Assembly (NCBI RefSeq): GCF_029589435.1
Contig: NZ_JARRAG010000001.1
Coordinates: 2,222,808-2,286,807, forward strand
Direction of reading: 5' to 3'
Length of the DNA stretch: 64,000 bases
Origin: Paludisphaera mucosa
GTDB taxonomy: Bacteria; Planctomycetota; Planctomycetia; Isosphaerales; Isosphaeraceae
Under the pieces are notes generated by a model. The model searched no databases, had not been told where the DNA came from, and saw only the letters and a list, made by a program, of their open reading frames with translations. The position numbers were made by a program, and so were the translations under genes. This document shows positions 1-64,000 of the stretch, in pieces (within the stretch, counting starts at the first letter, position 1; the number at the start of each line of letters is the position of its first letter).

Positions 1-2
1 TG

Positions 3-1223
3 TCGCTCGCCGGCCTGTTCGCGGTCCTGGTCATCGGGTTGAATTTCGTCGCCCTGCCCTTCCTGCTGATGCTGCTGCTCTCGGCGCTGGCGGCCCTCTT
101 CGCTTCGCGGCGGACGAAGCTGCCGGCCTCGCCGGAATCGCGGTTCCTGATCGTCATCCCGGCGCATGACGAGCGGGAGGGGATCGCCCGGACGGTCCAG
201 AGCTGCCGGGCTCAGGCGTATCCGGTCGAGCTGTTCCAGGTCCTCGTCATCGCCGACAACTGCACCGACGAGACCGCCGCCATCGCCGAGGCCGAGGGGG
301 CCGAGGTCGTCGTCCGGAACACGACCGACAGGCGGACCAAGGGGTACGCGCTCGAGTACCTGATCGAGCGGCTCCAGGAATCGGGCCGGTTCGACCGCCT
401 CGACGCCCTTGTGATCATCGACGCCGACACGGTGGCCTCGGCCGACCTCCTGCGCAAGTTCGACGCCAGGATCCGCGAGGGGGCCGACTGGCTCCAGTGC
501 TACTACACGGTCGCCAACGCCGACGCCTCGTGGCGGACCCGGCTCATGACCTACGCCTTCAGCCTGGTCAACGGCGTCGGCCCGTTCGGGCTGGACCGGC
601 TCGGCCTCAGCTCGCCGCTGAACGGCAACGGCATGGGCTTCACGACCCGGGGCCTGAAGCGGGTGCCGTGGAAGGCGTATGGGCTGGTCGAGGACTACGA
701 GTATTCGTGGATCGTCCGCATGGCCGGCGAGCGGATCGCGTTCGTCCCCGACGCCGTGGTGAAGGCGACCATGCTGGAGCAAGGCGGCGAGGCCGCCGCC
801 GCCCAGCGCCGGCGGTGGGAGTTCGGCCGCAAGGAGATCAAGAAGCGGCTCTTCGGCGAGGTCCTCCGCGACCGCCGCATGGGCCTGTTCGAGCGGCTGG
901 CTTCGGCCGTCGAGCTGAAGACGCCGCCGATGATGAAGCTGCTGGCCGCGCTGACCTTGCTGGCGTTCCTGAACGCCGCGGCCGCGTTCGCCTTCGCCGA
1001 CCCGCTGGCGCACCCGGCGTCGTGGGTCCTGCTGGGCTCGACCCTGCTGATGATCGCCGCGGTCGGCCTTTACGCCCTGGCCCCGTTCGCCGTATTCGGC
1101 CTGCCCCTCGGCTACCTGGCGACGCTCGCCTACATCCCGATCTATGCGGCCTGGAAGCTGACCGTCCGGCTCGGCGACAAGCCGGCGGAGTGGGTGCGGA
1201 CCGCGCGGACCGCCGGCCGCTGA
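3..1223 (+). CDS. Glycosyltransferase family 2, 5' end outside window
   Basis: Membrane-bound GT2 enzyme that would transfer a sugar from a nucleotide sugar at the cytoplasmic face. The frame is open to the left edge, and the hydrophobic stretch that begins there (LAGLFAVLVIGL onward) is the first membrane helix, so the true start lies upstream; the TTG at 39 is internal to that helix. Visible GT2 motifs are VIPAHDE, DNCTDET, the IDAD metal-binding motif, VEDYEYSW and QRRRW. The C-terminal third holds two or three further hydrophobic segments, as in polysaccharide synthases and hopanoid-type GT2 enzymes. The substrate cannot be told from sequence. Confidence 0.85.
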   Translation, partial: SLAGLFAVLVIGLNFVALPFLLMLLLSALAALFASRRTKLPASPESRFLIVIPAHDEREGIARTVQSCRAQAYPVELFQVLVIADNCTDETAAIAEAEGAEVVVRNTTDRRTKGYALEYLIERLQESGRFDRLDALVIIDADTVASADLLRKFDARIREGADWLQCYYTVANADASWRTRLMTYAFSLVNGVGPFGLDRLGLSSPLNGNGMGFTTRGLKRVPWKAYGLVEDYEYSWIVRMAGERIAFVPDAVVKATMLEQGGEAAAAQRRRWEFGRKEIKKRLFGEVLRDRRMGLFERLASAVELKTPPMMKLLAALTLLAFLNAAAAFAFADPLAHPASWVLLGSTLLMIAAVGLYALAPFAVFGLPLGYLATLAYIPIYAAWKLTVRLGDKPAEWVRTARTAGR

Positions 1224-1238
1224 CGGGGGCCGCGAGGG

Positions 1239-1267
1239 GACCAGCATCTTGCCAACCCGTGTATAAT
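1239..1267 (+). promoter_or_regulatory. Candidate promoter of gap
   Basis: A perfect TATAAT at 1262-1267 sits in a short lower-GC stretch about 210 bases before the gap start codon. The hexamer 17 bases upstream (1239-1244, GACCAG) is a poor -35 match. The call rests on the -10 and on position only. Confidence 0.4.
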
Positions 1268-1478
1268 CGAGTCAGATTGATAGGATTGAACACAGGGTCC
1301 AGGATGGGGCCAGTCGGGTCTTTGGGGCGCCGGAATCCTCCGGCCCCCGGCCGTCTCCCGTGATCGTCCGCCCGGCCGACCGGAACGCCGTCCCGATCCG
1401 TGTGCATGTTCGAATATGCTCGGGCCGGGTCGCGACCACGTTTGGCGCGGCCGACGGGCGTATCACTGGAGATCTTCG

Positions 1479-2483
1479 ATGTCTGTCCGCGTCGGTATCA
1501 ACGGTTTCGGTCGCATCGGGCGCCTCGTCTTCCGCGTGCTCGCCCAGCAGCCCGACAAATTCGACGTCGTTGCCATCAACGACCTGGCCGATCCCAAGCA
1601 CCTGGCCTACCTGCTCAAGTACGACAGCGTCCACGGCCGCTTCAAGGGGACCGTCGAGGCCGCCGACAAGGCCCTGATCGTCAACGGCAAGAAGGTCGCG
1701 ATCACGTCCGAGAAGGATCCGGTCAACCTGCCCTGGAAGTCCCTCGGCTGCCAGGTCGCCCTCGAGTCGACCGGCTTCTTCACGAGCAAGGAACAGCTCC
1801 AGAAGCACATCGACGCCGGCGCCGAGCGCGTCATCCTGAGCGCCCCGGCCAAGGACACGCTCGACGCCACGATCGTCCTCGGCGTGAACGACCAGGTCAT
1901 CAACAAGGACCTGAGGATCGTCTCGAACGCCTCGTGCACGACGAACTGCCTCGCCCCGCTCGCCAAGGTGATCAACGACACCTTCGGCATCGAGAAGGGC
2001 CTGATGACGACGATCCACGCCTACACGAACGACCAGCGCGTGGCCGACCAGATCCACAGCGACCTGTACCGCTCGCGCGCCGCGGCGATCAACATGATCC
2101 CGACCAAGACGGGCGCCGCCAAGGCCGTCGGCGAGGTCATCCCCGAGCTGAACGGCAAGCTCACGGGCTTCGCCATGCGGGTCCCCGTGCCCGACGGCTC
2201 GGTCGTCGACCTCACCGCGATCCTCAAGAAGAGCGTCACCAAGGACGAGCTGAACGGGGCCGTCAAGGCGGCCGCCGAAGGCCCGCTGAAGGGGATCCTC
2301 GAGTACAACCCGGACCCGATCGTCTCCAGCGACATCGTCGGCAACCCCCACTCGTCGATCTTCGTGCCCGACCAGACGATCGTCCTGGACGGCAACTTCG
2401 TCAAGGTCCTCTCGTGGTACGACAACGAGTGGGGCTACTCGAACCGGACCGCCGAGCTGATCGCCAAGCTGGGCGCCCTCTGA
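1479..2483 (+). CDS. gap: Glyceraldehyde-3-phosphate dehydrogenase, type I
   Basis: Cytosolic glycolytic enzyme converting glyceraldehyde 3-phosphate, NAD and phosphate into 1,3-bisphosphoglycerate. The 334-residue length is normal. The N-terminus carries the Rossmann motif [11 protein letters not shown], the catalytic cysteine lies in SNASCTTNC (Cys153) and the partner histidine is His180 in TTIHAYT. The start at 1479 is chosen because the family motif begins at once and GGAG lies 7 bases upstream; an earlier in-frame ATG at 1416 would add 21 residues foreign to the family. pgk follows, but an intrinsic terminator separates the two, so they may be expressed unequally. Confidence 0.97.
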
Positions 2484-2583
2484 GCTGAGTTGAGTTGAGC
2501 TGATTCGCCGAGCCGGGCCCGACCGCCCGCCGCGTCTCGATTCGATCCATCGGCCCGCTTCGACGCCGTCCCCGGCCCACCGG

Positions 2584-2609
2584 GGCCCGTGACGGAGCGG
2601 GCCTTTTTT
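2584..2609 (+). terminator. Intrinsic terminator between gap and pgk
   Basis: A perfect 6-bp stem (GGCCCG/CGGGCC) with an 8-base loop is followed directly by six T. It lies about 100 bases after the gap stop and 23 bases before the pgk start, so it may end gap transcripts or attenuate read-through into pgk. Confidence 0.7.
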
Positions 2610-2632
2610 CTTCACCTCATCAGGAAGCATCC

Positions 2633-3823
2633 ATGCCCAAGCAGACCGTCCGCGACCTCGACGTGAAGGGGAAAAAAGTCCTCGTCCGCGTCGACTTCAA
2701 CGTGCCCCAGACCAAGGACGGCGAGGTCGCCGACGACCGCCGGATCCGCTCGGCCCTGCCGACGCTCCAGGACGTCCTCGACCGCGGCGGCTCGCTGATC
2801 CTCATCACCCACCTGGGCCGCCCCAAGGGCGACCCGGCGACCGACGCCCCGTTCAAGCTCGACAAGGTCGCCGCCAAGCTCCAGGAGCTTCTCGGCAAGC
2901 CCGTCGAGAAGGCCGACGACACCGTCGGCCCCAGCGCCCAGAAGCTGGCCGCCGCGCTCAAGCCGGGCGGCGTGCTCGTGCTGGAGAACGTGCGGTTCAA
3001 CAAGGGCGAGAAGAAGGGCGACCCCGAGTTCGCCAAGGCCCTCGCCGGCCTGGGCGACGCCTACGTCAACGACGCCTTCGGCACCTGCCACCGCGACGAG
3101 GCCTCGATGGTCGCCGTCCCCGAGCAGTTCGCCCCCGAGAAGCGGGCGATCGGCTTCCTCGTCGAGAAGGAACTCAAGATCCTCGACACCCTCCTCAAGA
3201 ACCCCAAGCACCCCTACGTCGCGGTGATGGGCGGGGCCAAGGTGTCCGACAAGATCCTCGTGATCGAGAGCCTGCTGAAGGAGGTCGACAAGCTCCTCGT
3301 CGGCGGCGCGATGACCTACACCTTTTTGAAGGCTCAGGGGATCGAGATCGGCAAGAGCCGCGTCGAGCTGGACAAGCTGGACGTGGCCAAGAAGCTGCTC
3401 GACACGGCCGGCGGCAAGATCGTCCTGCCCGTCGACCACCTCATCGCCGACAAGCCCGAGGCCGGCGCCGAGGTGAAGGTCGCCGACGGCGCGGCCATCC
3501 CCGAAGGCTGGTTCGGCATGGACATCGGCCCCAAGACGATCGCCGAGTATTCGAAGATCGTCCGCGAGGCCGGCACCGTCGTGTGGAACGGCCCGATGGG
3601 CATGTTCGAGGTCGAGGCTTTCGCCAAGGGGACGCGCGCGGTCGCCGAGGCCATGGCCGAGTCGTCGGGCGTCACCGCCGTCGGCGGCGGCGAGTCGGCC
3701 GAGTCCGTCGAGAAGTTCGGCTACGCCGAGAAGGTCAGCCACGTCTCGACCGGCGGCGGCGCCTTCCTCGAGTCGCTCGAGGGCAAGCAGTTCAACTCGA
3801 TCAAGGTCATCCCCGACCGTTGA
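2633..3823 (+). CDS. pgk: Phosphoglycerate kinase
   Basis: Cytosolic glycolytic kinase making ATP and 3-phosphoglycerate from 1,3-bisphosphoglycerate. At 396 residues it has the family's length and order of motifs: VRVDFNVP near the N-terminus, SLILITHLGRPKG, VNDAFGTCHRDEAS, the central AVMGGAKVSDK, and the C-terminal nucleotide-binding GGGES, where many homologues have GGGDT. AGGAAG lies just before the ATG. It is placed directly after gap, as often in bacteria. Confidence 0.97.
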   Translation: MPKQTVRDLDVKGKKVLVRVDFNVPQTKDGEVADDRRIRSALPTLQDVLDRGGSLILITHLGRPKGDPATDAPFKLDKVAAKLQELLGKPVEKADDTVGPSAQKLAAALKPGGVLVLENVRFNKGEKKGDPEFAKALAGLGDAYVNDAFGTCHRDEASMVAVPEQFAPEKRAIGFLVEKELKILDTLLKNPKHPYVAVMGGAKVSDKILVIESLLKEVDKLLVGGAMTYTFLKAQGIEIGKSRVELDKLDVAKKLLDTAGGKIVLPVDHLIADKPEAGAEVKVADGAAIPEGWFGMDIGPKTIAEYSKIVREAGTVVWNGPMGMFEVEAFAKGTRAVAEAMAESSGVTAVGGGESAESVEKFGYAEKVSHVSTGGGAFLESLEGKQFNSIKVIPDR

Positions 3824-3843
3824 TCACCGTTGAGTGCTCGACG

Positions 3844-3876
3844 GCCGGACGCCTCGGGTTTTCCGCGGCGTCCGGC
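3844..3876. terminator. Strong hairpin between convergent pgk and lipoprotein gene
   Basis: A perfect 10-bp inverted repeat (GCCGGACGCC/GGCGTCCGGC) with a 13-base loop lies between two converging genes. There is no T-run on either strand, so it is a candidate rho-type or structural terminator serving both sides rather than a canonical one. Confidence 0.5.
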
Positions 3877-3892
3877 GTTCGGGACGACTCGA

Positions 3893-4255
3893 TCAGGGCG
3901 TGACGTGGGTGGTCGGCGCGGTCACGACCGTCGGCGGGGCGCCGACGAAGATCTGCTTGACCTCGCCGACGAAGCCCACCGGGACGCCGACGAAGGTCGC
4001 CGCCGCGGCCTTGACGATCCGGTTGTCGCCGGAGTTCTCCCAGTATTCCCGGGGCTTGGCGAACAGCGGGTGGCGGTCGACGACCGTCTCCTGCCGCGCC
4101 GCCGGGGCGTCGAGATAGGCCTTGTCCTCGGCGTCGAGCCCGGACAGGGCCGGCTCGCCGCCGACCGCGCTGCGCCGACCGCCGCTGTGGCAACCGGAGA
4201 TCGCCAGCACCGCCGTCGCGAGCGTCAGAAACGCGAAAACCCTAAGCCTGCTCAT
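3893..4255 (-). CDS. Small lipoprotein of unknown function
   Basis: A 120-residue protein with a clear lipoprotein signal: basic start, hydrophobic core and the lipobox AISGC with the modified cysteine at about residue 22. The mature part is short and polar at first (AYLDAPAARQE), then has a Gly/Val/Ala-rich C-terminus. No known domain is recognised. It follows the CAP-domain lipoprotein by 103 bases on the same strand and may share its transcript. Confidence 0.65.
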   Translation of the reverse strand: MSRLRVFAFLTLATAVLAISGCHSGGRRSAVGGEPALSGLDAEDKAYLDAPAARQETVVDRHPLFAKPREYWENSGDNRIVKAAAATFVGVPVGFVGEVKQIFVGAPPTVVTAPTTHVTP

Positions 4256-4358
4256 GGTCCTCGATCCTCACGTCGATCCGACGCGGAAGGGGAGACGATT
4301 CCATGTTCCATCATGGATCTGCTGAAGCATACCCGACGGAATCGCGGCCGGTCGGCGG

Positions 4359-4919
4359 TCAACGGCTCAAGGGGAGTCCGAATGTGACGCACCAGTACGG
4401 CGTGCCGTTTTTGTCGGTCGCGTAGCCCAGGCCGATCTGAGTGAATCCGCCCAGGATGTTCTTGCGGTGGGGCGGGCTGGTCAGCCACCCTCGCACGACC
4501 AGCTCCGGCGAGTAGTGGCCGTAGGCGATATTCTCGCCGCAGCGGCGATAGTCGTAGCCCCGGTCCCGAATGCGTTCGGCGACCGAGGATCCGTCGGCCC
4601 CGGTGTGGGTCATCTTGCGACGCTCGGCCATCTCCTCGGCGTGCGCCTGGGCGGCCTCCTGGAGGACCCGGCTGATCGCCAGGCGTCCTCGTTTCTTCTC
4701 GGCCCGGGCCTCGTTGTGCAATTTCAGCAGCGACTCGCGGACCGCGTCCAGGTCCAGCTCGCCGGGGGCGTCGGGCTTCGGCCAGGGCCGCGCCTCGTCG
4801 GGGCCGGCCAGGGGCTTCGGCCAGATCGAGATCGAGACGCATCCCGGCGCGAGCGCGACCGCCAGCGCCGCGAGGGCGGCGACGATCCGACGGGTCGATC
4901 GGGTCGTGACGAAGGTCAT
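4359..4919 (-). CDS. CAP/SCP-domain lipoprotein
   Basis: Exported protein of 186 residues with a lipobox (ALAPGC, Cys at about 27) followed by a CAP (cysteine-rich secretory/PR-1) domain. Family motifs are visible in order: LHNEAR, HAEEMAERRKMTH, GENIA and SPPHRKNIL. In bacteria such domains (YkwD-like) are usually secreted and of unsettled function. The start at 4919 (MTFVTT) was chosen because it gives a compact lipoprotein signal; the frame is open far upstream but that part lies across the divergent promoter region and exonuclease gene. Confidence 0.85.
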   Translation of the reverse strand: MTFVTTRSTRRIVAALAALAVALAPGCVSISIWPKPLAGPDEARPWPKPDAPGELDLDAVRESLLKLHNEARAEKKRGRLAISRVLQEAAQAHAEEMAERRKMTHTGADGSSVAERIRDRGYDYRRCGENIAYGHYSPELVVRGWLTSPPHRKNILGGFTQIGLGYATDKNGTPYWCVTFGLPLSR

Positions 4920-5043
4920 GATCGAGACGTCCCCACGGCGTCCGGATCCCGCGCGACGCAGACGCACGGGCGTCCTCCGACGTATCATACCCAGGAGTCG
5001 ATCGGCCCCGCCCCGCGACCTTCGTGAAACTCCCGCCCAAACC

Positions 5044-5862
5044 ATGCCCCGCGAACCGCTCTGCATCGCCCTGGACCTCGAAACCACCGGGCTCGACCCC
5101 GCCTCCGACCGCGTGGTCGAGATCGGGGCCCTGGTCTTCGACGCCGACGGGCTCGTCGTCGAGACCTTCGAACGCCTGATCAATCCCGGCCGCCCGATCG
5201 CGGCGGCCGCCCGGGCGATCAACGGCATCCTCGACTCGGATCTCGCCGAGGCCCCTCCCGCCGCCGACGTCCTCCCCGACTTCGTCCACCTCCTCGGCCG
5301 CACACCCGACGCCCCCCTGCTCGCCCACAACGCCGCGTTCGACGCCGGCTTCCTCGGCATGGAGCTGACCCGCGCCGGAATGGCGATCCCCGACCGGCCG
5401 GTCCTCGACACGCTCCCCCTGGCCCGCGCCGCGTTGCCGGAACTGCGGAGCCACCGGCTGGACCTGCTCGTGGCGCATTTCGGGATCGCCCCGCAGGCCC
5501 GGCATCGCGCCCTGAGCGACGCGGCGGCCGTGATGGACCTCTGGCTGCGGCTCGACGGCCCGGCGGCCGACGATGTCGCGCGGGTCTCGTACCCCATCCA
5601 CGACGGCTCGCGACCGGTGCGGCCGCCGATCGGCTGGGAGCGGCTGGACGAAGCCCTCGGCCGGGGCCGGCCCGTCCGCATCGCCTACGACGGCGGCACC
5701 CGCGGCGACGTCCCGCGGATCATCACGCCCAGGAGCTTCGCCCACCGCGGGGGCGTCGCCTACGTCGTGGCGACCTGCCACATCGACTCGGTCGAGAAAT
5801 CCTTCCGGCTGGATCGCATCCGGACGTACGAGGTCCTCGAAGGGCCCGGAGCCCGGCCATGA
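5044..5862 (+). CDS. DEDDh 3'-5' exonuclease with C-terminal WYL-like domain
   Basis: The N-terminal ~165 residues are a DnaQ/PolC-type exonuclease: motif I DLETTG (Asp11, Glu13), motif II LLAHNAAFDAGFL and motif III HRALSD (His154, Asp159), a complete DEDDh set. From about residue 205 the protein matches the WYL pattern, with RIAYDGG, an Arg-x-Ile-x-Pro step, YVVATC and FRLDRI. WYL domains bind nucleic acid or nucleotide ligands in regulators and DNA-repair proteins, so a DNA-processing nuclease steered by a ligand or ssDNA is an inference. The stop overlaps the next start (ATGA), implying coupled translation. Confidence 0.85.
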   Translation: MPREPLCIALDLETTGLDPASDRVVEIGALVFDADGLVVETFERLINPGRPIAAAARAINGILDSDLAEAPPAADVLPDFVHLLGRTPDAPLLAHNAAFDAGFLGMELTRAGMAIPDRPVLDTLPLARAALPELRSHRLDLLVAHFGIAPQARHRALSDAAAVMDLWLRLDGPAADDVARVSYPIHDGSRPVRPPIGWERLDEALGRGRPVRIAYDGGTRGDVPRIITPRSFAHRGGVAYVVATCHIDSVEKSFRLDRIRTYEVLEGPGARP

Positions 5863-6566
5863 CCCGACTCCTCGTCAGCGTGCGATCGGCCGAGGAAGCC
5901 CGCCGCGCCCTCGCCGGCGGCGCGTCGATCATCGACGTCAAGGAGCCGGCGAACGGCCCGCTCGGCCGGGCCTCGTTCCCGACCTGGCGCGAGGTCCGCG
6001 AGGTCGTCCCCGACGAAGTTCCCCTGAGCGTCGCCCTGGGCGAACTCCCCGAGTGGATCGAACGCCGGCCCGCGTTCCCCGGGGACGCCTTCGAAGGTCT
6101 CACCTACGTGAAGCTCGGCCTGGCGGGCGCCGGGCCCGGATGGCGAGACGCCTGGGCCGATCTGCGGGCGAGCCTGCCGACGCGGTCCAGCCGCTGGATC
6201 GCGGTGGTCTACACGGACTGGAAGGCGGCGGGCGCCCCGAGACCCGAGGACGTCCTCGACGCCATGGGCAGGGACTTCGCCGGCGTCCTGTTCGACACGT
6301 GGGACAAGTCCCGACCCGCGCCGATATGGAGCGAGGAGCTGAACGAGCTGGCCGACGAGATCGGCAAGTCGGGCATGCTCCTGGCCATCGCCGGCGGCCT
6401 CACGGCGGAATCCCTCGACAGCTTCCGCGTGCTCCGCCCCGACGTCCTCGCCGTCCGCGGCGCCGCCTGCGAGGCCGGCGACCGGATGCGCGACGTCGAT
6501 CAGCGACGGGTCGCGGAACTCGTCCGAATCACTCTCCCAACGGCCTCCCCTCCTCGCGAGGGATGA
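5859..6566 (+). CDS. mfnB: (5-formylfuran-3-yl)methyl phosphate synthase-like protein
   Basis: TIM-barrel protein of the UPF0264/MfnB family. In methanogens and in methylotrophs with methanofuran-type cofactors, MfnB makes the furan precursor of the cofactor from two glyceraldehyde 3-phosphates. The signature IIDVKEPANGPLG (Asp26, Lys28) and KLGL are present, and 235 residues is the normal length. It starts inside the stop of the exonuclease gene. The presence of fae and mtdB at 35-36.5 kb supports a role in H4MPT/methanofuran C1 metabolism. The last residues (SPPREG) are coded by a hairpin that resembles the intergenic repeat at 36.5 kb. Confidence 0.85.
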   Translation: MTRLLVSVRSAEEARRALAGGASIIDVKEPANGPLGRASFPTWREVREVVPDEVPLSVALGELPEWIERRPAFPGDAFEGLTYVKLGLAGAGPGWRDAWADLRASLPTRSSRWIAVVYTDWKAAGAPRPEDVLDAMGRDFAGVLFDTWDKSRPAPIWSEELNELADEIGKSGMLLAIAGGLTAESLDSFRVLRPDVLAVRGAACEAGDRMRDVDQRRVAELVRITLPTASPPREG

Positions 6567-6574
6567 GGTGGGGG
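6544..6574. repeat. Palindromic element overlapping the mfnB stop codon
   Basis: A CCCTC/GAGGG stem with loop CTCGC (6548-6562), extended by CCT/AGG, followed by GGTGGGGGG. Its sequence echoes the left hairpin of the repeat at 36543. It lies at the junction of two converging genes and could act in termination. Confidence 0.4.
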
Positions 6575-6651
6575 GAATCCGGATCAACGTCACCCGATGA
6601 GCGGCCTCGTCTTTGCTCCTCCCGGCGAAAGAAGGGTGTTGCGGGCCGAAA

Positions 6652-8175
6652 TCAGCCGACGTCGAAGCGGACACCCTGCGCGAGCGGCAGGTCGGTCCCG
6701 TAGTTGATGGTGCAGGTCTGCCGCCGCATGTAGGCTTTCCACGAGTCGGAGCCGGCCTCGCGGCCGCCGCCGGTCGCCTTCTCGCCGCCGAAGGCCCCGC
6801 CGATCTCGGCGCCCGAGGTGCCGATGTTGACGTTGGCGATGCCGCAGTCGGAGCCCTCGGGCGAGAGGAACCGCTCGGCCTCCATCAGGTCGCGGGTGAA
6901 GATCGCCGAGGTCAGGCCCTGCTCGACCTCGTTCTGGATCGCGATCGCCTCGCCGATCTCGCGGTAGGGGATCGCGTAGAGGATCGGCGCGAAGGTCTCC
7001 TCGGCGACGACCGCCATGCCGGGCTTCGCGCGCACCAGGGCCGGCTCGACGAAGCAGCCGGGACGGTCCAGCCGCCGGCCGCCGGCGACGACCTCGCCCC
7101 CCTGCTCCACCGCGCGGCGGAGTGCGGACTGCATGGCCTCGACGGCCGGCTCGTGGATCAGGGGGCCGACGAGGACGCCGTCGTCCCAGGGGTTGCCGAT
7201 CGGCAGCGTCGCATAGGCCTTGGCGAGCCGACCGACGACCGTCTCGTAGAGCGATTCGTGGACGATCAGGCGACGGGCCGACGTACAGCGCTGGCCGGCG
7301 GTCCCCACGGCGGCGAAGGCGATCCCGCGGACCGCCATGTCCAGGTCGGCGCTCGGGGCGACGATCACGGCGTTGTTGCCGCCCAGCTCCAGGATCGTCC
7401 GGCCCAGCCGACGGCCGACGACCTCGGCGACGTGATAGCCCAGGCGGCAGCTCCCCGTGGCCGAGATCAGGGGCAGGCGCGCGTCGTTGAGCATCGGCTC
7501 GCCGACGTCCTCGATCGAGCCCAGGCAGAGATTGAAGACGCCGGGGAAGCCCTCCTGCTCGGCGACCCTCGCGACGATCTTCTGGACGGCCACGGCGGTC
7601 AGCGGGGCCAGCGGAGAGGGCTTCCAGATGATCGCGTCGCCGCAGACGGCCGCGACCATCGCGTTCCAGGCCCAGACGGCCGCCGGGAAGTTGAACGCGG
7701 TGATGACGCCGATCGGCCCGAGCGGGTGCCACTGTTCCATCATCCGGTGGCGGGGCCGCTCGCTGGCGATCGTCAGGCCGTAAAGCTGGCGCGAGAGGCC
7801 GACGGAGAAGTCGGCCATGTCGATCATCTCCTGGACCTCGCCCTCGCCCTCGGAGCGGATCTTGCCCGTCTCCGCGGTGATGAGCAGGCCCAGGTCGGCC
7901 TTATGCTTGCGCAACTCCTCGCCGATCTTGCGGACGACCTCGCCGCGGCGGGGCCCGGGCGTCATCCGCCAATTCGCGAAGGCGGCGGCGGCCTGCCCGA
8001 CGACCTCGTCGTACACGGCCCGGCTCGCGAGCTTAACCCGCCCCAGGGGCCGGCCGTCGGCGGGGTTCAGGGAGGCGATCTCCTCGCCTCCGGGGTCCTC
8101 GATCCAGCGGACGTGGCAGGCGCCCGACTCGACCGGGCCCACGCCCAGCCGCTTCAGGAGGTCTTCGAACATCAT
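6652..8175 (-). CDS. amaB: Aldehyde dehydrogenase, ALDH7 type (aminoadipate-semialdehyde/piperideine-6-carboxylate)
   Basis: NAD(P)-dependent aldehyde dehydrogenase of 507 residues. The catalytic residues are Glu263 (LELGGNN) and Cys297 (GQRCTSARR). The segments FNFPAAVWAWNAM, WKPSPLAPLTA and the C-terminal INYGTDLPLAQGVRF are typical of the ALDH7A1/antiquitin branch, which oxidises alpha-aminoadipic semialdehyde in lysine degradation and also acts on other aldehydes. Two adjacent ATG codons (8175 and 8172) follow a GGGAG. No other lysine-catabolic gene is nearby, so the physiological substrate is open. Confidence 0.9.
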   Translation of the reverse strand: MMFEDLLKRLGVGPVESGACHVRWIEDPGGEEIASLNPADGRPLGRVKLASRAVYDEVVGQAAAAFANWRMTPGPRRGEVVRKIGEELRKHKADLGLLITAETGKIRSEGEGEVQEMIDMADFSVGLSRQLYGLTIASERPRHRMMEQWHPLGPIGVITAFNFPAAVWAWNAMVAAVCGDAIIWKPSPLAPLTAVAVQKIVARVAEQEGFPGVFNLCLGSIEDVGEPMLNDARLPLISATGSCRLGYHVAEVVGRRLGRTILELGGNNAVIVAPSADLDMAVRGIAFAAVGTAGQRCTSARRLIVHESLYETVVGRLAKAYATLPIGNPWDDGVLVGPLIHEPAVEAMQSALRRAVEQGGEVVAGGRRLDRPGCFVEPALVRAKPGMAVVAEETFAPILYAIPYREIGEAIAIQNEVEQGLTSAIFTRDLMEAERFLSPEGSDCGIANVNIGTSGAEIGGAFGGEKATGGGREAGSDSWKAYMRRQTCTINYGTDLPLAQGVRFDVG

Positions 8176-8293
8176 GCGGCTCCCGTCGATCTTGCAGGCT
8201 CGGCGAATCCCGATCCATTCTACTGCGGAGGGTCCATTTCGGGGATAAGATCGGAGGGACGAACCGTCCTCACTCGACCGAGAAGGCCTCTCC

Positions 8294-9622
8294 GTGTCCC
8301 ACCGCCGCCTCGCCCCGTTCCGCCGCCGTCGCGACCGATACCGCCAGCGGACCTTCCGCTTCGTCGAGCGCGGCGAGCGGCTTTCACGCCGGTTCAAGCT
8401 CGTCATCGCCGGCCTCACCGCCTGCCTGCTGGCGGGCCTGCTCGTCGGCACGTCGACGGGACGCTACGCGGCCTCGTGGACGTTCGCAAAGCTCCACCGA
8501 GGAGTCGCCACGCTCACGGGCGACGTCGCCGGCCGCGATTGGATCGACGCCGACTGGCGACGCCGGCGGCTGTTCGACATGGACCAGGCCCGGGGCAAGC
8601 TCCGCTCGGCCTACGACCAGTACGACCCCAAGCTGAAACGCCTGCTCGACGAGGCGGGGCTCGACCCCGACCACGCCCTCCTGAGGTGGGGGAACTTCGA
8701 CAAGGCGCTGCTGCTCCCCGCGACGGTCTTCGAGGCCGACGACACGGGCCGCTCGTACCGGTTCCGGCCGAACACGCGTTCGATCTGGGTGCGGAACCTC
8801 AAGAGCAAGGGGGGCGTGTTGGCGTACTTCCCGATCCCGGATACGCCCGCCCTGCGGGAACTCGCCGAGGCCGCCGGCGCGGTGGTCGTCCGCGAGTCGG
8901 TCCAGAACACGAACTCGTGGGGCGTGCGGGGCGGCGAGCCGGACCTGGACGCCTCGCTCCGCGGGATCGTCCTGGGCGACTCCTACATGCAGGGCCTGTT
9001 CGTCGGGGACGACCAGACGCCCCCCGCGTGTCTGGAGCGAGTCCTGGCCGATCGCTTCAAGACGAGTGTGGAGGTCCTCAACACGGGCCACCTGGGCTAC
9101 TCGCCCGAGCAGGAGTATTTCACCCTGCTGGAATACGCCGACCGCTTCCGGCCGCAGTTCGTCATCCTGAGCCTGTTCGCCAACGACTTCGGCGACCTGT
9201 TCGAGGTCCTCGACGGCCGCGCCGACTGGGAAGAGAACCGCCACTGGATCGGGAAGATCGCCGCCTTCTGCCGGGCCCGCGACATCCCCTGCCTGGCCGT
9301 CCCCGCCCCCTGGGTCAACCACGTCGAAGGCCCGCGCAAGACGGCGCATTACCCCGGCCGGATCCCCGACATCCTGGGCGACGACGGCCCGACCTACTAC
9401 GACCCGATGGAGGACTTCATCGAAGCCGAAGACCGCGAGAGGATCCGACGCCTGGCCGCCGGCGAGCCCACCACCCCGAGCCCCCTCTTCAACGGCAAGC
9501 TCGGCGACGGCCACTTCTCGCCCCTGGGCTGCCAGGTCTGGGCGGACGCCGTGGGGCGGCGGCTGGCGCGTCTGCTGGAGATTCAGACACGGCAGACGGG
9601 CGGGAGGCCTACTCCCCGATGA
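8294..9622 (+). CDS. Membrane-anchored SGNH/GDSL-type hydrolase
   Basis: A 442-residue protein with an Arg-rich cytoplasmic start and one membrane helix (about residues 34-53), then an extracytoplasmic domain. SGNH blocks are visible: GDSYMQG with nucleophile Ser230, the Asn of [10 protein letters not shown], and the catalytic Asp405-x-His407 in DGHFSPLG. Such enzymes remove acyl groups from polysaccharides or lipids; AlgX/DltD-like acyl handling at the surface is possible. The GTG start has TAAGAT about 43 bases upstream. The 3' end overlaps the converging yjbQ gene by 14 bases. Confidence 0.75.
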
Positions 9623-10031
9623 TCTTCACGAGCACCCGCTTCGGGCGTCGGCCGTCGAACTCGCCGTAGAAGATCTGCTCCCAGGGGCCGAAGTCGAGCT
9701 TGCCCTCGGTGATCGCGACGACGACCTCGCGGCCCATGATCTGCCTTTTCATATGGGCGTCGGCATTGTCCTCGCCGGTCCGATTATGTTTGTAGCGGGA
9801 CGGCGAGGCGTCGAACGGGGCGAGGGCTTCGAGCCAGGCCTTGTAGTCCTCGTGCAGGCCCGGTTCGTCGTCGTTGATGAAGACCGACGCCGTGATGTGC
9901 ATGGCGTTGACCAGGACGAGCCCCTCGCGGACGCCGCTCTTGCGGACGAGCGACTCGACCTCGCCGGTGATGTTCAAGAAGCCCATGCGGACGGGGAGGT
10001 TGAACGTCAGGTGCTCGGTCAGCGACTTCAT
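9609..10031 (-). CDS. YjbQ family protein (secondary thiamine-phosphate synthase type)
   Basis: A 140-residue single-domain protein matching the YjbQ/UPF0047 family over its whole length: the N-terminal beta strands, [16 protein letters not shown], the [16 protein letters not shown] block with its conserved His residues, and [13 protein letters not shown] near the end. Homologues have weak thiamine-phosphate synthase activity, but their native role is unclear. The start at 10031 is chosen because the family begins there; the longer open frame is not family-like. Confidence 0.88.
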
Positions 10032-10650
10032 GGTGGTTTCCGCAGGGAGGCGGGGGGAGGACGGGGACGACCTCCTTGTCGTCCACCGACGCGGCCTCGG
10101 GCAAGGAACGCCGCGCCGATCCTCTTCTCCTGAACGCGAGGTCGAGCCCGGATTCAGGCGGAGAGGGCCGTACTCTGGTGCGCATCGAAGATGATGAAAC
10201 CGCCTCGCCCAGGATTGCAAAGTCTGCGCCCGACGCGGGGTCGTTTTCGAATGGGCCGGCCGGCTTCCGCGGCCCTTCGCCATTCAGGTTGATCGGGTTC
10301 GCCTCGGGGCGCTCCAGGCGCGACGGGTCGACGATCGGGGCCGCACCTGGCGTTCGATCTCGGGATGCGATCGGTCGTGGCGACTCGGAGGACGAGTCTG
10401 AAAATGCCCGCCGGACCGCCCCCGTGTCAAGATTGCAGCGGAGGCCGCCGGCAGCCACCTGATGAACGTCTCGACAGGATGCCCGCCGGTAAATTCGCAC
10501 CTGTGAAGGCGTTGTGAATTTGCAAGAAAGTCGAACGGAATGAAGAATCTCGGATCAACGGGTCCGCGCGACCGGCGAGGTCGACGGCCGACGCCCGGCC
10601 GCCCGCACGGAGGGGGATCCGGCGGGCGGCGGCGGGGGTCGGCTTCGGAG
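10032..10650. other. 619-base gap without a supported gene
   Basis: This lies between yjbQ and the transporter gene, both on the minus strand. Open frames here have no plausible start, RBS or family. The composition is clearly less GC-rich than the genes. It contains an imperfect AT-rich inverted repeat, AAATTCGCAC (10491-10500) against GTGAATTT (10514-10521), and a 9-bp GC hairpin (10598-10630). The yjbQ promoter must be within it. Confidence 0.5.
10598..10630 (-). terminator. GC-rich hairpin downstream of the SbtA-type gene
   Basis: A perfect 9-bp stem GCCGCCCGC/GCGGGCGGC with a 15-base loop lies 21 bases after the transporter's stop on the minus strand. There is no T-run. Confidence 0.35.
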
Positions 10651-12195
10651 TCAGGCGATCGGGAAATCGCGGGTGATGGCCTTCGCGATCTCCATGTAGA
10701 TCGGGATTCCGATCGTGACGTTGTAGGAGAACGTCAGGCCCAGCGAAGCGGCGAGCGGCAGCGTCGGGCTGGCCTCGGGGATCGCCAGCCGCTGGACGGC
10801 GGGGACGGCGATGTACGACGCCGAGCCGCAGAGCACCGAGAACAGGACGTACGTCCCGAGCTGGAAGTGGGTCCCCGTCATCCAGGCGAAGGTGTGGATG
10901 ATGATGATGCCCAGGGTGGCGAACAGGTTGGGGGCCAGCAGGCCGAAGGCCACGTAATTCCAACCGGCCGTCTTGAGGTCCTTCAGCTTGCGGCTCGCCG
11001 TCATGCCCATCTCGAGCAGGAAGAGGCAGAGTACGCCCTGGAACAGGGTGACGAAGAAGCTGTCGTCGGCGCGGGTGACTTCGGGCCCCTGCAGGCCGCT
11101 GATGAAGCCGATCGTGATGCCGCCGAACAGCAGGTAGAGGCCGGTGTTCAGGAAGACCTCGTGCATCAGCTTGGCGTCGAGGAAGCCCTTCTTCTTGCCG
11201 TTGCCGCCGTTCAGGTGGACCCGCTCCATCTTCTCCAGGGACATCTCGGCCTCGTCCTGGACGGCCGTCGCGTGGCCGTTGCCGTGGCCGTGCTCGTCCA
11301 CCGTCGAGACGAGGGGCTTGGCGTCGGGGTCGTAGCCGGCCTCGAAGGGCATGTTGCCGAGCGCGTCCATGCCCTGGGCCCGGTAGCGGGCCACGAGGAA
11401 GAGGGCGACGAGGCAGCCGGGGATTTCCATGATCGCCAGCATGACCGGCATGTAGGCGTCGAAGGCGACGTGGGCCGTCCCCAGCACGCCCAGCGCGGTG
11501 ACGAACGTGCCGGCGGAGTCCGAGCCGTAGTAGCCGGCGACGGTGGCCTGGTCGACCCGCCGCATCCGGGTGGTGGCCCGAAGGATGATGAAGGCGAGGA
11601 TCCCCATGATCGTGTTGGCGAGGAACCCGACCCCCATGAAGCCGATGATCGTCTTGATCGAGCCCGGGTTCAGGTGCGCCAGCTCTTCGCCGCCGTGCCA
11701 GCCGATGGCGATCAGCAGGTAGATCGTCAGCGCCTGGTACATGACGTAGGGGAACTCGAACTGCACGCGGAGGATCGGCACGAGGAAGCCGAGGTAGAAG
11801 AACAGCAGCAGCGGCTTGAACAGGTTGTGCCGGAAGTTGTGCCAGAACTCGTGCAACATGTTCGAGAAAGTCGGCGCCGGAGCTTCGGTCGGCTTGTCCT
11901 CGACCGTGATCCGCGAGGCCGTGATCGAGTCGGCCACCACGATCGTCGTCCCCACCTTCAGGTCGCGGACCGGATGGGACGAGCCGTCCGCCTGCCGGAG
12001 CGTCGTGGCCCGGGTGAAGTTGACCACGACGTCGCGCTGAGAGGCCTCGTCGTGGACCACCATCCGGTTGTTGTCGATGTCGATCGACTTGATCGGCCCG
12101 TGCAGCTCTTCGGCCCGCGTCGGCCGGGCGATCGCGAGCGCCGCGACGGACAGGGCGACGATCGCCGCGACGCGATGGGGGCGATTCGAACTCAT
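10651..12195 (-). CDS. SbtA-type sodium/bicarbonate transporter with exported N-terminal domain
   Basis: The C-terminal part (from about residue 112 of 514) is the SbtA/DUF897 family, known from cyanobacteria as a high-affinity Na+-dependent bicarbonate permease: about ten hydrophobic segments in two halves, each with small-residue motifs (GYYGSDSAGTF; GSASYIAVPA). The N-terminus is unusual: a cleavable-looking signal (residues 1-28, ending ARA) followed by a ~70-residue beta-rich segment that resembles small OB-like exported domains, before the first helix of SbtA. A His-rich cytoplasmic loop (HGHGNGHA) separates the halves. No SbtB-like PII gene is adjacent. Substrate assignment to bicarbonate is by family only. 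Confidence 0.82.
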   Translation of the reverse strand: MSSNRPHRVAAIVALSVAALAIARPTRAEELHGPIKSIDIDNNRMVVHDEASQRDVVVNFTRATTLRQADGSSHPVRDLKVGTTIVVADSITASRITVEDKPTEAPAPTFSNMLHEFWHNFRHNLFKPLLLFFYLGFLVPILRVQFEFPYVMYQALTIYLLIAIGWHGGEELAHLNPGSIKTIIGFMGVGFLANTIMGILAFIILRATTRMRRVDQATVAGYYGSDSAGTFVTALGVLGTAHVAFDAYMPVMLAIMEIPGCLVALFLVARYRAQGMDALGNMPFEAGYDPDAKPLVSTVDEHGHGNGHATAVQDEAEMSLEKMERVHLNGGNGKKKGFLDAKLMHEVFLNTGLYLLFGGITIGFISGLQGPEVTRADDSFFVTLFQGVLCLFLLEMGMTASRKLKDLKTAGWNYVAFGLLAPNLFATLGIIIIHTFAWMTGTHFQLGTYVLFSVLCGSASYIAVPAVQRLAIPEASPTLPLAASLGLTFSYNVTIGIPIYMEIAKAITRDFPIA

Positions 12196-12484
12196 CGGAT
12201 CATTCTCCTGCGAGCATAGAGGGCGTGGGAGGCTTCGGCCGCCGCGTCATGGGGCGGCGAACACGCTCGGGGATGGGACGCCGGCGAGGCTGGGCGCACG
12301 CGGCCTCCCCCGCGAGGCGAGAGCGGGCGACAAATGTCGGCGAACCTGCGGCGCGTTCCTGCCCGGCTCCGTCGTTCCACCGATCGGGGTCATGCCTGCG
12401 ACGGCCTTGCGGCGTCGGGCGAGGGGTTGGTCCGGGAGAGGACGGGAGGCGAGGACCGATGGCCCGGGCGGGCGAGTGTGTCCT

Positions 12485-12829
12485 TCAACACCGCATGGGG
12501 GCGGTCGGCGGCGACGTCCGAAGCGCGGCGGCGACGATCCCGGGCGCGACCGGCCGCGGTCGCGGCGTGCGCGGAAGCCCGCGAACGCCGTCGGGGCCCG
12601 GGCCGTAGGCGACCGGGTCCTCGCTGTCGTCCTCGTTCTTCTCGCGCTCCAGAAACTCGTCGATCGACCGGCTCGGCGCGGGGCCCGGGTCGGGGCCGGG
12701 GTTGGACGCGCAGACGAGATCCCCGGCGATCGCGCCGCACGGGCCGTGGAGCGACGAGGCGGCCGTCTCGGAGGGCGGCCCCCCTTGCCACGCCAGGAGT
12801 GCGAAGACGAGCAGCAGGGTGTCTCTCAT
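12485..12829 (-). CDS. Possible small secreted protein
   Basis: A 114-residue frame that begins with a signal-like sequence (MRDTLLLVFALLAW) followed by a Pro/Gly-rich, acidic stretch (FLEREKNEDDSEDP). GGAG is present but only two bases before the ATG, which is too close to be convincing. No domain is recognised. The codon pattern looks coding over the first half and less so at the Pro/Arg-rich end. Confidence 0.4.
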   Translation of the reverse strand: MRDTLLLVFALLAWQGGPPSETAASSLHGPCGAIAGDLVCASNPGPDPGPAPSRSIDEFLEREKNEDDSEDPVAYGPGPDGVRGLPRTPRPRPVAPGIVAAALRTSPPTAPMRC

Positions 12830-13014
12830 GGCTCCGGAGGGACGGGGGAAGGGGACGCCGAACCAGGCTTCCAGGGCGAAGCCAAGGCCGACTCGATTAA
12901 ATACTCTTATAAATCGGCCGCGTTAGTCTAGGCGGATCTTCATGGAAGGATCAACTCGCCGCCGGGGGCCGACTCCCCCCGGCCGAATACGACGCGATCG
13001 GTGCCGCTTCGGGC

Positions 13015-13043
13015 TTGGTTTATTTCCGGCTTCGGATTAAGAT
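13015..13043 (+). promoter_or_regulatory. Candidate sigma70-like promoter of the GT4 gene
   Basis: TTGGTT (13015-13020), a 17-base spacer and TAAGAT (13038-13043) lie 73 bases before the ATG in a locally AT-rich patch. The same -10 hexamer precedes the tRNA gene. Confidence 0.4.
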
Positions 13044-13115
13044 CCCGTCGTCTCGGCCCCGAGATGCGGACTCCACGCTCCCAGGAACGCCGCCTGAACC
13101 GTCACGGAGGACGGG

Positions 13116-14270
13116 ATGAGACTACTCGCGCTTGTGGATTCGCCGGACCATGTCTGCTGCCGATACCGGATCCGCGCGTTCGAGCCGGCCCTCCGCGACG
13201 CCGGTTGGTCGCTGACCTGCGAGCCCCTGGAACGCGCCCTCCTGCCCCGCCTTCGGCAGCTGCGGGCGGTCGCGGGCTACGACGCGGTCGTCCTCCAGCG
13301 CAAGCTGCTGCCGGCCTGGGAGCTGTCCCTGCTCCGCAGGAACGCCCGCCACCTGGCGTTCGACTTCGACGACGCCGTGCTGCATCGCGATTCCTACGAC
13401 CGGCGGGGCGCCGCCTCGTCACGCCGCGCGGCCCGGTTCGCCCGGACCGTCCGGGCGGCCGACGTCGTCCTCGCCGGCAACGACTATCTGGCCGACTGCG
13501 CCCTCCGCGCCGGGGCCTCGGCCGAGACGGTCCGCACCATTCCGACCTGCGTCGACCCCGGTCGCTACTCCGTCAAGGCGGCCGGGCCGTCCCACGACGG
13601 GCCGCCGGAACTCGTCTGGATCGGCTCGTCGAGCACCTTGAAGGGGATCGAGGCGCGACGGCCGCTCTGGGAGCGGCTGGGCCGCGCGATCCCCGGGCTC
13701 AGGCTCCGCGTGATCTGCGATCGATTCCCGAAGTTCGAGAACCTGGAAGTCGTCGCCACGCCCTGGAGCGAGGCCGCCGAGGCCGAGGACCTGGCCCGGG
13801 GCGACGTGGGCGTCGGTTTGATGCCCGACGACGACTGGAGCCGGGGCAAGTGCGGCCTGAAGATCCTCCAGTACCAGGCGGCGGGCCTGCCCGTGATCGC
13901 CAACCCGGTCGGCTCGCACGTCGAGATGATCGAGCCCGGCGCGACCGGCCACCTGGCGACGACGGACGACGAATGGCTGGCGGCCGTCCGGGCCTCGGCC
14001 GACGCCGGCGCCCGCGCCCGGATGGGCCGCGAGGCGCGCCGCCGCGTGGAGTCGCACTACTCGGTCGCCGCCTGGGGGGCCGCGTTCGCGGCCTCCGCGA
14101 CGGGGATCGACGGCCCGCCCGGCGGGCGCCGCGAGCCGCCCGCGGAGGGGGCCTTCGGCCTCGCCTTCGCCCCGCACGTCACCCGGCAGAGGGCCCGAGC
14201 CGTCGGCAGCCCGCACGCGACGGCCGCCCCTCCCCGCGCGTCGCGGCGGGGCCGACATGGATCGGAATAG
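13116..14270 (+). CDS. Glycosyltransferase family 4 (GT-B fold)
   Basis: A 384-residue enzyme with the GT-B layout: an N-terminal half with LAFDFDDAV and DVVLAGNDYLAD, and a C-terminal half with LVWIGSSSTLKG, the GVGLMPDDDWSRGKCGLK loop and LKILQYQAAGLPVIANPVG, where family 4 enzymes bind the nucleotide sugar. GGAGG stands 5 bases before the ATG. The last ~50 residues are Arg/Ala/Pro-rich and probably disordered, and overlap the start of the next gene by 14 bases. With the kinase gene that follows it suggests assembly of a phosphorylated surface glycan or lipid sugar. Confidence 0.85.
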   Translation: MRLLALVDSPDHVCCRYRIRAFEPALRDAGWSLTCEPLERALLPRLRQLRAVAGYDAVVLQRKLLPAWELSLLRRNARHLAFDFDDAVLHRDSYDRRGAASSRRAARFARTVRAADVVLAGNDYLADCALRAGASAETVRTIPTCVDPGRYSVKAAGPSHDGPPELVWIGSSSTLKGIEARRPLWERLGRAIPGLRLRVICDRFPKFENLEVVATPWSEAAEAEDLARGDVGVGLMPDDDWSRGKCGLKILQYQAAGLPVIANPVGSHVEMIEPGATGHLATTDDEWLAAVRASADAGARARMGREARRRVESHYSVAAWGAAFAASATGIDGPPGGRREPPAEGAFGLAFAPHVTRQRARAVGSPHATAAPPRASRRGRHGSE

Positions 14271-16050
14271 GCTCATGACCGCAACGCTTCCCAGCATCCG
14301 GGCGAGGACGGCGGACGGCCGCATGTTCAAGCCCCCCGACTGGACCTTCGTGCAGGCCGGCGACGTCGGCTGGTGGCTCGAAGGCCGCTGGCGCGACGTC
14401 CTCATCGACGGCGAGGGCCTGCGGCTGGAGCAGTGGCGGGCCGAGGGCCGCGTCCAGACGATCAAGTCGGGCCCCCACCGCGTCGTCTACCGGGTGCAGC
14501 TCCCGGGCTCGGCGATCTACATCAAGCACTACCTCGTGCCGGACCGCCGGGCCAAGTACCGCCAGTGGTTCCGCCGCGGCAAGGGCCGCAACGAGGGCCG
14601 GCGCTCCCAGCGGCTGGCCTCGATCGGCCTCCCCACGATCGTCCCCATCGCCCTCGGCGAGCGGCGGCGGCGCGGGTTCCTCTTCGACAATTTCCTGATC
14701 ACCCGCGAGATCCCGGAGGCGGTCCCCCTCGACGAATACGTCGAACGCGACCTGCCCGCCCTCGACGAGCCCCGTCGCTCGCGGCTGCGCCGGAGCCTGG
14801 CCGCGGCCCTCGGCGCGCTGACGGCGAAGCTGCACAACGCGGGGCTCCAGCACATCGACTTCCATCCCGGCAACATCATGGTCCGGCTCGGTCCCGACGA
14901 CGAGCCGCAGCTCACGATGATCGACCTGGACGCCCTGCGGACGGTCCGGCGGCCGACCTGGGCGAAGGCGCGCCGCAACCTCGCGCTGCTCGACCATTAC
15001 TTCTGGACACGGAGCAGCCGCGTGGACCGCCGCCGCTTCCTCAAGGCCTACCTGGCGGCCCGCGACGGCGCGCCCGATTCCGTCCGCGACTTCGCCCAGG
15101 GCGTCGAGGCGTGCACCCGACGCTGGGCGGAGCGGCTCTGGCGACGCTGGGGCAAGCGCTGTCGGTCGACGAACAAGTATTTCGAGGTCTTCAAGTCCGT
15201 CAACGCCCTGTGCATCGCCTCGCGCGACCTGGACCCTTCGGAGATCGCCCCCCTGCTGGTCGACCCCGACGCCCTCTTCAACGACCCGGACGCGAAGCTC
15301 ATCAAGGATTCGCGGACGACCCGGCTCATCGAGACGACGATGATCGTCGACGGCCGGCCGACGGCCGTGGTCTACAAGCGGTTCAACCGCAAGAAGTGGA
15401 TCGACCCGGTGCTCTCGATCTTCCGGCCGTCGCGCGCCTGGAGGTCGTGGCAGGCCGGGCAGCATCTGCTGTCGCGAGGCGTGCCGACGCCCAAGAACCT
15501 GGCGTTCGTGGCCCGCCGCCGCAAGCCCTGGTTCTCGCCCTTCCAGGGGGTCCTGCCCCACGAGACCTACCTCGCCACCGTCAAGCAGCAGAACGCGACG
15601 ACCCTGGCCGAGCACGTCTTCCAGGTGCTCCCGGCGCTCCAGGGCGAGGCCCTCAAGGCCGAGGTCGACCGCCTGACGTCGGCGCTGGCGGCGCTCGTCC
15701 GGTTGCTCCACGACCGCTCGCTCTCGCACCGCGACCTGAAGGCGTCGAACATCCTGGTCCGCCTCGACGCCCCGCCGCGCGAGGACCTGCTGACGCTGAT
15801 CGACCTGGTCGGCGTGCGGCTCAAGGGCCCCTTGCCGATGAATCGCCGCATCCAGAACCTCGCCAGGCTCAGCGTCAGCCTCGCCGACGCCCCCGGGCGG
15901 ACGCGGACGACGTCGCTGCGCTTCCTGCGGGCCTACCTCCCGCAGCGGCTCTCGCGGTCGGGCGAGTGGAAGGCGCTCTGGCGGGCGATCGACGCCGCGA
16001 CCCACACCAAGAAGGCCCGTAACCACCGCCGCGGGCGCCCCCTATCCTGA
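14257..16050 (+). CDS. Tandem double kinase of the Kdo/WaaP (LPS core kinase) type
   Basis: A 597-residue protein with two kinase-like halves. Half 1 has a candidate ATP lysine in YIKHYL (near 89), a catalytic loop HIDFHPGNIM (His199, Asp201, Asn207) and a metal motif MIDLDAL. Half 2 has VVYKRFNRKKW (near 372), SHRDLKASNILV (His491, Asp493, Asn498) and LIDLVGV. WaaP-like kinases phosphorylate heptose or Kdo of the LPS core. Both halves keep the catalytic Asp, so both may be active. Overlap with the GT4 gene implies coupling. An alternative start is the ATG at 14275. Confidence 0.82.
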   Translation: MDRNRLMTATLPSIRARTADGRMFKPPDWTFVQAGDVGWWLEGRWRDVLIDGEGLRLEQWRAEGRVQTIKSGPHRVVYRVQLPGSAIYIKHYLVPDRRAKYRQWFRRGKGRNEGRRSQRLASIGLPTIVPIALGERRRRGFLFDNFLITREIPEAVPLDEYVERDLPALDEPRRSRLRRSLAAALGALTAKLHNAGLQHIDFHPGNIMVRLGPDDEPQLTMIDLDALRTVRRPTWAKARRNLALLDHYFWTRSSRVDRRRFLKAYLAARDGAPDSVRDFAQGVEACTRRWAERLWRRWGKRCRSTNKYFEVFKSVNALCIASRDLDPSEIAPLLVDPDALFNDPDAKLIKDSRTTRLIETTMIVDGRPTAVVYKRFNRKKWIDPVLSIFRPSRAWRSWQAGQHLLSRGVPTPKNLAFVARRRKPWFSPFQGVLPHETYLATVKQQNATTLAEHVFQVLPALQGEALKAEVDRLTSALAALVRLLHDRSLSHRDLKASNILVRLDAPPREDLLTLIDLVGVRLKGPLPMNRRIQNLARLSVSLADAPGRTRTTSLRFLRAYLPQRLSRSGEWKALWRAIDAATHTKKARNHRRGRPLS

Positions 16051-16078
16051 TCGGCATCGCTCCATGGAGGGACCGGAC

Positions 16079-17047
16079 GTGAACAGGCCCCGCGACGCCT
16101 CCCGACGTTCGACGACGCGCCTCGCCCTCCGGATCGGCCTCCTGGCCGGGCTCGCCGTCGCCGGCTGCTCGACCGTCGCCAAGCGCGGGCCGGCCCTGCT
16201 CCCCACGTCCCACCAGCTCAAGACGGGCCCGTTCGTGCTCTACTCGAACGAGCCGATGAAGCCCGACGCCCCGCCGGTCCTGGCCCTGGAGCGGCTCCGG
16301 ACCGACCTGGCCGGCCGCATGAACGTCGATGAGGACGCCGACCGCGGCCCGATCGAGGTGTACGTCCTCGACGATCGCAACGCCTTCCTCCACCTGCTCC
16401 GCTTCTACTTCCCCGAGCTGCCGCCGCGGCGCGCCTTCTTCCTGGCCCAGGGCGAGCAGCGGATCGTCTACACCTACCACGGCCCGATGCTGGAGGAAGA
16501 CCTCCGCCACGAGGCCGCGCACGCGCTCCTGCGCGGCCGGTTCGGCGACATCCCGCTGTGGGTCGACGAGGGGCTGGCCGAGTATTTCGAGGACGGCCCC
16601 GACGACCTGCGCGACCGGGGGGACCGCCTCGCCCGGCTCGCGGCCGACGTCAAGGCGGGTTGGAAGCCCGACCTGCGGCGGTTGGAGACGCTCGACGAGG
16701 TCCACCAGATGGATCCCCGCGACTATCGCGAGTCCTGGGCCTGGGTCGACCTGCTCCTGAGCGATTCCAAGCAGGGCAAGCCGCTGCTCCTCGACTATCT
16801 GCAGGCCCGCGGCCCCCGCCCCGCCCTGTCGGACGCGCTGGCGGCCGAGGGGACCGACGGCGCGCGGCTGCTCGCCCACCTCAACGGCGAGCCCGCGCGG
16901 GTCGTGGCGCAGAAGCCGACGGCCGAAGAGCCCCTCCCCGATCGGGTGGTGCGGCTCCAGGACCGCGCGACCGATCCCGTCCTCGCGGTCCCCGAGCCGC
17001 GACGACCGGGACTCCTCCGCCGCATCGGCTCGTTCCTGGGGTTCTGA
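16079..17047 (+). CDS. HExxH-containing lipoprotein, DUF1570-like
   Basis: A 322-residue lipoprotein with lipobox AVAGC and a zinc-metallopeptidase motif HEAAH (His144-His148), followed by WVDEGLAEYFE, which supplies the third ligand in the gluzincin/DUF1570 pattern common in Planctomycetes. The substrate is unknown. The GTG at 16079 is preferred because GGAGGG lies 7 bases before it; the ATG at 16064 would overlap that ribosome site and add five residues. It lies 28 bases after the double kinase. Confidence 0.75.
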   Translation: MNRPRDASRRSTTRLALRIGLLAGLAVAGCSTVAKRGPALLPTSHQLKTGPFVLYSNEPMKPDAPPVLALERLRTDLAGRMNVDEDADRGPIEVYVLDDRNAFLHLLRFYFPELPPRRAFFLAQGEQRIVYTYHGPMLEEDLRHEAAHALLRGRFGDIPLWVDEGLAEYFEDGPDDLRDRGDRLARLAADVKAGWKPDLRRLETLDEVHQMDPRDYRESWAWVDLLLSDSKQGKPLLLDYLQARGPRPALSDALAAEGTDGARLLAHLNGEPARVVAQKPTAEEPLPDRVVRLQDRATDPVLAVPEPRRPGLLRRIGSFLGF

Positions 17048-17053
17048 GGGAAC

Positions 17054-17419
17054 TCAGGACCGCTTCTGCTCGATGGGGACCTCGTTGATCTTGGCCGCGA
17101 GGATGAAGTCGTTCTCGGTCAGCCCGCCGACCGCGTGGGTCCAGATCTCGACGGCGACGTTGCGATAGCCTTCGATGTGGAGGTCGGGATGATGCCCCTC
17201 CTCCTCGGCCAGCTCGCCCACCTTGTCGAAGAACCGCAGGCCGGCGACGAAGTTCTTCGCCTTCCACTCCCGTCGGATCCGCTTGCCGTCCGCGGTGAGC
17301 GACCAGCCGGAGACGGTCTGGATCAGGGCTTCCACCTCGTCGGGCGGCAGCGGCGGGACGCCCCCCTCGCACGGGACGCACTTCTTCGAGGCCAGTTCGG
17401 TCAGGGTCGGGGTGCTCAT
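17054..17419 (-). CDS. phhB: 4a-hydroxytetrahydrobiopterin dehydratase
   Basis: Pterin-4a-carbinolamine dehydratase, which regenerates tetrahydropterin after aromatic hydroxylation; 121 residues, family length. The active-site signature GHHPDLHIEGYRNV and the THAVGGLTENDF block are intact. AGGAG lies 7 bases before the ATG. No phenylalanine hydroxylase is nearby, so it may serve a distant gene or another pterin. It lies 77 bases after panB on the same strand. Confidence 0.93.
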   Translation of the reverse strand: MSTPTLTELASKKCVPCEGGVPPLPPDEVEALIQTVSGWSLTADGKRIRREWKAKNFVAGLRFFDKVGELAEEEGHHPDLHIEGYRNVAVEIWTHAVGGLTENDFILAAKINEVPIEQKRS

Positions 17420-17496
17420 GGCGAGGCTCCTGTTGCGGAGGAGAAGCGACGGGACCGCCGATCCAGGCCTGCGAAGGCTGCGCCGGAAGCCGACGA

Positions 17497-18297
17497 TCAG
17501 CGGAAACTTTCGGCCTCGACGGGGAACTCGCCGGACCGGACGTCGGCGATGTAGCGCGCGGTCGCCTGTTGGACGGCCTCGCCGATCTCGGCGTAGCGGC
17601 GGGCGAAGCGGGGCCGGAAGCCCTCGATGAGGCCGAGCATGTCGTGGACGACGAGCACCTGGCCGTCGCAGTCGACGCCGGCGCCGATGCCGATGGTCGG
17701 CACGGGGACCTCGGCGGTGATCGTCGCGGCGATCGCGGCGGGGACGCATTCGAGGACGATGGCGAACGCGCCGGCCTCGACGACCGCCTGGGCGTCGGCC
17801 CGGATCGCGTCGGCCTGGCGCTGGACCTTGTAGCCGCCGAGCTTGCGGACGGACTGGGGCGTCAGGCCGACGTGGGCCATGACGGGGATCTCGGCGTCGA
17901 CGACCGCGCGGATGGCGGCGGCGGTCCGCCGGCCCCCCTCCAGCTTGACGGCCTGGCACCGCGTCTCCTTGAGGATCCGGCCCGCCGAGCGGATGGCCTG
18001 CGACCGCGACGCCTGGTACGAGAGGAACGGCAGGTCGGCGACGACGAACGCCCGCTTCGCGGCCCGCGCGACCATCTCGGCATGGTAGACGATCTGATCG
18101 AGCGTCACCCCCAGGGTGGTCTCACGGCCCTGGACGGCCGTCCCCAGCGAGTCGCCGACGAGCAGGCAGTCGATCCCCGCGGCGTCGAGCCAGCGGGCCG
18201 TCGCGTAGTCGTAGGCGGTGAGGACCGAGATCTTCCGCGATTGCTTCTTCCAGGCGTCGAAATCGAGGATGGTGACGGGACGGTCGTCAATCGCCAT
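17497..18297 (-). CDS. panB: 3-methyl-2-oxobutanoate hydroxymethyltransferase
   Basis: First enzyme of pantothenate synthesis: transfers a hydroxymethyl group from methylene-tetrahydrofolate to ketoisovalerate, giving ketopantoate. The 266-residue TIM barrel carries the metal-site motifs VGDSLG, ADLPF and KLEGG, then HVGLTPQS, the catalytic Glu in LECVP and the GIGAG loop. Its ATG lies inside the 3' end of the GT39 gene (11-base overlap), so it is probably translated from that transcript. panC/panD are not in the window. Confidence 0.96.
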   Translation of the reverse strand: MAIDDRPVTILDFDAWKKQSRKISVLTAYDYATARWLDAAGIDCLLVGDSLGTAVQGRETTLGVTLDQIVYHAEMVARAAKRAFVVADLPFLSYQASRSQAIRSAGRILKETRCQAVKLEGGRRTAAAIRAVVDAEIPVMAHVGLTPQSVRKLGGYKVQRQADAIRADAQAVVEAGAFAIVLECVPAAIAATITAEVPVPTIGIGAGVDCDGQVLVVHDMLGLIEGFRPRFARRYAEIGEAVQQATARYIADVRSGEFPVEAESFR

Positions 18298-19714
18298 GGC
18301 CGGAGGGCTCGCTGGGGGGGAGTTCGGCCAGGATGAGGTCGGGCCGATCGATCAGCACTTTGTAACGCCGCCGGATCCCGTCGTGCAAGTCCACTCGCAG
18401 GACGTCCTCGGGCCCGGAGCCCAGGTCGGCGAACCAGCGGGCCCCCTTCGTCCGATAGAATTCGACCAGCTCGATCGGGGCCAGGCCCCGGTTGATCGGC
18501 CCCCATTCCGAGGCCGCGCGGCTCGCCGCCGCGAGCGTGTACTCCAGCCGGCAGCCGCGGCGGTCGGCGCGGTACAGGAGCGCCTCGGGGGCGACGACGA
18601 GGTCTCCCGGCTTCGTCTCCTCGGACACCCCGCGCGCGGCCTCGGCGAGCCCGGCCCATTCGTCCGGGGTGTTCCAGGTCGAATCGGCGACGTACAGCGC
18701 GAGCGCGGCGAACACCGCCGCCGCGGCCAGGGCGACGGTCGGCCGCCAGGCGTCGATCCGGGCCCAGGCGAGTCCGAGACCGGCCGCCGCGACGGGGGCC
18801 ATGCAGAGCCAGTAATATTCGTGATGGAGCTTGGCCGCGAGCAGCGCCATCGTCGCCGACGCCAGGCCGGCCCACGTCCACCAGACGAGGGCCCCGCGGT
18901 CCTTCCCGGCGCACGACCAGAGGCCCCAGAGCGCCCCCGCGAACCCCAGCGGGGTGAAGGCCCGGACGACCAGGAAACGGCCGACGAGCCGCCAGGTCTC
19001 GCCCGAGGCGAGCGCCTCCAGGCCGATCAGGTCCATCCAGATGGCCTGATTCTCGGCCGCCGCACGCGAGCCCGAGGACTGCGTCAGCCAGCCTGCCCAG
19101 GCGTACCAGGCGATCGCCGGCGCGAGGGGCGAGGCGCAGAGCGCGATGGTCTTCCAGGTCCGCCTCGGGAAGATCGCCAGGAAGGCCACGGCCAAGACAT
19201 AGGCGGCGGTCGCCTTCGCCGCCAGGCCGACCGCCAGCAGCAGCCAGCCCGCCGCCAGCCACCGACGGCCCCCGCCCCGCGCCACGGCGAGGTCCCAGCA
19301 GGCCAGGCCCGCGGCGCAGGCGCCGATCATCAGGGCGTCGGGCTGGAAGGCGCGGCCGTAGCGGATGGTGATCGGCAGCATCGAGAACGCCGTCGCCGCA
19401 GCCAGCGCCGGGCCCTCGCCCCATCGCCGCTTCATCAACGCGTACACGCCCCAGGCCGCCAGCGCCGCCGCCGCCGCCGAGGTCAGCCGCCCGCAGGCGT
19501 CGAGCGACAGTCCGGTGGTCCGCCGCAGGGCGACCGCCAGCTCCTGATAGATCGGCGGCTCGACGAGGAAGTAGTTCGGGAACGGCCCCGTGTCGAGCTG
19601 GGGGCGCAGGAAGCCCGACCCGCGTTCGAGGTTGCGTGCGACCATCGCCGTGGGCGTCTGGCGGCCCACGAAATTCTCGACGATCGGCTGGTCGGGGTGG
19701 AGCGAGCGGAGCAC
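18287..19714 (-). CDS. GT39/ArnT-like membrane glycosyltransferase, 5' end uncertain
   Basis: Polytopic protein with about ten membrane segments and a soluble C-terminal domain of ~110 residues. The N-terminal loop and the FQPDALMIG region match dolichol-phosphate-mannose-type (GT39/ArnT) transferases, which move sugars from lipid-phosphate carriers at the periplasmic face. The GTG at 19714 falls within the first membrane helix: the same frame continues upstream as AARLALALLAGL to about 19834 with no ATG, GTG or TTG. An ATG at 19836 would supply the start if the G5 run at 19820-19830 held one more G. Either a non-canonical start, a frameshift or a sequence error is present. Confidence 0.8.
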   Translation of the reverse strand: MLRSLHPDQPIVENFVGRQTPTAMVARNLERGSGFLRPQLDTGPFPNYFLVEPPIYQELAVALRRTTGLSLDACGRLTSAAAAALAAWGVYALMKRRWGEGPALAAATAFSMLPITIRYGRAFQPDALMIGACAAGLACWDLAVARGGGRRWLAAGWLLLAVGLAAKATAAYVLAVAFLAIFPRRTWKTIALCASPLAPAIAWYAWAGWLTQSSGSRAAAENQAIWMDLIGLEALASGETWRLVGRFLVVRAFTPLGFAGALWGLWSCAGKDRGALVWWTWAGLASATMALLAAKLHHEYYWLCMAPVAAAGLGLAWARIDAWRPTVALAAAAVFAALALYVADSTWNTPDEWAGLAEAARGVSEETKPGDLVVAPEALLYRADRRGCRLEYTLAAASRAASEWGPINRGLAPIELVEFYRTKGARWFADLGSGPEDVLRVDLHDGIRRRYKVLIDRPDLILAELPPSEPSGHGD

Positions 19715-19995
19715 CAGCCCGGCGAGCAGCGCCAGGGCGAGCCGCGCCGCCTCGGCGCGGTGCGTCGCGGGCTCGGGCCGTTCCCCGGGGATCGTCGGCG
19801 GCGGCTTGGCGATCGTCGGGCCCCCTCTCGTGTCATGAAAACGGGTTCATTCTCGGAACGCGGCCTGAAACCGGTTGCGTCGGCGACATCAGCGTGTCAG
19901 GATACGACCAATCCCATCTCGCTTCCGCCGCCGAATTCGCGGGTCCATCACGTCCCCGCGTGCGGCATCGTGCCCAACCACGTCAGGAGGTCGCC

Positions 19996-20430
19996 ATGCT
20001 CGTGAGCGAAGTGCTCGACCGGAAAGGCCGTCGGGTGGTGACGATCGATTCCGAGGCCAGCGTCCAGGATGCCGTCGCGCGATTGGTCCAGAACGACGTC
20101 GGCTCGCTGCCGGTGGTCGACGGCGAAGGCCGGCTCGTCGGCGTCGTCTCGGAGCGCGACGTCCTGCGGCTGATGCACCACAAGGGCGACGGCTTCGGCC
20201 GGCTCCGCGTGGCGTCGGTCATGACCTGCAACCCGGTCACCTGCCGGGTCGACGACTCGGTCGACGACGTCATGGGCCTGATGAGCGAGCGGCGGATCGC
20301 CAAGGTCCCGATCGTCGAGGACGAGATCCTCGTCGGCGTCGTCTCGGTCGGCGACGTCGTCAAGGTCATGTACGAGAAGGTCACGACGGAGAACCACCAT
20401 CTCATGTCCTACATCCACGGGGATCGCTGA
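19996..20430 (+). CDS. Tandem CBS-domain protein
   Basis: A 144-residue protein made of a single CBS pair. Each repeat ends in the characteristic VGVVSxxDV (VGVVSERDVLRLM and VGVVSVGDVVKVM). Such pairs bind adenosine nucleotides and act as energy sensors, on their own or bound to a partner. AGGAGG is 5 bases before the ATG, one of the best ribosome sites in the window. It is transcribed away from the GT39 gene and converges on malQ; the partner is unknown. Confidence 0.9.
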   Translation: MLVSEVLDRKGRRVVTIDSEASVQDAVARLVQNDVGSLPVVDGEGRLVGVVSERDVLRLMHHKGDGFGRLRVASVMTCNPVTCRVDDSVDDVMGLMSERRIAKVPIVEDEILVGVVSVGDVVKVMYEKVTTENHHLMSYIHGDR

Positions 20431-20438
20431 AGGGGCCC

Positions 20439-22055
20439 TCACGAGCGCGCGGGGCCCGCTCCGTCGTCCGACCCGGCCCCCGTCGCCTTGGCCGCGGGGG
20501 GCGGGGCCGGCCCCTTGCGATGCAGGTCGTGCGAGGCGGGGAGCTCTCCGTTCCAGCGGCCGTAGAGCGCGGTGAGGTCGGCGAGGCGGCCGACCTCGGC
20601 GGGGGTGGGACGGCCCGGGGTCATCCGCCATCCCCAGTTCCCCACGCCCTTTCCCGGGACGTTCATCCGGGCCCCGCTGTCCAGCCCGAGGACGTCCTGC
20701 ATCGGCGCGACGGCGATCTGGGCCACCGACGAGAGGGCCAGCCGGATCAGGTCCCAGCCGAATTCCTTGCCGTCCGTCCCCACGAATCGGAGCGCGAACC
20801 GCCGCTCCTCCTCGATCTCTTCGAGCGACTGGGTGGTCTCGACGTGCTGGTTCGTGAGCCAGCCGTAGCTGGTGTCGTTGTCGTGCGTCCCGGTGTAGAC
20901 GATGCTGTTGGGGACGTGCTTGAACGGCAGGTGCTTCTCGGCCTCGGGGTCGGCGGCGAAGCCGAACTGGAGCACCCGCATCCCCGGCAGGTGGAACTCG
21001 TCGCGCAGGGCCTCGACCGGCGGCGTGATCACGCCCAGGTCCTCGGCGATGAACGGCAGGTCGGGGAACTTCTCCTTGAGCGCGTGGAAGAGCGCGGGGC
21101 CGGGTCCCGGGACCCAGCGGCCGTTGACGGCGGTCTCGGCCCCGCCGGGGACCTCCCAGTAGGCTTCGAAGCCCCGGAAATGGTCGATCCGGATCAGGTC
21201 CACCTGCTTCAACAGGGCCCCGATCCGCTGCGCCCACCAGGCGTAGCCCTCGGCGGCGTGGGCGTCCCAGTCGTAGAGCGGGTTGCCCCAGAGTTGGCCG
21301 GTCTCGGCGAAGTAGTCGGGAGGCACGCCGGCGACGAACGACGGCCGGCCCTCGGCGTCGAGGAAGAAGAGGTCCGGCCGCGACCAGACGTCGGCGCTGT
21401 CGTGGGCGACGAAGATCGGGATGTCGCCGATCAGCTTGACGTCGTGCTTCCGGCAGGTCGCCCGCAGGGCCTTCCACTGCTCGTAGAAGGCGAACTGGAC
21501 GAACTCGTGGAAGAGGACGGCCTCGGCCGAGTCGCGCGCGAAGGCCTCCAGGGCCGCGGGCTGGCGCGAGACCAGCTCCGGCTCCCAGGTGAACCACGCG
21601 CTGCCGTTGCGGACCTCCTTGATCGCCATGAACAGGGCGTAGTCCTGCAGCCAGTGCTTCTCCTCGGCGACGAAGCGGTGGAAATCGGCGTCGGACTGCT
21701 TGAAGCGGCCGAACGCCTTCGAGAGCAGCGCGTTCTTGACCCCGATGACCTCCAGGAAGTCGACCTCGTCGGTCGCCGCGGCCGGCTCGGGGAGGTCCTT
21801 CTCGTCGAGCCAGCCTCGCTCGACGAGCCCTTCGGGGCTGATCAGCAGCGGATTGCCCGCGAACGAGGAGTGCGACTGATAGGGGGAGTTGCCGGCGCCC
21901 GTCGGCCCCAGGGGCAACGTCTGCCACCAACGCTGGCCGGCCTCGGCCAGCATCCCGACGAACTTGTGGGCCTCGGGACCGATGTCGCCCACGCCGAACC
22001 GCCCCGGCAGCGATGTCGGGTGCATGAGGATGCCGCTGGACCTGGGATATCGCAT
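20439..22055 (-). CDS. malQ: 4-alpha-glucanotransferase (amylomaltase, GH77)
   Basis: Cytosolic enzyme that transfers alpha-1,4-glucan segments, used in maltodextrin and glycogen turnover. The GH77 catalytic triad can be placed: nucleophile Asp291 in RIDHFRGF, acid/base Glu338 in FIAEDLG and Asp392 in THDND. The N-terminal SSGILMHPTSLPG is the family hallmark. The protein has 538 residues with a ~30-residue Pro/Ala tail beyond the fold. Its 3' end is 8 bases from the CBS gene's end (convergent). No other glycogen gene is in the window. Confidence 0.95.
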   Translation of the reverse strand: MRYPRSSGILMHPTSLPGRFGVGDIGPEAHKFVGMLAEAGQRWWQTLPLGPTGAGNSPYQSHSSFAGNPLLISPEGLVERGWLDEKDLPEPAAATDEVDFLEVIGVKNALLSKAFGRFKQSDADFHRFVAEEKHWLQDYALFMAIKEVRNGSAWFTWEPELVSRQPAALEAFARDSAEAVLFHEFVQFAFYEQWKALRATCRKHDVKLIGDIPIFVAHDSADVWSRPDLFFLDAEGRPSFVAGVPPDYFAETGQLWGNPLYDWDAHAAEGYAWWAQRIGALLKQVDLIRIDHFRGFEAYWEVPGGAETAVNGRWVPGPGPALFHALKEKFPDLPFIAEDLGVITPPVEALRDEFHLPGMRVLQFGFAADPEAEKHLPFKHVPNSIVYTGTHDNDTSYGWLTNQHVETTQSLEEIEEERRFALRFVGTDGKEFGWDLIRLALSSVAQIAVAPMQDVLGLDSGARMNVPGKGVGNWGWRMTPGRPTPAEVGRLADLTALYGRWNGELPASHDLHRKGPAPPPAAKATGAGSDDGAGPARS

Positions 22056-22129
22056 TCTCGCCTCGTGAGGATCCTCGTCTCGACCGCCGGGCCCGATCGA
22101 CCCGCTTCCGGAGCCGCGAAATTCGGGGC

Positions 22130-22936
22130 TCAGCGGCTCGCTTGCAGGAACCGTTCCAGCGCGTCGCGGAAATCGACCTTGTTCTCGATATGCGGCATAT
22201 GCCCCACGCCCGGCAGGACTTCCAGCCGGGAGCCCGGGATTCGATCGGCCAGGTCCCGGGCGATGGGGGGCGGATTGACCAGGTCGAGCTCGCCGACCAG
22301 GACCAGGCTGGGGACGTCGAGCCGGCCCAGTCGGTCGCGGGCGTCGTGCTCGGCCGCGGCGCGGGCCTGCCGCGTGAACGCCGCGACGTCCTGGGGCCAC
22401 GGGTTGCGCTCGGCGAACCGGACGAGGCCCTGGATCAGCTCGGGATGGTCGTAGAAGGCCGGCGCCACCAGCCAGGGGAGCGTCCCGTTGGAGAACCGGA
22501 CGAGGTCGGCCCCGGCCAGCTCCCGGAGCTGGATCCAGGACTCGATCACCCCCTTCCGCCAGGCGTTCGCCCCGGCGTGGGTGGACGCGAGGGTCAGCGA
22601 GTCGACCCGCCCCGGGTGGCGGATGGCCAGCTCCTGGGCGACCAGGCCGCCGAGGGAGTGGCCCACGACGTGCGCGGTGGCGATCCCCAGGGCCGCCAGC
22701 CACGAGGCGACGTCGTCGGCCATCTCGGCCGTGTCGTAGGGGGCCCGGGCCCGCCAGCTCCGGCCGGCGTCGCGGGAGTCGAGGGCGAGGGTCCGCCACT
22801 CGCGGGCGAAATGCCGCTGCGCCAGGCTGAACGCCCGGTGGTCGCCCCCCAGTCCGCTCAGGAAGACCAGGACGTCGCCGGCCTCGCCCGCCTCCTCGTA
22901 GTAGAACTCGCGATCGTTCAGGGCGATGGTCGGCAT
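22130..22936 (-). CDS. Alpha/beta hydrolase
   Basis: A 268-residue single-domain alpha/beta hydrolase with nucleophile Ser94 in GHSLGG, the acid in LVGELDLVN and the base in GVGHMPH. It resembles 3-oxoadipate enol-lactonase-type and lipase-like hydrolases, but no pathway genes accompany it, so the substrate cannot be given. The start MPTIAL is chosen; an upstream ATG at 23029 would add 31 Arg-rich residues. It precedes malQ by 74 bases on the same strand. Confidence 0.85.
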
Positions 22937-23083
22937 CGTCGATCCGTAGGTCCCGCGGTCCCTTCCGCGAGCCGCCGCTCGCGAGCGTCGCCAATAGCGT
23001 ATGCCGAACGGGCCGGCGATTAAAGCCATCCGGCCGGAGTTCCCGCGAATCGCCGCGATCGGGCCGGGATTTCCCCCGAACCC

Positions 23084-23111
23084 TTGACGAGCGGCGGTCG
23101 TCGACTAAGAT
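23084..23111 (+). promoter_or_regulatory. Promoter of tRNA-Glu
   Basis: TTGACG (23084-23089), a 16-base spacer and TAAGAT (23106-23111), 16 bases before the mature tRNA. It is the best -35 match in the window, and the short distance fits a tRNA promoter. Confidence 0.65.
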
Positions 23112-23127
23112 AGGTGACGTCTCCGCC

Positions 23128-23200
23128 GCCCCCATCGTCTAGCGGCCTAGGATACTTGGTTCTCAGCCAAGGGACCGGGGTTCGAGTCCCCGTGGGGGTA
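23128..23200 (+). tRNA. tRNA-Glu (anticodon CTC)
   Basis: A 73-base cloverleaf: acceptor GCCCCCA/TGGGGGT (one G-T pair at the end), a D arm around CTAGCGGCCTAG, anticodon stem CTTGG/CCAAG with loop TTCTCAG (anticodon CTC), and T arm GGGGTTCGAGTCCCC. The discriminator is A and the CCA end is not encoded (CTG follows), so it must be added by nucleotidyltransferase. Confidence 0.96.
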
Positions 23201-23218
23201 CTGACCAAAGCCACCAAT

Positions 23219-23246
23219 CGACGCCCATCGCGGCGTCGTTTCTTTT
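23219..23246 (+). terminator. Intrinsic terminator of tRNA-Glu
   Basis: A 7-bp stem CGACGCC/GGCGTCG with a 6-base loop followed by TTTCTTTT, 19 bases after the tRNA end. Confidence 0.8.
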
Positions 23247-23423
23247 GCGCCGGCTTGTCGATCGGCCGGCGCACGGCGAGAATAGGGCCTCTCTCCCTGC
23301 GGGTGCGACGCCAGTGATCCGACGACGAGTCTCGTCTCCAAGGCGACTGCGTCGTCGCGGGCCGTTCGAAGTCTTGAACGAGCCGATCCCGGCCGAGCCG
23401 AGGCAGCGCAAACGAGGCTCGCC

Positions 23424-24920
23424 ATGAACGACGACCTGACGCGCGCGATCCAGTCCCTGGCGGACCGGCTCGTGGACCAGGCGGGACGCGACGACGCAGT
23501 CCGCGCCGACGTCCGCGCCCTGGCCACGGCGATCCTGGAGGCGACCGAGCGGCCTCCGGCGACGCCCGCCGTCGCGACGGCGGCCCCCGAGCCTCCCGCG
23601 GCCCCCGTCCCGCTCATCGAGCTGACGCTCGGTCGCACGCCTCCGCCCCCGGCCCGGCTGGATCCCGTCGTCTCGCTCGCGGCCGATCGCGGGACGGCCG
23701 ACGAAGACCTGCCGGGGGTCGAGGCCCGCTGCCGCCTGAAGGCCGACGGCCTGCGCTGGGCCGCCTCGCGTCGCCGCCTCATGGACGGGGGGGCCGACTT
23801 CGCCCTCGAGATCGCGCCCAGCGACCGGGAGATCCTCGATCGCGCCCGCGGCCTCGCCTGCTTCCTCTGGATGAACACGCCCGATTTCGAGGTCCCGGCC
23901 GACCCTTCGTCCTTGACGGTGGCCGCCGGCTGCTTCGAAGCGGTCGCGGACGCCGTCTCGCTGGTGCGCGGCCTGCTGGCCGACGAGTCGAACCGGAGGT
24001 ATTTCGAGCCCGCGCTCAACCTTCTGGCCGAGGCCCAATCGGCGCTCCGGGTCGTCATCGATCGGATCGACGGCCGCAAGGATCCCGACCAGTACGCGAC
24101 CTACGACTGGCTCCGCGGCGTGGCGGCGCGCGAGCAGATTTACATCCAGCGGTACATGCGGATCGACGATCCCGCCGTCCCGGCGAGCCATTCTGGGATC
24201 CGGGCCCGCATCCAGAAACTCGACGCCGGCTGCCAGGACGTTCGCCGACAGGCCAAGAAGCGGAACTCGCTCCTGAGCCGCCTCCGTTACCACGCCCGCC
24301 GGGTCGAGTCGGAACTCGGCGACGAATACGACTGGGGCAAGATCTTCGCCACGCTCGACGACTTGGTCGACGAGGGCGAGCCCCCCAGCCGCGTGGAGAT
24401 CCGCGAGGCCCTCCTGCCCATCCTCGAGCGGATGCCGGACGTGGACGAGCCGCCTCGCGGCCTCCAGATGGCCCTCCGCGAGGTCGACCGCTACCTGGCC
24501 GCGCGACGGCCCGCGACCCAGGAGCCCGAGGCCCCGGAGCCCCCCACGGCCGAGGTCGTCGCGGCCGCCCGCCTGCTCGCCGGCAAGGCCGTCGTCCTGA
24601 TCGGCGGGGCCCGCCGGCCCGACGCCCACGACGCCCTGAGGTCGGCCCTGGGGCTCCAGGAGCTGATCTGGATCGAGACCCGCGAACACGAGTCGATCGA
24701 GCGGTTCGAGCATTCGGTCGCCCGCCCCGACGTCGCCCTGGTCATCCTGGCGATCCGCTGGTCGAGCCACGCCTTCGGCGAGGTTAAGACGTTCTGCGAC
24801 CGCTACGGCAAGCCCCTCCTCCGCCTGCCGGGCGGGTACAACCCCAACCAGGTCGCCAAGCAGGTCCTCGACCAGTGCAGCGGCCGGCTCGGCGACGGCC
24901 GCGACGGCGCGGAGGCTTGA
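23424..24920 (+). CDS. DUF2325-like protein with long helical N-terminal region
   Basis: A 498-residue soluble protein. The last ~100 residues match DUF2325: VVLIGGARRPDAH at about 390, a central AxxDVALVILAIRWSSHA-like strand, and KPLLRLPGGYNPNQVAKQV at the end. Before this come a Pro/Ala linker (about 45-65) and a long charged helical region. DUF2325 proteins are poorly characterised; short ones occur in stress and toxin-linked loci. No functional partner is adjacent, and it stands alone between a tRNA terminator and rsfS. Confidence 0.75.
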   Translation: MNDDLTRAIQSLADRLVDQAGRDDAVRADVRALATAILEATERPPATPAVATAAPEPPAAPVPLIELTLGRTPPPPARLDPVVSLAADRGTADEDLPGVEARCRLKADGLRWAASRRRLMDGGADFALEIAPSDREILDRARGLACFLWMNTPDFEVPADPSSLTVAAGCFEAVADAVSLVRGLLADESNRRYFEPALNLLAEAQSALRVVIDRIDGRKDPDQYATYDWLRGVAAREQIYIQRYMRIDDPAVPASHSGIRARIQKLDAGCQDVRRQAKKRNSLLSRLRYHARRVESELGDEYDWGKIFATLDDLVDEGEPPSRVEIREALLPILERMPDVDEPPRGLQMALREVDRYLAARRPATQEPEAPEPPTAEVVAAARLLAGKAVVLIGGARRPDAHDALRSALGLQELIWIETREHESIERFEHSVARPDVALVILAIRWSSHAFGEVKTFCDRYGKPLLRLPGGYNPNQVAKQVLDQCSGRLGDGRDGAEA

Positions 24921-25115
24921 TCCGCTCCCGGTGGTCAGCCGGGGGTGGTTTCGATTAAGCTGGACGGGCGGCGCGGGGATCGAAGGAGCCGAGAACCCGG
25001 GACGCGGCCGCGGCGTCCGTCATGGGGGCCTCGCGGCTCCACCGCCCGCGTCGCGTTCGACGCCACCCGCGGATCGCCGGCGGAAGCCCGGCCCCGCCCT
25101 CTTCAGGAAGCCGGA

Positions 25116-25700
25116 ATGTCTGAGAACGAAACCCCCGAAGCCGAAGTCCCGGTGGCCTCGACGCCGACCGAGCGCACCCGCGCGATCCGGGCGACCCGCT
25201 CGATCCGCGAGGCCCAGGACGCGGCGATCCCCGAGGCCGTCGACCGCCGCAACCCCGACCGCCTGGCGCGGGCGCTCGCGCACGCCCAGCTCTCCGCCCG
25301 GATCGCCGACGACAACCGCTGCAAGGACATCCTGCTCCTGGACCTGCGCAAGGCGACCGCCCTCCTCGACTACTTCGTCATCGCCACCGCCAACTCGCGA
25401 CGCCAGGCCAACGCCGTCGCCGGCGAGATCGACGCCGAGATGAAGAAGCTCGGCGAGCACAAGCTGGGCATGGAGGGCGCCGAAGAGGGCCGCTGGATCC
25501 TGATCGACTACGGCGATTTCGTCGTCCACGTCTTCTCGGGCGACGGCCGGACGTATTATTCCCTCGAAGAGATCTGGGGCGACGCCCCGTCGCTCGCCTG
25601 GCGCGACGCGAACTCCTCCCCCGCACCCGCACCCGCACCCGCCGAGAACGCATCCGAGACGACCCCGGCCGAACCCGAGTCGTCGGATCCGTCCGCCTGA
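25116..25700 (+). CDS. rsfS: Ribosomal silencing factor RsfS
   Basis: Binds uL14 on the large subunit and blocks subunit joining when nutrients are scarce. The RsfS/DUF143 domain spans roughly residues 70-160, with KDILLLDLRK, YFVIATANSRRQ, EGRWILIDYGDFVVHVF and YYSLEEIWGD all recognisable. It has extra length at both ends: a ~55-residue charged N-terminus and an Ala/Pro tail with AP repeats, neither needed for the fold. AGGAAG precedes the ATG. argS follows in the same direction 63 bases on. Confidence 0.93.
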   Translation: MSENETPEAEVPVASTPTERTRAIRATRSIREAQDAAIPEAVDRRNPDRLARALAHAQLSARIADDNRCKDILLLDLRKATALLDYFVIATANSRRQANAVAGEIDAEMKKLGEHKLGMEGAEEGRWILIDYGDFVVHVFSGDGRTYYSLEEIWGDAPSLAWRDANSSPAPAPAPAENASETTPAEPESSDPSA

Positions 25701-25763
25701 CGCCCGCACCCGTACGACCCCGACCCGCCCCCCGATCGCTGGAACTCCTCGCGGATCTCGCCC

Positions 25764-27482
25764 ATGAACGTTCTCAATCGACTGCGGGCCGCCTTCGGCG
25801 CCGTCACGCCCGAGGGCGGCGACCCGCGAGCCTTCGGGTCCGCCGTCCGCCCGGCGAACGACCCCAAGTTCGGCGACTACCAGGCCAACGGCTGCATGGC
25901 CCTGGCGAAGAGCATCCAGAAGAACCCGCGCGAGCTGGCCGCGAGCGTCCGCGAGGCCGTCGACCTGGAGCCGATCGCCGGCAAGCCCGAGGTCGCCGGC
26001 CCCGGCTTCCTCAACGTCCGCCTGCATGACGAATGGATCTCGCAGCGGCTCGCCGACCTCCTCGACGACGACCGCCAGGGCCTGACCGCGCCCGAATCGG
26101 TCCGGACGGTCGTCATCGACTTCTCCTCGCCCAACGTCGCCAAGCCGATGCACGTCGGCCACATCCGCTCGACCGTCATCGGCGACAGCCTGGCGCGGAT
26201 CTTCGAGGGCCTCGGCCATAAGGTCGTCCGCGACAACCACATGGGCGACTGGGGCTCGCAGTTCGGGATGATCCTCTGGGGCTGGAAGACGGCCCGCGAC
26301 GAGGCCGCCTTCGCCGCCGACCCGGTGACCGAGCTGGCCCGCCTGTACCGGCTCGCCCAGTCCCGCATCAAGGGGGGCGACAAGGCCGTCGAGGACGCCG
26401 CGCGGGCCGAGACCGTCAAGCTCCACGCCGGCGACCCCGAGAACCGCGAGCTGTGGTCGCGGTTCATGCCGGCCTGCCTGGCGGCCCTGCAGAAGGTCTA
26501 CGACCGGCTGGGCGTGCGCTTCGACGTCGAGCTGGGCGAGAGTTTCTACGACCCCATGCTCGCGGCGGTCGTCGCCGACCTGGAAGCGAAGGGGATCGCC
26601 GAGGAGAGCGAGGGGGCGACCGTCGCCTTCGTCCCGGGGATGAAGGCCCCGCTCATCATCCGAAAGCGCGACGGGGCCTACAACTACGGCACCACCGACC
26701 TGGCGACCATCCGCTACCGCGAGCAGACCTGGGACCCCGACCAGGTCCTCTACGTCGTCGACACCCGCCAGGGCGACCACTTCAAGCAGCTCTTCGACGT
26801 CGCCCGCCGCTGGGGCTACGACGGCGCGGCGCTCGAGCACGTCGCGTTCGGCACGATCCTGGGCGCGGACCGCAAGCCGTTCAAGACCCGCGACGGCGAC
26901 GTGGTGGGCCTGGAGTCGCTGCTCGACGAGGCGGTCGTCGAGGCCCGCAAGGTCGTCGACGCCAACAGCCCGCAGCTCGACGACGACGAGCGCGCCCGCG
27001 TGGCCGAGATCGTCGGCCTCGGGGCGATCAAGTACGCCGACCTCTCGCAGAACCGGCTCAGCGACTACGTCTTCGACTGGTCGAAGATGCTCGCGATGCA
27101 CGGCAACACGGCGACCTATCTGCAGTACGCCTACGCCCGCATCCAGGGCATCTTCCGCCGCGGCGAGGTCCGCCCCGAGGACGTCCGCGGGCGGCGGCCG
27201 AGGGTGCTCGTCAGCCATCCCGCCGAGCGCGCCCTGGGCGTCCGTTTGCTGCGGCTCCCCGAGATCCTGGAGCTCGCCGCGGACGAGATGAAGCCGAACG
27301 TCCTGACCGACCACCTCTTCGAACTGGCCAACGCCTATAGCACGTTCTACGAAGAGTGCCCCGTCTTGAAGGCCGAGTCCGACGAGCGCCGGGACAGCCG
27401 GCTGGCGCTCTGCGACCTGACCGCCCGCACCTTGAAGCTTGGCCTGAACCTCCTGGGAATCGACGTCGTCGACCGGATGTGA
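25764..27482 (+). CDS. argS: Arginyl-tRNA synthetase
   Basis: Class I synthetase charging tRNA-Arg with arginine. It has 572 residues in the normal order: an N-terminal tRNA-binding domain (KFGDYQANGCMALAK), FSSPNVAKPMHVGHIRS with the HIGH-type motif HVGH, DNHMGDWGSQFG, GAYNYGTTDLATIRYR, and the anticodon-binding domain ending LNLLGIDVVDRM. As in most ArgRS, a clear KMSKS is absent; FKTRDGD occupies that place. Confidence 0.97.
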   Translation: MNVLNRLRAAFGAVTPEGGDPRAFGSAVRPANDPKFGDYQANGCMALAKSIQKNPRELAASVREAVDLEPIAGKPEVAGPGFLNVRLHDEWISQRLADLLDDDRQGLTAPESVRTVVIDFSSPNVAKPMHVGHIRSTVIGDSLARIFEGLGHKVVRDNHMGDWGSQFGMILWGWKTARDEAAFAADPVTELARLYRLAQSRIKGGDKAVEDAARAETVKLHAGDPENRELWSRFMPACLAALQKVYDRLGVRFDVELGESFYDPMLAAVVADLEAKGIAEESEGATVAFVPGMKAPLIIRKRDGAYNYGTTDLATIRYREQTWDPDQVLYVVDTRQGDHFKQLFDVARRWGYDGAALEHVAFGTILGADRKPFKTRDGDVVGLESLLDEAVVEARKVVDANSPQLDDDERARVAEIVGLGAIKYADLSQNRLSDYVFDWSKMLAMHGNTATYLQYAYARIQGIFRRGEVRPEDVRGRRPRVLVSHPAERALGVRLLRLPEILELAADEMKPNVLTDHLFELANAYSTFYEECPVLKAESDERRDSRLALCDLTARTLKLGLNLLGIDVVDRM

Positions 27483-27519
27483 ACCCCGCCCTGCGCCTCG
27501 CGCGACGGAGTCCTGCACG

Positions 27520-29349
27520 ATGAGCACGATCGGCCGCCCGACGCTTGGATATCTCCTGGTCGCCCTGCTGGCGACGGCCCCCGGCCCCGGACTCCTCGCC
27601 GAGGACGGCGGGACGGTCCCCCACCGCTCGCCGATCGCGCTGGCGCTCTCGGCCGACGGCTCCCGGCTGCTGACCGCCAACCAGACGGCGGGGACCGTCA
27701 GCCTCGTCGACCCGGCCGGACGGATGGTGCTCGACGAGGTCGCCGTCGGCGACAAGCCCGCCGGCGTGGCCTTCGCGCCCGACGGCCGCCGCGCCCTGGT
27801 CGCCAACTGGTACGGCTACGACGTGGCCCTGCTGGAGGTGAAGGACGACAAGCTGACCGTCGCCGGCCGGCTCGAAGTCGGCCCCGAGCCCCGCGGCGTG
27901 GCGATCGCCGGCGACGGCAGGACGGCCTACGTGGCCGTCGGCGCGGCCGACGAGGTCGTCCGCCTGGACCTGGACGCCCTCAAGGTCACCGGCCGCCTGG
28001 CCGTCGGCCGCGAGCCCCGCGGTCTGGCGCTCTCGCCCGACGGCAAGGCCCTGGCGGTCGGCGATTCGCGGTCGCGTGAGGTCGCCGTCGTCGACGTCGA
28101 GGGCTTCAAGGTCGTGAAGACCGTCCCCGTCGAGGGCGAGAACCTGCGGCAGATCACCGTGGCTCCCGACGGCCGCTACGCCTACCTCGCCAACATGAAG
28201 GACCGCCAGTTCGCCACGACCCGCAACAACATCGACCAGGGCTGGGTCCTCGGCCAACGGCTGACCCGAATCGACCTGAAAGAGCCCGAGCCCTACGCCA
28301 CGATCTCGCTCGACCCCCGCGGCAAGGCCGCGGCCGACGCCCACGGCGTGGCGATCGCGCCCGACGGCAAGCTCATCATCGTCTCGCTGGGCGGGACGCA
28401 TGAGCTGATGATCCTGCAAGCCGCCCCCAGGCGACTGCCCTGGCGCGTCGACGGCTCGCGCGACCTGATCGCCCCCGAGCTGCTCGCCGAGCCCGGCCGT
28501 TTCCGCCGCGTGGCCCTCGGGGGCCGACCGACCGAGCTGGCCTTCGCGCCCGATTCGAAGACGGTGTACGTCGCGAACTACCTCGGCGACTCGGTCCAGG
28601 TCGTCGACGCCGAGACCGCGAGTCTCGTCGCCACGATCCCCCTGGGCGCGCCCGCCACGGTCTCGCTCGCGAGGCGGGGCGAGGCCCTCTTCCACGACGC
28701 GACCCGCTCATTCAACCAGTGGTACAGCTGCAACACCTGCCACAGCGACGGCCACACCAACGGCCTGCACTTCGACACGCTCAACGACGGCCGGCAGGAC
28801 CTCCGCAACACCCACGAGCGGAGCCGCAAGAAGGTCCCCACGCTCCGCCGGGTGACGCAAACCTCCCCCTGGACCTGGCACGGCTGGCAGACGAGCCTCG
28901 AAGAGGCCACCGTCGAGTCGTTCACCAAGAGCATGCAGGGGACGAAGCCGACCGACGACGAGGCCCGCGCCGTGGTGGCGTACCTGGAATCGCTCGATTT
29001 CCCCCGCAACCCTTACCGCAATCCCGACGGCGGCCTGAACGCCGAGGCCGAGCGCGGCAAGGCCGTCTTCGCGTCGGCCAAGGCCGCGTGCAACACCTGC
29101 CACAGCGGCCCCGAGCTGACCGACGGCAAGGTCCACGTCGTCGGCCTGGAAGAGCCCGACGACGTCTACGAGGGCTACAACCCGCCGTCCCTGCGGGGCG
29201 TCTACGACAAGTACCCCTACCTGCACGACGCCCGCTCGGCGACCCTCCGCGACGCCCTCTCCGGCCCCCATTCCTCCGAAGCGGTCGGCGGCGAGGAGCT
29301 GAGCGAGCAGGAGCTTTCGGACCTGATCGCCTACGTGAAGTCGCTCTGA
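27520..29349 (+). CDS. YVTN-type beta-propeller di-heme cytochrome c
   Basis: An exported 609-residue protein: signal peptide (residues 1-28), then seven or so 40-residue YVTN-type blades (repeated pattern SPDGxxLxVA, for example FAPDGRRALVANWYG) to about 380, then a MauG/CcpA-like cytochrome part with two haem sites, CNTCH at 404-408 and 524-528. Such fusions occur in Planctomycetes; periplasmic electron transfer or peroxide handling is likely but unproven. It sits 94 bases before eutB; the link to ethanolamine use is only positional. Confidence 0.88.
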   Translation: MSTIGRPTLGYLLVALLATAPGPGLLAEDGGTVPHRSPIALALSADGSRLLTANQTAGTVSLVDPAGRMVLDEVAVGDKPAGVAFAPDGRRALVANWYGYDVALLEVKDDKLTVAGRLEVGPEPRGVAIAGDGRTAYVAVGAADEVVRLDLDALKVTGRLAVGREPRGLALSPDGKALAVGDSRSREVAVVDVEGFKVVKTVPVEGENLRQITVAPDGRYAYLANMKDRQFATTRNNIDQGWVLGQRLTRIDLKEPEPYATISLDPRGKAAADAHGVAIAPDGKLIIVSLGGTHELMILQAAPRRLPWRVDGSRDLIAPELLAEPGRFRRVALGGRPTELAFAPDSKTVYVANYLGDSVQVVDAETASLVATIPLGAPATVSLARRGEALFHDATRSFNQWYSCNTCHSDGHTNGLHFDTLNDGRQDLRNTHERSRKKVPTLRRVTQTSPWTWHGWQTSLEEATVESFTKSMQGTKPTDDEARAVVAYLESLDFPRNPYRNPDGGLNAEAERGKAVFASAKAACNTCHSGPELTDGKVHVVGLEEPDDVYEGYNPPSLRGVYDKYPYLHDARSATLRDALSGPHSSEAVGGEELSEQELSDLIAYVKSL

Positions 29350-29443
29350 CGCGGTCGGCCGTTGTGATCGGGCCGGCTCCGCCGCACAATGGGGCCTCCT
29401 CTCACCCCTACGACCTTCCGACCGCAAACCCCGGGGCCGCCCC

Positions 29444-30862
29444 TTGAACCTGACGACGACGCTCCGAGGCGAGCGGTTCACGTTCGGCGGGCTCGCCGAG
29501 GTGCTGGCGAAGGCCAACGAGGAGAAGTCCGGCGATCAGCTCGCCGGCATCGCCGCGCGGACCGAGAGCGAGCGGGTCGCGGCCAAGATGGTCCTCGCCG
29601 AGACGACCCTCGGCGAAGTCGTCGCCAATCCCGTGATCGACCCCGACGTCGACGAGGTCAGCCGCCTGATCCTCGACCGGCTCGACGTCGCCGCCTTCGC
29701 CCCGTTTCGTGGGCTGACCCTGGGCGCGTTCCGCGAATGGATCCTCGACGACGCGACGACCGGCGAGACGCTCGCCGCGGCCCGCGATGCGATCACGCCC
29801 GAGGTCGCGGCGGGCGTCGCCAAGTTGATGAGCAACAAGGACCTCGCCGTCGCCGCCGCCAAGATCCGCAACGTCTCCCGATGCCGGAACACGATGGGCG
29901 GGCGCGGGGTGCTGGGGATCCGTGTGCAGCCCAACCACCCGAGCGACGACCTGGGCGGCATCCTGCTCTCCGCCGTCGACGGCCTGACCTACGGCTGCGG
30001 CGACGCGGTGATCGGCGTGAACCCGGCGACCGAGTCGGTGGACGTCGTCGAGTCGATCCTCCGCGGCCTCGACCGGCTCATCGACGCCTTCGCCATCCCG
30101 ACGCAGGCCTGTTGCCTGGCCCACGTCACGACGCAGCTCGCATGCCTGGACCGAGGCGCGCCCGTCGACCTGCTCTTCCAGTCGGTCGCCGGCACCGAGG
30201 CCGCCAACCGCAGTTTCGGCGTCGACCTGGCGTTATTGCGCGAGGGCCGCGAGAGGGTCCTGGAGAGCCACGCCGCGCGCGACGTCCGCTGGGCCGGGCC
30301 GCAGGCGATGTACTTCGAGACCGGCCAGGGGAGCGCCCTGTCGGCCGGGGCGCACCACGGCGTCGACCAGCTTACGCTCGAAGCCCGGGCCCACGGCGTG
30401 GCCCGCGCGTTCGACCCGTTCCTGGTCAACAGCGTCGTCGGCTTCATCGGCCCCGAGTATCTCTTCGACGAGCGCCAGATCATCCGCGCGGGGCTGGAAG
30501 ATCACTTCGTCGGCAAGCTGCTGGGCCTGCCGATGGGGATCGACGTCTGCTACACGAACCATGCGGCGGCCGACCAGAATTCGGCCGACAACCTGCTTTT
30601 GCTGCTGGCCGCCGCCGGCTGCAACTTCTTCATGGGCGTCCCCTGCTCCGACGACGTCATGCTCAACTACCAGTCCACCAGCTACCACGACGCCCTGGCC
30701 ATGCGCGAACTCTTCCGCCTCCGCCCCGCGCCCGAATTCGAGGCCTGGCTGGCCGAACGCGGCCTCGGCCGGGGAGCGTCGGCGGTCGAACACCGGAAGG
30801 CGGCGGCCCACGCCCTGCGGGGCCTCGAAGCCGTCCTGTCGGAAACCGGAAGCCGCCCATGA
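29444..30862 (+). CDS. eutB: Ethanolamine ammonia-lyase, large subunit
   Basis: Catalytic subunit of the adenosylcobalamin-dependent lyase splitting ethanolamine into acetaldehyde and ammonia. It has 472 residues, near the usual ~455, with NVSRCRNTMGGRGVLGIRVQPNHP, GLTYGCGDAVIGVNPATES, FETGQGSALSAGAHHGVDQ and GVPCSDDVMLNYQSTSYHD, all family blocks. The start is TTG at 29444; no ATG is near. The stop overlaps the permease start (ATGA), and eutC follows the permease. Confidence 0.96.
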   Translation: MNLTTTLRGERFTFGGLAEVLAKANEEKSGDQLAGIAARTESERVAAKMVLAETTLGEVVANPVIDPDVDEVSRLILDRLDVAAFAPFRGLTLGAFREWILDDATTGETLAAARDAITPEVAAGVAKLMSNKDLAVAAAKIRNVSRCRNTMGGRGVLGIRVQPNHPSDDLGGILLSAVDGLTYGCGDAVIGVNPATESVDVVESILRGLDRLIDAFAIPTQACCLAHVTTQLACLDRGAPVDLLFQSVAGTEAANRSFGVDLALLREGRERVLESHAARDVRWAGPQAMYFETGQGSALSAGAHHGVDQLTLEARAHGVARAFDPFLVNSVVGFIGPEYLFDERQIIRAGLEDHFVGKLLGLPMGIDVCYTNHAAADQNSADNLLLLLAAAGCNFFMGVPCSDDVMLNYQSTSYHDALAMRELFRLRPAPEFEAWLAERGLGRGASAVEHRKAAAHALRGLEAVLSETGSRP

Positions 30863-32382
30863 ACGACGCCGATCACCAGCGCGAGCAGGCCGACGACGAC
30901 GCGCGAAGCCTGCGCGGATTCGGCTACAAGCAGGAGCTGGCGCGTCGCCTGAGCGGGTTCTCGAACTTCGCCCTGTCATTCTCGATCATCTGCATCCTGG
31001 CGGGGGGCGTCAGCTCGTTCCACCTGGGCCTGTGCAGCGTGGGCGGGGCGTCGATCGGGATAGGCTGGCCGCTCGTCGCGCTCTTCTCGCTGGCGGTCGC
31101 CGCGACGATGGGCCAGCTCGCCTCGGCCTTCCCGACGGCCGGCGGGCTCTATCACTGGGCGGCCATCCTGGGCGGTCGGGGCTGGGGATGGGCCACCGCC
31201 TGGTTCAACCTCGCCGGCCTGGTCACGGTCCTGGCGGCGATCAACGTCGGCACGTATCGCACGGCGGCGACCGCCCTCGGCCACGACCCCGTCGGCGGGG
31301 CGTGGGGCGAGCACCTGGCGCAAATCCTCGTCGTGGTCGCCATCACCGCCTCGCAGGCGGCCATCAATCACATCGGCATCGGCGTCACGGCGAAGCTGAC
31401 CGACTTCAGCGGCTACTGGATCCTGCTCGTCTCGGCCCTGCTCGTCGGCTGTCTCCTTTGGTTCGCGCCCGCCCTGGACGTCTCGCGTCTCGTCCGATTT
31501 GAGAACTTCAGCGGCCCGGCCGGCGCCGGCGTCTGGCCCGAGACCCGCAGCCTGGCCTTGCTCTTCGCCCTGGGCGCGCTGCTGCCGGCGTACACGATCA
31601 CCGGGTTCGACGCCTCGGCCCACGCCTCGGAGGAGACCCTGGGCGCGGCCGAAACCGTCCCGCGGGGGATCGTACAGTCGGTCCTGATCTCCGGGATCGC
31701 CGGCTGGGCGCTGCTTTCGGCCGTCGTGCTGGCCGCTCCGAGCCTGTCCGAGGCCGCGGCGCAGGGCGAGGGGGCCTTCCCCTGGATCTTGCACGGGGTC
31801 TTCCCGACCTGGCTGGCGGCGGCGTTCGCGGCGGGGATCGTGACCGCGCAATACCTCTGTGGGCTGGCGACGGTGACGTCGGCGTCGCGGATGGCCTTCG
31901 CCTTCGCCCGCGACGGCGGCCTGCCGTTCTCGAACGCCGTGCGTTGGGTCTGCCCGCGGCGACGCTCGCCGGTCGTCGCCGTCTGGTCGACCGCGACCGC
32001 CGCCGTGCTGTTCACGCTCTACACGCCCGTCTACTCGACGATCACGGCCGTCTGCACGATCCTGCTCTACCTGTCGTACGTGCTGCCGAGCTTCCTGGGC
32101 GCCCTGGCGTACGGCAAGACCTGGACCACGATGGGTCCGTGGAGTCTGGGCCGCTGGTATCGCCCGCTGGCCTGGCTGAGCGCCCTCGGCTGCGGCGGCC
32201 TGATCGCCATCGGCATGCAGCCGCCGAACGAACGGGCGGCGTGGGTGATCGGGACCATGGCGATCGCCCTGGCCGTCGTCTGGTTCGGCGGCGAGCGGAA
32301 ACGCTTCCCCGGGCCGCCGATCCTCAGCGACCGAGCGACCCCCACGCCCCGCGAGGAGCCGGCCGCGGCCGCCGCGCCATGA
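30859..32382 (+). CDS. APC-superfamily permease, probable ethanolamine transporter
   Basis: An inner-membrane permease of 507 residues with twelve or so membrane segments and APC motifs (GFSNFALSFSIICILAGG near the start, FPTAGGLYHWAA, and YTITGFDASAHASEET). It is coupled by ATGA overlaps to eutB upstream and eutC downstream. Ethanolamine as substrate is inferred from that position; by sequence it is of the amino-acid/choline-like branch. Confidence 0.88.
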   Translation: MNDADHQREQADDDARSLRGFGYKQELARRLSGFSNFALSFSIICILAGGVSSFHLGLCSVGGASIGIGWPLVALFSLAVAATMGQLASAFPTAGGLYHWAAILGGRGWGWATAWFNLAGLVTVLAAINVGTYRTAATALGHDPVGGAWGEHLAQILVVVAITASQAAINHIGIGVTAKLTDFSGYWILLVSALLVGCLLWFAPALDVSRLVRFENFSGPAGAGVWPETRSLALLFALGALLPAYTITGFDASAHASEETLGAAETVPRGIVQSVLISGIAGWALLSAVVLAAPSLSEAAAQGEGAFPWILHGVFPTWLAAAFAAGIVTAQYLCGLATVTSASRMAFAFARDGGLPFSNAVRWVCPRRRSPVVAVWSTATAAVLFTLYTPVYSTITAVCTILLYLSYVLPSFLGALAYGKTWTTMGPWSLGRWYRPLAWLSALGCGGLIAIGMQPPNERAAWVIGTMAIALAVVWFGGERKRFPGPPILSDRATPTPREEPAAAAAP

Positions 32383-33173
32383 GCGAAATCGTCCCCGATC
32401 GACCGGCTTCGGATCTGCTGGCCCGCATCCGGGCGCAGACCCCGGCGCGGATCCTGACGGGCCGCGCCGGGGGCTCGTACACCACGTCGACCTGGCTCGA
32501 ACTCCGGGGCGATCACGCCGCCGCCCGCGACGCGGTCCGCAACGACGTCGACCTGGAGCGCGACCTCGGCCGCGAATTCCTCGACCGCTGGGACCTGTTC
32601 GAAGTCGTCACCCTCGCCGCTTCCAAGGATGAATACCTCCTCCGCCCCGACCTGGGCCGCTCGCTCCGGCTGGACTCCCGGCAGGCCATCGCGGCGCGTC
32701 GTCCGCGCGGCTGCGACGTCCAGATCGTCCTCGGCGACGGACTCTCGGCGGCGGCCCTGATCGTCCAGGCCCCGAAGCTCTTGCCCGCCCTGGTCGACGA
32801 ACTGGCCGCCGCGGGCCTCCAAACGGGCGGGCCGTTCTTCGTCCGCCACTGTCGAGTCGGCGTGATGAACGACGTCGGCGAGGCGCTCGACCCGAACGTG
32901 GTCGTCCTGCTGATCGGCGAGCGTCCCGGCCTGGCCACGGCCGAGAGCCTCTCGGCCTACATGGCGTACCGCCCGCAGGCGGGGCACGACGACTCGCGCC
33001 GGAATCTCATCTCCAACATCCACGCCCGCGGCGTGCCCATCGACCAGGCCGCCGCGCGTATCGTCCATCTCGCCAGCCGGATGATCGCCGAGCAGACGAG
33101 CGGCGTCGCGATCAAAGAGACGTGGACGCCGTCGCTGCCGTCCGCCTCGACGCCTCGTCTCGATGCCGACTGA
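32379..33173 (+). CDS. eutC: Ethanolamine ammonia-lyase, small subunit
   Basis: Small subunit that completes the B12 site of ethanolamine ammonia-lyase. The 264 residues hold the family's LRLRxDHAAARDAV-like block (here LRGDHAAARDAV), YLLRPDLGR, DVQIVLGDGLSA, GERPGLATAESLSAYM and NISNIH-like ISNIHARG. The ATG lies inside the permease stop. Its 3' end is 7 bases from the end of the converging ATP-grasp gene. Confidence 0.95.
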   Translation: MSEIVPDRPASDLLARIRAQTPARILTGRAGGSYTTSTWLELRGDHAAARDAVRNDVDLERDLGREFLDRWDLFEVVTLAASKDEYLLRPDLGRSLRLDSRQAIAARRPRGCDVQIVLGDGLSAAALIVQAPKLLPALVDELAAAGLQTGGPFFVRHCRVGVMNDVGEALDPNVVVLLIGERPGLATAESLSAYMAYRPQAGHDDSRRNLISNIHARGVPIDQAAARIVHLASRMIAEQTSGVAIKETWTPSLPSASTPRLDAD

Positions 33174-33180
33174 CGCCTCG

Positions 33181-34317
33181 TCACGTCGTCCGTTCCAGGC
33201 GTTCGAGCCAGGCGCGTTCGCGCCGGTCGAGCCGGGCGATGCATTGCTCGGACGTCGCCGCCGTCGCGAAGACGGTCATGATCGGCTCGCCGGCTTCGAT
33301 GACCGTACCCGGGGCGGGGAGGTCGGCGATGACCGGCACCTGGAAGCGGTCGTCATCCCCTCGCGGGGGAGGCCCGACGTTCGGGAATTCCAGCCTGCGG
33401 CTCGCGTAGATCACGCGCTTGCCGAACGCCGGCGTCGGGCGGAGCAGGCTCGGGCCCTGGCCCAGCTCGACTTCGACGCAAGCGCGCACGTGGTCCGCGA
33501 CGAACGCTCGTCGCATCGCGGCTTCGAACAGCTCGACCGACGCCGTGTATCGCGGGTTGACCTCGACCGCCCAGGGCCGGCCGTTCTTGTGGATGAAGTC
33601 GATGCCGAACAGGCCGACGAGCCGGAACTCCGACGCCAGGACCTGGCCCAGCCGCCGGACGTCGGCCATGACGGGGATCTCCATCGGCCACGGGCCGACG
33701 CCGCCGCGGTAGAGGAACTCCGCGCCGAGGGCACCTCGGAACTGTCGCGCCACGCCCAGCAGCCGCGCGTCTCCGCCGGCCGCGACGAACAATGCGGAGA
33801 ACGTCGGCCCTTCGACGAATTCCTGGAGATAGGCCATCGGGGCTGCAGCGCCTTGGGCGCCGTCGGCCCACGCGACGCCCAGGCCGCCGGCAACCGCGGG
33901 GTTCTTCCGCAGCCAACTCCCGGATTCCGCGGGTCCGTCCGAGGCTCGTCGCAGGGCGGGCGTCGGCATCCCCGCGGCCTGGAGCGTCGCGCCCACCTGC
34001 CAGGGGTCGCGGACGCGCCGCAGGACGTCGGGCCCGTTGCCGAGAAGTCGCCCGAGCCGCGTCAGCCGCTCGACGAGGTCGGGCCGACATTCCATCGAGC
34101 CGGTGTAGAACCAGGCCTCGCAGCCGAGCGAGGTCGCCAGCCGCTCCAGGTCGTCGCCGTCGCGGTCGGGGTCGAACCGGACGACGGGACAATGGGCCGC
34201 GAGGTCGGCGTCGGCGAAGAGCTCGAGGCATTTGGGGCGCAGGCCGGCGCGGCTCGCCGAGAAGGCCGCGGCGCGGGTGCTGGCTCCGATGATCAACACG
34301 CTCTCGATCGCGGGCAT
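33181..34317 (-). CDS. ATP-grasp family protein of the C1 gene cluster
   Basis: A 378-residue ATP-grasp ligase: an N-terminal VLIIGASTRAAAFSA nucleotide-type motif, a central grasp with AYLQEFVEGPTFSALFVA, and the metal-binding GIDFIHKNGRPWAVEVNPRYTAS. Homologues accompany H4MPT C1 genes in Planctomycetes and methylotrophs and are thought to act in cofactor assembly; that role is inferred here from the neighbours fae and mtdB. Its ATG directly follows a terminator-like hairpin with six T, whose G-rich arm doubles as its ribosome site. Confidence 0.82.
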   Translation of the reverse strand: MPAIESVLIIGASTRAAAFSASRAGLRPKCLELFADADLAAHCPVVRFDPDRDGDDLERLATSLGCEAWFYTGSMECRPDLVERLTRLGRLLGNGPDVLRRVRDPWQVGATLQAAGMPTPALRRASDGPAESGSWLRKNPAVAGGLGVAWADGAQGAAAPMAYLQEFVEGPTFSALFVAAGGDARLLGVARQFRGALGAEFLYRGGVGPWPMEIPVMADVRRLGQVLASEFRLVGLFGIDFIHKNGRPWAVEVNPRYTASVELFEAAMRRAFVADHVRACVEVELGQGPSLLRPTPAFGKRVIYASRRLEFPNVGPPPRGDDDRFQVPVIADLPAPGTVIEAGEPIMTVFATAATSEQCIARLDRRERAWLERLERTT

Positions 34318-34318
34318 G

Positions 34319-34350
34319 AAAAAACCCCGCCCCGGTCGCGCCGAGACGAG
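34319..34350 (-). terminator. Intrinsic terminator overlapping the ATP-grasp ribosome site
   Basis: Read on the minus strand, a 9-bp stem (CTCGTCTCG/CGGGGCGGG, three G-T pairs) with loop GCGCGAC is followed by G and six T, one base before the ATP-grasp ATG. It can end the DUF6370-like transcript and could also mask the GGGGCGGGG ribosome site. Confidence 0.6.
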
Positions 34351-34385
34351 GTCCTCCAACTTCGCGAACGGCCCTCGAGGGCCGC

Positions 34386-34736
34386 TCAGTCGACCTTGGC
34401 GATCTTCTCGGTCGGCGTGAGGATGTGCTTGCCATCCTTCTCGACGCAGGTGCCGACGACCTTGACCTTGACCGGGCTGTCCTTCTTGGCGCCGCAGAGG
34501 CCGAGGGTGGTGTGGGCGTCCTTGAAGAACTCGTTCTTCTCGAGGTAGTACGTCGTCTTCTTGCCGTCCTTCTCGACGACGACGGCGTTCTGGCACTCCT
34601 TGGCCTCGCCCAGGGCGCACTTGGCGCAAAGGCCGTCGCCCTCGATCGTGACCTTCTTGCCCTCGTCGGCCAGGACCGCGCCCAGGCCCATCGTCAGCAC
34701 GCCGCAGACCGCCAGCATCAAGAGTTTGCGCATCAT
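34386..34736 (-). CDS. Small secreted cysteine-containing protein, DUF6370-like
   Basis: An exported 116-residue protein with signal peptide (KLLMLAVCGVLTMGLGAVLA) and a compact mature part with GLCAKCALG (a CxxC), and further cysteines in KECQNA, GLCGAK and GTCVEK. The pattern of Planctomycete DUF6370-type periplasmic proteins suggests a metal or redox site; the function is unknown. GGAGGAGA immediately precedes two ATG codons (34736 and 34733); the second gives better spacing. A GGCCCTCGAGGGCC palindrome lies just after the stop. Confidence 0.75.
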   Translation of the reverse strand: MMRKLLMLAVCGVLTMGLGAVLADEGKKVTIEGDGLCAKCALGEAKECQNAVVVEKDGKKTTYYLEKNEFFKDAHTTLGLCGAKKDSPVKVKVVGTCVEKDGKHILTPTEKIAKVD

Positions 34737-34891
34737 TCTCCTCCGTTGCAGACCCGTCGGACGCAGATCCGGGACGGGCCCGAGGAACGAACCCCGAGAG
34801 GGAGCCTCCCGATCTGCTCGATTCGTATTCAACCAGCTTGGGCGGCGAGAAACAACCGGGTTTCCCCGATCCCGGCCCGTTCTTCGGGGGG

Positions 34892-34920
34892 TTGTCGGCC
34901 GGACCGGGGGCGTCTATCAT
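34892..34920 (+). promoter_or_regulatory. Candidate promoter of fae
   Basis: TTGTCG (34892-34897), 17 bases and TATCAT (34915-34920), leaving a leader of about 100 bases before the fae ATG. It lies in the 292-base region shared with the divergent DUF6370-like gene. Confidence 0.45.
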
Positions 34921-35028
34921 GCGGGTCTCGCTCGCGCGTCCGATCGTCGACACGCGCGAAAGTCAGGCGTGCGGTCGGGTTCCGACCCGCCCCCGCGCGG
35001 CATTTTTCATCCAGGGAGAACGGACGCG

Positions 35029-35535
35029 ATGGCCGGCGAAATCCTCATGAACATCGGCGAAGCCCTCGTGGGCGAAGGCAACGAGATCGCCCATATCGAC
35101 CTCCTCATCGGCAAGAAGGACGGCCCCGTCGGCCAGGCCTTCGCCACCGCGCTGGCCAACCAGTCGGCCGGCCACACCAACCTGCTCGCCGTGCTGACCC
35201 CCAACCTGATCGCCAAGCCCGCGACCGTGATGGTCACGAAGGTCACGATCAAGGGCATGAAGCAGGCCGTGCAGATGTTCGGCCCGGCCCAGTCGGCCGT
35301 CGCCAAGGCCGTCGCCGACAGCGTGGCCGAGGGCGTGATCCCCGCCGCCGCCGCCGAGGACCTGGTCATCGTCTGCGGCGTGTTCATCCACCCCGAAGCC
35401 GAGGACAACGCCAAGATCCTCAAGTTCAACTACGAGGCGACCAAGCTCGCCATCGCCAGCGCGATGAAGAACTCGCCCTCGATCTCCGAGATCACCGCCA
35501 AGAAGGACTCGGTCGAGCACCCGTTCGCCAAGTGA
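35029..35535 (+). CDS. fae: Formaldehyde-activating enzyme
   Basis: Condenses formaldehyde with tetrahydromethanopterin to methylene-H4MPT, the entry step of the archaeal-type C1 route found in methylotrophs and Planctomycetes. The 168 residues align through GEALVGEGNEIAHIDLLIG (the conserved His is His22), LLAVLTPN, VTIKGMKQAVQMFGPAQ, VAEGVIPA and NYEATKLAI, all hallmarks of Fae. The start follows GGGAGAA by 9 bases; longer frames are not family-like. mtdB, which oxidises the product, follows 91 bases on. Confidence 0.96.
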   Translation: MAGEILMNIGEALVGEGNEIAHIDLLIGKKDGPVGQAFATALANQSAGHTNLLAVLTPNLIAKPATVMVTKVTIKGMKQAVQMFGPAQSAVAKAVADSVAEGVIPAAAAEDLVIVCGVFIHPEAEDNAKILKFNYEATKLAIASAMKNSPSISEITAKKDSVEHPFAK

Positions 35536-35626
35536 CCGCCTGAATCCAGACGCCGGCCGCGACTCGCGCCGGCGTCTCCCTCCTCCTCTCCCCCTCCCTC
35601 CCACTCCGCCCATGCGGGGGGCCGCC

Positions 35627-36502
35627 ATGCCCGACGACAAGGCCACGATCCTGATCCAGCTCGACGTCGACGCGCAGCCCAGCGTGTTCGACGCCGTGGT
35701 CGCCGTGGACGCCAAGGTGGACCACCTGTTCCGCCACGGCGACGTCACGCCCGAGAACGTCCAGGACCTCGTCTACGGGGCCCTCTTCACCCGAGGCCCG
35801 GCCGACCTCCACCGCACCGCGCTCTTCGTCGGCGGATCCGACGTCGCGAAGGCCGAGGCCGTGCTCGCCAAGATCCGCTCGACGTTCTTCGGCCCCTTCC
35901 GCGTCTCGGTCCTGTTCGACGCCAACGGCTCCAACACGACGGCCGCCGCCGCCGCCCTGGCCGCGCTCTCGAGCGTCGGCGGCTCGCTGCAGGGCGTCCC
36001 CGCCGCCGTCCTGGCCGCGACCGGCCCCGTCGGCCAGCGCGTCGCCCGGCTGCTCGGCCGCCTGGGCGCGACGGTCGCCGTCGGGTCACGCGACGCGGCC
36101 CGCTCCGGCAAGCTCGCCGAACGCCTCCACGCGACCACGGGCGCGACCTACCAGGGCTTTAGTAACGCCGACGCCTCCGACCTGGAGCGGACCCTGGCGA
36201 AGACGGCCCTCGTCGTCAGCGCCGGGCCCGAAGGGGCGCGGCTCATCTCGGCCGCGCAATGGAAGGGCCGCGACGGGCTTCGCGTCGTCGTCGACCTGAA
36301 CGCCGTCCCCCCCGCGGGGATCGAGGGGGTCGAGGCGAACGACAAGAACGTCGACCGGGGCGGGATCCGCGCCTGGGGCGCGCTCGGCGTCGGCGGCCTC
36401 AAGATGAAGATCCACAAGCGGGCGATCCAGGACCTCTTCCGCTCCAACGACAAGATCCTCGACGCCGAGGAAGTCCTGGAGCTGGGCCGCGACCTCGTCT
36501 GA
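35627..36502 (+). CDS. mtdB: Methylene-tetrahydromethanopterin dehydrogenase
   Basis: Oxidises methylene-H4MPT to methenyl-H4MPT with NAD(P). The 291 residues show the MtdA/MtdB plan: FDAVVAVDAKVDHL and a GSDVAKAE motif in the N-terminal half, the dinucleotide site ATGPVGQRVARLLGRLGA, and DLNAVPPAGIEGVE plus the terminal helix. The start at 35627 (MPDDK) has a G6 run five bases upstream; the ATG at 35612 adds five residues. It follows fae, so the two catalyse consecutive steps. Cofactor preference (MtdA versus MtdB) cannot be settled by eye. Confidence 0.93.
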   Translation: MPDDKATILIQLDVDAQPSVFDAVVAVDAKVDHLFRHGDVTPENVQDLVYGALFTRGPADLHRTALFVGGSDVAKAEAVLAKIRSTFFGPFRVSVLFDANGSNTTAAAAALAALSSVGGSLQGVPAAVLAATGPVGQRVARLLGRLGATVAVGSRDAARSGKLAERLHATTGATYQGFSNADASDLERTLAKTALVVSAGPEGARLISAAQWKGRDGLRVVVDLNAVPPAGIEGVEANDKNVDRGGIRAWGALGVGGLKMKIHKRAIQDLFRSNDKILDAEEVLELGRDLV

Positions 36503-36542
36503 GAGGCCGTCGCCAGGAGTCGGGGAAATCCCCGAATGACGG

Positions 36543-36710
36543 CCTTCCCCCTCGCGGGGGAAGGTGGCACGAAGGGCCGGATGAGGGGGAGACGAGCACG
36601 AAAGCCGTCGCCCAATCGTGTTTCCGGATTGCGAATTCCGACGGATCCTCGCTCGTCCTCCCCCTCATCCGACCCCTTCGGGGTCTGACTTCCCCCACGA
36701 GGGGGGAAGG
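36543..36710. repeat. Long inverted-repeat intergenic element
   Basis: A composite palindrome between convergent mtdB and the SMP-30 gene. The left end is a 9-bp hairpin (CCTTCCCCC/GGGGGAAGG), the right end another (CTTCCCCC/GGGGGAAG, 36689-36709), with a small ACCCC/GGGGT hairpin at 36672-36684. The inner arms CGGATGAGGGGGAGACGAGC (36578-36597) and 36651-36671 pair over about 20 bases with one bulge, around a ~53-base centre. It resembles the dispersed REP/MITE-like elements of GC-rich bacteria. No coding frame here is credible. Confidence 0.75.
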
Positions 36711-36772
36711 CGTCGGAGGGTCGGCGCTACGACACTGAGGGACCGCCTCGGAAGGACGCGCCCCGCGCAAAG

Positions 36773-37828
36773 TCAGGGTTGCGGGACGCCCGGGATCGGG
36801 CCCTTCGTCGTCGTCTGGATGCGGCCGATGTACATGTCCGAGGCGATGTAGAAGACGCTGCGGTCCTCGCCCCAGGCGCAGTTGCCGCAGGCCTCGCCGG
36901 TGGCGAGCGTCCCCAGGTGCTTGCCCGCGGGCGAGAAGATCAGGACGCCTCCCGGGCCGGTCGCGAAGACGTTGCCGGCGTCGTCGACCTTCAGGCCGTC
37001 GGGCAACCCTTTACGCTTGCCGGCCAGGGGCGTGACGTCCGCGAACACCTTGCCGGCACCGAGCGTGCCGTCGGCGGCGACGGGATAGGCCATCCAGATC
37101 GCCCGTTTGGGGTCGGAGTTGGCGACGTAAAGGGTCTTCTCGTCGGGCGAGAAGGCGATGCCGTTGGGGAAGCTCAACTCGCGCGTCAGGAGCGTCAGTC
37201 GGCCGTCGACGCCGAGCTTGTAGACGCCGTTGAAGGCCAGCTCCTTGCCCTGGTCGTGGTTGTCGCCCAGCAGGCCGTAGGGCGGGTCGGTGAAGTAGAA
37301 GTCGCCGTTGGACTTGAAGGCGCCGTCGTTGGGGCTGTTGAGGCGCTTGCCCTCATAACGGTCGACGAGGGTGGTGAACTTGCCGTCGGCTTCGAGACGG
37401 GCGATCCGGCGGTCGCCGTGCTGGCAGAGGACGAGCCGGCCCTTCTCGTCGAAGGTCAGGCCGTTCGAGCCCGGCTCGCCGCCCCGGCCGACGGAGCCGG
37501 TGTAACCGCTGGGCTTGAGGGCGACGGACGTCCCTTTCGCCTTCATCCACTGGTGCACGACGTTCTCGGGCACGTCGGAGAACAGCAGCCGCCCGACGGT
37601 GGAGTCCCAGACGGTCCCCTCGGACCAGTCGAAGCCCTCGGCGATCCGCTCGACGCGTGCGCCGGGCGGGATGAGCCGGTCGAGCGCCGGGTCGAGGCGT
37701 TCGATCGCCCCCAGCGTCGGCGGCTCCTGCGCCGCCGCCTCGCGGCCGGCGAGCAACGCGGTCGCGACGAGGCACAGGCGGAACGAGGCTCGCGACGTCC
37801 GCGGCCTGAATCGACGAACCTGGTTCAT
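36773..37828 (-). CDS. Secreted SMP-30/gluconolactonase-like protein
   Basis: An exported six-bladed propeller of 351 residues after a signal peptide (cleavage after AAA near 33). Family motifs include FDWSEGTVWD, the metal-binding Glu in AEGFDWSEG, SNGLTFDEKGRLVL, RLNSPNDGAFKSNGDFYFTDPPYGL-type segment (metal Asn/Asp) and SFPNGIAFSPDEKTLYVANSD. It would hydrolyse sugar lactones in the periplasm. GGGAG lies before the ATG. It transcribes toward the inverted-repeat element. Confidence 0.92.
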   Translation of the reverse strand: MNQVRRFRPRTSRASFRLCLVATALLAGREAAAQEPPTLGAIERLDPALDRLIPPGARVERIAEGFDWSEGTVWDSTVGRLLFSDVPENVVHQWMKAKGTSVALKPSGYTGSVGRGGEPGSNGLTFDEKGRLVLCQHGDRRIARLEADGKFTTLVDRYEGKRLNSPNDGAFKSNGDFYFTDPPYGLLGDNHDQGKELAFNGVYKLGVDGRLTLLTRELSFPNGIAFSPDEKTLYVANSDPKRAIWMAYPVAADGTLGAGKVFADVTPLAGKRKGLPDGLKVDDAGNVFATGPGGVLIFSPAGKHLGTLATGEACGNCAWGEDRSVFYIASDMYIGRIQTTTKGPIPGVPQP

Positions 37829-37973
37829 ATGTCGGCGTCTCCCTATTGTCGTGGCTGGCGTGCGGCGGGTCGTCCCGCGACCCGAAGGTATCCGATCGCC
37901 GGGGCCCTCGCAACGCGGCGGCGGTCGCGCCGGCGGCGTCGAAGCTGAGGGAGACGCCTCGACTGCGAAGCCT

Positions 37974-40900
37974 TCAAGGTCTCACTCTCCAGAACCAGTC
38001 GGGATCGCCGAAGAGCCCCGCGGCCACGTGCTCGCCGAGGCTGCGGTAGCTCTCCCACTGGGCCTCGTCGAAGAACTGGTTGGCGGTGCTCTCGTGCGGG
38101 AAGTCGGAATGGAGCGCCTTGTACTCGGCGACGTCGACCTCCTCGTCGCCCGTGAGGGAGGTCTTCAGGTAGAGGAGCAGCGAGGTCGCCACGGTCTCCT
38201 CGTCGTAGCGGACGCGGTAGAGCGCCGCGTGCTTCCGCGACCGCTTCGGGCCGGTCGATCCGGCGACCGCGGCCGGCACCAACTCGTCGATGGTCCCGAG
38301 CCGGCCGCGCACGGCGGCGGGCATGTCGCCCCCGGTCACCAGGGCGTCCAGCTCCGCGTCCGTGAACGGCTCGACGTAGGCGTCGAAGTCGATCCGGACC
38401 TTGCGGATCAGCTCGCCCAGGCCCTCCATCGTGTAGTCCGGGTCGGCGCTGCCGTCGCAGACGATGATCCTGGGCACGCGGCGGCGGATCAATTCGTAGC
38501 CGCCCATGTTCTCGAAGAACCCGCCGTCGGAGACGTGCCAGTAGCGGCCCCACGGGCCGGGATAGAGCGCCAGCCATTCCGAGATCAGCAGGGTGTGCGT
38601 CAGGAAGGTCCGCGGCACGGCGTAGACGAGCCGTCGGAGGAAGCTGAGGGCGGGGAACCCGCGCCGCCCGGACAGCGCCAGCCCGCTGTCCCACCAGCGG
38701 CCGGTGCGGAGGTTGGCCAGGCCGAACAGCAGCGCCGTGCCGAGCCGGGTCGACTGGCCCCGCCCCGGTCCGATGGCCGCCCCGGAGAGCGCGACCCACT
38801 CCCGGAGCGAGAGCATCTCGACCTTGCCGCTCGCCTCGCCGGTGACGTCGAGCGCCGGGTGATCTGAGCCCGGACCGGCGTTGAGGGGTTTCACGCGGGT
38901 CCGCAGCGTCTTCGCCCCGGCCCGGCCGACGTCGGCGCCCCAGGCCGAGTGCCAGCGCGTGCCGACGGTCATCCCGATCGGGCTCACGGCGAGGCTCTCC
39001 CCCTTGCGGTCGCGGTTGCCTCGGAGCGAGGAGAAGTCGATCGTCTGGTTGACCGTCAGGTTGATCAGGTGGAACGGGCCCCCCATCTCGTGGGGGAGGT
39101 AGTCCTTCAGCGTGGGGACGTCGTCGCCGGCGATGACCTCGGTGACGTCCGCCGAGCCGGGCCGCCGCCGCACGGGGTTCGAGGCGCCGAGGTAGGCCCG
39201 CGCCAGCCGCGCGGCGTACATGTCCGAGAACGACGAGCGATTGACGAACGTGAGCGCCCGCGGGTGGGCGAGGACGGCCGAGACGACCAGCGCGGCGACC
39301 GTGGCGATGAGACCTCGCCAGTACGAATCCCCGCCCTGAAAGGCCGCGTGGGCCGCGAACGAATAGAGGATCAGCGGCACCGCGAACAGGACCGCGGCCA
39401 GCAGCCCCGCCCCGACCTGGGCCTGGAAGTCGCGCGACGACGAGGACGACTCGACGGCGGGCCCGCGGGTCGGCACGAACATCCCGGCGAGCATCCGGCC
39501 CAGCGGGACCAGGCCGACGATCGTGATGAAGAACGTCGAGAAGGCCCGGATGTAGGCGTCGTTCCGGGCCGTGTATTGCTGGAGCGAATAGCCGATCGTG
39601 TCCACGACGGCCAGGGCGAGGGCCCCGGCGGCCAGGGTCATCGCGAACCCCAGGTCGTACGTGAGGATGTTCCGCGTGCGCAGCCGCTGCGTGTTCTCGT
39701 CGCCCGCCCCGAGCGCCGCCTGGCGCCTCCGCCCGCGGGCCCAGGCCATCTCGACGTGAACGAAGGCCAGCAGGCTCGACAGCCCCAGCAGCAGGGGCTC
39801 GGTCTGCAGCCCGAAGTACAGGGCGAGGCCGATCAGCCCCGACGCCACCAGCAGCAGCAAGACCAGCGTCGGCCCCTGGAACCGCTCGTCGCGGTCCTGA
39901 GAGACCAGCCAGAAGCCGATCCCCAGCGGCACGACAAGGAGCAGCAGGATGCCTTCGGCCACCAGGAACCAGGGGCTGTAGAAGGCCCCGAAGATCCCCT
40001 CCAGCAGGTGGCCGATCGGCGTCCCGCCGCCGCCCACCGCCACCAGCCTCGTGAACGCCAGGACCGGGCTCAGCAGCTTGTAGCGGACGGCGTCCATCGT
40101 GCCGAAGAGGGCGAAGAACAGGGCCCCCAGGACGAGGTGGACGCTCACGAAGTTGCGGAAGTAGTTGGCCGCGTTCACCCGGTCGTCGCCGGCCCCCGCG
40201 GGCGCGAGGTAGTTGCTCTGCCGCCGCAGCCAGGCGATCTCGGGCGAGCCCGGGTGGATCAGCGCGCCCTCGACGTGCGAGGGGCCCGGCGGGTAGTCGC
40301 GGCCGCCGATCCCCTGCACCGGCGTCCTGCGCAGGCGGTCGAAGGCGCGGCCCAGGAACGAGCCGATGTAGCCGCCGCCGGAGACCGTCGACAGGAAGTC
40401 GACCCGCCTCAGCCGCTTCGCCCGCGCCAGCGCCTGGAGCACGCCCAGGTTGAACGTCGCGCTCCGCACGCCCCCGCCCGACAGGGCAAGACCCGTCACG
40501 TCGTCGGGCCACGTCGGCGTCGTCCCGTCGATCGTCGTCAGCGGGGCGCCCGTGTTGTCGGGCGACTCGGCGACCCGGGCCCGACGCCGGCCGAGCGCCT
40601 TCGACTCGCGCCGGCGCAGCTCGGCGGGGTACTCCGGGGCGTCGTCGCGCCGCTGGCGCGCGTCCTCGATCAGGACGTCGGCGGCCTTCTCGCTGGCCAT
40701 GTAGATGTTCGTGACCAGGAAGTAGCCCGGGATCAGCGGGAAGATCGAGCCGTCGACAACCCGGAGGCCGTGGACCTTGCGGACGCCGAACCTCGCGTCG
40801 AGCACGGCCGACGGGTCGCCGGTCGGGCCCATCCGGCAGGTCCCGCAGGCGTGGTGGCCCCACGCTTCGCGGAGGATCCACCTCTGGATCGCGGCGTCGT

Positions 40901-42755
40901 CGTCCGTCGGGACGGCCTCCCCGGGATGCAGTTCCTTCTTGACGAACAGCCGCGCGTTCCGCGATATCCCCCTCACGAACTTCACGCCGTCGACGAGCGC
41001 GTGCAGGTCCGGGTCCTGCAACGACGCGCCGGGCCGGGACTCCTCGTTGAAGTAGTGGAAGTTGATCTCGGGCGTGTCGCGGGGGTCGGTCGTGCGGAGG
41101 CGGACGACGCCGCCGTTGTTGCGCGTCCTTCCCTTGAGGATCACCCACGAGAACTTATCGTGCTGCTCGCCGACGGCCGAATAGCCGACCGAGTAGCCCT
41201 TGAACGGCAGGGGCGCGCCGAAGATGAACAGGTCCGGCTGCGGCTGTTCCGGGGACGATCGCTTGAAGATCCCCAGGATGGCCCCGTTGGAAGCGTACAG
41301 GCCCGTCCCCTGCTCGCGCCACTCCTGGAGGTGGGGGTCGGACGACGGCCGGGCGGGGTCCGACCGGACCTTGGCCCCTTCGAGGAGCGGGAAGTCGGCC
41401 TGCATCTCGCTGACGAGAGAGACCTCGTAGCGGTCTTGCAGGTTGCGGCCCACGCCGGGCAGGTCGATGCGACGGGGGGCCTGGTCCTCGCCGCGGATGA
41501 CTTCCGAATACCCGTCGCGGAGGGCGCAGAGGGTCGGGTCGCCGGCCTGCTCGGCCAGTCGCGCCAGCGCCTCGGGGTCGCCGATTCCCGAGAGCATCAG
41601 GAGCTGGGGCGTGTTGAACGAGCCGCCGCAGAGGACGACCTCGCCGCCCGGCTTGACGAAGGCCCGCTCCAGCGTCCCCGCCTCGTCGCTGGGGCTGACG
41701 TGGGCTCGGTAGAGCCGGGCGCCCCGGCGGAACTCCACCCCCACGGCGCGCGGCAGGGCCGAATGGTCGAAGAGGACGCGGCTCACCAGGCAGTCGGTCA
41801 TGATCACGAGCCGATCGGGGTGGGCGCCGACGACCTCGAGCAGCCTCTCGCGCGGGCCGGAGCGCCGCCCGCGACGGACGTTCGGCGCGGCCGGATCCTC
41901 GTGATTCGGCGTCTCCCGGCCGCAGACGGCCAGCGGGATGAGGACCACGCCCTCCGGGCTCTCGGCCTGGGTGGTCGCGTGATTGGGGTCGAGCGCCTGC
42001 GAGGCCCGACCGCGGAGGATCGTCCGGGCCCAGGTCCAGCCGCCGTCGAGCCCGGTCGCCGACACCTGCTTGAGGGCCGCCTTGATCATGCCGATCAACT
42101 GCCGGTCGCCCAGGCCGAGCTTCAGGTCGAGCACGCTCGTGCGGAGCCAGCCGGCGTAGCCGTGCCGCCCCCCGGTGTGGTCGACGTCCTTGCCGATCAG
42201 CCAGAGGAAGCCCTCCCAGGCCCGGCCCAGGAACCTCGTCGGCAGGGGCTTCGGCCTCGGCAGGTACTGGTTGCGCTCGAGCTTCTCGAAGTAGGCCCTC
42301 ATCGCGGCGGACCGCCACGAATCGTCGTCGAGGTAGACCGCCAGGTCGTCCCAGTCGGAGTCGGGGCCGGCGATGGTGATCATCGCGTTGTGGATCGTGC
42401 AGCCGCCGAGCGCCGCGGCGCGGGGGTAGAAGATCCCCGCGTGGGAGGCGTCCTCGTGGTTCGCCCGGTCGGGCTCGTGCCACTTGGGGTCGGGGCCGGC
42501 CGGGGGGTTCTCGTAGTGCTTCACGAAGAACCGCCAGCTCAGCTTCGGATCCTCGCTGGAGTCGGCGTGCAGGCCCGGGACCAGGCTGACCTCGGGCGCG
42601 TCGGCGGGCCCGCCGTGCGAGCCGGCCTCGATCACGAGCACCCGGCAGCCGTCCAGGGCCAGCCGGGCCGCCAGCGGGCCCCCGCCCGCCCCGGAGCCCA
42701 CGACGATGTAGTCGAATCCCTCATGCCGGGGGACGTCCGTCTCGGCCGTCGTCAT
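37974..42755 (-). CDS. GMC oxidoreductase fused to membrane-embedded patatin-like hydrolase
   Basis: A single 1593-residue frame. Residues ~14-698 are a GMC-type FAD oxidoreductase: dinucleotide motif VVGSGAGGG (19-25), GGCTIHNAM near 118, VVLCGGSFNTPQLLMLSGIG (373-392), a catalytic His at 634/635 in HHACGTCRMG, and a terminal FLVTNIYMASEKAA. After a ~50-residue charged linker, a patatin-like domain starts: GGGVRS (760-765, oxyanion), nucleophile Ser792 in TVSGGGYIGS and the partner Asp1410 in SDGGFFENMGG. Between Ser and Asp lie about eight hydrophobic segments. No export signal precedes the flavin domain. It is 57 bases after the di-heme cytochrome gene on one strand. The two activities suggest hydrolysis of an ester lipid and oxidation of the freed alcohol; the substrate is unknown. 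Confidence 0.85.
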   Translation of the reverse strand: MTTAETDVPRHEGFDYIVVGSGAGGGPLAARLALDGCRVLVIEAGSHGGPADAPEVSLVPGLHADSSEDPKLSWRFFVKHYENPPAGPDPKWHEPDRANHEDASHAGIFYPRAAALGGCTIHNAMITIAGPDSDWDDLAVYLDDDSWRSAAMRAYFEKLERNQYLPRPKPLPTRFLGRAWEGFLWLIGKDVDHTGGRHGYAGWLRTSVLDLKLGLGDRQLIGMIKAALKQVSATGLDGGWTWARTILRGRASQALDPNHATTQAESPEGVVLIPLAVCGRETPNHEDPAAPNVRRGRRSGPRERLLEVVGAHPDRLVIMTDCLVSRVLFDHSALPRAVGVEFRRGARLYRAHVSPSDEAGTLERAFVKPGGEVVLCGGSFNTPQLLMLSGIGDPEALARLAEQAGDPTLCALRDGYSEVIRGEDQAPRRIDLPGVGRNLQDRYEVSLVSEMQADFPLLEGAKVRSDPARPSSDPHLQEWREQGTGLYASNGAILGIFKRSSPEQPQPDLFIFGAPLPFKGYSVGYSAVGEQHDKFSWVILKGRTRNNGGVVRLRTTDPRDTPEINFHYFNEESRPGASLQDPDLHALVDGVKFVRGISRNARLFVKKELHPGEAVPTDDDAAIQRWILREAWGHHACGTCRMGPTGDPSAVLDARFGVRKVHGLRVVDGSIFPLIPGYFLVTNIYMASEKAADVLIEDARQRRDDAPEYPAELRRRESKALGRRRARVAESPDNTGAPLTTIDGTTPTWPDDVTGLALSGGGVRSATFNLGVLQALARAKRLRRVDFLSTVSGGGYIGSFLGRAFDRLRRTPVQGIGGRDYPPGPSHVEGALIHPGSPEIAWLRRQSNYLAPAGAGDDRVNAANYFRNFVSVHLVLGALFFALFGTMDAVRYKLLSPVLAFTRLVAVGGGGTPIGHLLEGIFGAFYSPWFLVAEGILLLLVVPLGIGFWLVSQDRDERFQGPTLVLLLLVASGLIGLALYFGLQTEPLLLGLSSLLAFVHVEMAWARGRRRQAALGAGDENTQRLRTRNILTYDLGFAMTLAAGALALAVVDTIGYSLQQYTARNDAYIRAFSTFFITIVGLVPLGRMLAGMFVPTRGPAVESSSSSRDFQAQVGAGLLAAVLFAVPLILYSFAAHAAFQGGDSYWRGLIATVAALVVSAVLAHPRALTFVNRSSFSDMYAARLARAYLGASNPVRRRPGSADVTEVIAGDDVPTLKDYLPHEMGGPFHLINLTVNQTIDFSSLRGNRDRKGESLAVSPIGMTVGTRWHSAWGADVGRAGAKTLRTRVKPLNAGPGSDHPALDVTGEASGKVEMLSLREWVALSGAAIGPGRGQSTRLGTALLFGLANLRTGRWWDSGLALSGRRGFPALSFLRRLVYAVPRTFLTHTLLISEWLALYPGPWGRYWHVSDGGFFENMGGYELIRRRVPRIIVCDGSADPDYTMEGLGELIRKVRIDFDAYVEPFTDAELDALVTGGDMPAAVRGRLGTIDELVPAAVAGSTGPKRSRKHAALYRVRYDEETVATSLLLYLKTSLTGDEEVDVAEYKALHSDFPHESTANQFFDEAQWESYRSLGEHVAAGLFGDPDWFWRVRP

Positions 42756-42812
42756 GGCTCGCCTCGAGGTTCACGCCTGTCGGGCCGGATCGCCGCGCGG
42801 TCCGGCGACCGC

Positions 42813-45800
42813 TCAGAAGGTCTTCAGCAACTCGATCAGCGCGTCCTTGTCGTCGTCGGTCATGGTCTTGAACCAGGGGAAATCGTGGCCCCGGTCCATC
42901 ACGAGGTCGGGGCATTTGCTCACTTCCAGCAGGGCCGGGGCGACCTGGTCGTGCAGGACCTTCTGCGTGGCCTCGGCCTTCAAGCCCCGTTCGCGGATCT
43001 CCGCCAGCGCCTTCGTGGTGAGCGCCGCGGCCTTCCGGAGCTTCTCCGGGTCGGCCTCGGGGTTGATGTTCGCCAGCAGGTTGACCGGCGTCCCCTCGGG
43101 GATCGGCCCGAGCCGCACCTCGCCGACGCGGCCGAGCAGGAAGGCCATGACGAAGGCCAGGCCGAGCGCGGCGAACAGCGGAATGTAACCCCAGAGCCAC
43201 CGCCGCCTGAGGCTGGTCGCCCGGAGCAGCCCGAACAGGGCGAGCACGACGAACGCCGCGGGCAGGAAGAGCAGCCGGCGATCCCGGAGCCAGGGGTGCG
43301 CGCCGAGCGTCTCCATCAGGAAATCGACGTTCGTGATCGCGAGGTACGGGACGTGCCGCGCGGGGATCGTGAGCCAGGTCTCGACCGGCGTGCGCCAGAT
43401 GAGCCCGTGATCCTGCTTCAGCCGTTCCGGGGTCGCGCCGTTGTAGCTGGAGCTTTCCAACCGCCGGTCGGGCCAGAGGAGCTTGCGGATCGCGTCGTCG
43501 AACGCCAGCAGGCGGCCGTCGACCGAGGGGTCGTTGTTGAAGAGGCCGAGGCTGTTGTTGTGCAGCAAGGGCGCGCCGGCCCAGATCGAGACCAGGGTCG
43601 GAACCCGGTAGAACCCCGGCCCGCCGCCGCCGGCCGCCACGCCCGACGCCGTCTTGTGCCGCGGCGTGTACTGGTCGGGCCCGCCCGATTCGCCCAGGAA
43701 CGGGTTGAAGAACGAGATCGCCCCCTCGGGGGGGAGCTTCTGGTAGTCGGCCGAGCTGAAGTCCTGCCACATGTGGCCCGTCATCGCGTTGGTCGCCACG
43801 GCGCGGGCCGAGTTCGTGCCGACGTAGTCGATCGGAATCCGGTAGTCGGTGGAGAGGTAGTTGTGCAGCCAGAAGGCCGGCTTCTTAACGATCTCCTTGG
43901 CCCAGTCCCGGTACCTGGGATCGGCCAGCCAGCGGCCCGGGTCGTGGTCCCAGTACTCCCCGCGATCGGCGAACGCCTGCATCTCGGCGTGGCGTTCGGC
44001 GGGCTGGATGCTCGAATGGCAGACGATGCAGTTGCGGGCGAAGACCTGGCGGCCGTGCTCGAGCTTGGTCGTATCGATCCGCCGGGCGCGCTCCGCGGCC
44101 AACAGCTCGGCGAAATCCGCCTTCTCCCGCTCGGCCTTCGCCTTCAACGACGGCTCGTCGACGGGCTTCGTCCGATCGAGGTCGTCCTGGACGTCGAGCA
44201 GGCGCATCGGCGGAGTGATCTTGAGGAAGTAGTCGCGCATCGGGCCGACGCGTTCCTGGGTGGCGATCCAGTAGAGCGAGTGGGCCTCGCAGTCTTCGAT
44301 CCGGAAGGGCTCCTGGGGCTGGAACCCGACGAGCAGGCGATTGATCCGGATCCACTGCTCCCAGTACGAACCGATATTCAAGTAGACCCGCGCCAGGGCC
44401 CCGTAACCGCCGATCGAGTCGGAGCCGTCCAGCAGGATGCGCGGGACGCGGCGGGGGTTCTCGTTCGACTTCGCCAGCTCGGCGGCGGCGACCGCGTGCT
44501 CGGGCAGGTCGGCCTCGAGCTGCTTGAGGTACTCGACCATCGCCAGATACGACGGGGATTTGTCGATCTCCGCGTCGCCCCAGAGCGACGGGAACTTCGC
44601 GGAGGCCGGCGTGAGCGTCTCCTTCGGGTTCTTCAGCGACAGCGCGACCCGCTGCGGCAGCGCGAAGATCGAGTTCATGGTGTTCGTGTTGTTGATGTTG
44701 TCCGACGGCAGCAGCGACGTGTCGATCGTCCCCGGCGGCTGGCTGTCCAGCAGGTGGTAGACGAAGCTGTCCTTGTTCAGGAGGTTGCCGAAGACCCCGC
44801 GGATCCGCAGATACTGGGCGCCGGTGTTCCCCGAGAGGTTCTCCCATCGGGGGTCGGTGATGTCGCGGGGCGGGTTGAGGGGATGGAACGAGGTGTGGCA
44901 GAACGCGCAGGCCATCCCCACGCGGAAGGGCCGCACCAGGTCGGGGTTGCCGTAGTAGTCGGGATCGTTGTAGTACCGATCGGCGTCCCAGGCCGCGCGG
45001 GCCTTCCCGTCGAACTTGGGGTTCGGAAAGAGTCGCAGGCCGATCACCCCGCTGGAGAGCCCGTAGATGTCGGGGGGCAGGGTCGGCGTTTTGGCCGTGG
45101 CGGCCGCGCCGTAGGCCCCGGCGCCTTCGGGGCGGGGGTAGGTCGTCCGCGGGTCATAGTCGGCGGCCTGCTGGCGATCGAAGACCCGCTTGAGATACTC
45201 GGCCCGCGCCGCCCGCCGTTCGGCGTCGGACGGGACGTTGAGCCAGAGGCCGAAGTCCGTCGCCTCGGGCGCGCCGGTGCGCATCATCTCGGGCTCGTTG
45301 ATGATCCCGGCGTCGCGGAAGACGGTCGCGCGGTTGCGGCTGTCCAGGAGCTTGAGCAGGTCGCTGGCGCCGAAGCTGTTGTTCGCCAACCAGTCCCAGA
45401 AGCCCTCGTTGCCCGAGCACCAGCTCATCCAGGTGTTGCGGCCGATCGCCTCCGAGACGCTCAACGGCAGCGCCCCGACGTCCCGTTTGGGGCGCAGACC
45501 GATCGCGGGTCGGCGCTCGTCCGACGGCGAGGCCGGCGTGGGCGGGAGGTCGACGAGCTGATCGGGCCAGTCGGTCGCCCCCTCGGCCTTCCGCCCGACG
45601 ACGTCCATCCTGGGGAAGTAATCGCGGTGCGGCGGCGCGTAGTCTTTCGCCGCATCCTGGGGCGTGCGGTTGGCGAACCGGGCCCGCACCATCGCCTCGT
45701 CGTCGGGCGGGACGCCCCCCGAACGCGAGCAGCCGCCGAGCGGCCCCAGGACCGCCGCCGACAGGACGAGGCCGCAGGCCAGGCCGCGGGGCCCACGAAA

Positions 45801-45875
45801 GCCGGCCGGCCTCGCGCCGAACCCGGACGCGGCGCCCGCCGTCGCGAGGTCCGGAGCCTTTCGCACGGAAATCAT
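42813..45875 (-). CDS. Large di-heme cytochrome c lipoprotein
   Basis: A 1020-residue exported protein with lipobox LGGC (Cys49) and two CxxCH haem sites, CAFCH at 323-327 and CIVCH at 616-620. The block NTWMSWCSGNEGFWDWL is typical of RoxA/di-haem peroxidase-related planctomycete cytochromes. The C-terminal part has two hydrophobic helices (about 855-915) and a soluble tail with TMTDDDKDALIELLKTF, a cytochrome-like ending. It lies directly upstream of the GMC-patatin gene, which suggests it accepts electrons from that flavoenzyme, as cytochrome subunits do for other GMC dehydrogenases. The start at 45875 is the only good one. Confidence 0.85.
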   Translation of the reverse strand: MISVRKAPDLATAGAASGFGARPAGFRGPRGLACGLVLSAAVLGPLGGCSRSGGVPPDDEAMVRARFANRTPQDAAKDYAPPHRDYFPRMDVVGRKAEGATDWPDQLVDLPPTPASPSDERRPAIGLRPKRDVGALPLSVSEAIGRNTWMSWCSGNEGFWDWLANNSFGASDLLKLLDSRNRATVFRDAGIINEPEMMRTGAPEATDFGLWLNVPSDAERRAARAEYLKRVFDRQQAADYDPRTTYPRPEGAGAYGAAATAKTPTLPPDIYGLSSGVIGLRLFPNPKFDGKARAAWDADRYYNDPDYYGNPDLVRPFRVGMACAFCHTSFHPLNPPRDITDPRWENLSGNTGAQYLRIRGVFGNLLNKDSFVYHLLDSQPPGTIDTSLLPSDNINNTNTMNSIFALPQRVALSLKNPKETLTPASAKFPSLWGDAEIDKSPSYLAMVEYLKQLEADLPEHAVAAAELAKSNENPRRVPRILLDGSDSIGGYGALARVYLNIGSYWEQWIRINRLLVGFQPQEPFRIEDCEAHSLYWIATQERVGPMRDYFLKITPPMRLLDVQDDLDRTKPVDEPSLKAKAEREKADFAELLAAERARRIDTTKLEHGRQVFARNCIVCHSSIQPAERHAEMQAFADRGEYWDHDPGRWLADPRYRDWAKEIVKKPAFWLHNYLSTDYRIPIDYVGTNSARAVATNAMTGHMWQDFSSADYQKLPPEGAISFFNPFLGESGGPDQYTPRHKTASGVAAGGGGPGFYRVPTLVSIWAGAPLLHNNSLGLFNNDPSVDGRLLAFDDAIRKLLWPDRRLESSSYNGATPERLKQDHGLIWRTPVETWLTIPARHVPYLAITNVDFLMETLGAHPWLRDRRLLFLPAAFVVLALFGLLRATSLRRRWLWGYIPLFAALGLAFVMAFLLGRVGEVRLGPIPEGTPVNLLANINPEADPEKLRKAAALTTKALAEIRERGLKAEATQKVLHDQVAPALLEVSKCPDLVMDRGHDFPWFKTMTDDDKDALIELLKTF

Positions 45876-46264
45876 GGCGCGGATCCCCCGGGATGAACGT
45901 CGAAGGTGATGCGCAAGGGAACGCCGGCCGAAACTTGCCCTCCGGCCGGGATTCGATCAGCGTGTGGTCCGGGACGCGCGATCGCCCGGCTCGACCATCC
46001 GGCGATTCGGCGAACGTCCTGAATTCGGAGGCCCGCCGCGACGGCTTCCGGGCCCTCGCGACCCGGGCGCTTGCAATGCTAACGCGTCGAAGTGGGCCAT
46101 ATTCCGGACTTACTATACGGGCTTGGCTCCGAAATCTTTAGCAAAATCCCCATTAAAGCGACCCAAGATGATCGACTCCGACGGCCCGCGCGCAAGCACG
46201 CCCGGCCGACGGGCTTGCGTCGGCCGGGCGTGGGGGCTTCGAGGCCTCGGCGATCCCCGGGTCG
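45876..46264. other. 389-base gap with AT-rich island
   Basis: It lies between the cytochrome start and the end of a small minus-strand gene. The stretch 46070-46170 is much richer in A and T than the rest and contains TACTAT/ATAGTA and ATTAAAG, so it likely holds the promoter for the cytochrome/GMC-patatin unit, but I cannot set -35/-10 boxes with confidence. No gene is supported. Confidence 0.4.
46198..46231 (-). terminator. 13-bp GC hairpin after the small conserved protein gene
   Basis: A perfect stem ACGCCCGGCCGAC/GTCGGCCGGGCGT with an 8-base loop, 34 bases after the stop on the minus strand. There is no T-run, so termination is likely but not canonical. Confidence 0.5.
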
Positions 46265-46555
46265 TCAGGCGACGGCCTTCGTCTCCTCGTCGGCGTCGTA
46301 GAGCAAAAGGTTGGACCGGTGGAACTCCTCGTGAGTCACCTCGAAGGGGGAGCCGTTGATGGCCCACATCCCCTCGATCACCTCTTCGATCTCGCCCTCG
46401 GGCTCGTCCCAGGTGGCGACCATCGTCTCCTCGCCCCGAACCAGGACTTCGAGGCCCTGGTCCAAAAGGTAGGTCTCGATCTCGCCGCGGTGGGCCGGAT
46501 CGACGGTGAAGGTCCAGCGGATCAGCTCGATGGTCAGCGTCGTTTCGGCGCTCAT
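46265..46555 (-). CDS. Small acidic protein of unknown function
   Basis: A 96-residue soluble, acidic protein (TFTVDPAHRGEIETYLLDQG at the start, EGEIEEVIEGMWAINGSPFEV in the middle). No signal peptide or known domain is seen. GGAGGGAGG lies before the ATG and a strong hairpin after the stop, which together with the codon pattern supports a real gene. It is divergent from the YqeY-like gene. Confidence 0.7.
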   Translation of the reverse strand: MSAETTLTIELIRWTFTVDPAHRGEIETYLLDQGLEVLVRGEETMVATWDEPEGEIEEVIEGMWAINGSPFEVTHEEFHRSNLLLYDADEETKAVA

Positions 46556-46722
46556 GTTTCGCCTCCCTCCGTGGATTGCGTGGTGCGGACGTCCCCTTTT
46601 CCCATCGGCCCCCGCGATCGCCCGGCTTGAAACATCGGACCTCCCGCGACGATGATCGAGGGGGCGACGAACGGGCCGGGCGAACCGGCGCGGTCGGGCC
46701 GAATGTCAGGAGCGACCAGGTC

Positions 46723-47127
46723 ATGACGATCGTCCAGAAGATGCGGGCCCAGCTCGTCCCCGCCATGAAGGCCCGCGACGCCGCGAAGCTGGCGTTCCTC
46801 CGGTACTGGATCGCCCAGCTCACCCTGGGGACCGGGGCCGAGATGGAGGACGCCGAGGCGGTCAAGAAGATGCGCAGCGTCCTGAAGGAGGCGAAGTCGG
46901 GCGTGACCACCTTCACGGCCGAGGAGTTGGAATTGCTCCGCGAGTGGGTCCCCGCCAGCCTCGGCCCCGACCAGATCCTCGAAGCCCTCGCGCCGGCCGC
47001 CGACCAGATCCGCGCCGCGGCCAAGGACGGCATGGCCCTGGGCGTCGCCATGAAGGCGCTCGCGGGCCGACCCGTGGAGACCGAGGACGTCAAGGCGGCG
47101 GTCGCGGCCCTGCGGAGCCAGCCTTGA
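46723..47127 (+). CDS. GatB/YqeY domain protein
   Basis: A 134-residue all-helical protein of the YqeY family, related to the tail domain of GatB/GatE amidotransferases that binds tRNA. Family features: QLVPAMKARDAAKLAFLRY at the start and, at the end, a helical DGMALGVAMKALAG with DVKAAVAAL. It lacks the usual KSxxP/GxG block in full, so the match is partial. AGGAG is ~10 bases before the ATG. Function in bacteria is unknown. Confidence 0.75.
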   Translation: MTIVQKMRAQLVPAMKARDAAKLAFLRYWIAQLTLGTGAEMEDAEAVKKMRSVLKEAKSGVTTFTAEELELLREWVPASLGPDQILEALAPAADQIRAAAKDGMALGVAMKALAGRPVETEDVKAAVAALRSQP

Positions 47128-47212
47128 CCGCGCGCGAGCCGATTGTTTAACCTTGATCCAACGGCTCGCGCCCCCCGCCCACCGGCCCGCTGACCCCCTG
47201 AGGCCGAAACGC

Positions 47213-49402
47213 ATGCACCGACGCCCGCTCGTCCGGCCCCCCATGGCGCTGCTCGCGCTCGCCTCGTCCGTCGCGATCGCGAGCGCCCAGGACGCGACGA
47301 GCCCGCCGGCCGACGCCTCGAAGGCCGGGACCATCCTCGCGACCCGCTGCCTGAAGTGCCACGGCGGCGAGAAGACGCGCGGCGGGCTCCGCGTCGACGA
47401 CCGCGAGGCGCTCCTCAAGGGGGGCGACCTCGGCCCGGCCGTCGACGTGAAGGCCCCGGACGAGAGCCTCATGCTCAAGGCGGTCCGCTACGAGGACGGC
47501 CTGGAGATGCCCCCCTCGGGCCGCCTGCCCGAGGCCGAGGTGAAGGTCCTCGCCGACTGGGTCGCCGCCGGCGCGCCGTGGTCGATGGACGTCGCCAAGC
47601 CGAAGCCGGCGGCGGCCGAGAAGCCCGCCGGCGCGGCGACGGTGGGCACGTGGCCGTACCGCGAGATCGTCCGGCCCCCGATCCCGACGGTCCGGACGCA
47701 GTCCTGGGCCCGCAACCCGATCGACGCCTTCCTGCTCGCGAAGCTGGAGGCCGACGGCCTCGCCCCGGCCCCCGAGGCCGACCGCCGCACCCTGATCCGC
47801 CGCGCGACCTACGACCTGACCGGCCTGCCGCCGACTCCCGCCGAGGTCGAGGCCTTCGAGGCCGATGCCGGGTCCGACGCCTTCGAGCGGCTGGTCGACC
47901 GCCTGCTGGCCTCGCCCCAGTACGGCGAGGCCTGGGGCCGCCACTGGCTGGACCTCGTCCGCTACGCCGAGACCAACGGCTACGAGCGCGACGCCGCCAA
48001 GCCGTTCATCTGGCGATATCGCGATTACGTCGTCGACGCCTTCAACCGCGACAAGCCGTTCGACCGCTTCATGCTCGAACAGCTCGCCGGCGACGAGGTC
48101 GCGCCCGACTCGGTCGAGGCCCAGGTCGCCACCGGCTTCTACCGCCTCGGCATCTGGGACGACGAGCCGGCCGACCGGGCTCTCGCCCGCTACGACACGC
48201 TCGACGGCATCGTCTCGACCGTCGGCCAGGTCTTCCTGGGCATGACGATCAACTGCGCCCGCTGCCACGACCACAAGAAGGACCCGATCCCCCAGACCGA
48301 CTACTACCGGCTGCTGGCCTTCTTCATCGACATGGGCGCCCAGCCCGGCCTGGAGACGCGGAAGGTCGGCCCGAACAACGTCGAGGTCATGGCCGCCCGC
48401 GAACGTGGCCACGCCGAGCCCCACGTCCTGCTGCGCGGCAACCCGAACCTGCCCGGCCCCAAGGTCGAACCCGGCGTGCCGGTCGTCCTCGACTCGGGCC
48501 AGGCGACGTTCGGCCCCGGCGCGGGCAAGCGCCGCGCGCTCGCCGAGTGGCTCGCCGACCGCCGCAACCCGATGACCGCCCGCGTGCTCGCCAACCGGCT
48601 CTGGCAGTACCATTTCGGCCGCGGCATGGTCCCCTCCCCCAACGACTTCGGCAGCCTGGGCGAGCCCGCGACGCACCCCGAGCTGCTCGACTGGCTGGCC
48701 TCGGAGCTGCTGGACGGCGGCTGGACGATCAAGCGGATGCATCGGCTGATCATGCTCTCGAACGCCTACCGGATGTCGTCGCGGGCCTCCGAGGCGGCCC
48801 TGGCCCGCGACCCGGCGAACCATAAATTCTGGCGCTTCCCGATGCGGCGGCTGACGGCCGAGGAGGTCCGCGACGCGGTCCTGTCGGTCAGCGGCGTGCT
48901 CAACCCGAAGGCCGGCGGGCCGCCGATCTGCCCACCCATCCCGGCCGACGTGCTCGCCGGCCAGTCGGTCCCCGGCCAGGGCTGGCAGGTCGCCCCGCCC
49001 GACGAGGCGGCGCGGCGGAGCGTCTACGTCCACATCAAGCGGTCGCTGGCCCTGCCGATCCTGGCGACCCACGACGCGGCCGACACCGATTCGAGCTGCC
49101 CCGTCCGCTACACCACGACCGTCCCCACCCAGGCGCTCGGCCTGCTCAACGGGGCCTTCACTCACGAGCACGCCGCCCACTTCGCCGACCGCCTCGCCGC
49201 CGGCCGCGCGGGCGACCTCGCCTCCCAGGTCCGCGAGGCCGTGCTGCTGACCACCGGCCGCGAGCCTTCCGCCGAGGAGTCGCGGCGCGACGTCGCGTTC
49301 ATCCGATCGCTGCAGGCGGAGGCGGGCCTCTCCGAGCGTGCCGCGCTGGTGCAGTACGCCCTGCTGGCGCTCAACGCCAACGCCTTCATCTATCTCGACT
49401 GA
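47213..49402 (+). CDS. PSD1-type planctomycete cytochrome c protein (DUF1549/DUF1553)
   Basis: A 729-residue exported protein: signal peptide (residues 1-25, ending ASA), planctomycete cytochrome domain with CLKCH and GGLRVDDREALLKGGD, then DUF1549 (PIDAFL, LTGLPPTPAEV, ASPQYGEAWGRHWLDLVRYAET, INCARCHDHKKDPI with a second CxxCH), then DUF1553 (NPMTARVLANRLWQYHFGRG to the end). This architecture is nearly restricted to Planctomycetes and relatives. The exact role is unknown. The ATG at 47213 is chosen over a TTG at 47153. DUF1501 follows at 17 bases. Confidence 0.95.
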   Translation: MHRRPLVRPPMALLALASSVAIASAQDATSPPADASKAGTILATRCLKCHGGEKTRGGLRVDDREALLKGGDLGPAVDVKAPDESLMLKAVRYEDGLEMPPSGRLPEAEVKVLADWVAAGAPWSMDVAKPKPAAAEKPAGAATVGTWPYREIVRPPIPTVRTQSWARNPIDAFLLAKLEADGLAPAPEADRRTLIRRATYDLTGLPPTPAEVEAFEADAGSDAFERLVDRLLASPQYGEAWGRHWLDLVRYAETNGYERDAAKPFIWRYRDYVVDAFNRDKPFDRFMLEQLAGDEVAPDSVEAQVATGFYRLGIWDDEPADRALARYDTLDGIVSTVGQVFLGMTINCARCHDHKKDPIPQTDYYRLLAFFIDMGAQPGLETRKVGPNNVEVMAARERGHAEPHVLLRGNPNLPGPKVEPGVPVVLDSGQATFGPGAGKRRALAEWLADRRNPMTARVLANRLWQYHFGRGMVPSPNDFGSLGEPATHPELLDWLASELLDGGWTIKRMHRLIMLSNAYRMSSRASEAALARDPANHKFWRFPMRRLTAEEVRDAVLSVSGVLNPKAGGPPICPPIPADVLAGQSVPGQGWQVAPPDEAARRSVYVHIKRSLALPILATHDAADTDSSCPVRYTTTVPTQALGLLNGAFTHEHAAHFADRLAAGRAGDLASQVREAVLLTTGREPSAEESRRDVAFIRSLQAEAGLSERAALVQYALLALNANAFIYLD

Positions 49403-49419
49403 TCGAGGGAGCGGAAGCC

Positions 49420-50910
49420 ATGAACCCGGTAGACGAGCCCCGCCCCTCCCGAGCGTCGACGAACCAGTTCTGCGGCCGTACGCGACGCGAATTCCTGTGG
49501 GAGTCGGGCGGCGGCTTCACCGCGGCGGCGCTCGCGGGGATGCTCTCGCAGGACGGCTTCCTGGCGAGCCAGGCCCGCGCGGCCGACGGCCTCAAGCCGT
49601 TCGTCAACCCGCTCGCCCCCAAGGTCCCGCCGAGGCCGGCGAAGGCCAAGAGCGTGATCTTCCTGTTCATGTACGGCGGCCCCAGCCACGTCGACACGTT
49701 CGACTACAAGCCCGACCTCTACGCCCTCGACGGCAAGACGATCGAGGTCAAGACCTTCGGCCGCGGCGGCAAGCGCAACGAGGGTCGGGTCGTCGGCCCC
49801 AAGTGGGCCTTCCGCCCCTACGGCGAGTCGGGCAAGCTGGTCTCGGACCTCTTCCCGAACGTCGGTACGTGCGTCGACGACATGGCGTTCATCCACTCGA
49901 TGTACGCCGAGTCGCCGATCCACGGCTCGGCCATGCTGATGATGAACTCGGGCCGGATCCTCAGCGGCCACCCCTGCCTGGGCTCGTGGGCGACCTACGG
50001 GCTGGGGAGCGAGAACCAGAACCTCCCCGGGTTCGTCGTCATGCTCGACAAGACCGGCGGGCCGATCAGCGGCCCCAAGAACTGGTCGAGCGGATACATG
50101 CCGGCCGTCTACCAGGGGACCGTCATCCGGGCCGACGGCGTGCCGATCCACGACCTCTCGCCCCCCAAGGGGATCGACCGCCCGCTCCAGCGCCGGCTGC
50201 TCGACCGCCTCCGCGAGAAGAACGAGGACCACCACGCCGCCCGGGCCGACAACTCCGAGCTGGCCGCGCGGATCGCCAGCTACGAGCTGGCCTTCCAGAT
50301 GCAGCAGCACGCCCCCGAGGCCGTCGACTACGCGCAGGAGAGCGAGGAGACGCTGTCCCTCTACGGCATCGACCGCCGCGAGACGGCCGACTTCGGCCGC
50401 AAGTGCCTGCTCGCCCGACGCCTCGTCGAGCGCGGGGTGCGGTTCATCCAGGTCTACTCGGGCGGCTCGCACGGCGACGCCAACTGGGACGCCCACACCG
50501 ACATCGTGGCCAACCACACGATGCACGCCGGCCGCACCGACAAGCCCATCGCCGGCCTGATCAAGGACCTCAAGCGCCGGGGCCTGCTCGACGAGACCCT
50601 GATCGTCTGGGGCGGCGAATTCGGCCGCCAGCCGACCGCCGAGTACGAGAAGGGGACCGGCCGCGACCACAACTCGTTCGGGTTCACCATGTGGATGGCC
50701 GGCGGCGGGATCAAGGGGGGGACCAGCGTCGGCACGACGGACGAGCTGGGGAGCCGGGCGGTCGACGACCGGTTCCACGTCAAGAACCTCCACGCCACGA
50801 TCCTCAACCAGCTCGGCTTCGATCCCGACGCCCTGTCCTACTTCTACGGCGGCCTCGACCAGAAGCTCGTCGGCGTCGAAGGGGCCGAGCCGATCCATCA
50901 ACTGATCTGA
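49420..50910 (+). CDS. DUF1501 protein, Tat-exported
   Basis: A 496-residue sulfatase-fold protein. A twin-arginine signal (RRTRREFL-like, Arg22-Arg23, then GGGFTAAALAG) directs folded export. Family motifs: FMYGGPSHVDTFDYKP, FIHSMYAESPIHGSAMLMMNSG, YSGGSHGDANWDAH and GGEFGRQPTAEYEKGTGRDHN. It regularly pairs with DUF1549/1553 genes in Planctomycetes, as here. Biochemical activity is not established. Confidence 0.95.
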   Translation: MNPVDEPRPSRASTNQFCGRTRREFLWESGGGFTAAALAGMLSQDGFLASQARAADGLKPFVNPLAPKVPPRPAKAKSVIFLFMYGGPSHVDTFDYKPDLYALDGKTIEVKTFGRGGKRNEGRVVGPKWAFRPYGESGKLVSDLFPNVGTCVDDMAFIHSMYAESPIHGSAMLMMNSGRILSGHPCLGSWATYGLGSENQNLPGFVVMLDKTGGPISGPKNWSSGYMPAVYQGTVIRADGVPIHDLSPPKGIDRPLQRRLLDRLREKNEDHHAARADNSELAARIASYELAFQMQQHAPEAVDYAQESEETLSLYGIDRRETADFGRKCLLARRLVERGVRFIQVYSGGSHGDANWDAHTDIVANHTMHAGRTDKPIAGLIKDLKRRGLLDETLIVWGGEFGRQPTAEYEKGTGRDHNSFGFTMWMAGGGIKGGTSVGTTDELGSRAVDDRFHVKNLHATILNQLGFDPDALSYFYGGLDQKLVGVEGAEPIHQLI

Positions 50911-50950
50911 CGCCGTTTACGCCTTGATCTCTTCCGGAGCCTCGCCCCCG

Positions 50951-51700
50951 ATGCCTACGAGACCGTCGACGGCCGTCCTGATCCTCCTCGCCGCCGGGCT
51001 CTCCGGAGCCGCCGGCCGGGCCGTCGCCGAGCCTCCCGTCACGCGCGAGGCGGCCTGCAGCTGGGCGGCCGAGCCCCCCAAGCTCGACGGCAAGCTCGAC
51101 GACGCCTGCTGGCGGGACGCGAAGCCGATCACCGATTTCGCCGCCTTCTGGCTCGGCGAGCCGCGGTCGGGCGCGAAGGCCCTGCTCGCGTGGGACGACC
51201 AGGCGCTCTACTACGCCGCCGAGATGGCCGACGCCGAGCTGCGCGCCTACGGCAGCGAGCGCAACGACCACCTCTGGGAGGGGGACGTCTTCGAGATGTT
51301 CTTCAAGCCCCGCGAGGACAAGCCCGCCTATTACGAGTTCCAGGCCAACCCGCGCGGGGTGGTCTTCGAGGTCGCCTTCGCCCGCCGCGGCTCGCTCGGC
51401 CACACGTTCCGCGAGGAGCCCATCCTGGGCAACAAGGCGGTCGTCGCCCTGAAGGGGACGCTCGACCGCCCGGGCGACGTCGACGAGGGCTGGGCCGTCG
51501 AGGGCCGGATCCCCTGGTCGGCCTTCGCCCCCACCGGCGGCAAGCCCCAGGCCGGCGACGCCTGGAAGTTCGCCCTCTGCCGCTACGACCACGGCCCCGA
51601 AGGGACCAAGCCCGTCCTCATGAGCTCGGCCCCGCTCTCGATGCCGAGCTTCCACCGCTACGAGGACTACGGGACGATCCGCTTCGAAGCGAAGCCCTGA
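50951..51700 (+). CDS. Secreted CBM9-like carbohydrate-binding protein
   Basis: A 249-residue exported protein with signal peptide (residues 1-26, AVA) and a family 9-type carbohydrate-binding fold: PPKLDGKLDDACWRDA, LLAWDDQALYYAAEMAD, LWEGDVFEMFFKP and EGRIPWSAFAP. It lies 40 bases after DUF1501 and may be co-transcribed. The ATG at 50951 is taken; a TTG at 50924 would add nine residues before the signal. Confidence 0.82.
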   Translation: MPTRPSTAVLILLAAGLSGAAGRAVAEPPVTREAACSWAAEPPKLDGKLDDACWRDAKPITDFAAFWLGEPRSGAKALLAWDDQALYYAAEMADAELRAYGSERNDHLWEGDVFEMFFKPREDKPAYYEFQANPRGVVFEVAFARRGSLGHTFREEPILGNKAVVALKGTLDRPGDVDEGWAVEGRIPWSAFAPTGGKPQAGDAWKFALCRYDHGPEGTKPVLMSSAPLSMPSFHRYEDYGTIRFEAKP

Positions 51701-51709
51701 CGCCCGCCG

Positions 51710-52744
51710 TCAGTCCGCGTCGGCCGCGCACAGGGGGCCGACGCAGCCGGCGACGATGTGCTGCACGAGGTTGTAGACGATGATCGGCAGCAGCACCAGG
51801 GGCTGCGACGCCAGGATCGTCGACGCCAGCACGAGCCCGGTGCCGTTGTTGTTCATCCCCATGCCGAACATGAGCGCCGCGCGCTGAGGACGGCCCGCGC
51901 CCAGCAGCCGGCCGATCGCGTAACCGCCCACGAACGTGAGCACGCAAAGACCCGTCGACGCGATCAGGGCGACGCCGAGGAAGTCCCAATCCGGGTTCGC
52001 GAGCGCCTGCGGCAGGCACGCCGACGCGTTCGAGTAGCAGAGGACCAGCAGGACGAGCGTCGCAGCGGGCTTCAGCACGGCTTCCAGACGCTCAACGGTC
52101 GCGGCGGGCGCGAGCCGGCGGGCGAGCATGCCGAGCAGCGACGGGATCAGCACCCAGGCCGTGAGGAAGACGCCCGTCCCGCGGCCGGCCAGGGCCTGCA
52201 GCTCGGCCGCGACGTCGCCCGACGCCGCCAGCCCCGCGAACCGCAGCAGGGCCGGCGTGGCGAGCGGGCTGGCCAGGGTCGACCCGACCACCAGACCCAG
52301 GCTCAGGGCCATGTCGGCCCCGACGTTCTGCGCCCACCCCGTCGACGACCCCGCGATCGGCATCGCCGCGACGAGCGTCAGGCCCACGAGCAGGTTCGAC
52401 GCCTCGCCCGGGCTGTGCCACGCGACGAGGATCGGCGTCAGCGCCAGCAAATAGGCGAGCGGGATCGCCATGTTCGCGAAGAGCCCGGCCAGCACGACCG
52501 ACGGCCGCCGCGCGATCGCCCGCAAGCGGTCCGGCCGCGCCCGCAGGCCGGCGTTGAACAGCAGGATCGCCAGCAGGAGCGCCGGGCCCGTAGCCTCGAC
52601 CCGGACCGACCCCGCCCCGACGTCGAACAGGCGGACGTCGCGGATCCAGAGCCCGAACGCCGGCATCGCCCGGGCCGCGAGATACGACGCCGCGACGCAG
52701 AACGGCATCCGACGATGGATCCAATGATTCCAGTGCGAGACCAT
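51710..52744 (-). CDS. Bile acid:sodium symporter (BASS) family transporter
   Basis: A 344-residue membrane protein with about nine or ten hydrophobic helices. The BASS pattern is seen in PLAYLLALTP, the AAMPIAGSSTGWAQN sodium-site motif and GMGMNNNGTGLVLASTIL in the second half. Family members move organic anions such as pyruvate or bile acids with Na+. AGGAG lies ten bases before the ATG. It diverges from the PepSY-like gene, with a palindrome between them. Confidence 0.87.
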   Translation of the reverse strand: MVSHWNHWIHRRMPFCVAASYLAARAMPAFGLWIRDVRLFDVGAGSVRVEATGPALLLAILLFNAGLRARPDRLRAIARRPSVVLAGLFANMAIPLAYLLALTPILVAWHSPGEASNLLVGLTLVAAMPIAGSSTGWAQNVGADMALSLGLVVGSTLASPLATPALLRFAGLAASGDVAAELQALAGRGTGVFLTAWVLIPSLLGMLARRLAPAATVERLEAVLKPAATLVLLVLCYSNASACLPQALANPDWDFLGVALIASTGLCVLTFVGGYAIGRLLGAGRPQRAALMFGMGMNNNGTGLVLASTILASQPLVLLPIIVYNLVQHIVAGCVGPLCAADAD

Positions 52745-52834
52745 CTCAATCGCTCCTTGATCGGGGCGACGCCGGGCCCCGGGCCGCACGCCCGTCCGCC
52801 TCTTCGACGTCGGCCCGAATGCTAGGAGGCTCCC

Positions 52835-52863
52835 CTGAGACGGCCGCGAGGCGAGGATAAGAT
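52835..52863 (+). promoter_or_regulatory. Candidate promoter of the PepSY/two-component unit
   Basis: CTGAGA (52835-52840), a 17-base spacer and TAAGAT (52858-52863), about 110 bases before the PepSY-like ATG. The -10 lies within the palindrome at 52848-52881. Confidence 0.35.
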
Positions 52864-52881
52864 CGAACTTATCTCCGCCTC
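52848..52881. promoter_or_regulatory. Imperfect palindrome, candidate operator
   Basis: Arms of 14 bases, GAGGCGAGGATAAG and CTTATCTCCGCCTC, pair with two mismatches around ATCGAA. It sits between divergent genes, one of which leads into a two-component system, and overlaps a -10 hexamer. Confidence 0.45.
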
Positions 52882-52974
52882 ACGAACCCCTCAGCATGGT
52901 CTGTGTATGATGGGCCGAGGCCGGGCGGTCGTCGTTTCGGCCCTTCCAAGACTCGTCTCGCGGAGATGGAAATC

Positions 52975-53466
52975 ATGCGGACCCTGATCCTGAAAGCCCT
53001 CGGCGCGATCCTCCTGACGATCCCGGCCGGCTCTTCCTCTGCGGCGGCCGACGACGAGGCCCCCAAGGCGGTCCTCGACGCGATCAAGGCGAAGTTCCCG
53101 AAGGCCGAGATCACGCACGTCGAGAAGGAGGAGGAAGACGAAGAGACCATCTATGAAATCTCGTTGAAGGACGGCGACTCCCGCCACGACGTGGACGTCC
53201 GCCCCGACGGCCGGATCGAGGCGATCGAGACCGAGATCAAGACGTCCGACCTGCCGAAGCCCGTCGCCGACCTCGTCGCCGCGAAGTACCCCGGCAAGGC
53301 CGTCAAGAAGACCGAGAAGGTCGTCGAGTTCGAGAAGGACCGCGAGGTCACGACCTACGAGGTCGAGGTCAGCGTCGACGGCAAGACGCAGGAGATCGAG
53401 GCGACCCCGGACGGTAAGATCGTCGACGAGGATGACGATGACGACGATGAAGACGACGACGCCTGA
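52975..53466 (+). CDS. Secreted PepSY-like protein with Asp-rich tail
   Basis: A 163-residue exported protein: signal peptide (residues 1-24, SAA), then two PepSY-like (DUF2874-type) units, each beginning with a helix that ends in KFPKAEI or KYPGKAV and followed by strands (YEISLKDGDSRHDVDV; YEVEVSVDGKTQEIEA), and an acidic tail of about ten Asp/Glu. Such proteins bind metals or inhibit proteases. GGAG precedes the ATG. The response regulator starts 42 bases on. Confidence 0.8.
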   Translation: MRTLILKALGAILLTIPAGSSSAAADDEAPKAVLDAIKAKFPKAEITHVEKEEEDEETIYEISLKDGDSRHDVDVRPDGRIEAIETEIKTSDLPKPVADLVAAKYPGKAVKKTEKVVEFEKDREVTTYEVEVSVDGKTQEIEATPDGKIVDEDDDDDDEDDDA

Positions 53467-53508
53467 ACGGGGCGACGCTGGTCCGCGCGGGCGGCGGGAG
53501 GGGGACGC

Positions 53509-54210
53509 GTGCTGGGCATGAAGGTGCTGGTCGTCGAGGACGACGAGGAGATCGCCGACTTCCTGGTGCGCGGCCTCCGCGAGGAGGGCTTCGCGGTCGA
53601 CTGGCACGCGACCGGCCCCGACGGCTGGCAGGCGATGTCTCAGGGATCCTGCGACCTCGTCGTGCTCGACTGGTGGCTCCCCGGGATCGACGGCCTGACG
53701 CTGCTCAAGCGGTTCCGACAGTCGGGTCACGAGACCCCCGTCCTCTTCCTGACCGCGCGCGACGCCGTCTCCGACAAGGTCCGCGGCCTCGACGCGGGCG
53801 CGGACGATTACCTCTGCAAGCCGTTCGATTACGAGGAGCTGCTGGCCCGCCTCCGCGTCCTAGCGCGACGTCGGGCCGCCGCCGCGGCCGACTGGTTCAT
53901 CACCCACGCCGACGTCCGCGTGGACCTGCGGACTCATCAGGTCGAGCGCGCCGGCCGCCTGCTCGACCTCACCGCCAAACAGCAGGCTCTGCTCGTCTTC
54001 TTCCTGCGGCGGCCCGACGAGGTCCTCTCGCGGACGCGGATCTACGAGAGCGTCTGGGACGAGCGCTACGACGGCGTCTCGAACACGCTGGAATTTCATG
54101 TCATGGAACTGCGCCGCAAGCTCGAGGCGCACGGCCCCCGGCTGATCCACACGGTGCGGGGCCGGGGCTACGCCTTCGGCGAGCGGCCCGTCGCGGGGGA
54201 TCTCGGATGA
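53509..54210 (+). CDS. OmpR-family response regulator
   Basis: A 233-residue DNA-binding regulator: receiver domain with acidic pocket EDD (10-12), phospho-acceptor Asp54 in VVLDWWLPG, Thr in FLTARDA and Lys in CKPFDY; then a winged helix with LTAKQQALLVFFLRRP and THTVRGRGYAF-like IHTVRGRGYAF. GTG at 53509 follows GGAGGGGG; the ATG at 53518 is also possible. Its stop overlaps the kinase start (ATGA). The nearby palindrome is a candidate target. Confidence 0.95.
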   Translation: MLGMKVLVVEDDEEIADFLVRGLREEGFAVDWHATGPDGWQAMSQGSCDLVVLDWWLPGIDGLTLLKRFRQSGHETPVLFLTARDAVSDKVRGLDAGADDYLCKPFDYEELLARLRVLARRRAAAAADWFITHADVRVDLRTHQVERAGRLLDLTAKQQALLVFFLRRPDEVLSRTRIYESVWDERYDGVSNTLEFHVMELRRKLEAHGPRLIHTVRGRGYAFGERPVAGDLG

Positions 54211-55667
54211 CGCTGCAAGCCCGAGTCTCCTGGTTCTTCCTGGGCGCGCTCGCCCTGGTCCTGGTCGGCTTCTCGACGACCCTGTTCTTCGTCTCCGCGC
54301 GCTACCTGCATCGCCGGACCGAGGAGCGCGTCGAAACGATCCTCGACACGCTGGCCGCCGCGGCCGAGATCACGTCCGAGGGCGTCGAGTGGGAGCCCGA
54401 CGAGCGGAGCCTCACCTTCGGACGCAGGGCCCCCGAAGGGGGCTTCCAGTGGTCCGTTTCGGATGAACACGGACGGCCGATCGACGGATCGACCCGGCAG
54501 ACGATCCTGGCGCGACGAGACCTCGATCGATCCCTCGGCGGCCGGCGTCCCGTCCGGGCGACCGACGACCGCGGCGTCGGCTGGGTCGTCGGGGGCCGGC
54601 TGCTGAGCCCCGCGCAGGCCGGCTCCACCGCCGAGGCGACGCTGCCCAAAGGGTTCCACGCCGCGCTCCTCCTGCAGGCGGCCGTCGCGACGACGGACGT
54701 GGAGGCCGCGCTGCGGAACCTCGCCCTGTGGCTGATGGGGACCTCGGCCGGCGTGTGGGGGCTCGCCTTCCTGGGCGGTCGCCGGTTGGTGCGGCGAGCC
54801 CTGCGGCCGCTGACGGACATGGCCGAGGCGGCCCATGCGATCCGGGCCGACGACCTCTCCCCCCGCATCCCCGTCTCCGCGGCCGGCGACGAGCTGGGAG
54901 GGATCGCGGGCTCCCTAAACGCGATGCTGGGCCGTCTCCAGGAGGCGTTCGAACGCCAGCGGCGATTCACCGGCGACGCCTCGCACCAGTTGCGGACGCC
55001 GCTCACCGCGATCCAGGGGCAGGTCGACCTGGCCCTTCGGCGCGACCGCGACGTCGAGGAGTATCGCCGCACTCTGAAGGTTGTGCAGCGCAAGACGAAG
55101 CACCTGCGACGAATCGTCGAGTCGCTCCTCTTCCTCGCGCGGGCGGACCACGAGTCGTCGACGCCCACGCTCGAAGTCGTGGACCTCTCGACCTGGCTCC
55201 CCGAGCATTTGATGGCCTGGGGCGAGCATCCGCGGGCGGGGGATCTACGGATGGAGATGAGCGGGGCAGCCCCGATGCCGGTGAAGGCTCAGGCCGCCCT
55301 ACTCGCGGAGCTGGTCGACAACCTCGTCGACAACGCGGTGCGCCACGGCGAGCCGGGGACGCCGGTCGCGATCGCGGTCACGCGTCGGGGGCCGGGGATC
55401 GAGCTTTCGGTCGAGGATCGGGGGCCGGGGGTCGACGCCGCCGACGTCCCGCATCTCTTCGAATCGTTCTTCCAGACCGAAGAGGCGCGGCGGCGGGGGT
55501 CGGGGGGCGTCGGCCTCGGGCTCTCGATCGTGAAGCGGCTGGCGCGGCTGTTCGGCGCGACGGTCGAGGTCGAGAGCGAGCCGGGGCGCGGCGCGCGGTT
55601 CGTGGTCAGGTTCCCGGAGGCTGCGGACGAGACCGCCGTCGCGACGGCGACGACGACCCCCGCTTGA
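54207..55667 (+). CDS. Sensor histidine kinase
   Basis: A 486-residue inner-membrane kinase: one helix at the N-terminus (11-33), a ~140-residue periplasmic sensor without a known name, a second helix (about 170-190), HAMP, a dimerisation domain with phospho-His260 in DASHQLRTPL, and an ATPase with N-box LVDNLVDNAVRH, G1 EDRGPGV, F box LFESFF and G2 GGVGLGLSIVK. It is coupled to the OmpR regulator and follows a PepSY-like exported protein, a pairing known for metal- and envelope-sensing systems. Confidence 0.95.
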   Translation: MTLQARVSWFFLGALALVLVGFSTTLFFVSARYLHRRTEERVETILDTLAAAAEITSEGVEWEPDERSLTFGRRAPEGGFQWSVSDEHGRPIDGSTRQTILARRDLDRSLGGRRPVRATDDRGVGWVVGGRLLSPAQAGSTAEATLPKGFHAALLLQAAVATTDVEAALRNLALWLMGTSAGVWGLAFLGGRRLVRRALRPLTDMAEAAHAIRADDLSPRIPVSAAGDELGGIAGSLNAMLGRLQEAFERQRRFTGDASHQLRTPLTAIQGQVDLALRRDRDVEEYRRTLKVVQRKTKHLRRIVESLLFLARADHESSTPTLEVVDLSTWLPEHLMAWGEHPRAGDLRMEMSGAAPMPVKAQAALLAELVDNLVDNAVRHGEPGTPVAIAVTRRGPGIELSVEDRGPGVDAADVPHLFESFFQTEEARRRGSGGVGLGLSIVKRLARLFGATVEVESEPGRGARFVVRFPEAADETAVATATTTPA

Positions 55668-55676
55668 GGCCGGCGG

Positions 55677-57389
55677 TCATTCCTCGCTGCGTTCGCGGCG
55701 GACGACGACGCTGCGTCCCTTGATCCGGCTGCCGCGGAGGGCGTCGATGACGGAATCCGCCAGGTCTGAAGGGACCTCGACGAGCGAGAAGCGGTCGGCG
55801 ATGTCGATGTCGCCGACCTGGCGGCCGGTGAGGCCGGCCTCGCCCGTGATCGCGCCCACGAGGTCCTGCGGCCGCACGCCGGCGGAGCGGCCGGCGCCGA
55901 CGAACAGGCGGGTCATGTTGGCCCCCCGGTTCTCGCCGCCGCGGGGCCGTTCCCGGGAGCCGCGGGCCAGCGGCTTGCCGGGGCCGCCGCCGCGGGCGTC
56001 GCGGAAGGGCCGGTCGCGGTTCACCTCGACGTCGGGGATGTCCTCTTCCTGGTCGTCCGAGGCGACCGACTGGTGGAGCAGCTTGGCCGCGGCCATCGCC
56101 ACCTCCATCAGGTCGAACTCGCCGGCCAGCGACTCGACGATGACGCGGTAGCGCTCCAGATCGCCGCCGACGACCGCCTCGCGGATCGAGGCCCGGGTCA
56201 GCTCCAGGCGACGCGCCCGCAGGTCGGCGACGGTGGGGATCTTCTCGATCGAGATCTTCTGGCCGGTAGCCTGCTCGATGATCCGCAGCTGGCGATGCTC
56301 GCGGGGCTCGGCCAGGGTGATGGCGATCCCCTCGCGGCCGGCGCGGCCGACGCGGCCGATCCGGTGGACGTACGACTCGGCCTCGACCGGGACGTCGAAG
56401 TTGATGACGTGCGAGAGCTGCTGGATGTCGAGCCCGCGGGCGGCGACGTCGGTGGCGATCAGCAGGTCGGCCGACTCGCTCCGGAACTTCTTCATGACCC
56501 GGTTGCGCTGCTCCTGGGTCATGCCGCCGTGCAGGCCCTCGACGCGGCAGCCGCGCGAGGCCAGCGTCTCCACCAGCTCGTCGACCTCGTTGCGGCGGCG
56601 GCAGAAGACGATGGCGGACGTGGGGTTCTCGATGTCGAGCACCCGGCCCAGCGTCGCCAGCTTGTGGCCGCGGGGGACGATGTACGCGGTCTGCTTGACC
56701 AGCGGCACGGTCCCGGCGGCCGACGGCTCGGCCTGGATCTGGATCTTCTGGGGGTCGACCTGGTGCTTGCGGGCGATGGCGGTGATCCGGGGCGGCAGCG
56801 TCGCCGAGAAGAGGACCGTCTGCCGCTCCTTCGGCGTCTCCGAGAGGATCGACTCGATGTCCTCGGCGAAGCCCATGTCGAGCATCTCGTCGGCCTCGTC
56901 CAGGACCACGATCCGGACGCCGTCGAGGCGGAGGGTCTTGCGCTTGATCAGGTCGAGCGCGCGGCCCGGGGTGGCGATGACGATGTCGGCCCCGCGCTCC
57001 AGGGCGCGGATCTGGGGGCCGTAGGCCTGGCCGCCGTAGACCGGCAGGACCGTCGCCCCGATCGGCCGGCCGTACTTGTGGACGGCCTCGGCCACCTGCA
57101 TGGCCAGCTCGCGGGTCGGCACCAGCACGATGGCGAAGGGGCGGGCGCGCTTCTTGTCCTCGAGCGAGAGCCGGTGGAGCATCGGCAGCGCGAACGCGGC
57201 CGTCTTGCCCGTGCCCGTCGCGGCCTGGCCGATGAGGTCCTTGCCCGTGAGCAGGACCGGGATCGCCTCGCGCTGGATCGGCGACGGCTCCTCGTAGCCG
57301 AGGTCGTTCAACGCCTCCAGCAGGCGGGTGTCCAGACCCAACGACGTAAACCCAGGCGCAGCCACTTTCTTCGTGCCCTTCTCGGCCAT
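55677..57389 (-). CDS. DEAD-box RNA helicase with DbpA-type RNA-binding domain
   Basis: An ATP-dependent RNA helicase of 570 residues in the DeaD/CsdA class, acting in ribosome assembly or RNA decay. Visible motifs: Q-motif PSPIQREAIP, AATGTGKT, PTRELAMQ, VLDEADEMLDMGF, LFSATLP, VFCRRRNEVDEL, ATDVAARGLDI and HRIGRVGR. A Gly/Arg-rich linker follows, then a ~75-residue DbpA-like RNA-binding domain ending in RSVVVRRER. The start MAEKG is taken at 57389. It converges on the histidine kinase gene (9-base gap). Confidence 0.95.
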   Translation of the reverse strand: MAEKGTKKVAAPGFTSLGLDTRLLEALNDLGYEEPSPIQREAIPVLLTGKDLIGQAATGTGKTAAFALPMLHRLSLEDKKRARPFAIVLVPTRELAMQVAEAVHKYGRPIGATVLPVYGGQAYGPQIRALERGADIVIATPGRALDLIKRKTLRLDGVRIVVLDEADEMLDMGFAEDIESILSETPKERQTVLFSATLPPRITAIARKHQVDPQKIQIQAEPSAAGTVPLVKQTAYIVPRGHKLATLGRVLDIENPTSAIVFCRRRNEVDELVETLASRGCRVEGLHGGMTQEQRNRVMKKFRSESADLLIATDVAARGLDIQQLSHVINFDVPVEAESYVHRIGRVGRAGREGIAITLAEPREHRQLRIIEQATGQKISIEKIPTVADLRARRLELTRASIREAVVGGDLERYRVIVESLAGEFDLMEVAMAAAKLLHQSVASDDQEEDIPDVEVNRDRPFRDARGGGPGKPLARGSRERPRGGENRGANMTRLFVGAGRSAGVRPQDLVGAITGEAGLTGRQVGDIDIADRFSLVEVPSDLADSVIDALRGSRIKGRSVVVRRERSEE

Positions 57390-57523
57390 CCGCGAAACCT
57401 TCCCTTCCTCGCCCCCGCGTCGCCCTTCGAAACAAACCAAGAGGATAACAAATTCTCAATCCATCGTCCATCGCGAAGGGCCCGGGAATCGACGCGTCGA
57501 CCCGGGCCCCTCGCGGTCGGGCG

Positions 57524-58456
57524 TCAGACGTCGCAGAGCGTCACGGCCTGCTTCAGGCCTTCGAGCGGGTCGCGGGTGGGGATGAACTCGTGGCCGACCC
57601 AGCCGTCGTAGCCGATGTCCAGCAGGGCCTGCATGAGGGGCGGGAAGAAGATCTCCTGCTTCTCGTCCAGCTCCGCCCGGCCCGGGTTGCCGGCGGTGTG
57701 GATGTGGCCGACGAGCCCCTTGAGCTGGTGCAGCCGACGGATCAGGTCGCCGTCCATGATCTGGACGTGGTAGAAGTCGAACAGGAGCTTCAGGTGGGGC
57801 GAGCCGACCTTCTTGATGATGTCGATGCAGTAGTCGACGTGGTCGCCCTGGTAGCCGGGGTGGCCCTTCATCGGGTGGTCGTCGGCGCGGGTGTTGAGCA
57901 TCTCCAGGCAGAGCGTCACGCCCTTGTCGCCGGCGTAGTCGACGACCTTCTTGAAGCCCTCGACGCAGTTGGCGGCGCCCTGCTCCGGCGAGATCCCCTC
58001 GGCGTAGCCGGTGAAGCAGATGACCTTCTTGTAGCCGTACTCGGCGCAGTCGTCGATCGACTTCTTCGTGGCCGCGATCACGCGGTCCCAGTTCGCGGGG
58101 TTGTTGAAGCCCTTCGTGAACGGCGGGTCGGGGCTGATGTCGATCTGGGCGATGGCGTTGGTGAGGCCCGCCGCCTTGAGCTTGGGGTACATCGTCGGCG
58201 GCGCCAGCTCGACGCTGGTGCAGCCCAGGTCCTTGGCCATCTGGATGAACGCGTCGTCGTCCTTCCAGTAGGGCTCGTAGCACCAGTGGACGAGCGACTG
58301 CTTGATCCGGCCGTTCTTGATCAGGGGCATGGTCGTGGCCTTCGCGGTTCGGGTCGCGCCCGCGAGGCCCAGCGCGGCCGCGCCGGCGACCTTCAGGAGG
58401 TCGCGCCGGCTGGTCCCGTCGGGCGTGTCGTCGCGGGGGCTGTCGGGGATGTCCAT
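57524..58456 (-). CDS. Tat-exported sugar isomerase/epimerase-like TIM-barrel protein
   Basis: A 310-residue protein with a Tat signal (SRRDLLKVAGAAALGLAG) and an AP-endonuclease-2/xylose-isomerase-like barrel resembling hydroxypyruvate isomerase: QSLVHWCYEPYWKD, LEMLNTRADDHPM (metal Glu), LLFDFYHVQIMDGD (Asp/His) and GHEFIPTRDP (Glu). Substrate is unknown. It is divergent from the nucleoside hydrolase gene, so the two may be linked in sugar handling. Confidence 0.88.
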   Translation of the reverse strand: MDIPDSPRDDTPDGTSRRDLLKVAGAAALGLAGATRTAKATTMPLIKNGRIKQSLVHWCYEPYWKDDDAFIQMAKDLGCTSVELAPPTMYPKLKAAGLTNAIAQIDISPDPPFTKGFNNPANWDRVIAATKKSIDDCAEYGYKKVICFTGYAEGISPEQGAANCVEGFKKVVDYAGDKGVTLCLEMLNTRADDHPMKGHPGYQGDHVDYCIDIIKKVGSPHLKLLFDFYHVQIMDGDLIRRLHQLKGLVGHIHTAGNPGRAELDEKQEIFFPPLMQALLDIGYDGWVGHEFIPTRDPLEGLKQAVTLCDV

Positions 58457-58631
58457 GGGGGAGGGTTCCTTCCGCGTCTCGCCCCCCGGCGGCGGAGCCG
58501 GCGCCGTGGGCGAACATCGTCACGATACGGCAGCGGGCGGCCGTATGCGAGGAGCGACCGCGGCGGAAACGCGGGAATCGACGCGGCCCGCGAGGGCCCG
58601 ATCGTCCCACGGCTTTCGGCCCGCCGGGGCG

Positions 58632-58660
58632 TTGCCCGGCCCCCGGCGCTGCGTTAGAGT
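58632..58660 (+). promoter_or_regulatory. Candidate promoter of the nucleoside hydrolase/ABC unit
   Basis: TTGCCC (58632-58637), 17 bases and TAGAGT (58655-58660), about 60 bases before the nucleoside hydrolase ATG. Confidence 0.35.
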
Positions 58661-58721
58661 AACCCCGGTCATCCACCTTCCCGAACGGCCTGGGTCGGGC
58701 CGCGAACACGAGGTCGAACCG

Positions 58722-59753
58722 ATGCGAGGCGTCTGGACAACCCTGATCGCGGGAGCGTCGCTGCTCGCCGCCGCCGCCCCGGCGAAGGCCGCCGAGCCCG
58801 TCGGCCTGATCTTCGACACCGACATCTGCGGCGACGTCGACGACGTCCTCGCGCTGGGCATGATCCACGCGATGGAGTCGCGCGGCGACTGCAAGCTGCT
58901 CGCCGTGACGGTCAGCGTCGACAACGCCAAGGCCGCCCCGTTCGTCGACCTGGTGAACACGTACTACGGCCGCGGCGAGGTCCCCGTCGGCGTCGTCGGC
59001 GCGGGGGGCGCGAAGGAAGACGGCAAGTACCTGCCGATGGTCGACGCGCACGACGACGGCAAGCCCCGCTACCCCCACGACCTCTCCACCGCCCCGCCCG
59101 CGACGGCCGTCCTCCGCAAGGTCCTGGCGGCCCGGCCCGACAGCTCGGTGGTCATCGCGCAGGTCGGCTTCTCGACCAACCTGGCGCGGCTGCTCGAGAC
59201 GCCCGGCGACGAATTCTCGCCGCTCACCGGAGTCGAGCTGGTGAAGGCCAAGGTGAAGTTCCTCTCGCTCATGGCCGGCTCGTTCAAGCCCATCGACGGC
59301 AACGCCCGCTACATCGAGTACAACGTCATCAAGGACGTCCCGAGCTGTGCGAAGCTGGCCGCGGACTGGCCGACCGAGCTGGTCTTCAGCGGCTTCGAGA
59401 TCGGCATCGCCCTCCCCTACCCCGCGACGAGTATCGAGCGCGACTACGGCTACGTGAAGCACCACCCGCTGGCCGAGGCGTACATCCTGTATAACCCGCC
59501 GCCCCACAACCGGCCGACGTGGGACCTGACCAGCGTCCTCTACGCCGTCCACCCCGACCGCGGCTACTTCGACGTCTCCCAGCCCGGCGACGTGACGATC
59601 GAGAAGGACGGCTTCTCGAAGTTCGCCCCCGAACCGAAGGGCCGCAGCCGCTACCTGATCCTCCGCGACCCCGCCCAGACGGCGCGCGTTTTGGAAGCCC
59701 TCGTCCAGCTCTCCAGCCAGCCGCCCGACGGGCGCGAAGGAGCCCGGCCGTGA
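58722..59753 (+). CDS. Exported nucleoside hydrolase
   Basis: An inosine/uridine-preferring-type hydrolase cleaving nucleosides to ribose and base. It carries a signal peptide (residues 1-24, AKA) and the calcium-binding aspartate cluster DTDICGDVDD (32-41), here with Cys where many homologues have Pro-Gly. A further Asp for the active site would be in the C-terminal half, but a clear match to the usual HD motif is not seen. It is coupled to the substrate-binding protein gene (GTGA overlap), so products are probably taken up by the ABC transporter that follows. Confidence 0.85.
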   Translation: MRGVWTTLIAGASLLAAAAPAKAAEPVGLIFDTDICGDVDDVLALGMIHAMESRGDCKLLAVTVSVDNAKAAPFVDLVNTYYGRGEVPVGVVGAGGAKEDGKYLPMVDAHDDGKPRYPHDLSTAPPATAVLRKVLAARPDSSVVIAQVGFSTNLARLLETPGDEFSPLTGVELVKAKVKFLSLMAGSFKPIDGNARYIEYNVIKDVPSCAKLAADWPTELVFSGFEIGIALPYPATSIERDYGYVKHHPLAEAYILYNPPPHNRPTWDLTSVLYAVHPDRGYFDVSQPGDVTIEKDGFSKFAPEPKGRSRYLILRDPAQTARVLEALVQLSSQPPDGREGARP

Positions 59754-60724
59754 GGACCCTCGCCCCGATGCGCCCCATCCTGGCCGCCCTCATCCTGGCC
59801 GTGGTCGCCGGCTGCAACGGCGAGCCCGCCGGGGCCCCGGGCGCCGCGCCCTCGCCCGCCCCCGCGGCCCCGGGCAAGCCCCGGATCGCCCTGGTCATGA
59901 AGTCGCTGGCCAACGAGTTCTTCGCGATCATGGCGAAGGGGGCCGAGGCGTACCAGAAGGAGCACGCCGACAAGTTCGACCTGATCGTCAACGGCATCAA
60001 GGACGAGCGCGACATCGCCCGCCAGGTGTCGCTGATGGACGAGATGATCGGCCAGAAGGTCGCCGCCATCGTGATCGCCCCGGCCGACTCCAAGGCCCTG
60101 GTCTCGGCCTGCCGCCGGGCGCAGGAGGCCGGGATCGTCGTCGTGAACATCGACAACAAGCTGGAAGACGCCGTGCTCGCCGAGCAAGGGATCAAGGTCC
60201 CGTTCGTCGGCCCCGACAACCGCGCGGGGGCGAAGCTCGCGGGCGACTACCTGGCCGGCAAGCTCAAGGCGGGCGACCCGGTGGCGATCGTCGAGGGGCT
60301 CAAGACGGCCTTCAACGGCCAGCAGCGGCTGCTCGGCTTCCAGGAGTCGGCGAAGGCCGCGAACCTCAAGATCGTCGACTCCCAGAGCGCCCAGTGGGAG
60401 ATCGCCCCGGCGAACCGGGTGGCGTCGGCCATGCTCAGCGAGCATCCCGAGATCAAGGCCCTGATGTGCTGCAACGACAGCATGGCCCTGGGCGCCCTGG
60501 CGGCGGCCAAGGCGGCCGGGCGATCGGGCGACGTCCTCATCATCGGCTACGACGGCATCTCGGCCGTGCGGACGGCGATCGACGACGGCGCGATCCTGGC
60601 GACCGTGGATCAACACGCCGACCGGCTCGCGGTCTTCGGCCTCGAATACGCGCTCGACCTGATCGTCGGGAAGGGGACGCCCGCCGACCGCACGACGCCC
60701 GTCGACCTGGTGGTCAAGAAGTGA
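59750..60724 (+). CDS. Sugar ABC transporter substrate-binding lipoprotein
   Basis: A ribose/galactose-type periplasmic binding protein (RbsB-like) of 324 residues, anchored by lipobox VVAGC. Two Rossmann-like lobes are seen: ALVMKSLANEFFAIMAKGAE and a second with LMCCNDSMALGALAAAKAAGR and VLIIGYDGISAVRTAID. The GTG at 59750 has AAGGAG 7 bases before it and overlaps the previous stop; the ATG at 59768 is less likely. Ribose or nucleoside is inferred from the neighbour. Confidence 0.92.
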   Translation: MRTLAPMRPILAALILAVVAGCNGEPAGAPGAAPSPAPAAPGKPRIALVMKSLANEFFAIMAKGAEAYQKEHADKFDLIVNGIKDERDIARQVSLMDEMIGQKVAAIVIAPADSKALVSACRRAQEAGIVVVNIDNKLEDAVLAEQGIKVPFVGPDNRAGAKLAGDYLAGKLKAGDPVAIVEGLKTAFNGQQRLLGFQESAKAANLKIVDSQSAQWEIAPANRVASAMLSEHPEIKALMCCNDSMALGALAAAKAAGRSGDVLIIGYDGISAVRTAIDDGAILATVDQHADRLAVFGLEYALDLIVGKGTPADRTTPVDLVVKK

Positions 60725-60725
60725 C

Positions 60726-62243
60726 GTGACCGACCCGCTGCTGACGATCCGAGGCCTGAGCAAGAGCTACGCCGCGCCCGTGCTCCGCGAGGTCGACCTC
60801 GACCTCTTCCCGGGCGAGGTCCTGGCCCTGATGGGCGCGAACGGGGCCGGCAAGAGCACCCTGGCGCGGATCGTCGCCGGCCTTGGCGGGCCCGACGCCG
60901 GCGCGATGACGCTCGACGGGGTCGCCTACCGCCCGGCCGCCAAGCACCGGGCCGAGGCGCTCGGCGTCCAGATCGTCCAGCAGGAGCTGACGCTCCTCCC
61001 CACCCTGACCGTCGCCGAGAACCTCTTTCTCGACCGCCTGCCGACGCGGTTCGGGCTCGTCCGCTTCCGGACCCTCCGTCGCGACGCGGTGCGGGCGTTG
61101 GCCCGGATCGGCCTGGAGTCGATCGACCCCGAGACGCCGACGTCGCGGCTGGGTGTGGGCGAGCAGCAGCTCGTCGAGATCGCCCGCAGCCTCGAACGCA
61201 CCTGCCGCGTCCTGATCCTCGACGAGCCGACGGCCGCTCTGACATCGCCCCAGGTCGGCCGCCTCTTCGCCAACATCGCCCGGCTCAAGGAACAGGGCGC
61301 GGCGATCGTCTACATCAGCCATCGCCTCGACGAGGTCCGCCGCATCGCCGACCGGATCAGCGTCCTCCGCGACGGCCGGCTCGTCGCGACCCGACCGGCC
61401 GCGGAGCTGAGCCTGGACGAGGCCGTCCGCCTGATGGTCGGGACCAACCCGTCGAGCGAGCAGTTCCGCCACGCCCGCACGCCGGGCGCGGTCGTGTTGA
61501 AGGTCCGCAACCTGTCGCGGGGCGACCGGGTCCGCGACGTGAGCTTCGAGGTCCGCGGCGGCGAGGTGCTGGGCGTCTCGGGCCTCGTCGGCTCGGGTCG
61601 GACCGAACTCCTCCGCGCCGTCTTCGGGGCCGACGCGGCCGACTCGGGCGACGTCGCCGTCGCCGGCTCGCCTCCCACGCGGTTCCGATCGCCGCGCGAA
61701 GCCGTGAAGGCCGGCGTGGGGATGGTCCCCGAGGATCGCAAGACCGAGGGGCTCTTGCTCCCCCGCTCGATCCGGATGAACATGACGCTCGGACGCATGG
61801 CGCCCTATCGCGACTCCCTGGGGTTCCTGCGGCCCCGTCGCGAGCGGGGCGACGCGGTCGAGATGGCGCGCCGGGTCCAGATTGCGTACGACTCGCCCGA
61901 GCAGCCCGTCGAGCAACTGAGCGGCGGCAACCAGCAGAAGGTGGTCGTCGGCCGCTGGCTCCTCCGCGAGCCTCGCGTGATGCTGTTCGACGAGCCCACG
62001 CGGGGGATCGACGTCGCCGCCAAGTTCGCGATCTATCGCCTGATCGACGAGACCGCCGCGCGGGGGGCGGGCGTCGTCGTGGTGTCGAGCGAGGTCGAGG
62101 AACTCATGCTGATCTGCGACCGGATCGCCGTGATCTCCGCCGGCCGGCTCGTCGCGACCTTCGCGCGCGGCGGATGGAGCGAGGAGAAGCTCCTCGCCGC
62201 GGCCTTCCAGGGATACACCAACCGAGCGGAAATGGGCGGCTGA
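60726..62243 (+). CDS. rbsA: Sugar ABC transporter ATP-binding protein, double ATPase
   Basis: A 505-residue RbsA/MglA-type protein with two nucleotide-binding domains: first Walker A MGANGAGKST, signature LGVGEQQLVEI and Walker B LILDEPTAA; second with a degenerate A site GLVGSGRTELL, signature LSGGNQQKVVVGRWL and B MLFDEPTRGID. This asymmetry is normal for the family. It starts with GTG 2 bases after the binding-protein stop. Confidence 0.95.
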   Translation: MTDPLLTIRGLSKSYAAPVLREVDLDLFPGEVLALMGANGAGKSTLARIVAGLGGPDAGAMTLDGVAYRPAAKHRAEALGVQIVQQELTLLPTLTVAENLFLDRLPTRFGLVRFRTLRRDAVRALARIGLESIDPETPTSRLGVGEQQLVEIARSLERTCRVLILDEPTAALTSPQVGRLFANIARLKEQGAAIVYISHRLDEVRRIADRISVLRDGRLVATRPAAELSLDEAVRLMVGTNPSSEQFRHARTPGAVVLKVRNLSRGDRVRDVSFEVRGGEVLGVSGLVGSGRTELLRAVFGADAADSGDVAVAGSPPTRFRSPREAVKAGVGMVPEDRKTEGLLLPRSIRMNMTLGRMAPYRDSLGFLRPRRERGDAVEMARRVQIAYDSPEQPVEQLSGGNQQKVVVGRWLLREPRVMLFDEPTRGIDVAAKFAIYRLIDETAARGAGVVVVSSEVEELMLICDRIAVISAGRLVATFARGGWSEEKLLAAAFQGYTNRAEMGG

Positions 62244-62244
62244 C

Positions 62245-63285
62245 ATGAACGACGCGACGAACGAGGCCGCGAGGGGGGCGTCGCCGGCCGGCATCGGGGG
62301 CTGGCGAGGCGCGGGGGACGTCCTGGGCATGCTCGTCGTGCTCGCCGCGCTGGCCGGGCTGTTCGGGATGTTCAGCGGCCACTTCTGGTCGGCCCAGACG
62401 GTCAAGACGATCGTCAATCAGTCGGCCGACCTGACCGCCGTGGCCGTCGGCATGACGCTGGTGCTGGTGATCGGCGGGATCGATTTGTCGGTCGGCTCGG
62501 TCATGGCCCTGTGCGCGGCCGTGCTCGGCCTCGCCACGGTCGACTGGAACCTCCCGTTCCCCGTCGCGGTGGCCGCCTGTCTCGCCGCGGGCGCGGCCTG
62601 CGGGCTGGTCAACGGATTCATCACCGTGCACTGGTCGATCCCGTCGTTCATCGTGACGCTGGGCATGCTCGAATCGGCGCGGGGGGCGACGTACCTGATC
62701 ACACGCTCGGAGACCAAATACGTCGGCCCGCGGATCGAGTGGCTGGCGCGGCCGATCCCCGGCCTGGGGGCGTCGACGAGCTTCCTGATCGCCCTGGGCC
62801 TGGTCGCCGCGGGCCACGTCCTCCTGACGCGAACGGTGCTCGGCCGCTACATGGTGGCGATCGGCACGAACGAGGAGGCGGTGCGGCTCTCGGGCGTCGA
62901 CCCGCGGCCGACGAAGATGCTCACGTTCGTGCTCTCGGGCCTGTGCGCGGGGATCGCGGCGGTCTTCCAGGTCTCGCGCGTGTCGTCGGCCGACCCCAAC
63001 GGCGGCGTCGGCCTGGAGCTTGGGGCGATCGCGGCGGTGGTGATCGGCGGCACGAGCCTAATGGGCGGCCGCGGCTCGGTGCTGCGGAGCTTCCTCGGCG
63101 TCCTCATCATCGCCGTTTTGCAGACGGGGCTCGACCACGTCGGCGCGAGCGAGCCGGCCAAACGGCTGATCAGCGGGGCCGTGATCGTGCTCGCGGTCGT
63201 CGCCGACGTCCACCGCCGCAGCTGGGGCGGGACGATCCGGCGGGCGGTGGGCCGATTCAGGACGAAGCCTCGCCCTCCGGCCTGA
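62245..63285 (+). CDS. rbsC: Sugar ABC transporter permease
   Basis: An inner-membrane RbsC-like permease of 346 residues with eight to ten helices. Family motifs: GMTLVLVIGGIDLSVGSVMAL, GLVNGFITVHWSIPSFIVTLG, the ATPase-contact loop YMVAIGTNEEAVRLSGV and GGTSLMGGRGSV. It starts one base after the rbsA stop and ends the operon, overlapping the converging MFS gene by 29 bases. Confidence 0.94.
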   Translation: MNDATNEAARGASPAGIGGWRGAGDVLGMLVVLAALAGLFGMFSGHFWSAQTVKTIVNQSADLTAVAVGMTLVLVIGGIDLSVGSVMALCAAVLGLATVDWNLPFPVAVAACLAAGAACGLVNGFITVHWSIPSFIVTLGMLESARGATYLITRSETKYVGPRIEWLARPIPGLGASTSFLIALGLVAAGHVLLTRTVLGRYMVAIGTNEEAVRLSGVDPRPTKMLTFVLSGLCAGIAAVFQVSRVSSADPNGGVGLELGAIAAVVIGGTSLMGGRGSVLRSFLGVLIIAVLQTGLDHVGASEPAKRLISGAVIVLAVVADVHRRSWGGTIRRAVGRFRTKPRPPA

Positions 63286-64000
63286 CGTGCAACGACGGCC
63301 GGTCCCACCGCGTCGTCGCATAGACCGCGAGCGCCGCGGCGAGGAACGCGACCCCCACGCCGCACGCGCCCGCCCAGCCGTATCGGGGCCAGGCCGCGGC
63401 CCCCGCCGCCGACCCGGCCGCCCCGCCGAAGAAGAACGAGACCATGTAAACCGTGTTCAGCCTGCTCCGCGCCTCGGGGATCAGGCCGTAGATCCGCGTC
63501 TGGTTCGAGATGTGGTTGCACTGGGCCCCGACGTCCAGCAGCAAGACGCCGACGACCAGGCCCGTCAGCGAGCGGCCGAAGGCGGCCAGCACGGCGTAAG
63601 CGGCGAGCATGAGCGCGAGCCCCAGGCCGATCGACAGCCGCGGGCCGCGACGGTCGGCGAACGTCCCCACCAGGGGCGCGGCGGCCGCGCCGGCGGCCCC
63701 GACGAGCCCGAACAGGCCGACGACGTCGCTGCCGTAATGCAGCGGCGGCGTCGCCAGGTGGAACGCCAGGACCGTCCAGAAGACGCTGAACGACGCGAAC
63801 GCCAGGCCCCCGAACAGGGCCGAACTCCGCAGCGCCGGCAGGTCGCGCACCAGGCCGGCGATCGACCGCATCAGCGCCCCGTACGTCGTCCCCACGAGCG
63901 TCGGCGTCGACCGCGGCAGGGCCCGCGCCATGACGGCCATCAGCACGACCATCAGTCCGGCCGCCAGCCAGTAGACGGCCCGCCAGCCCAGGTGCGATCC
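63257..64000 (-). CDS. MFS transporter, start outside window
   Basis: The frame is open to the right edge and ends at 63257. The visible 247 residues hold about seven membrane helices; the edge carries GSHLGWRAVYWLAAG, typical of the fourth or fifth MFS helix region, and the central loop FADRRGPRLSIGLGL is the MFS loop motif between helices. No substrate can be assigned. It converges on the rbsC gene. Confidence 0.85.
   Translation of the reverse strand, partial: GSHLGWRAVYWLAAGLMVVLMAVMARALPRSTPTLVGTTYGALMRSIAGLVRDLPALRSSALFGGLAFASFSVFWTVLAFHLATPPLHYGSDVVGLFGLVGAAGAAAAPLVGTFADRRGPRLSIGLGLALMLAAYAVLAAFGRSLTGLVVGVLLLDVGAQCNHISNQTRIYGLIPEARSRLNTVYMVSFFFGGAAGSAAGAAAWPRYGWAGACGVGVAFLAAALAVYATTRWDRPSLHVRPEGEASS

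Follow-up and report, generated by a model that had tools for sequence, protein, structure and literature searches.

A GMC flavoprotein fused to a membrane-inserted patatin and encoded beside a di-haem cytochrome c: a candidate lipid hydrolysis-oxidation module in Paludisphaera mucosa

Two enzyme superfamilies are joined in a single polypeptide of Paludisphaera mucosa. The window, a stretch of 64,000 nucleotides from this 8.2 Mb genome, carries on its minus strand a frame of 1593 amino acids (37974..42755, ATG start at 42755, no internal stop) that consists of a GMC flavoprotein part (residues 1-697, 40665..42755, minus strand, delimited by Pfam and alignment) and a membrane-inserted patatin/cPLA2-like hydrolase part (residues 701-1593, 37977..40655, minus strand). 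A large di-haem cytochrome c is encoded next to it, and the fusion is put forward, with about even confidence, as the core of a lipid hydrolysis-oxidation module in which this neighbouring cytochrome takes part. Each part comes from a known superfamily, and a search of open full-text papers, which make up a part of the literature, turned up no account of either the fusion or the gene set.

The first-pass annotation of this DNA had described a single GMC and patatin frame of 1593 residues, and the description held, with the frame open throughout, the GMC domains recognized by Pfam and a fold model obtained for the hydrolase. The catalytic marks it listed were also located at the residues named, namely GSGAGG at 20, HHACGTC at 634, GGGVRS at 760, Ser792 and Asp1410. 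A stop or frameshift at residues 698-752 would have undone the fusion; in the window and the three other genomes compared, the frame runs on through the junction, any gaps there being whole codons. Nor are the homologues always encoded as two genes, as six further fused loci were recovered. An assembly or frameshift artefact was rejected in view of the fused relatives elsewhere, the open frames and the whole-codon gaps. The closest named match of the fusion is from Paludisphaera soli, a planctomycete, and full-length relatives were found in this species (L005, 75%), in Planctomycetales MAG 71-10 (L006, 69%) and in G031 (76%).

Substitution rates computed for four of the six possible pairs among four fused genomes showed that both halves are under purifying selection, with dN of 0.15-0.19 against dS of 0.53-0.57 in the GMC part and dN of 0.13-0.20 against dS of 0.49-0.65 in the C-terminal part of the patatin. 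In the same four pairs the membrane part was looser (dN 0.26-0.33) and the junction at 698-752 was the loosest (dN 0.39-0.62, equal to dS in one pair). The alignment of stand-alone patatins to the fusion begins at about residue 709, and residues 698-752 correspond largely to the N-terminus of these patatins and not to a linker, the two parts being joined nearly end to end. Within codons 691-725, ATG, GTG and TTG are absent in the window, L005 and L118; GTG ATG is present in L006.

The GMC part was assigned by GMC_oxred_N (2.6e-16) and GMC_oxred_C (1.2e-25, residues 549-687), both over the Pfam cut-off. Its subfamily was aligned as 22 members plus one outgroup row, L156, which lacks Cys119, His122 and Cys640 and whose GMC matches the profile at 598 bits. 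L005/G030 and L006/G032 were taken as the same genomes from their equal frame lengths and scores and were each counted once, and L019, with an incomplete GMC on the other strand, was kept outside the 22. Cys119, His122, His634, His635, Cys640, Pro676, Gly677 and Phe679 are present in 22/22 members, counts that for the motifs missing in L156 hold partly by definition, since this row was set aside as the outgroup after the motifs had been seen. Places 20, 22 and 43, which belong to GxGxxG and the Glu following it, are G, G and E in 22/22.

Within LGGCTxH, His122 (codon 42390..42392, minus strand) is the predicted site of covalent FAD attachment. Its aligned counterpart in pyranose dehydrogenase 4h7u is the His of GGCSTHN (5.3e-05) and, in a weak alignment, that of GGCSSHN in choline oxidase (0.067). 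Pyranose dehydrogenase and choline oxidase carry covalent FAD, and the GMC part probably does likewise at His122. In HHACGTC (residues 634-640, 40836..40856, minus strand), His635 is the predicted catalytic base and aligns with the His of YHVSCSC in 8b7s. The second catalytic residue of GMC enzymes is His or Asn; 8b7s has Asn at this place, whereas Phe679 (codon 40719..40721, minus strand) occupies it here, with Phe also in the outgroup row. The protein therefore counts as a homologue of GMC enzymes whose active site is unusual, rather than as a GMC enzyme of known kind. Judged by eye, the first 45 residues of the 22 GMC proteins show no apparent signal peptide ahead of the FAD motif, and the GMC part looks cytoplasmic.

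Fatty acid photodecarboxylase was the best PDB match of the GMC part by phmmer (1.8e-25) and the second by profile. The catalytic His is replaced in photodecarboxylase, and identity with this enzyme was rejected because His635 is kept here and no His stands at the aligned photodecarboxylase place. The FAD-binding and C-terminal GMC domains are common to the window protein and to choline oxidase, pyranose dehydrogenase and fatty acid photodecarboxylase, and a GGCxxHN-like motif and a catalytic His are likewise shared with GMC oxidoreductases. In contrast to the known enzymes, the window GMC has Phe at the Asn/His place, a hydrolase fused to it and a di-haem cytochrome as its neighbour.

For the hydrolase half, an AlphaFold2 model of residues 701-1593 built from 38 sequences (pLDDT 85.3, pTM 0.88) matched human cPLA2 1cjy with a Z-score of 21.8 over 402 aligned residues at 3.9 A. 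The best structures were human cytosolic phospholipases A2 (Z 21.8-21.3), then PlpD (18.6), CapE (17.4) and plant patatin (14.6); these scores came from a second comparison, as Foldseek alone gave no match for the patatin half at E<=0.001. A cPLA2 catalytic fold of the hydrolase half is thus supported by the predicted structure. The GGGxR loop is present, together with a dyad formed by the predicted nucleophile Ser792 (codon 40380..40382, minus strand, in VSGGGY at 791) and the predicted catalytic Asp1410 (codon 38526..38528, minus strand, in SDGGFF at 1409, hence with DGG). Ser and Asp are conserved at these places in 38/38 aligned patatins. The sequence at 790-794, TVSGG, departs from a strict GxSxG elbow. 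An HMM check of both domains had been proposed with the first-pass annotation; it came out in full for the GMC models and in part for the patatin model PF01734, which passed in the translated-genome search (32.8 bits against a cut-off of 27.7, 47/191 model positions) but was absent from the whole-protein hmmscan at E<=1. A guess is that the hydrophobic insert breaks this model.

The insert comprises about eight hydrophobic segments between Ser792 and Asp1410 (residues 866-1171, 39243..40160, minus strand), as originally noted, with eight hydropathy peaks at a cut-off of 1.6 that all lie within this range. Since 5-9 such peaks occur between Ser and Asp in 38/38 aligned patatins, the membrane insert is a feature of this particular family of patatins in general and not of the fusion. 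The loops carry 18 Lys and Arg on the predicted inside and 5 on the outside (segment limits by eye), and this distribution favours a cytoplasmic location of the N-terminus, Ser792 and Asp1410. An N-terminal C2 domain is found in most cPLA2 isoforms; no C2 match was obtained in the whole-protein Pfam scan of the fusion, so the hydrolase part is not classed as a cPLA2. It resembles patatin and group IV cPLA2 in the GGGxR loop, the Ser/Asp dyad and a fold closer to 1cjy than to plant patatin, but differs from them in the hydrophobic segments, the lack of a C2 match and TVSGG in place of GxSxG.

The recurrent third part, which the first-pass annotation missed, is the di-haem cytochrome c gene (42813..45875, minus strand), whose stop codon lies 57 bases upstream of the fusion start. 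Its product of 1020 amino acids has a lipoprotein-like signal (LGGC, by eye) and two haem motifs, CAFCH at residues 323-327 (44895..44909, minus strand) and CIVCH at residues 616-620 (44016..44030, minus strand). A di-haem gene adjoins the GMC in 21/22 loci of the subfamily, among which L148 was found via this gene and so is no test of the association. Among 80 loci fetched with the whole fusion, it occurs in 7/7 that have a complete fused or same-strand GMC and in 0/73 of the remainder, some of which are short contigs. The window cytochrome scored below the cut-offs of both PF21419 (18.8 of the 26.7 bits needed) and NF040606 (43.5 of 150 bits, 2.4e-11), and AlphaFold2 gave it a low-confidence model (pLDDT 43.9, 8 rows). 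Profile surveys recovered such cytochromes in 10/45 genomes of the window's family, with up to 21 candidates scored. With the centre genome included and two to three candidates at most scored per genome, they were recovered in at least 1/392 genomes of a phylum draw, at least 1/296 of the order of L011's genome, at least 2/240 of the phylum of L010's genome and at least 1/249 of the phylum of L008's genome. Considering that c-type cytochromes mature in the periplasm and that the GMC has no apparent signal peptide, the GMC/hydrolase and the cytochrome are probably separated by the membrane.

A second large di-haem cytochrome of the same family was seen at G000:C2:1774726-1776921 (L129 7634-9973) and in G037 (L149 8236-10497). 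Both adjoin an ORF that by eye resembles a TPP-dependent decarboxylase, and no GMC of the subfamily profile was found in the 18 kb read there. In L147, a di-haem cytochrome gene has a 1382-residue patatin ahead of it (6821-10969 and 11535-13940), with no GMC in the stretch read; a link of hydrolase and cytochrome can therefore exist without GMC.

The functional coupling of the two halves, suggested in the first-pass annotation, is supported by the unfused loci, in which GMC and lipid-hydrolase genes repeatedly lie close together. A GMC match is present in 9/80 loci fetched with the whole protein, a sample biased toward the patatin: L005 and L006 are fused, L007 holds a remnant, L008-L011 and L013 have separate same-strand genes, and L019 has the incomplete GMC on the other strand. 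The gene order is patatin, di-haem, GMC in L008 and L009 and di-haem, GMC, patatin in L010, L011 and L013. In L008, a Gemmatimonas MAG, a second short patatin soon follows the GMC (15177-16523), and a PQQ dehydrogenase-like gene lies upstream of the cluster (4560-6560). A plasmid search with the GMC part alone yielded 23 records at 1e-40; 10 regions were read and 9 proved to be subfamily members, which fall into about three lineages on the GMC tree and are thus not independent. The di-haem gene lies beside the GMC in 8/9 of these members (not in Calothrix, where no di-haem cytochrome was found in the stretch read), or 8/10 with L156, which has neither the subfamily motifs nor a di-haem gene, and a patatin is fused or adjoining in 8/9 (not in Sinorhizobium sp. 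B11). In S. fredii CCBAU 45436 the patatin homologue is split over two frames.

Within the window's family, L115 has a di-haem gene, GMC, a patatin unmatched by the fused-type profile and a RoxA-like gene; L116 has an a/b hydrolase, di-haem and GMC; and L117 has di-haem, GMC and an LCAT-like hydrolase, then DUF4331, TPR and HupE/UreJ, with a patatin about 6 kb further on. No patatin was found in the stretch read of L116 or L155. The fused patatin differs in kind from those of the rhizobial operon, Calothrix and L115. A single clade for the patatins linked to GMC or the di-haem gene was rejected (p-AU 0.0005; 13 rows including L147, against 17), so different patatins seem to have joined the locus on more than one occasion.

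RoxA-like di-haem genes were detected in 8/22 loci (L011, L115 and six rhizobial ones) by phmmer in L150-L159 and by Pfam on chosen genes elsewhere, a search that covered part of the 22 loci. The one in L011 lies directly upstream, matches PF21419 at 1.7e-20, exceeds the NF040606 cut-off and aligns with RoxA 4b2n at 3.1e-6 over 40 residues; used as a phmmer query, its product matched a pair of such genes in every one of the six rhizobial loci. In Rhizobium johnstonii 3841 the order is FMN oxidoreductase, RoxA-like, 143-aa protein, RoxA-like, di-haem, GMC and patatin. About 2.5 kb upstream of the Calothrix GMC, a peroxidase is encoded that is a homologue of fatty acid alpha-dioxygenase (4kvj, 9.5e-121); with three other genes between the two, it may or may not belong to the locus.

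Seven fused loci are known from these searches, comprising four in the window's genus (window included), one from a Verrucomicrobiota draw, and one Rhizobium and one Mesorhizobium plasmid. In the family search the fused form was present in 4/6 same-genus genomes (window's included) and 0/39 others, many of them drafts. Limitation to one genus was rejected by the other three loci. G952/L148, from a draw on the phylum to which the Chthoniobacteraceae MAG L010 belongs, encodes a 1714-residue fusion with the same motifs; a plasmid of Rhizobium sp. CCGE532 (L152) has a fused open frame of 1544 codons; and a plasmid of Mesorhizobium onobrychidis (L153) encodes WP_258124319.1, a fusion of 1562 amino acids annotated as GMC oxidoreductase, so that at least one fused protein stands in the databases under a one-sided name. 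All three follow a di-haem gene. CCGE531 gave the same GMC match as CCGE532 in the plasmid search, in a region outside those read.

On a quick 21-row GMC tree, one branch (SH-aLRT 92) sets the seven fused rows apart from the rest, with a single state change, and an earlier, careful 15-row tree grouped five fused rows with support of 93/86. The fused patatins as one clade were unrejected (p-AU 0.93) on a quick tree of 30 rows that kept L007 in the group and left out the two rhizobial fusions, and a free patatin tree search placed L148 apart from the other fused forms; the first trees were already known when these clade tests were made. The simplest reading of the trees is that one fusion spread by transfer over at least three phyla, for which a support of 92 is not decisive. 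Independent fusions were not supported, given the one state change on the GMC tree and the p-AU of the fused-patatin clade. In L007 (993-3941), which was left out of the fusion count, a fused-type patatin is preceded by only the last ~87 GMC positions, and no GMC was found in the contig's first 992 bases; this remnant may be either a decaying fusion or an assembly break.

In the proposed module, about eight helices would anchor the patatin/cPLA2-like part, which would hydrolyse an ester lipid on the cytoplasmic side of the membrane. The GMC part would then receive what is released, most likely a fatty acid, oxygenated or not, and oxidise a hydroxyl or aldehyde group with its probably covalent FAD. 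For the di-haem protein a periplasmic role is envisaged: as a RoxA/10S-DOX-like oxygenase it would add oxygen to the lipid before cutting, or it would serve as an electron-transfer partner via the quinone pool. The cytoplasmic and periplasmic sides might be bridged by this pool or by serial action on a lipid that changes side, and the fusion might also be exported by some unusual route. The fused loci, the clustered separate genes, the di-haem link, the RoxA-like and alpha-dioxygenase neighbours, the cPLA2 fold and the loop charges speak for such a module. Against it, the opposite membrane sides of GMC and cytochrome stay awkward, the patatin was missing from the stretches of L116 and L155 and distant in L117, L147 is without GMC, the second GMC catalytic residue is missing, and the cytochrome falls below the RoxA-like and di-haem peroxidase cut-offs.

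The first-pass annotation had instead suggested that the released alcohol, for example a sterol or a long-chain alcohol, is what the GMC oxidises; the hydrolase would then cut an ester of such an alcohol, or a wax. GMC enzymes commonly oxidise alcohols, and the variety of hydrolases near the GMC (patatins, the a/b hydrolase in L116, the LCAT-like one in L117) would suit this reading; it is nevertheless rather doubtful, as the RoxA-like and alpha-dioxygenase families act on unsaturated chains or free fatty acids rather than alcohol and the closest predicted fold is that of phospholipase A2. The oxygenase-type neighbours and the oleate chemistry of PA2077 (below) weakly shift the expectation from the released alcohol toward the fatty acid, to which the neighbours point at least as much.

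Lipid repair, in which the hydrolase would excise oxidised acyl chains while the flavoprotein and a di-haem peroxidase-like protein detoxify peroxides or aldehydes, would be in keeping with the membrane location of the hydrolase and with the weak, below cut-off kinship of the cytochrome to di-haem peroxidases (NF040606). The patchy occurrence of the cytochrome, in 10/45 family genomes and at least 1/392 of the phylum draw, would be odd for a housekeeping function and makes repair unlikely. It is quite improbable that the fusion merely tethers two co-regulated enzymes with no product passed between them: the association of GMC with unlike hydrolases suggests a shared pathway, against which stand the fast-evolving junction in the four pairs and the separate forms elsewhere.

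A broader reading of the fusion and its neighbours, tentative but possible, is a mobile bacterial oxylipin or lipid-oxidation machine, in which a membrane phospholipase A2 would be physically linked to the dehydrogenase that acts on what it releases, with a di-haem oxygenase encoded alongside, in parallel with the animal cPLA2-oxygenase-dehydrogenase chain. A single fusion would have moved among planctomycetes, a lineage of verrucomicrobia and plasmids of rhizobia, with oxygenase and hydrolase parts swapped around a constant GMC core. If the lipid hydrolysis-oxidation module works, it would provide a genetic handle on the bacterial making or breakdown of oxidised lipids, and the fusion would tell which enzymes share one pathway. 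Members reside on plasmids of the cultured legume symbionts Rhizobium johnstonii 3841, Sinorhizobium fredii and Mesorhizobium onobrychidis, so the pathway is open to ordinary gene removal.

Several described systems resemble parts of this set. P. aeruginosa PA2077, a relative of RoxA, adds oxygen to oleate (PMC4496055), and this diol synthase activity is located in the periplasm (PMC5155153). The window neighbour has in common with RoxA and PA2077/PA2078 (FadCcp; PMC4496055) two CxxCH motifs and, in variant form, the PYLHNGSV signature; it is however larger, scores below the RoxA-like cut-off and reads APLLHNNSL, with the histidine of LHNN lost in L011 and L013. The GMC dehydrogenase of Collimonas (PMC12542777) has a large, a small (Tat) and a cytochrome subunit and thus pairs a GMC flavoprotein with a cytochrome, as in the window. 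By comparison, the neighbourhoods read here showed no recognisable small Tat subunit, and a hydrolase is present. The window cytochrome differs from the Collimonas one in size and type. CAZy family AA3 is the GMC family. In the tables of PMC6087703 and PMC7409140, Roseithermus AWN76_007050 is given without comment both as a patatin-like phospholipase and as CAZy AA3, with a fold change of 2.70 on xylan, and it is probably another fusion.

Further genes were observed around the loci. DUF4331 genes recur close to this locus in genomes related to the window's (L005:12821-14245, L118:6208-7560 and L117:11585-13243). In the window itself, however, a mere 145 bases separate the fusion from the next gene, which is SMP-30/gluconolactonase-like (36773-37828), and at 35029-36502 a formaldehyde-activating enzyme (Fae) gene is followed by that of methylene-tetrahydromethanopterin dehydrogenase, a C1-pathway pair.
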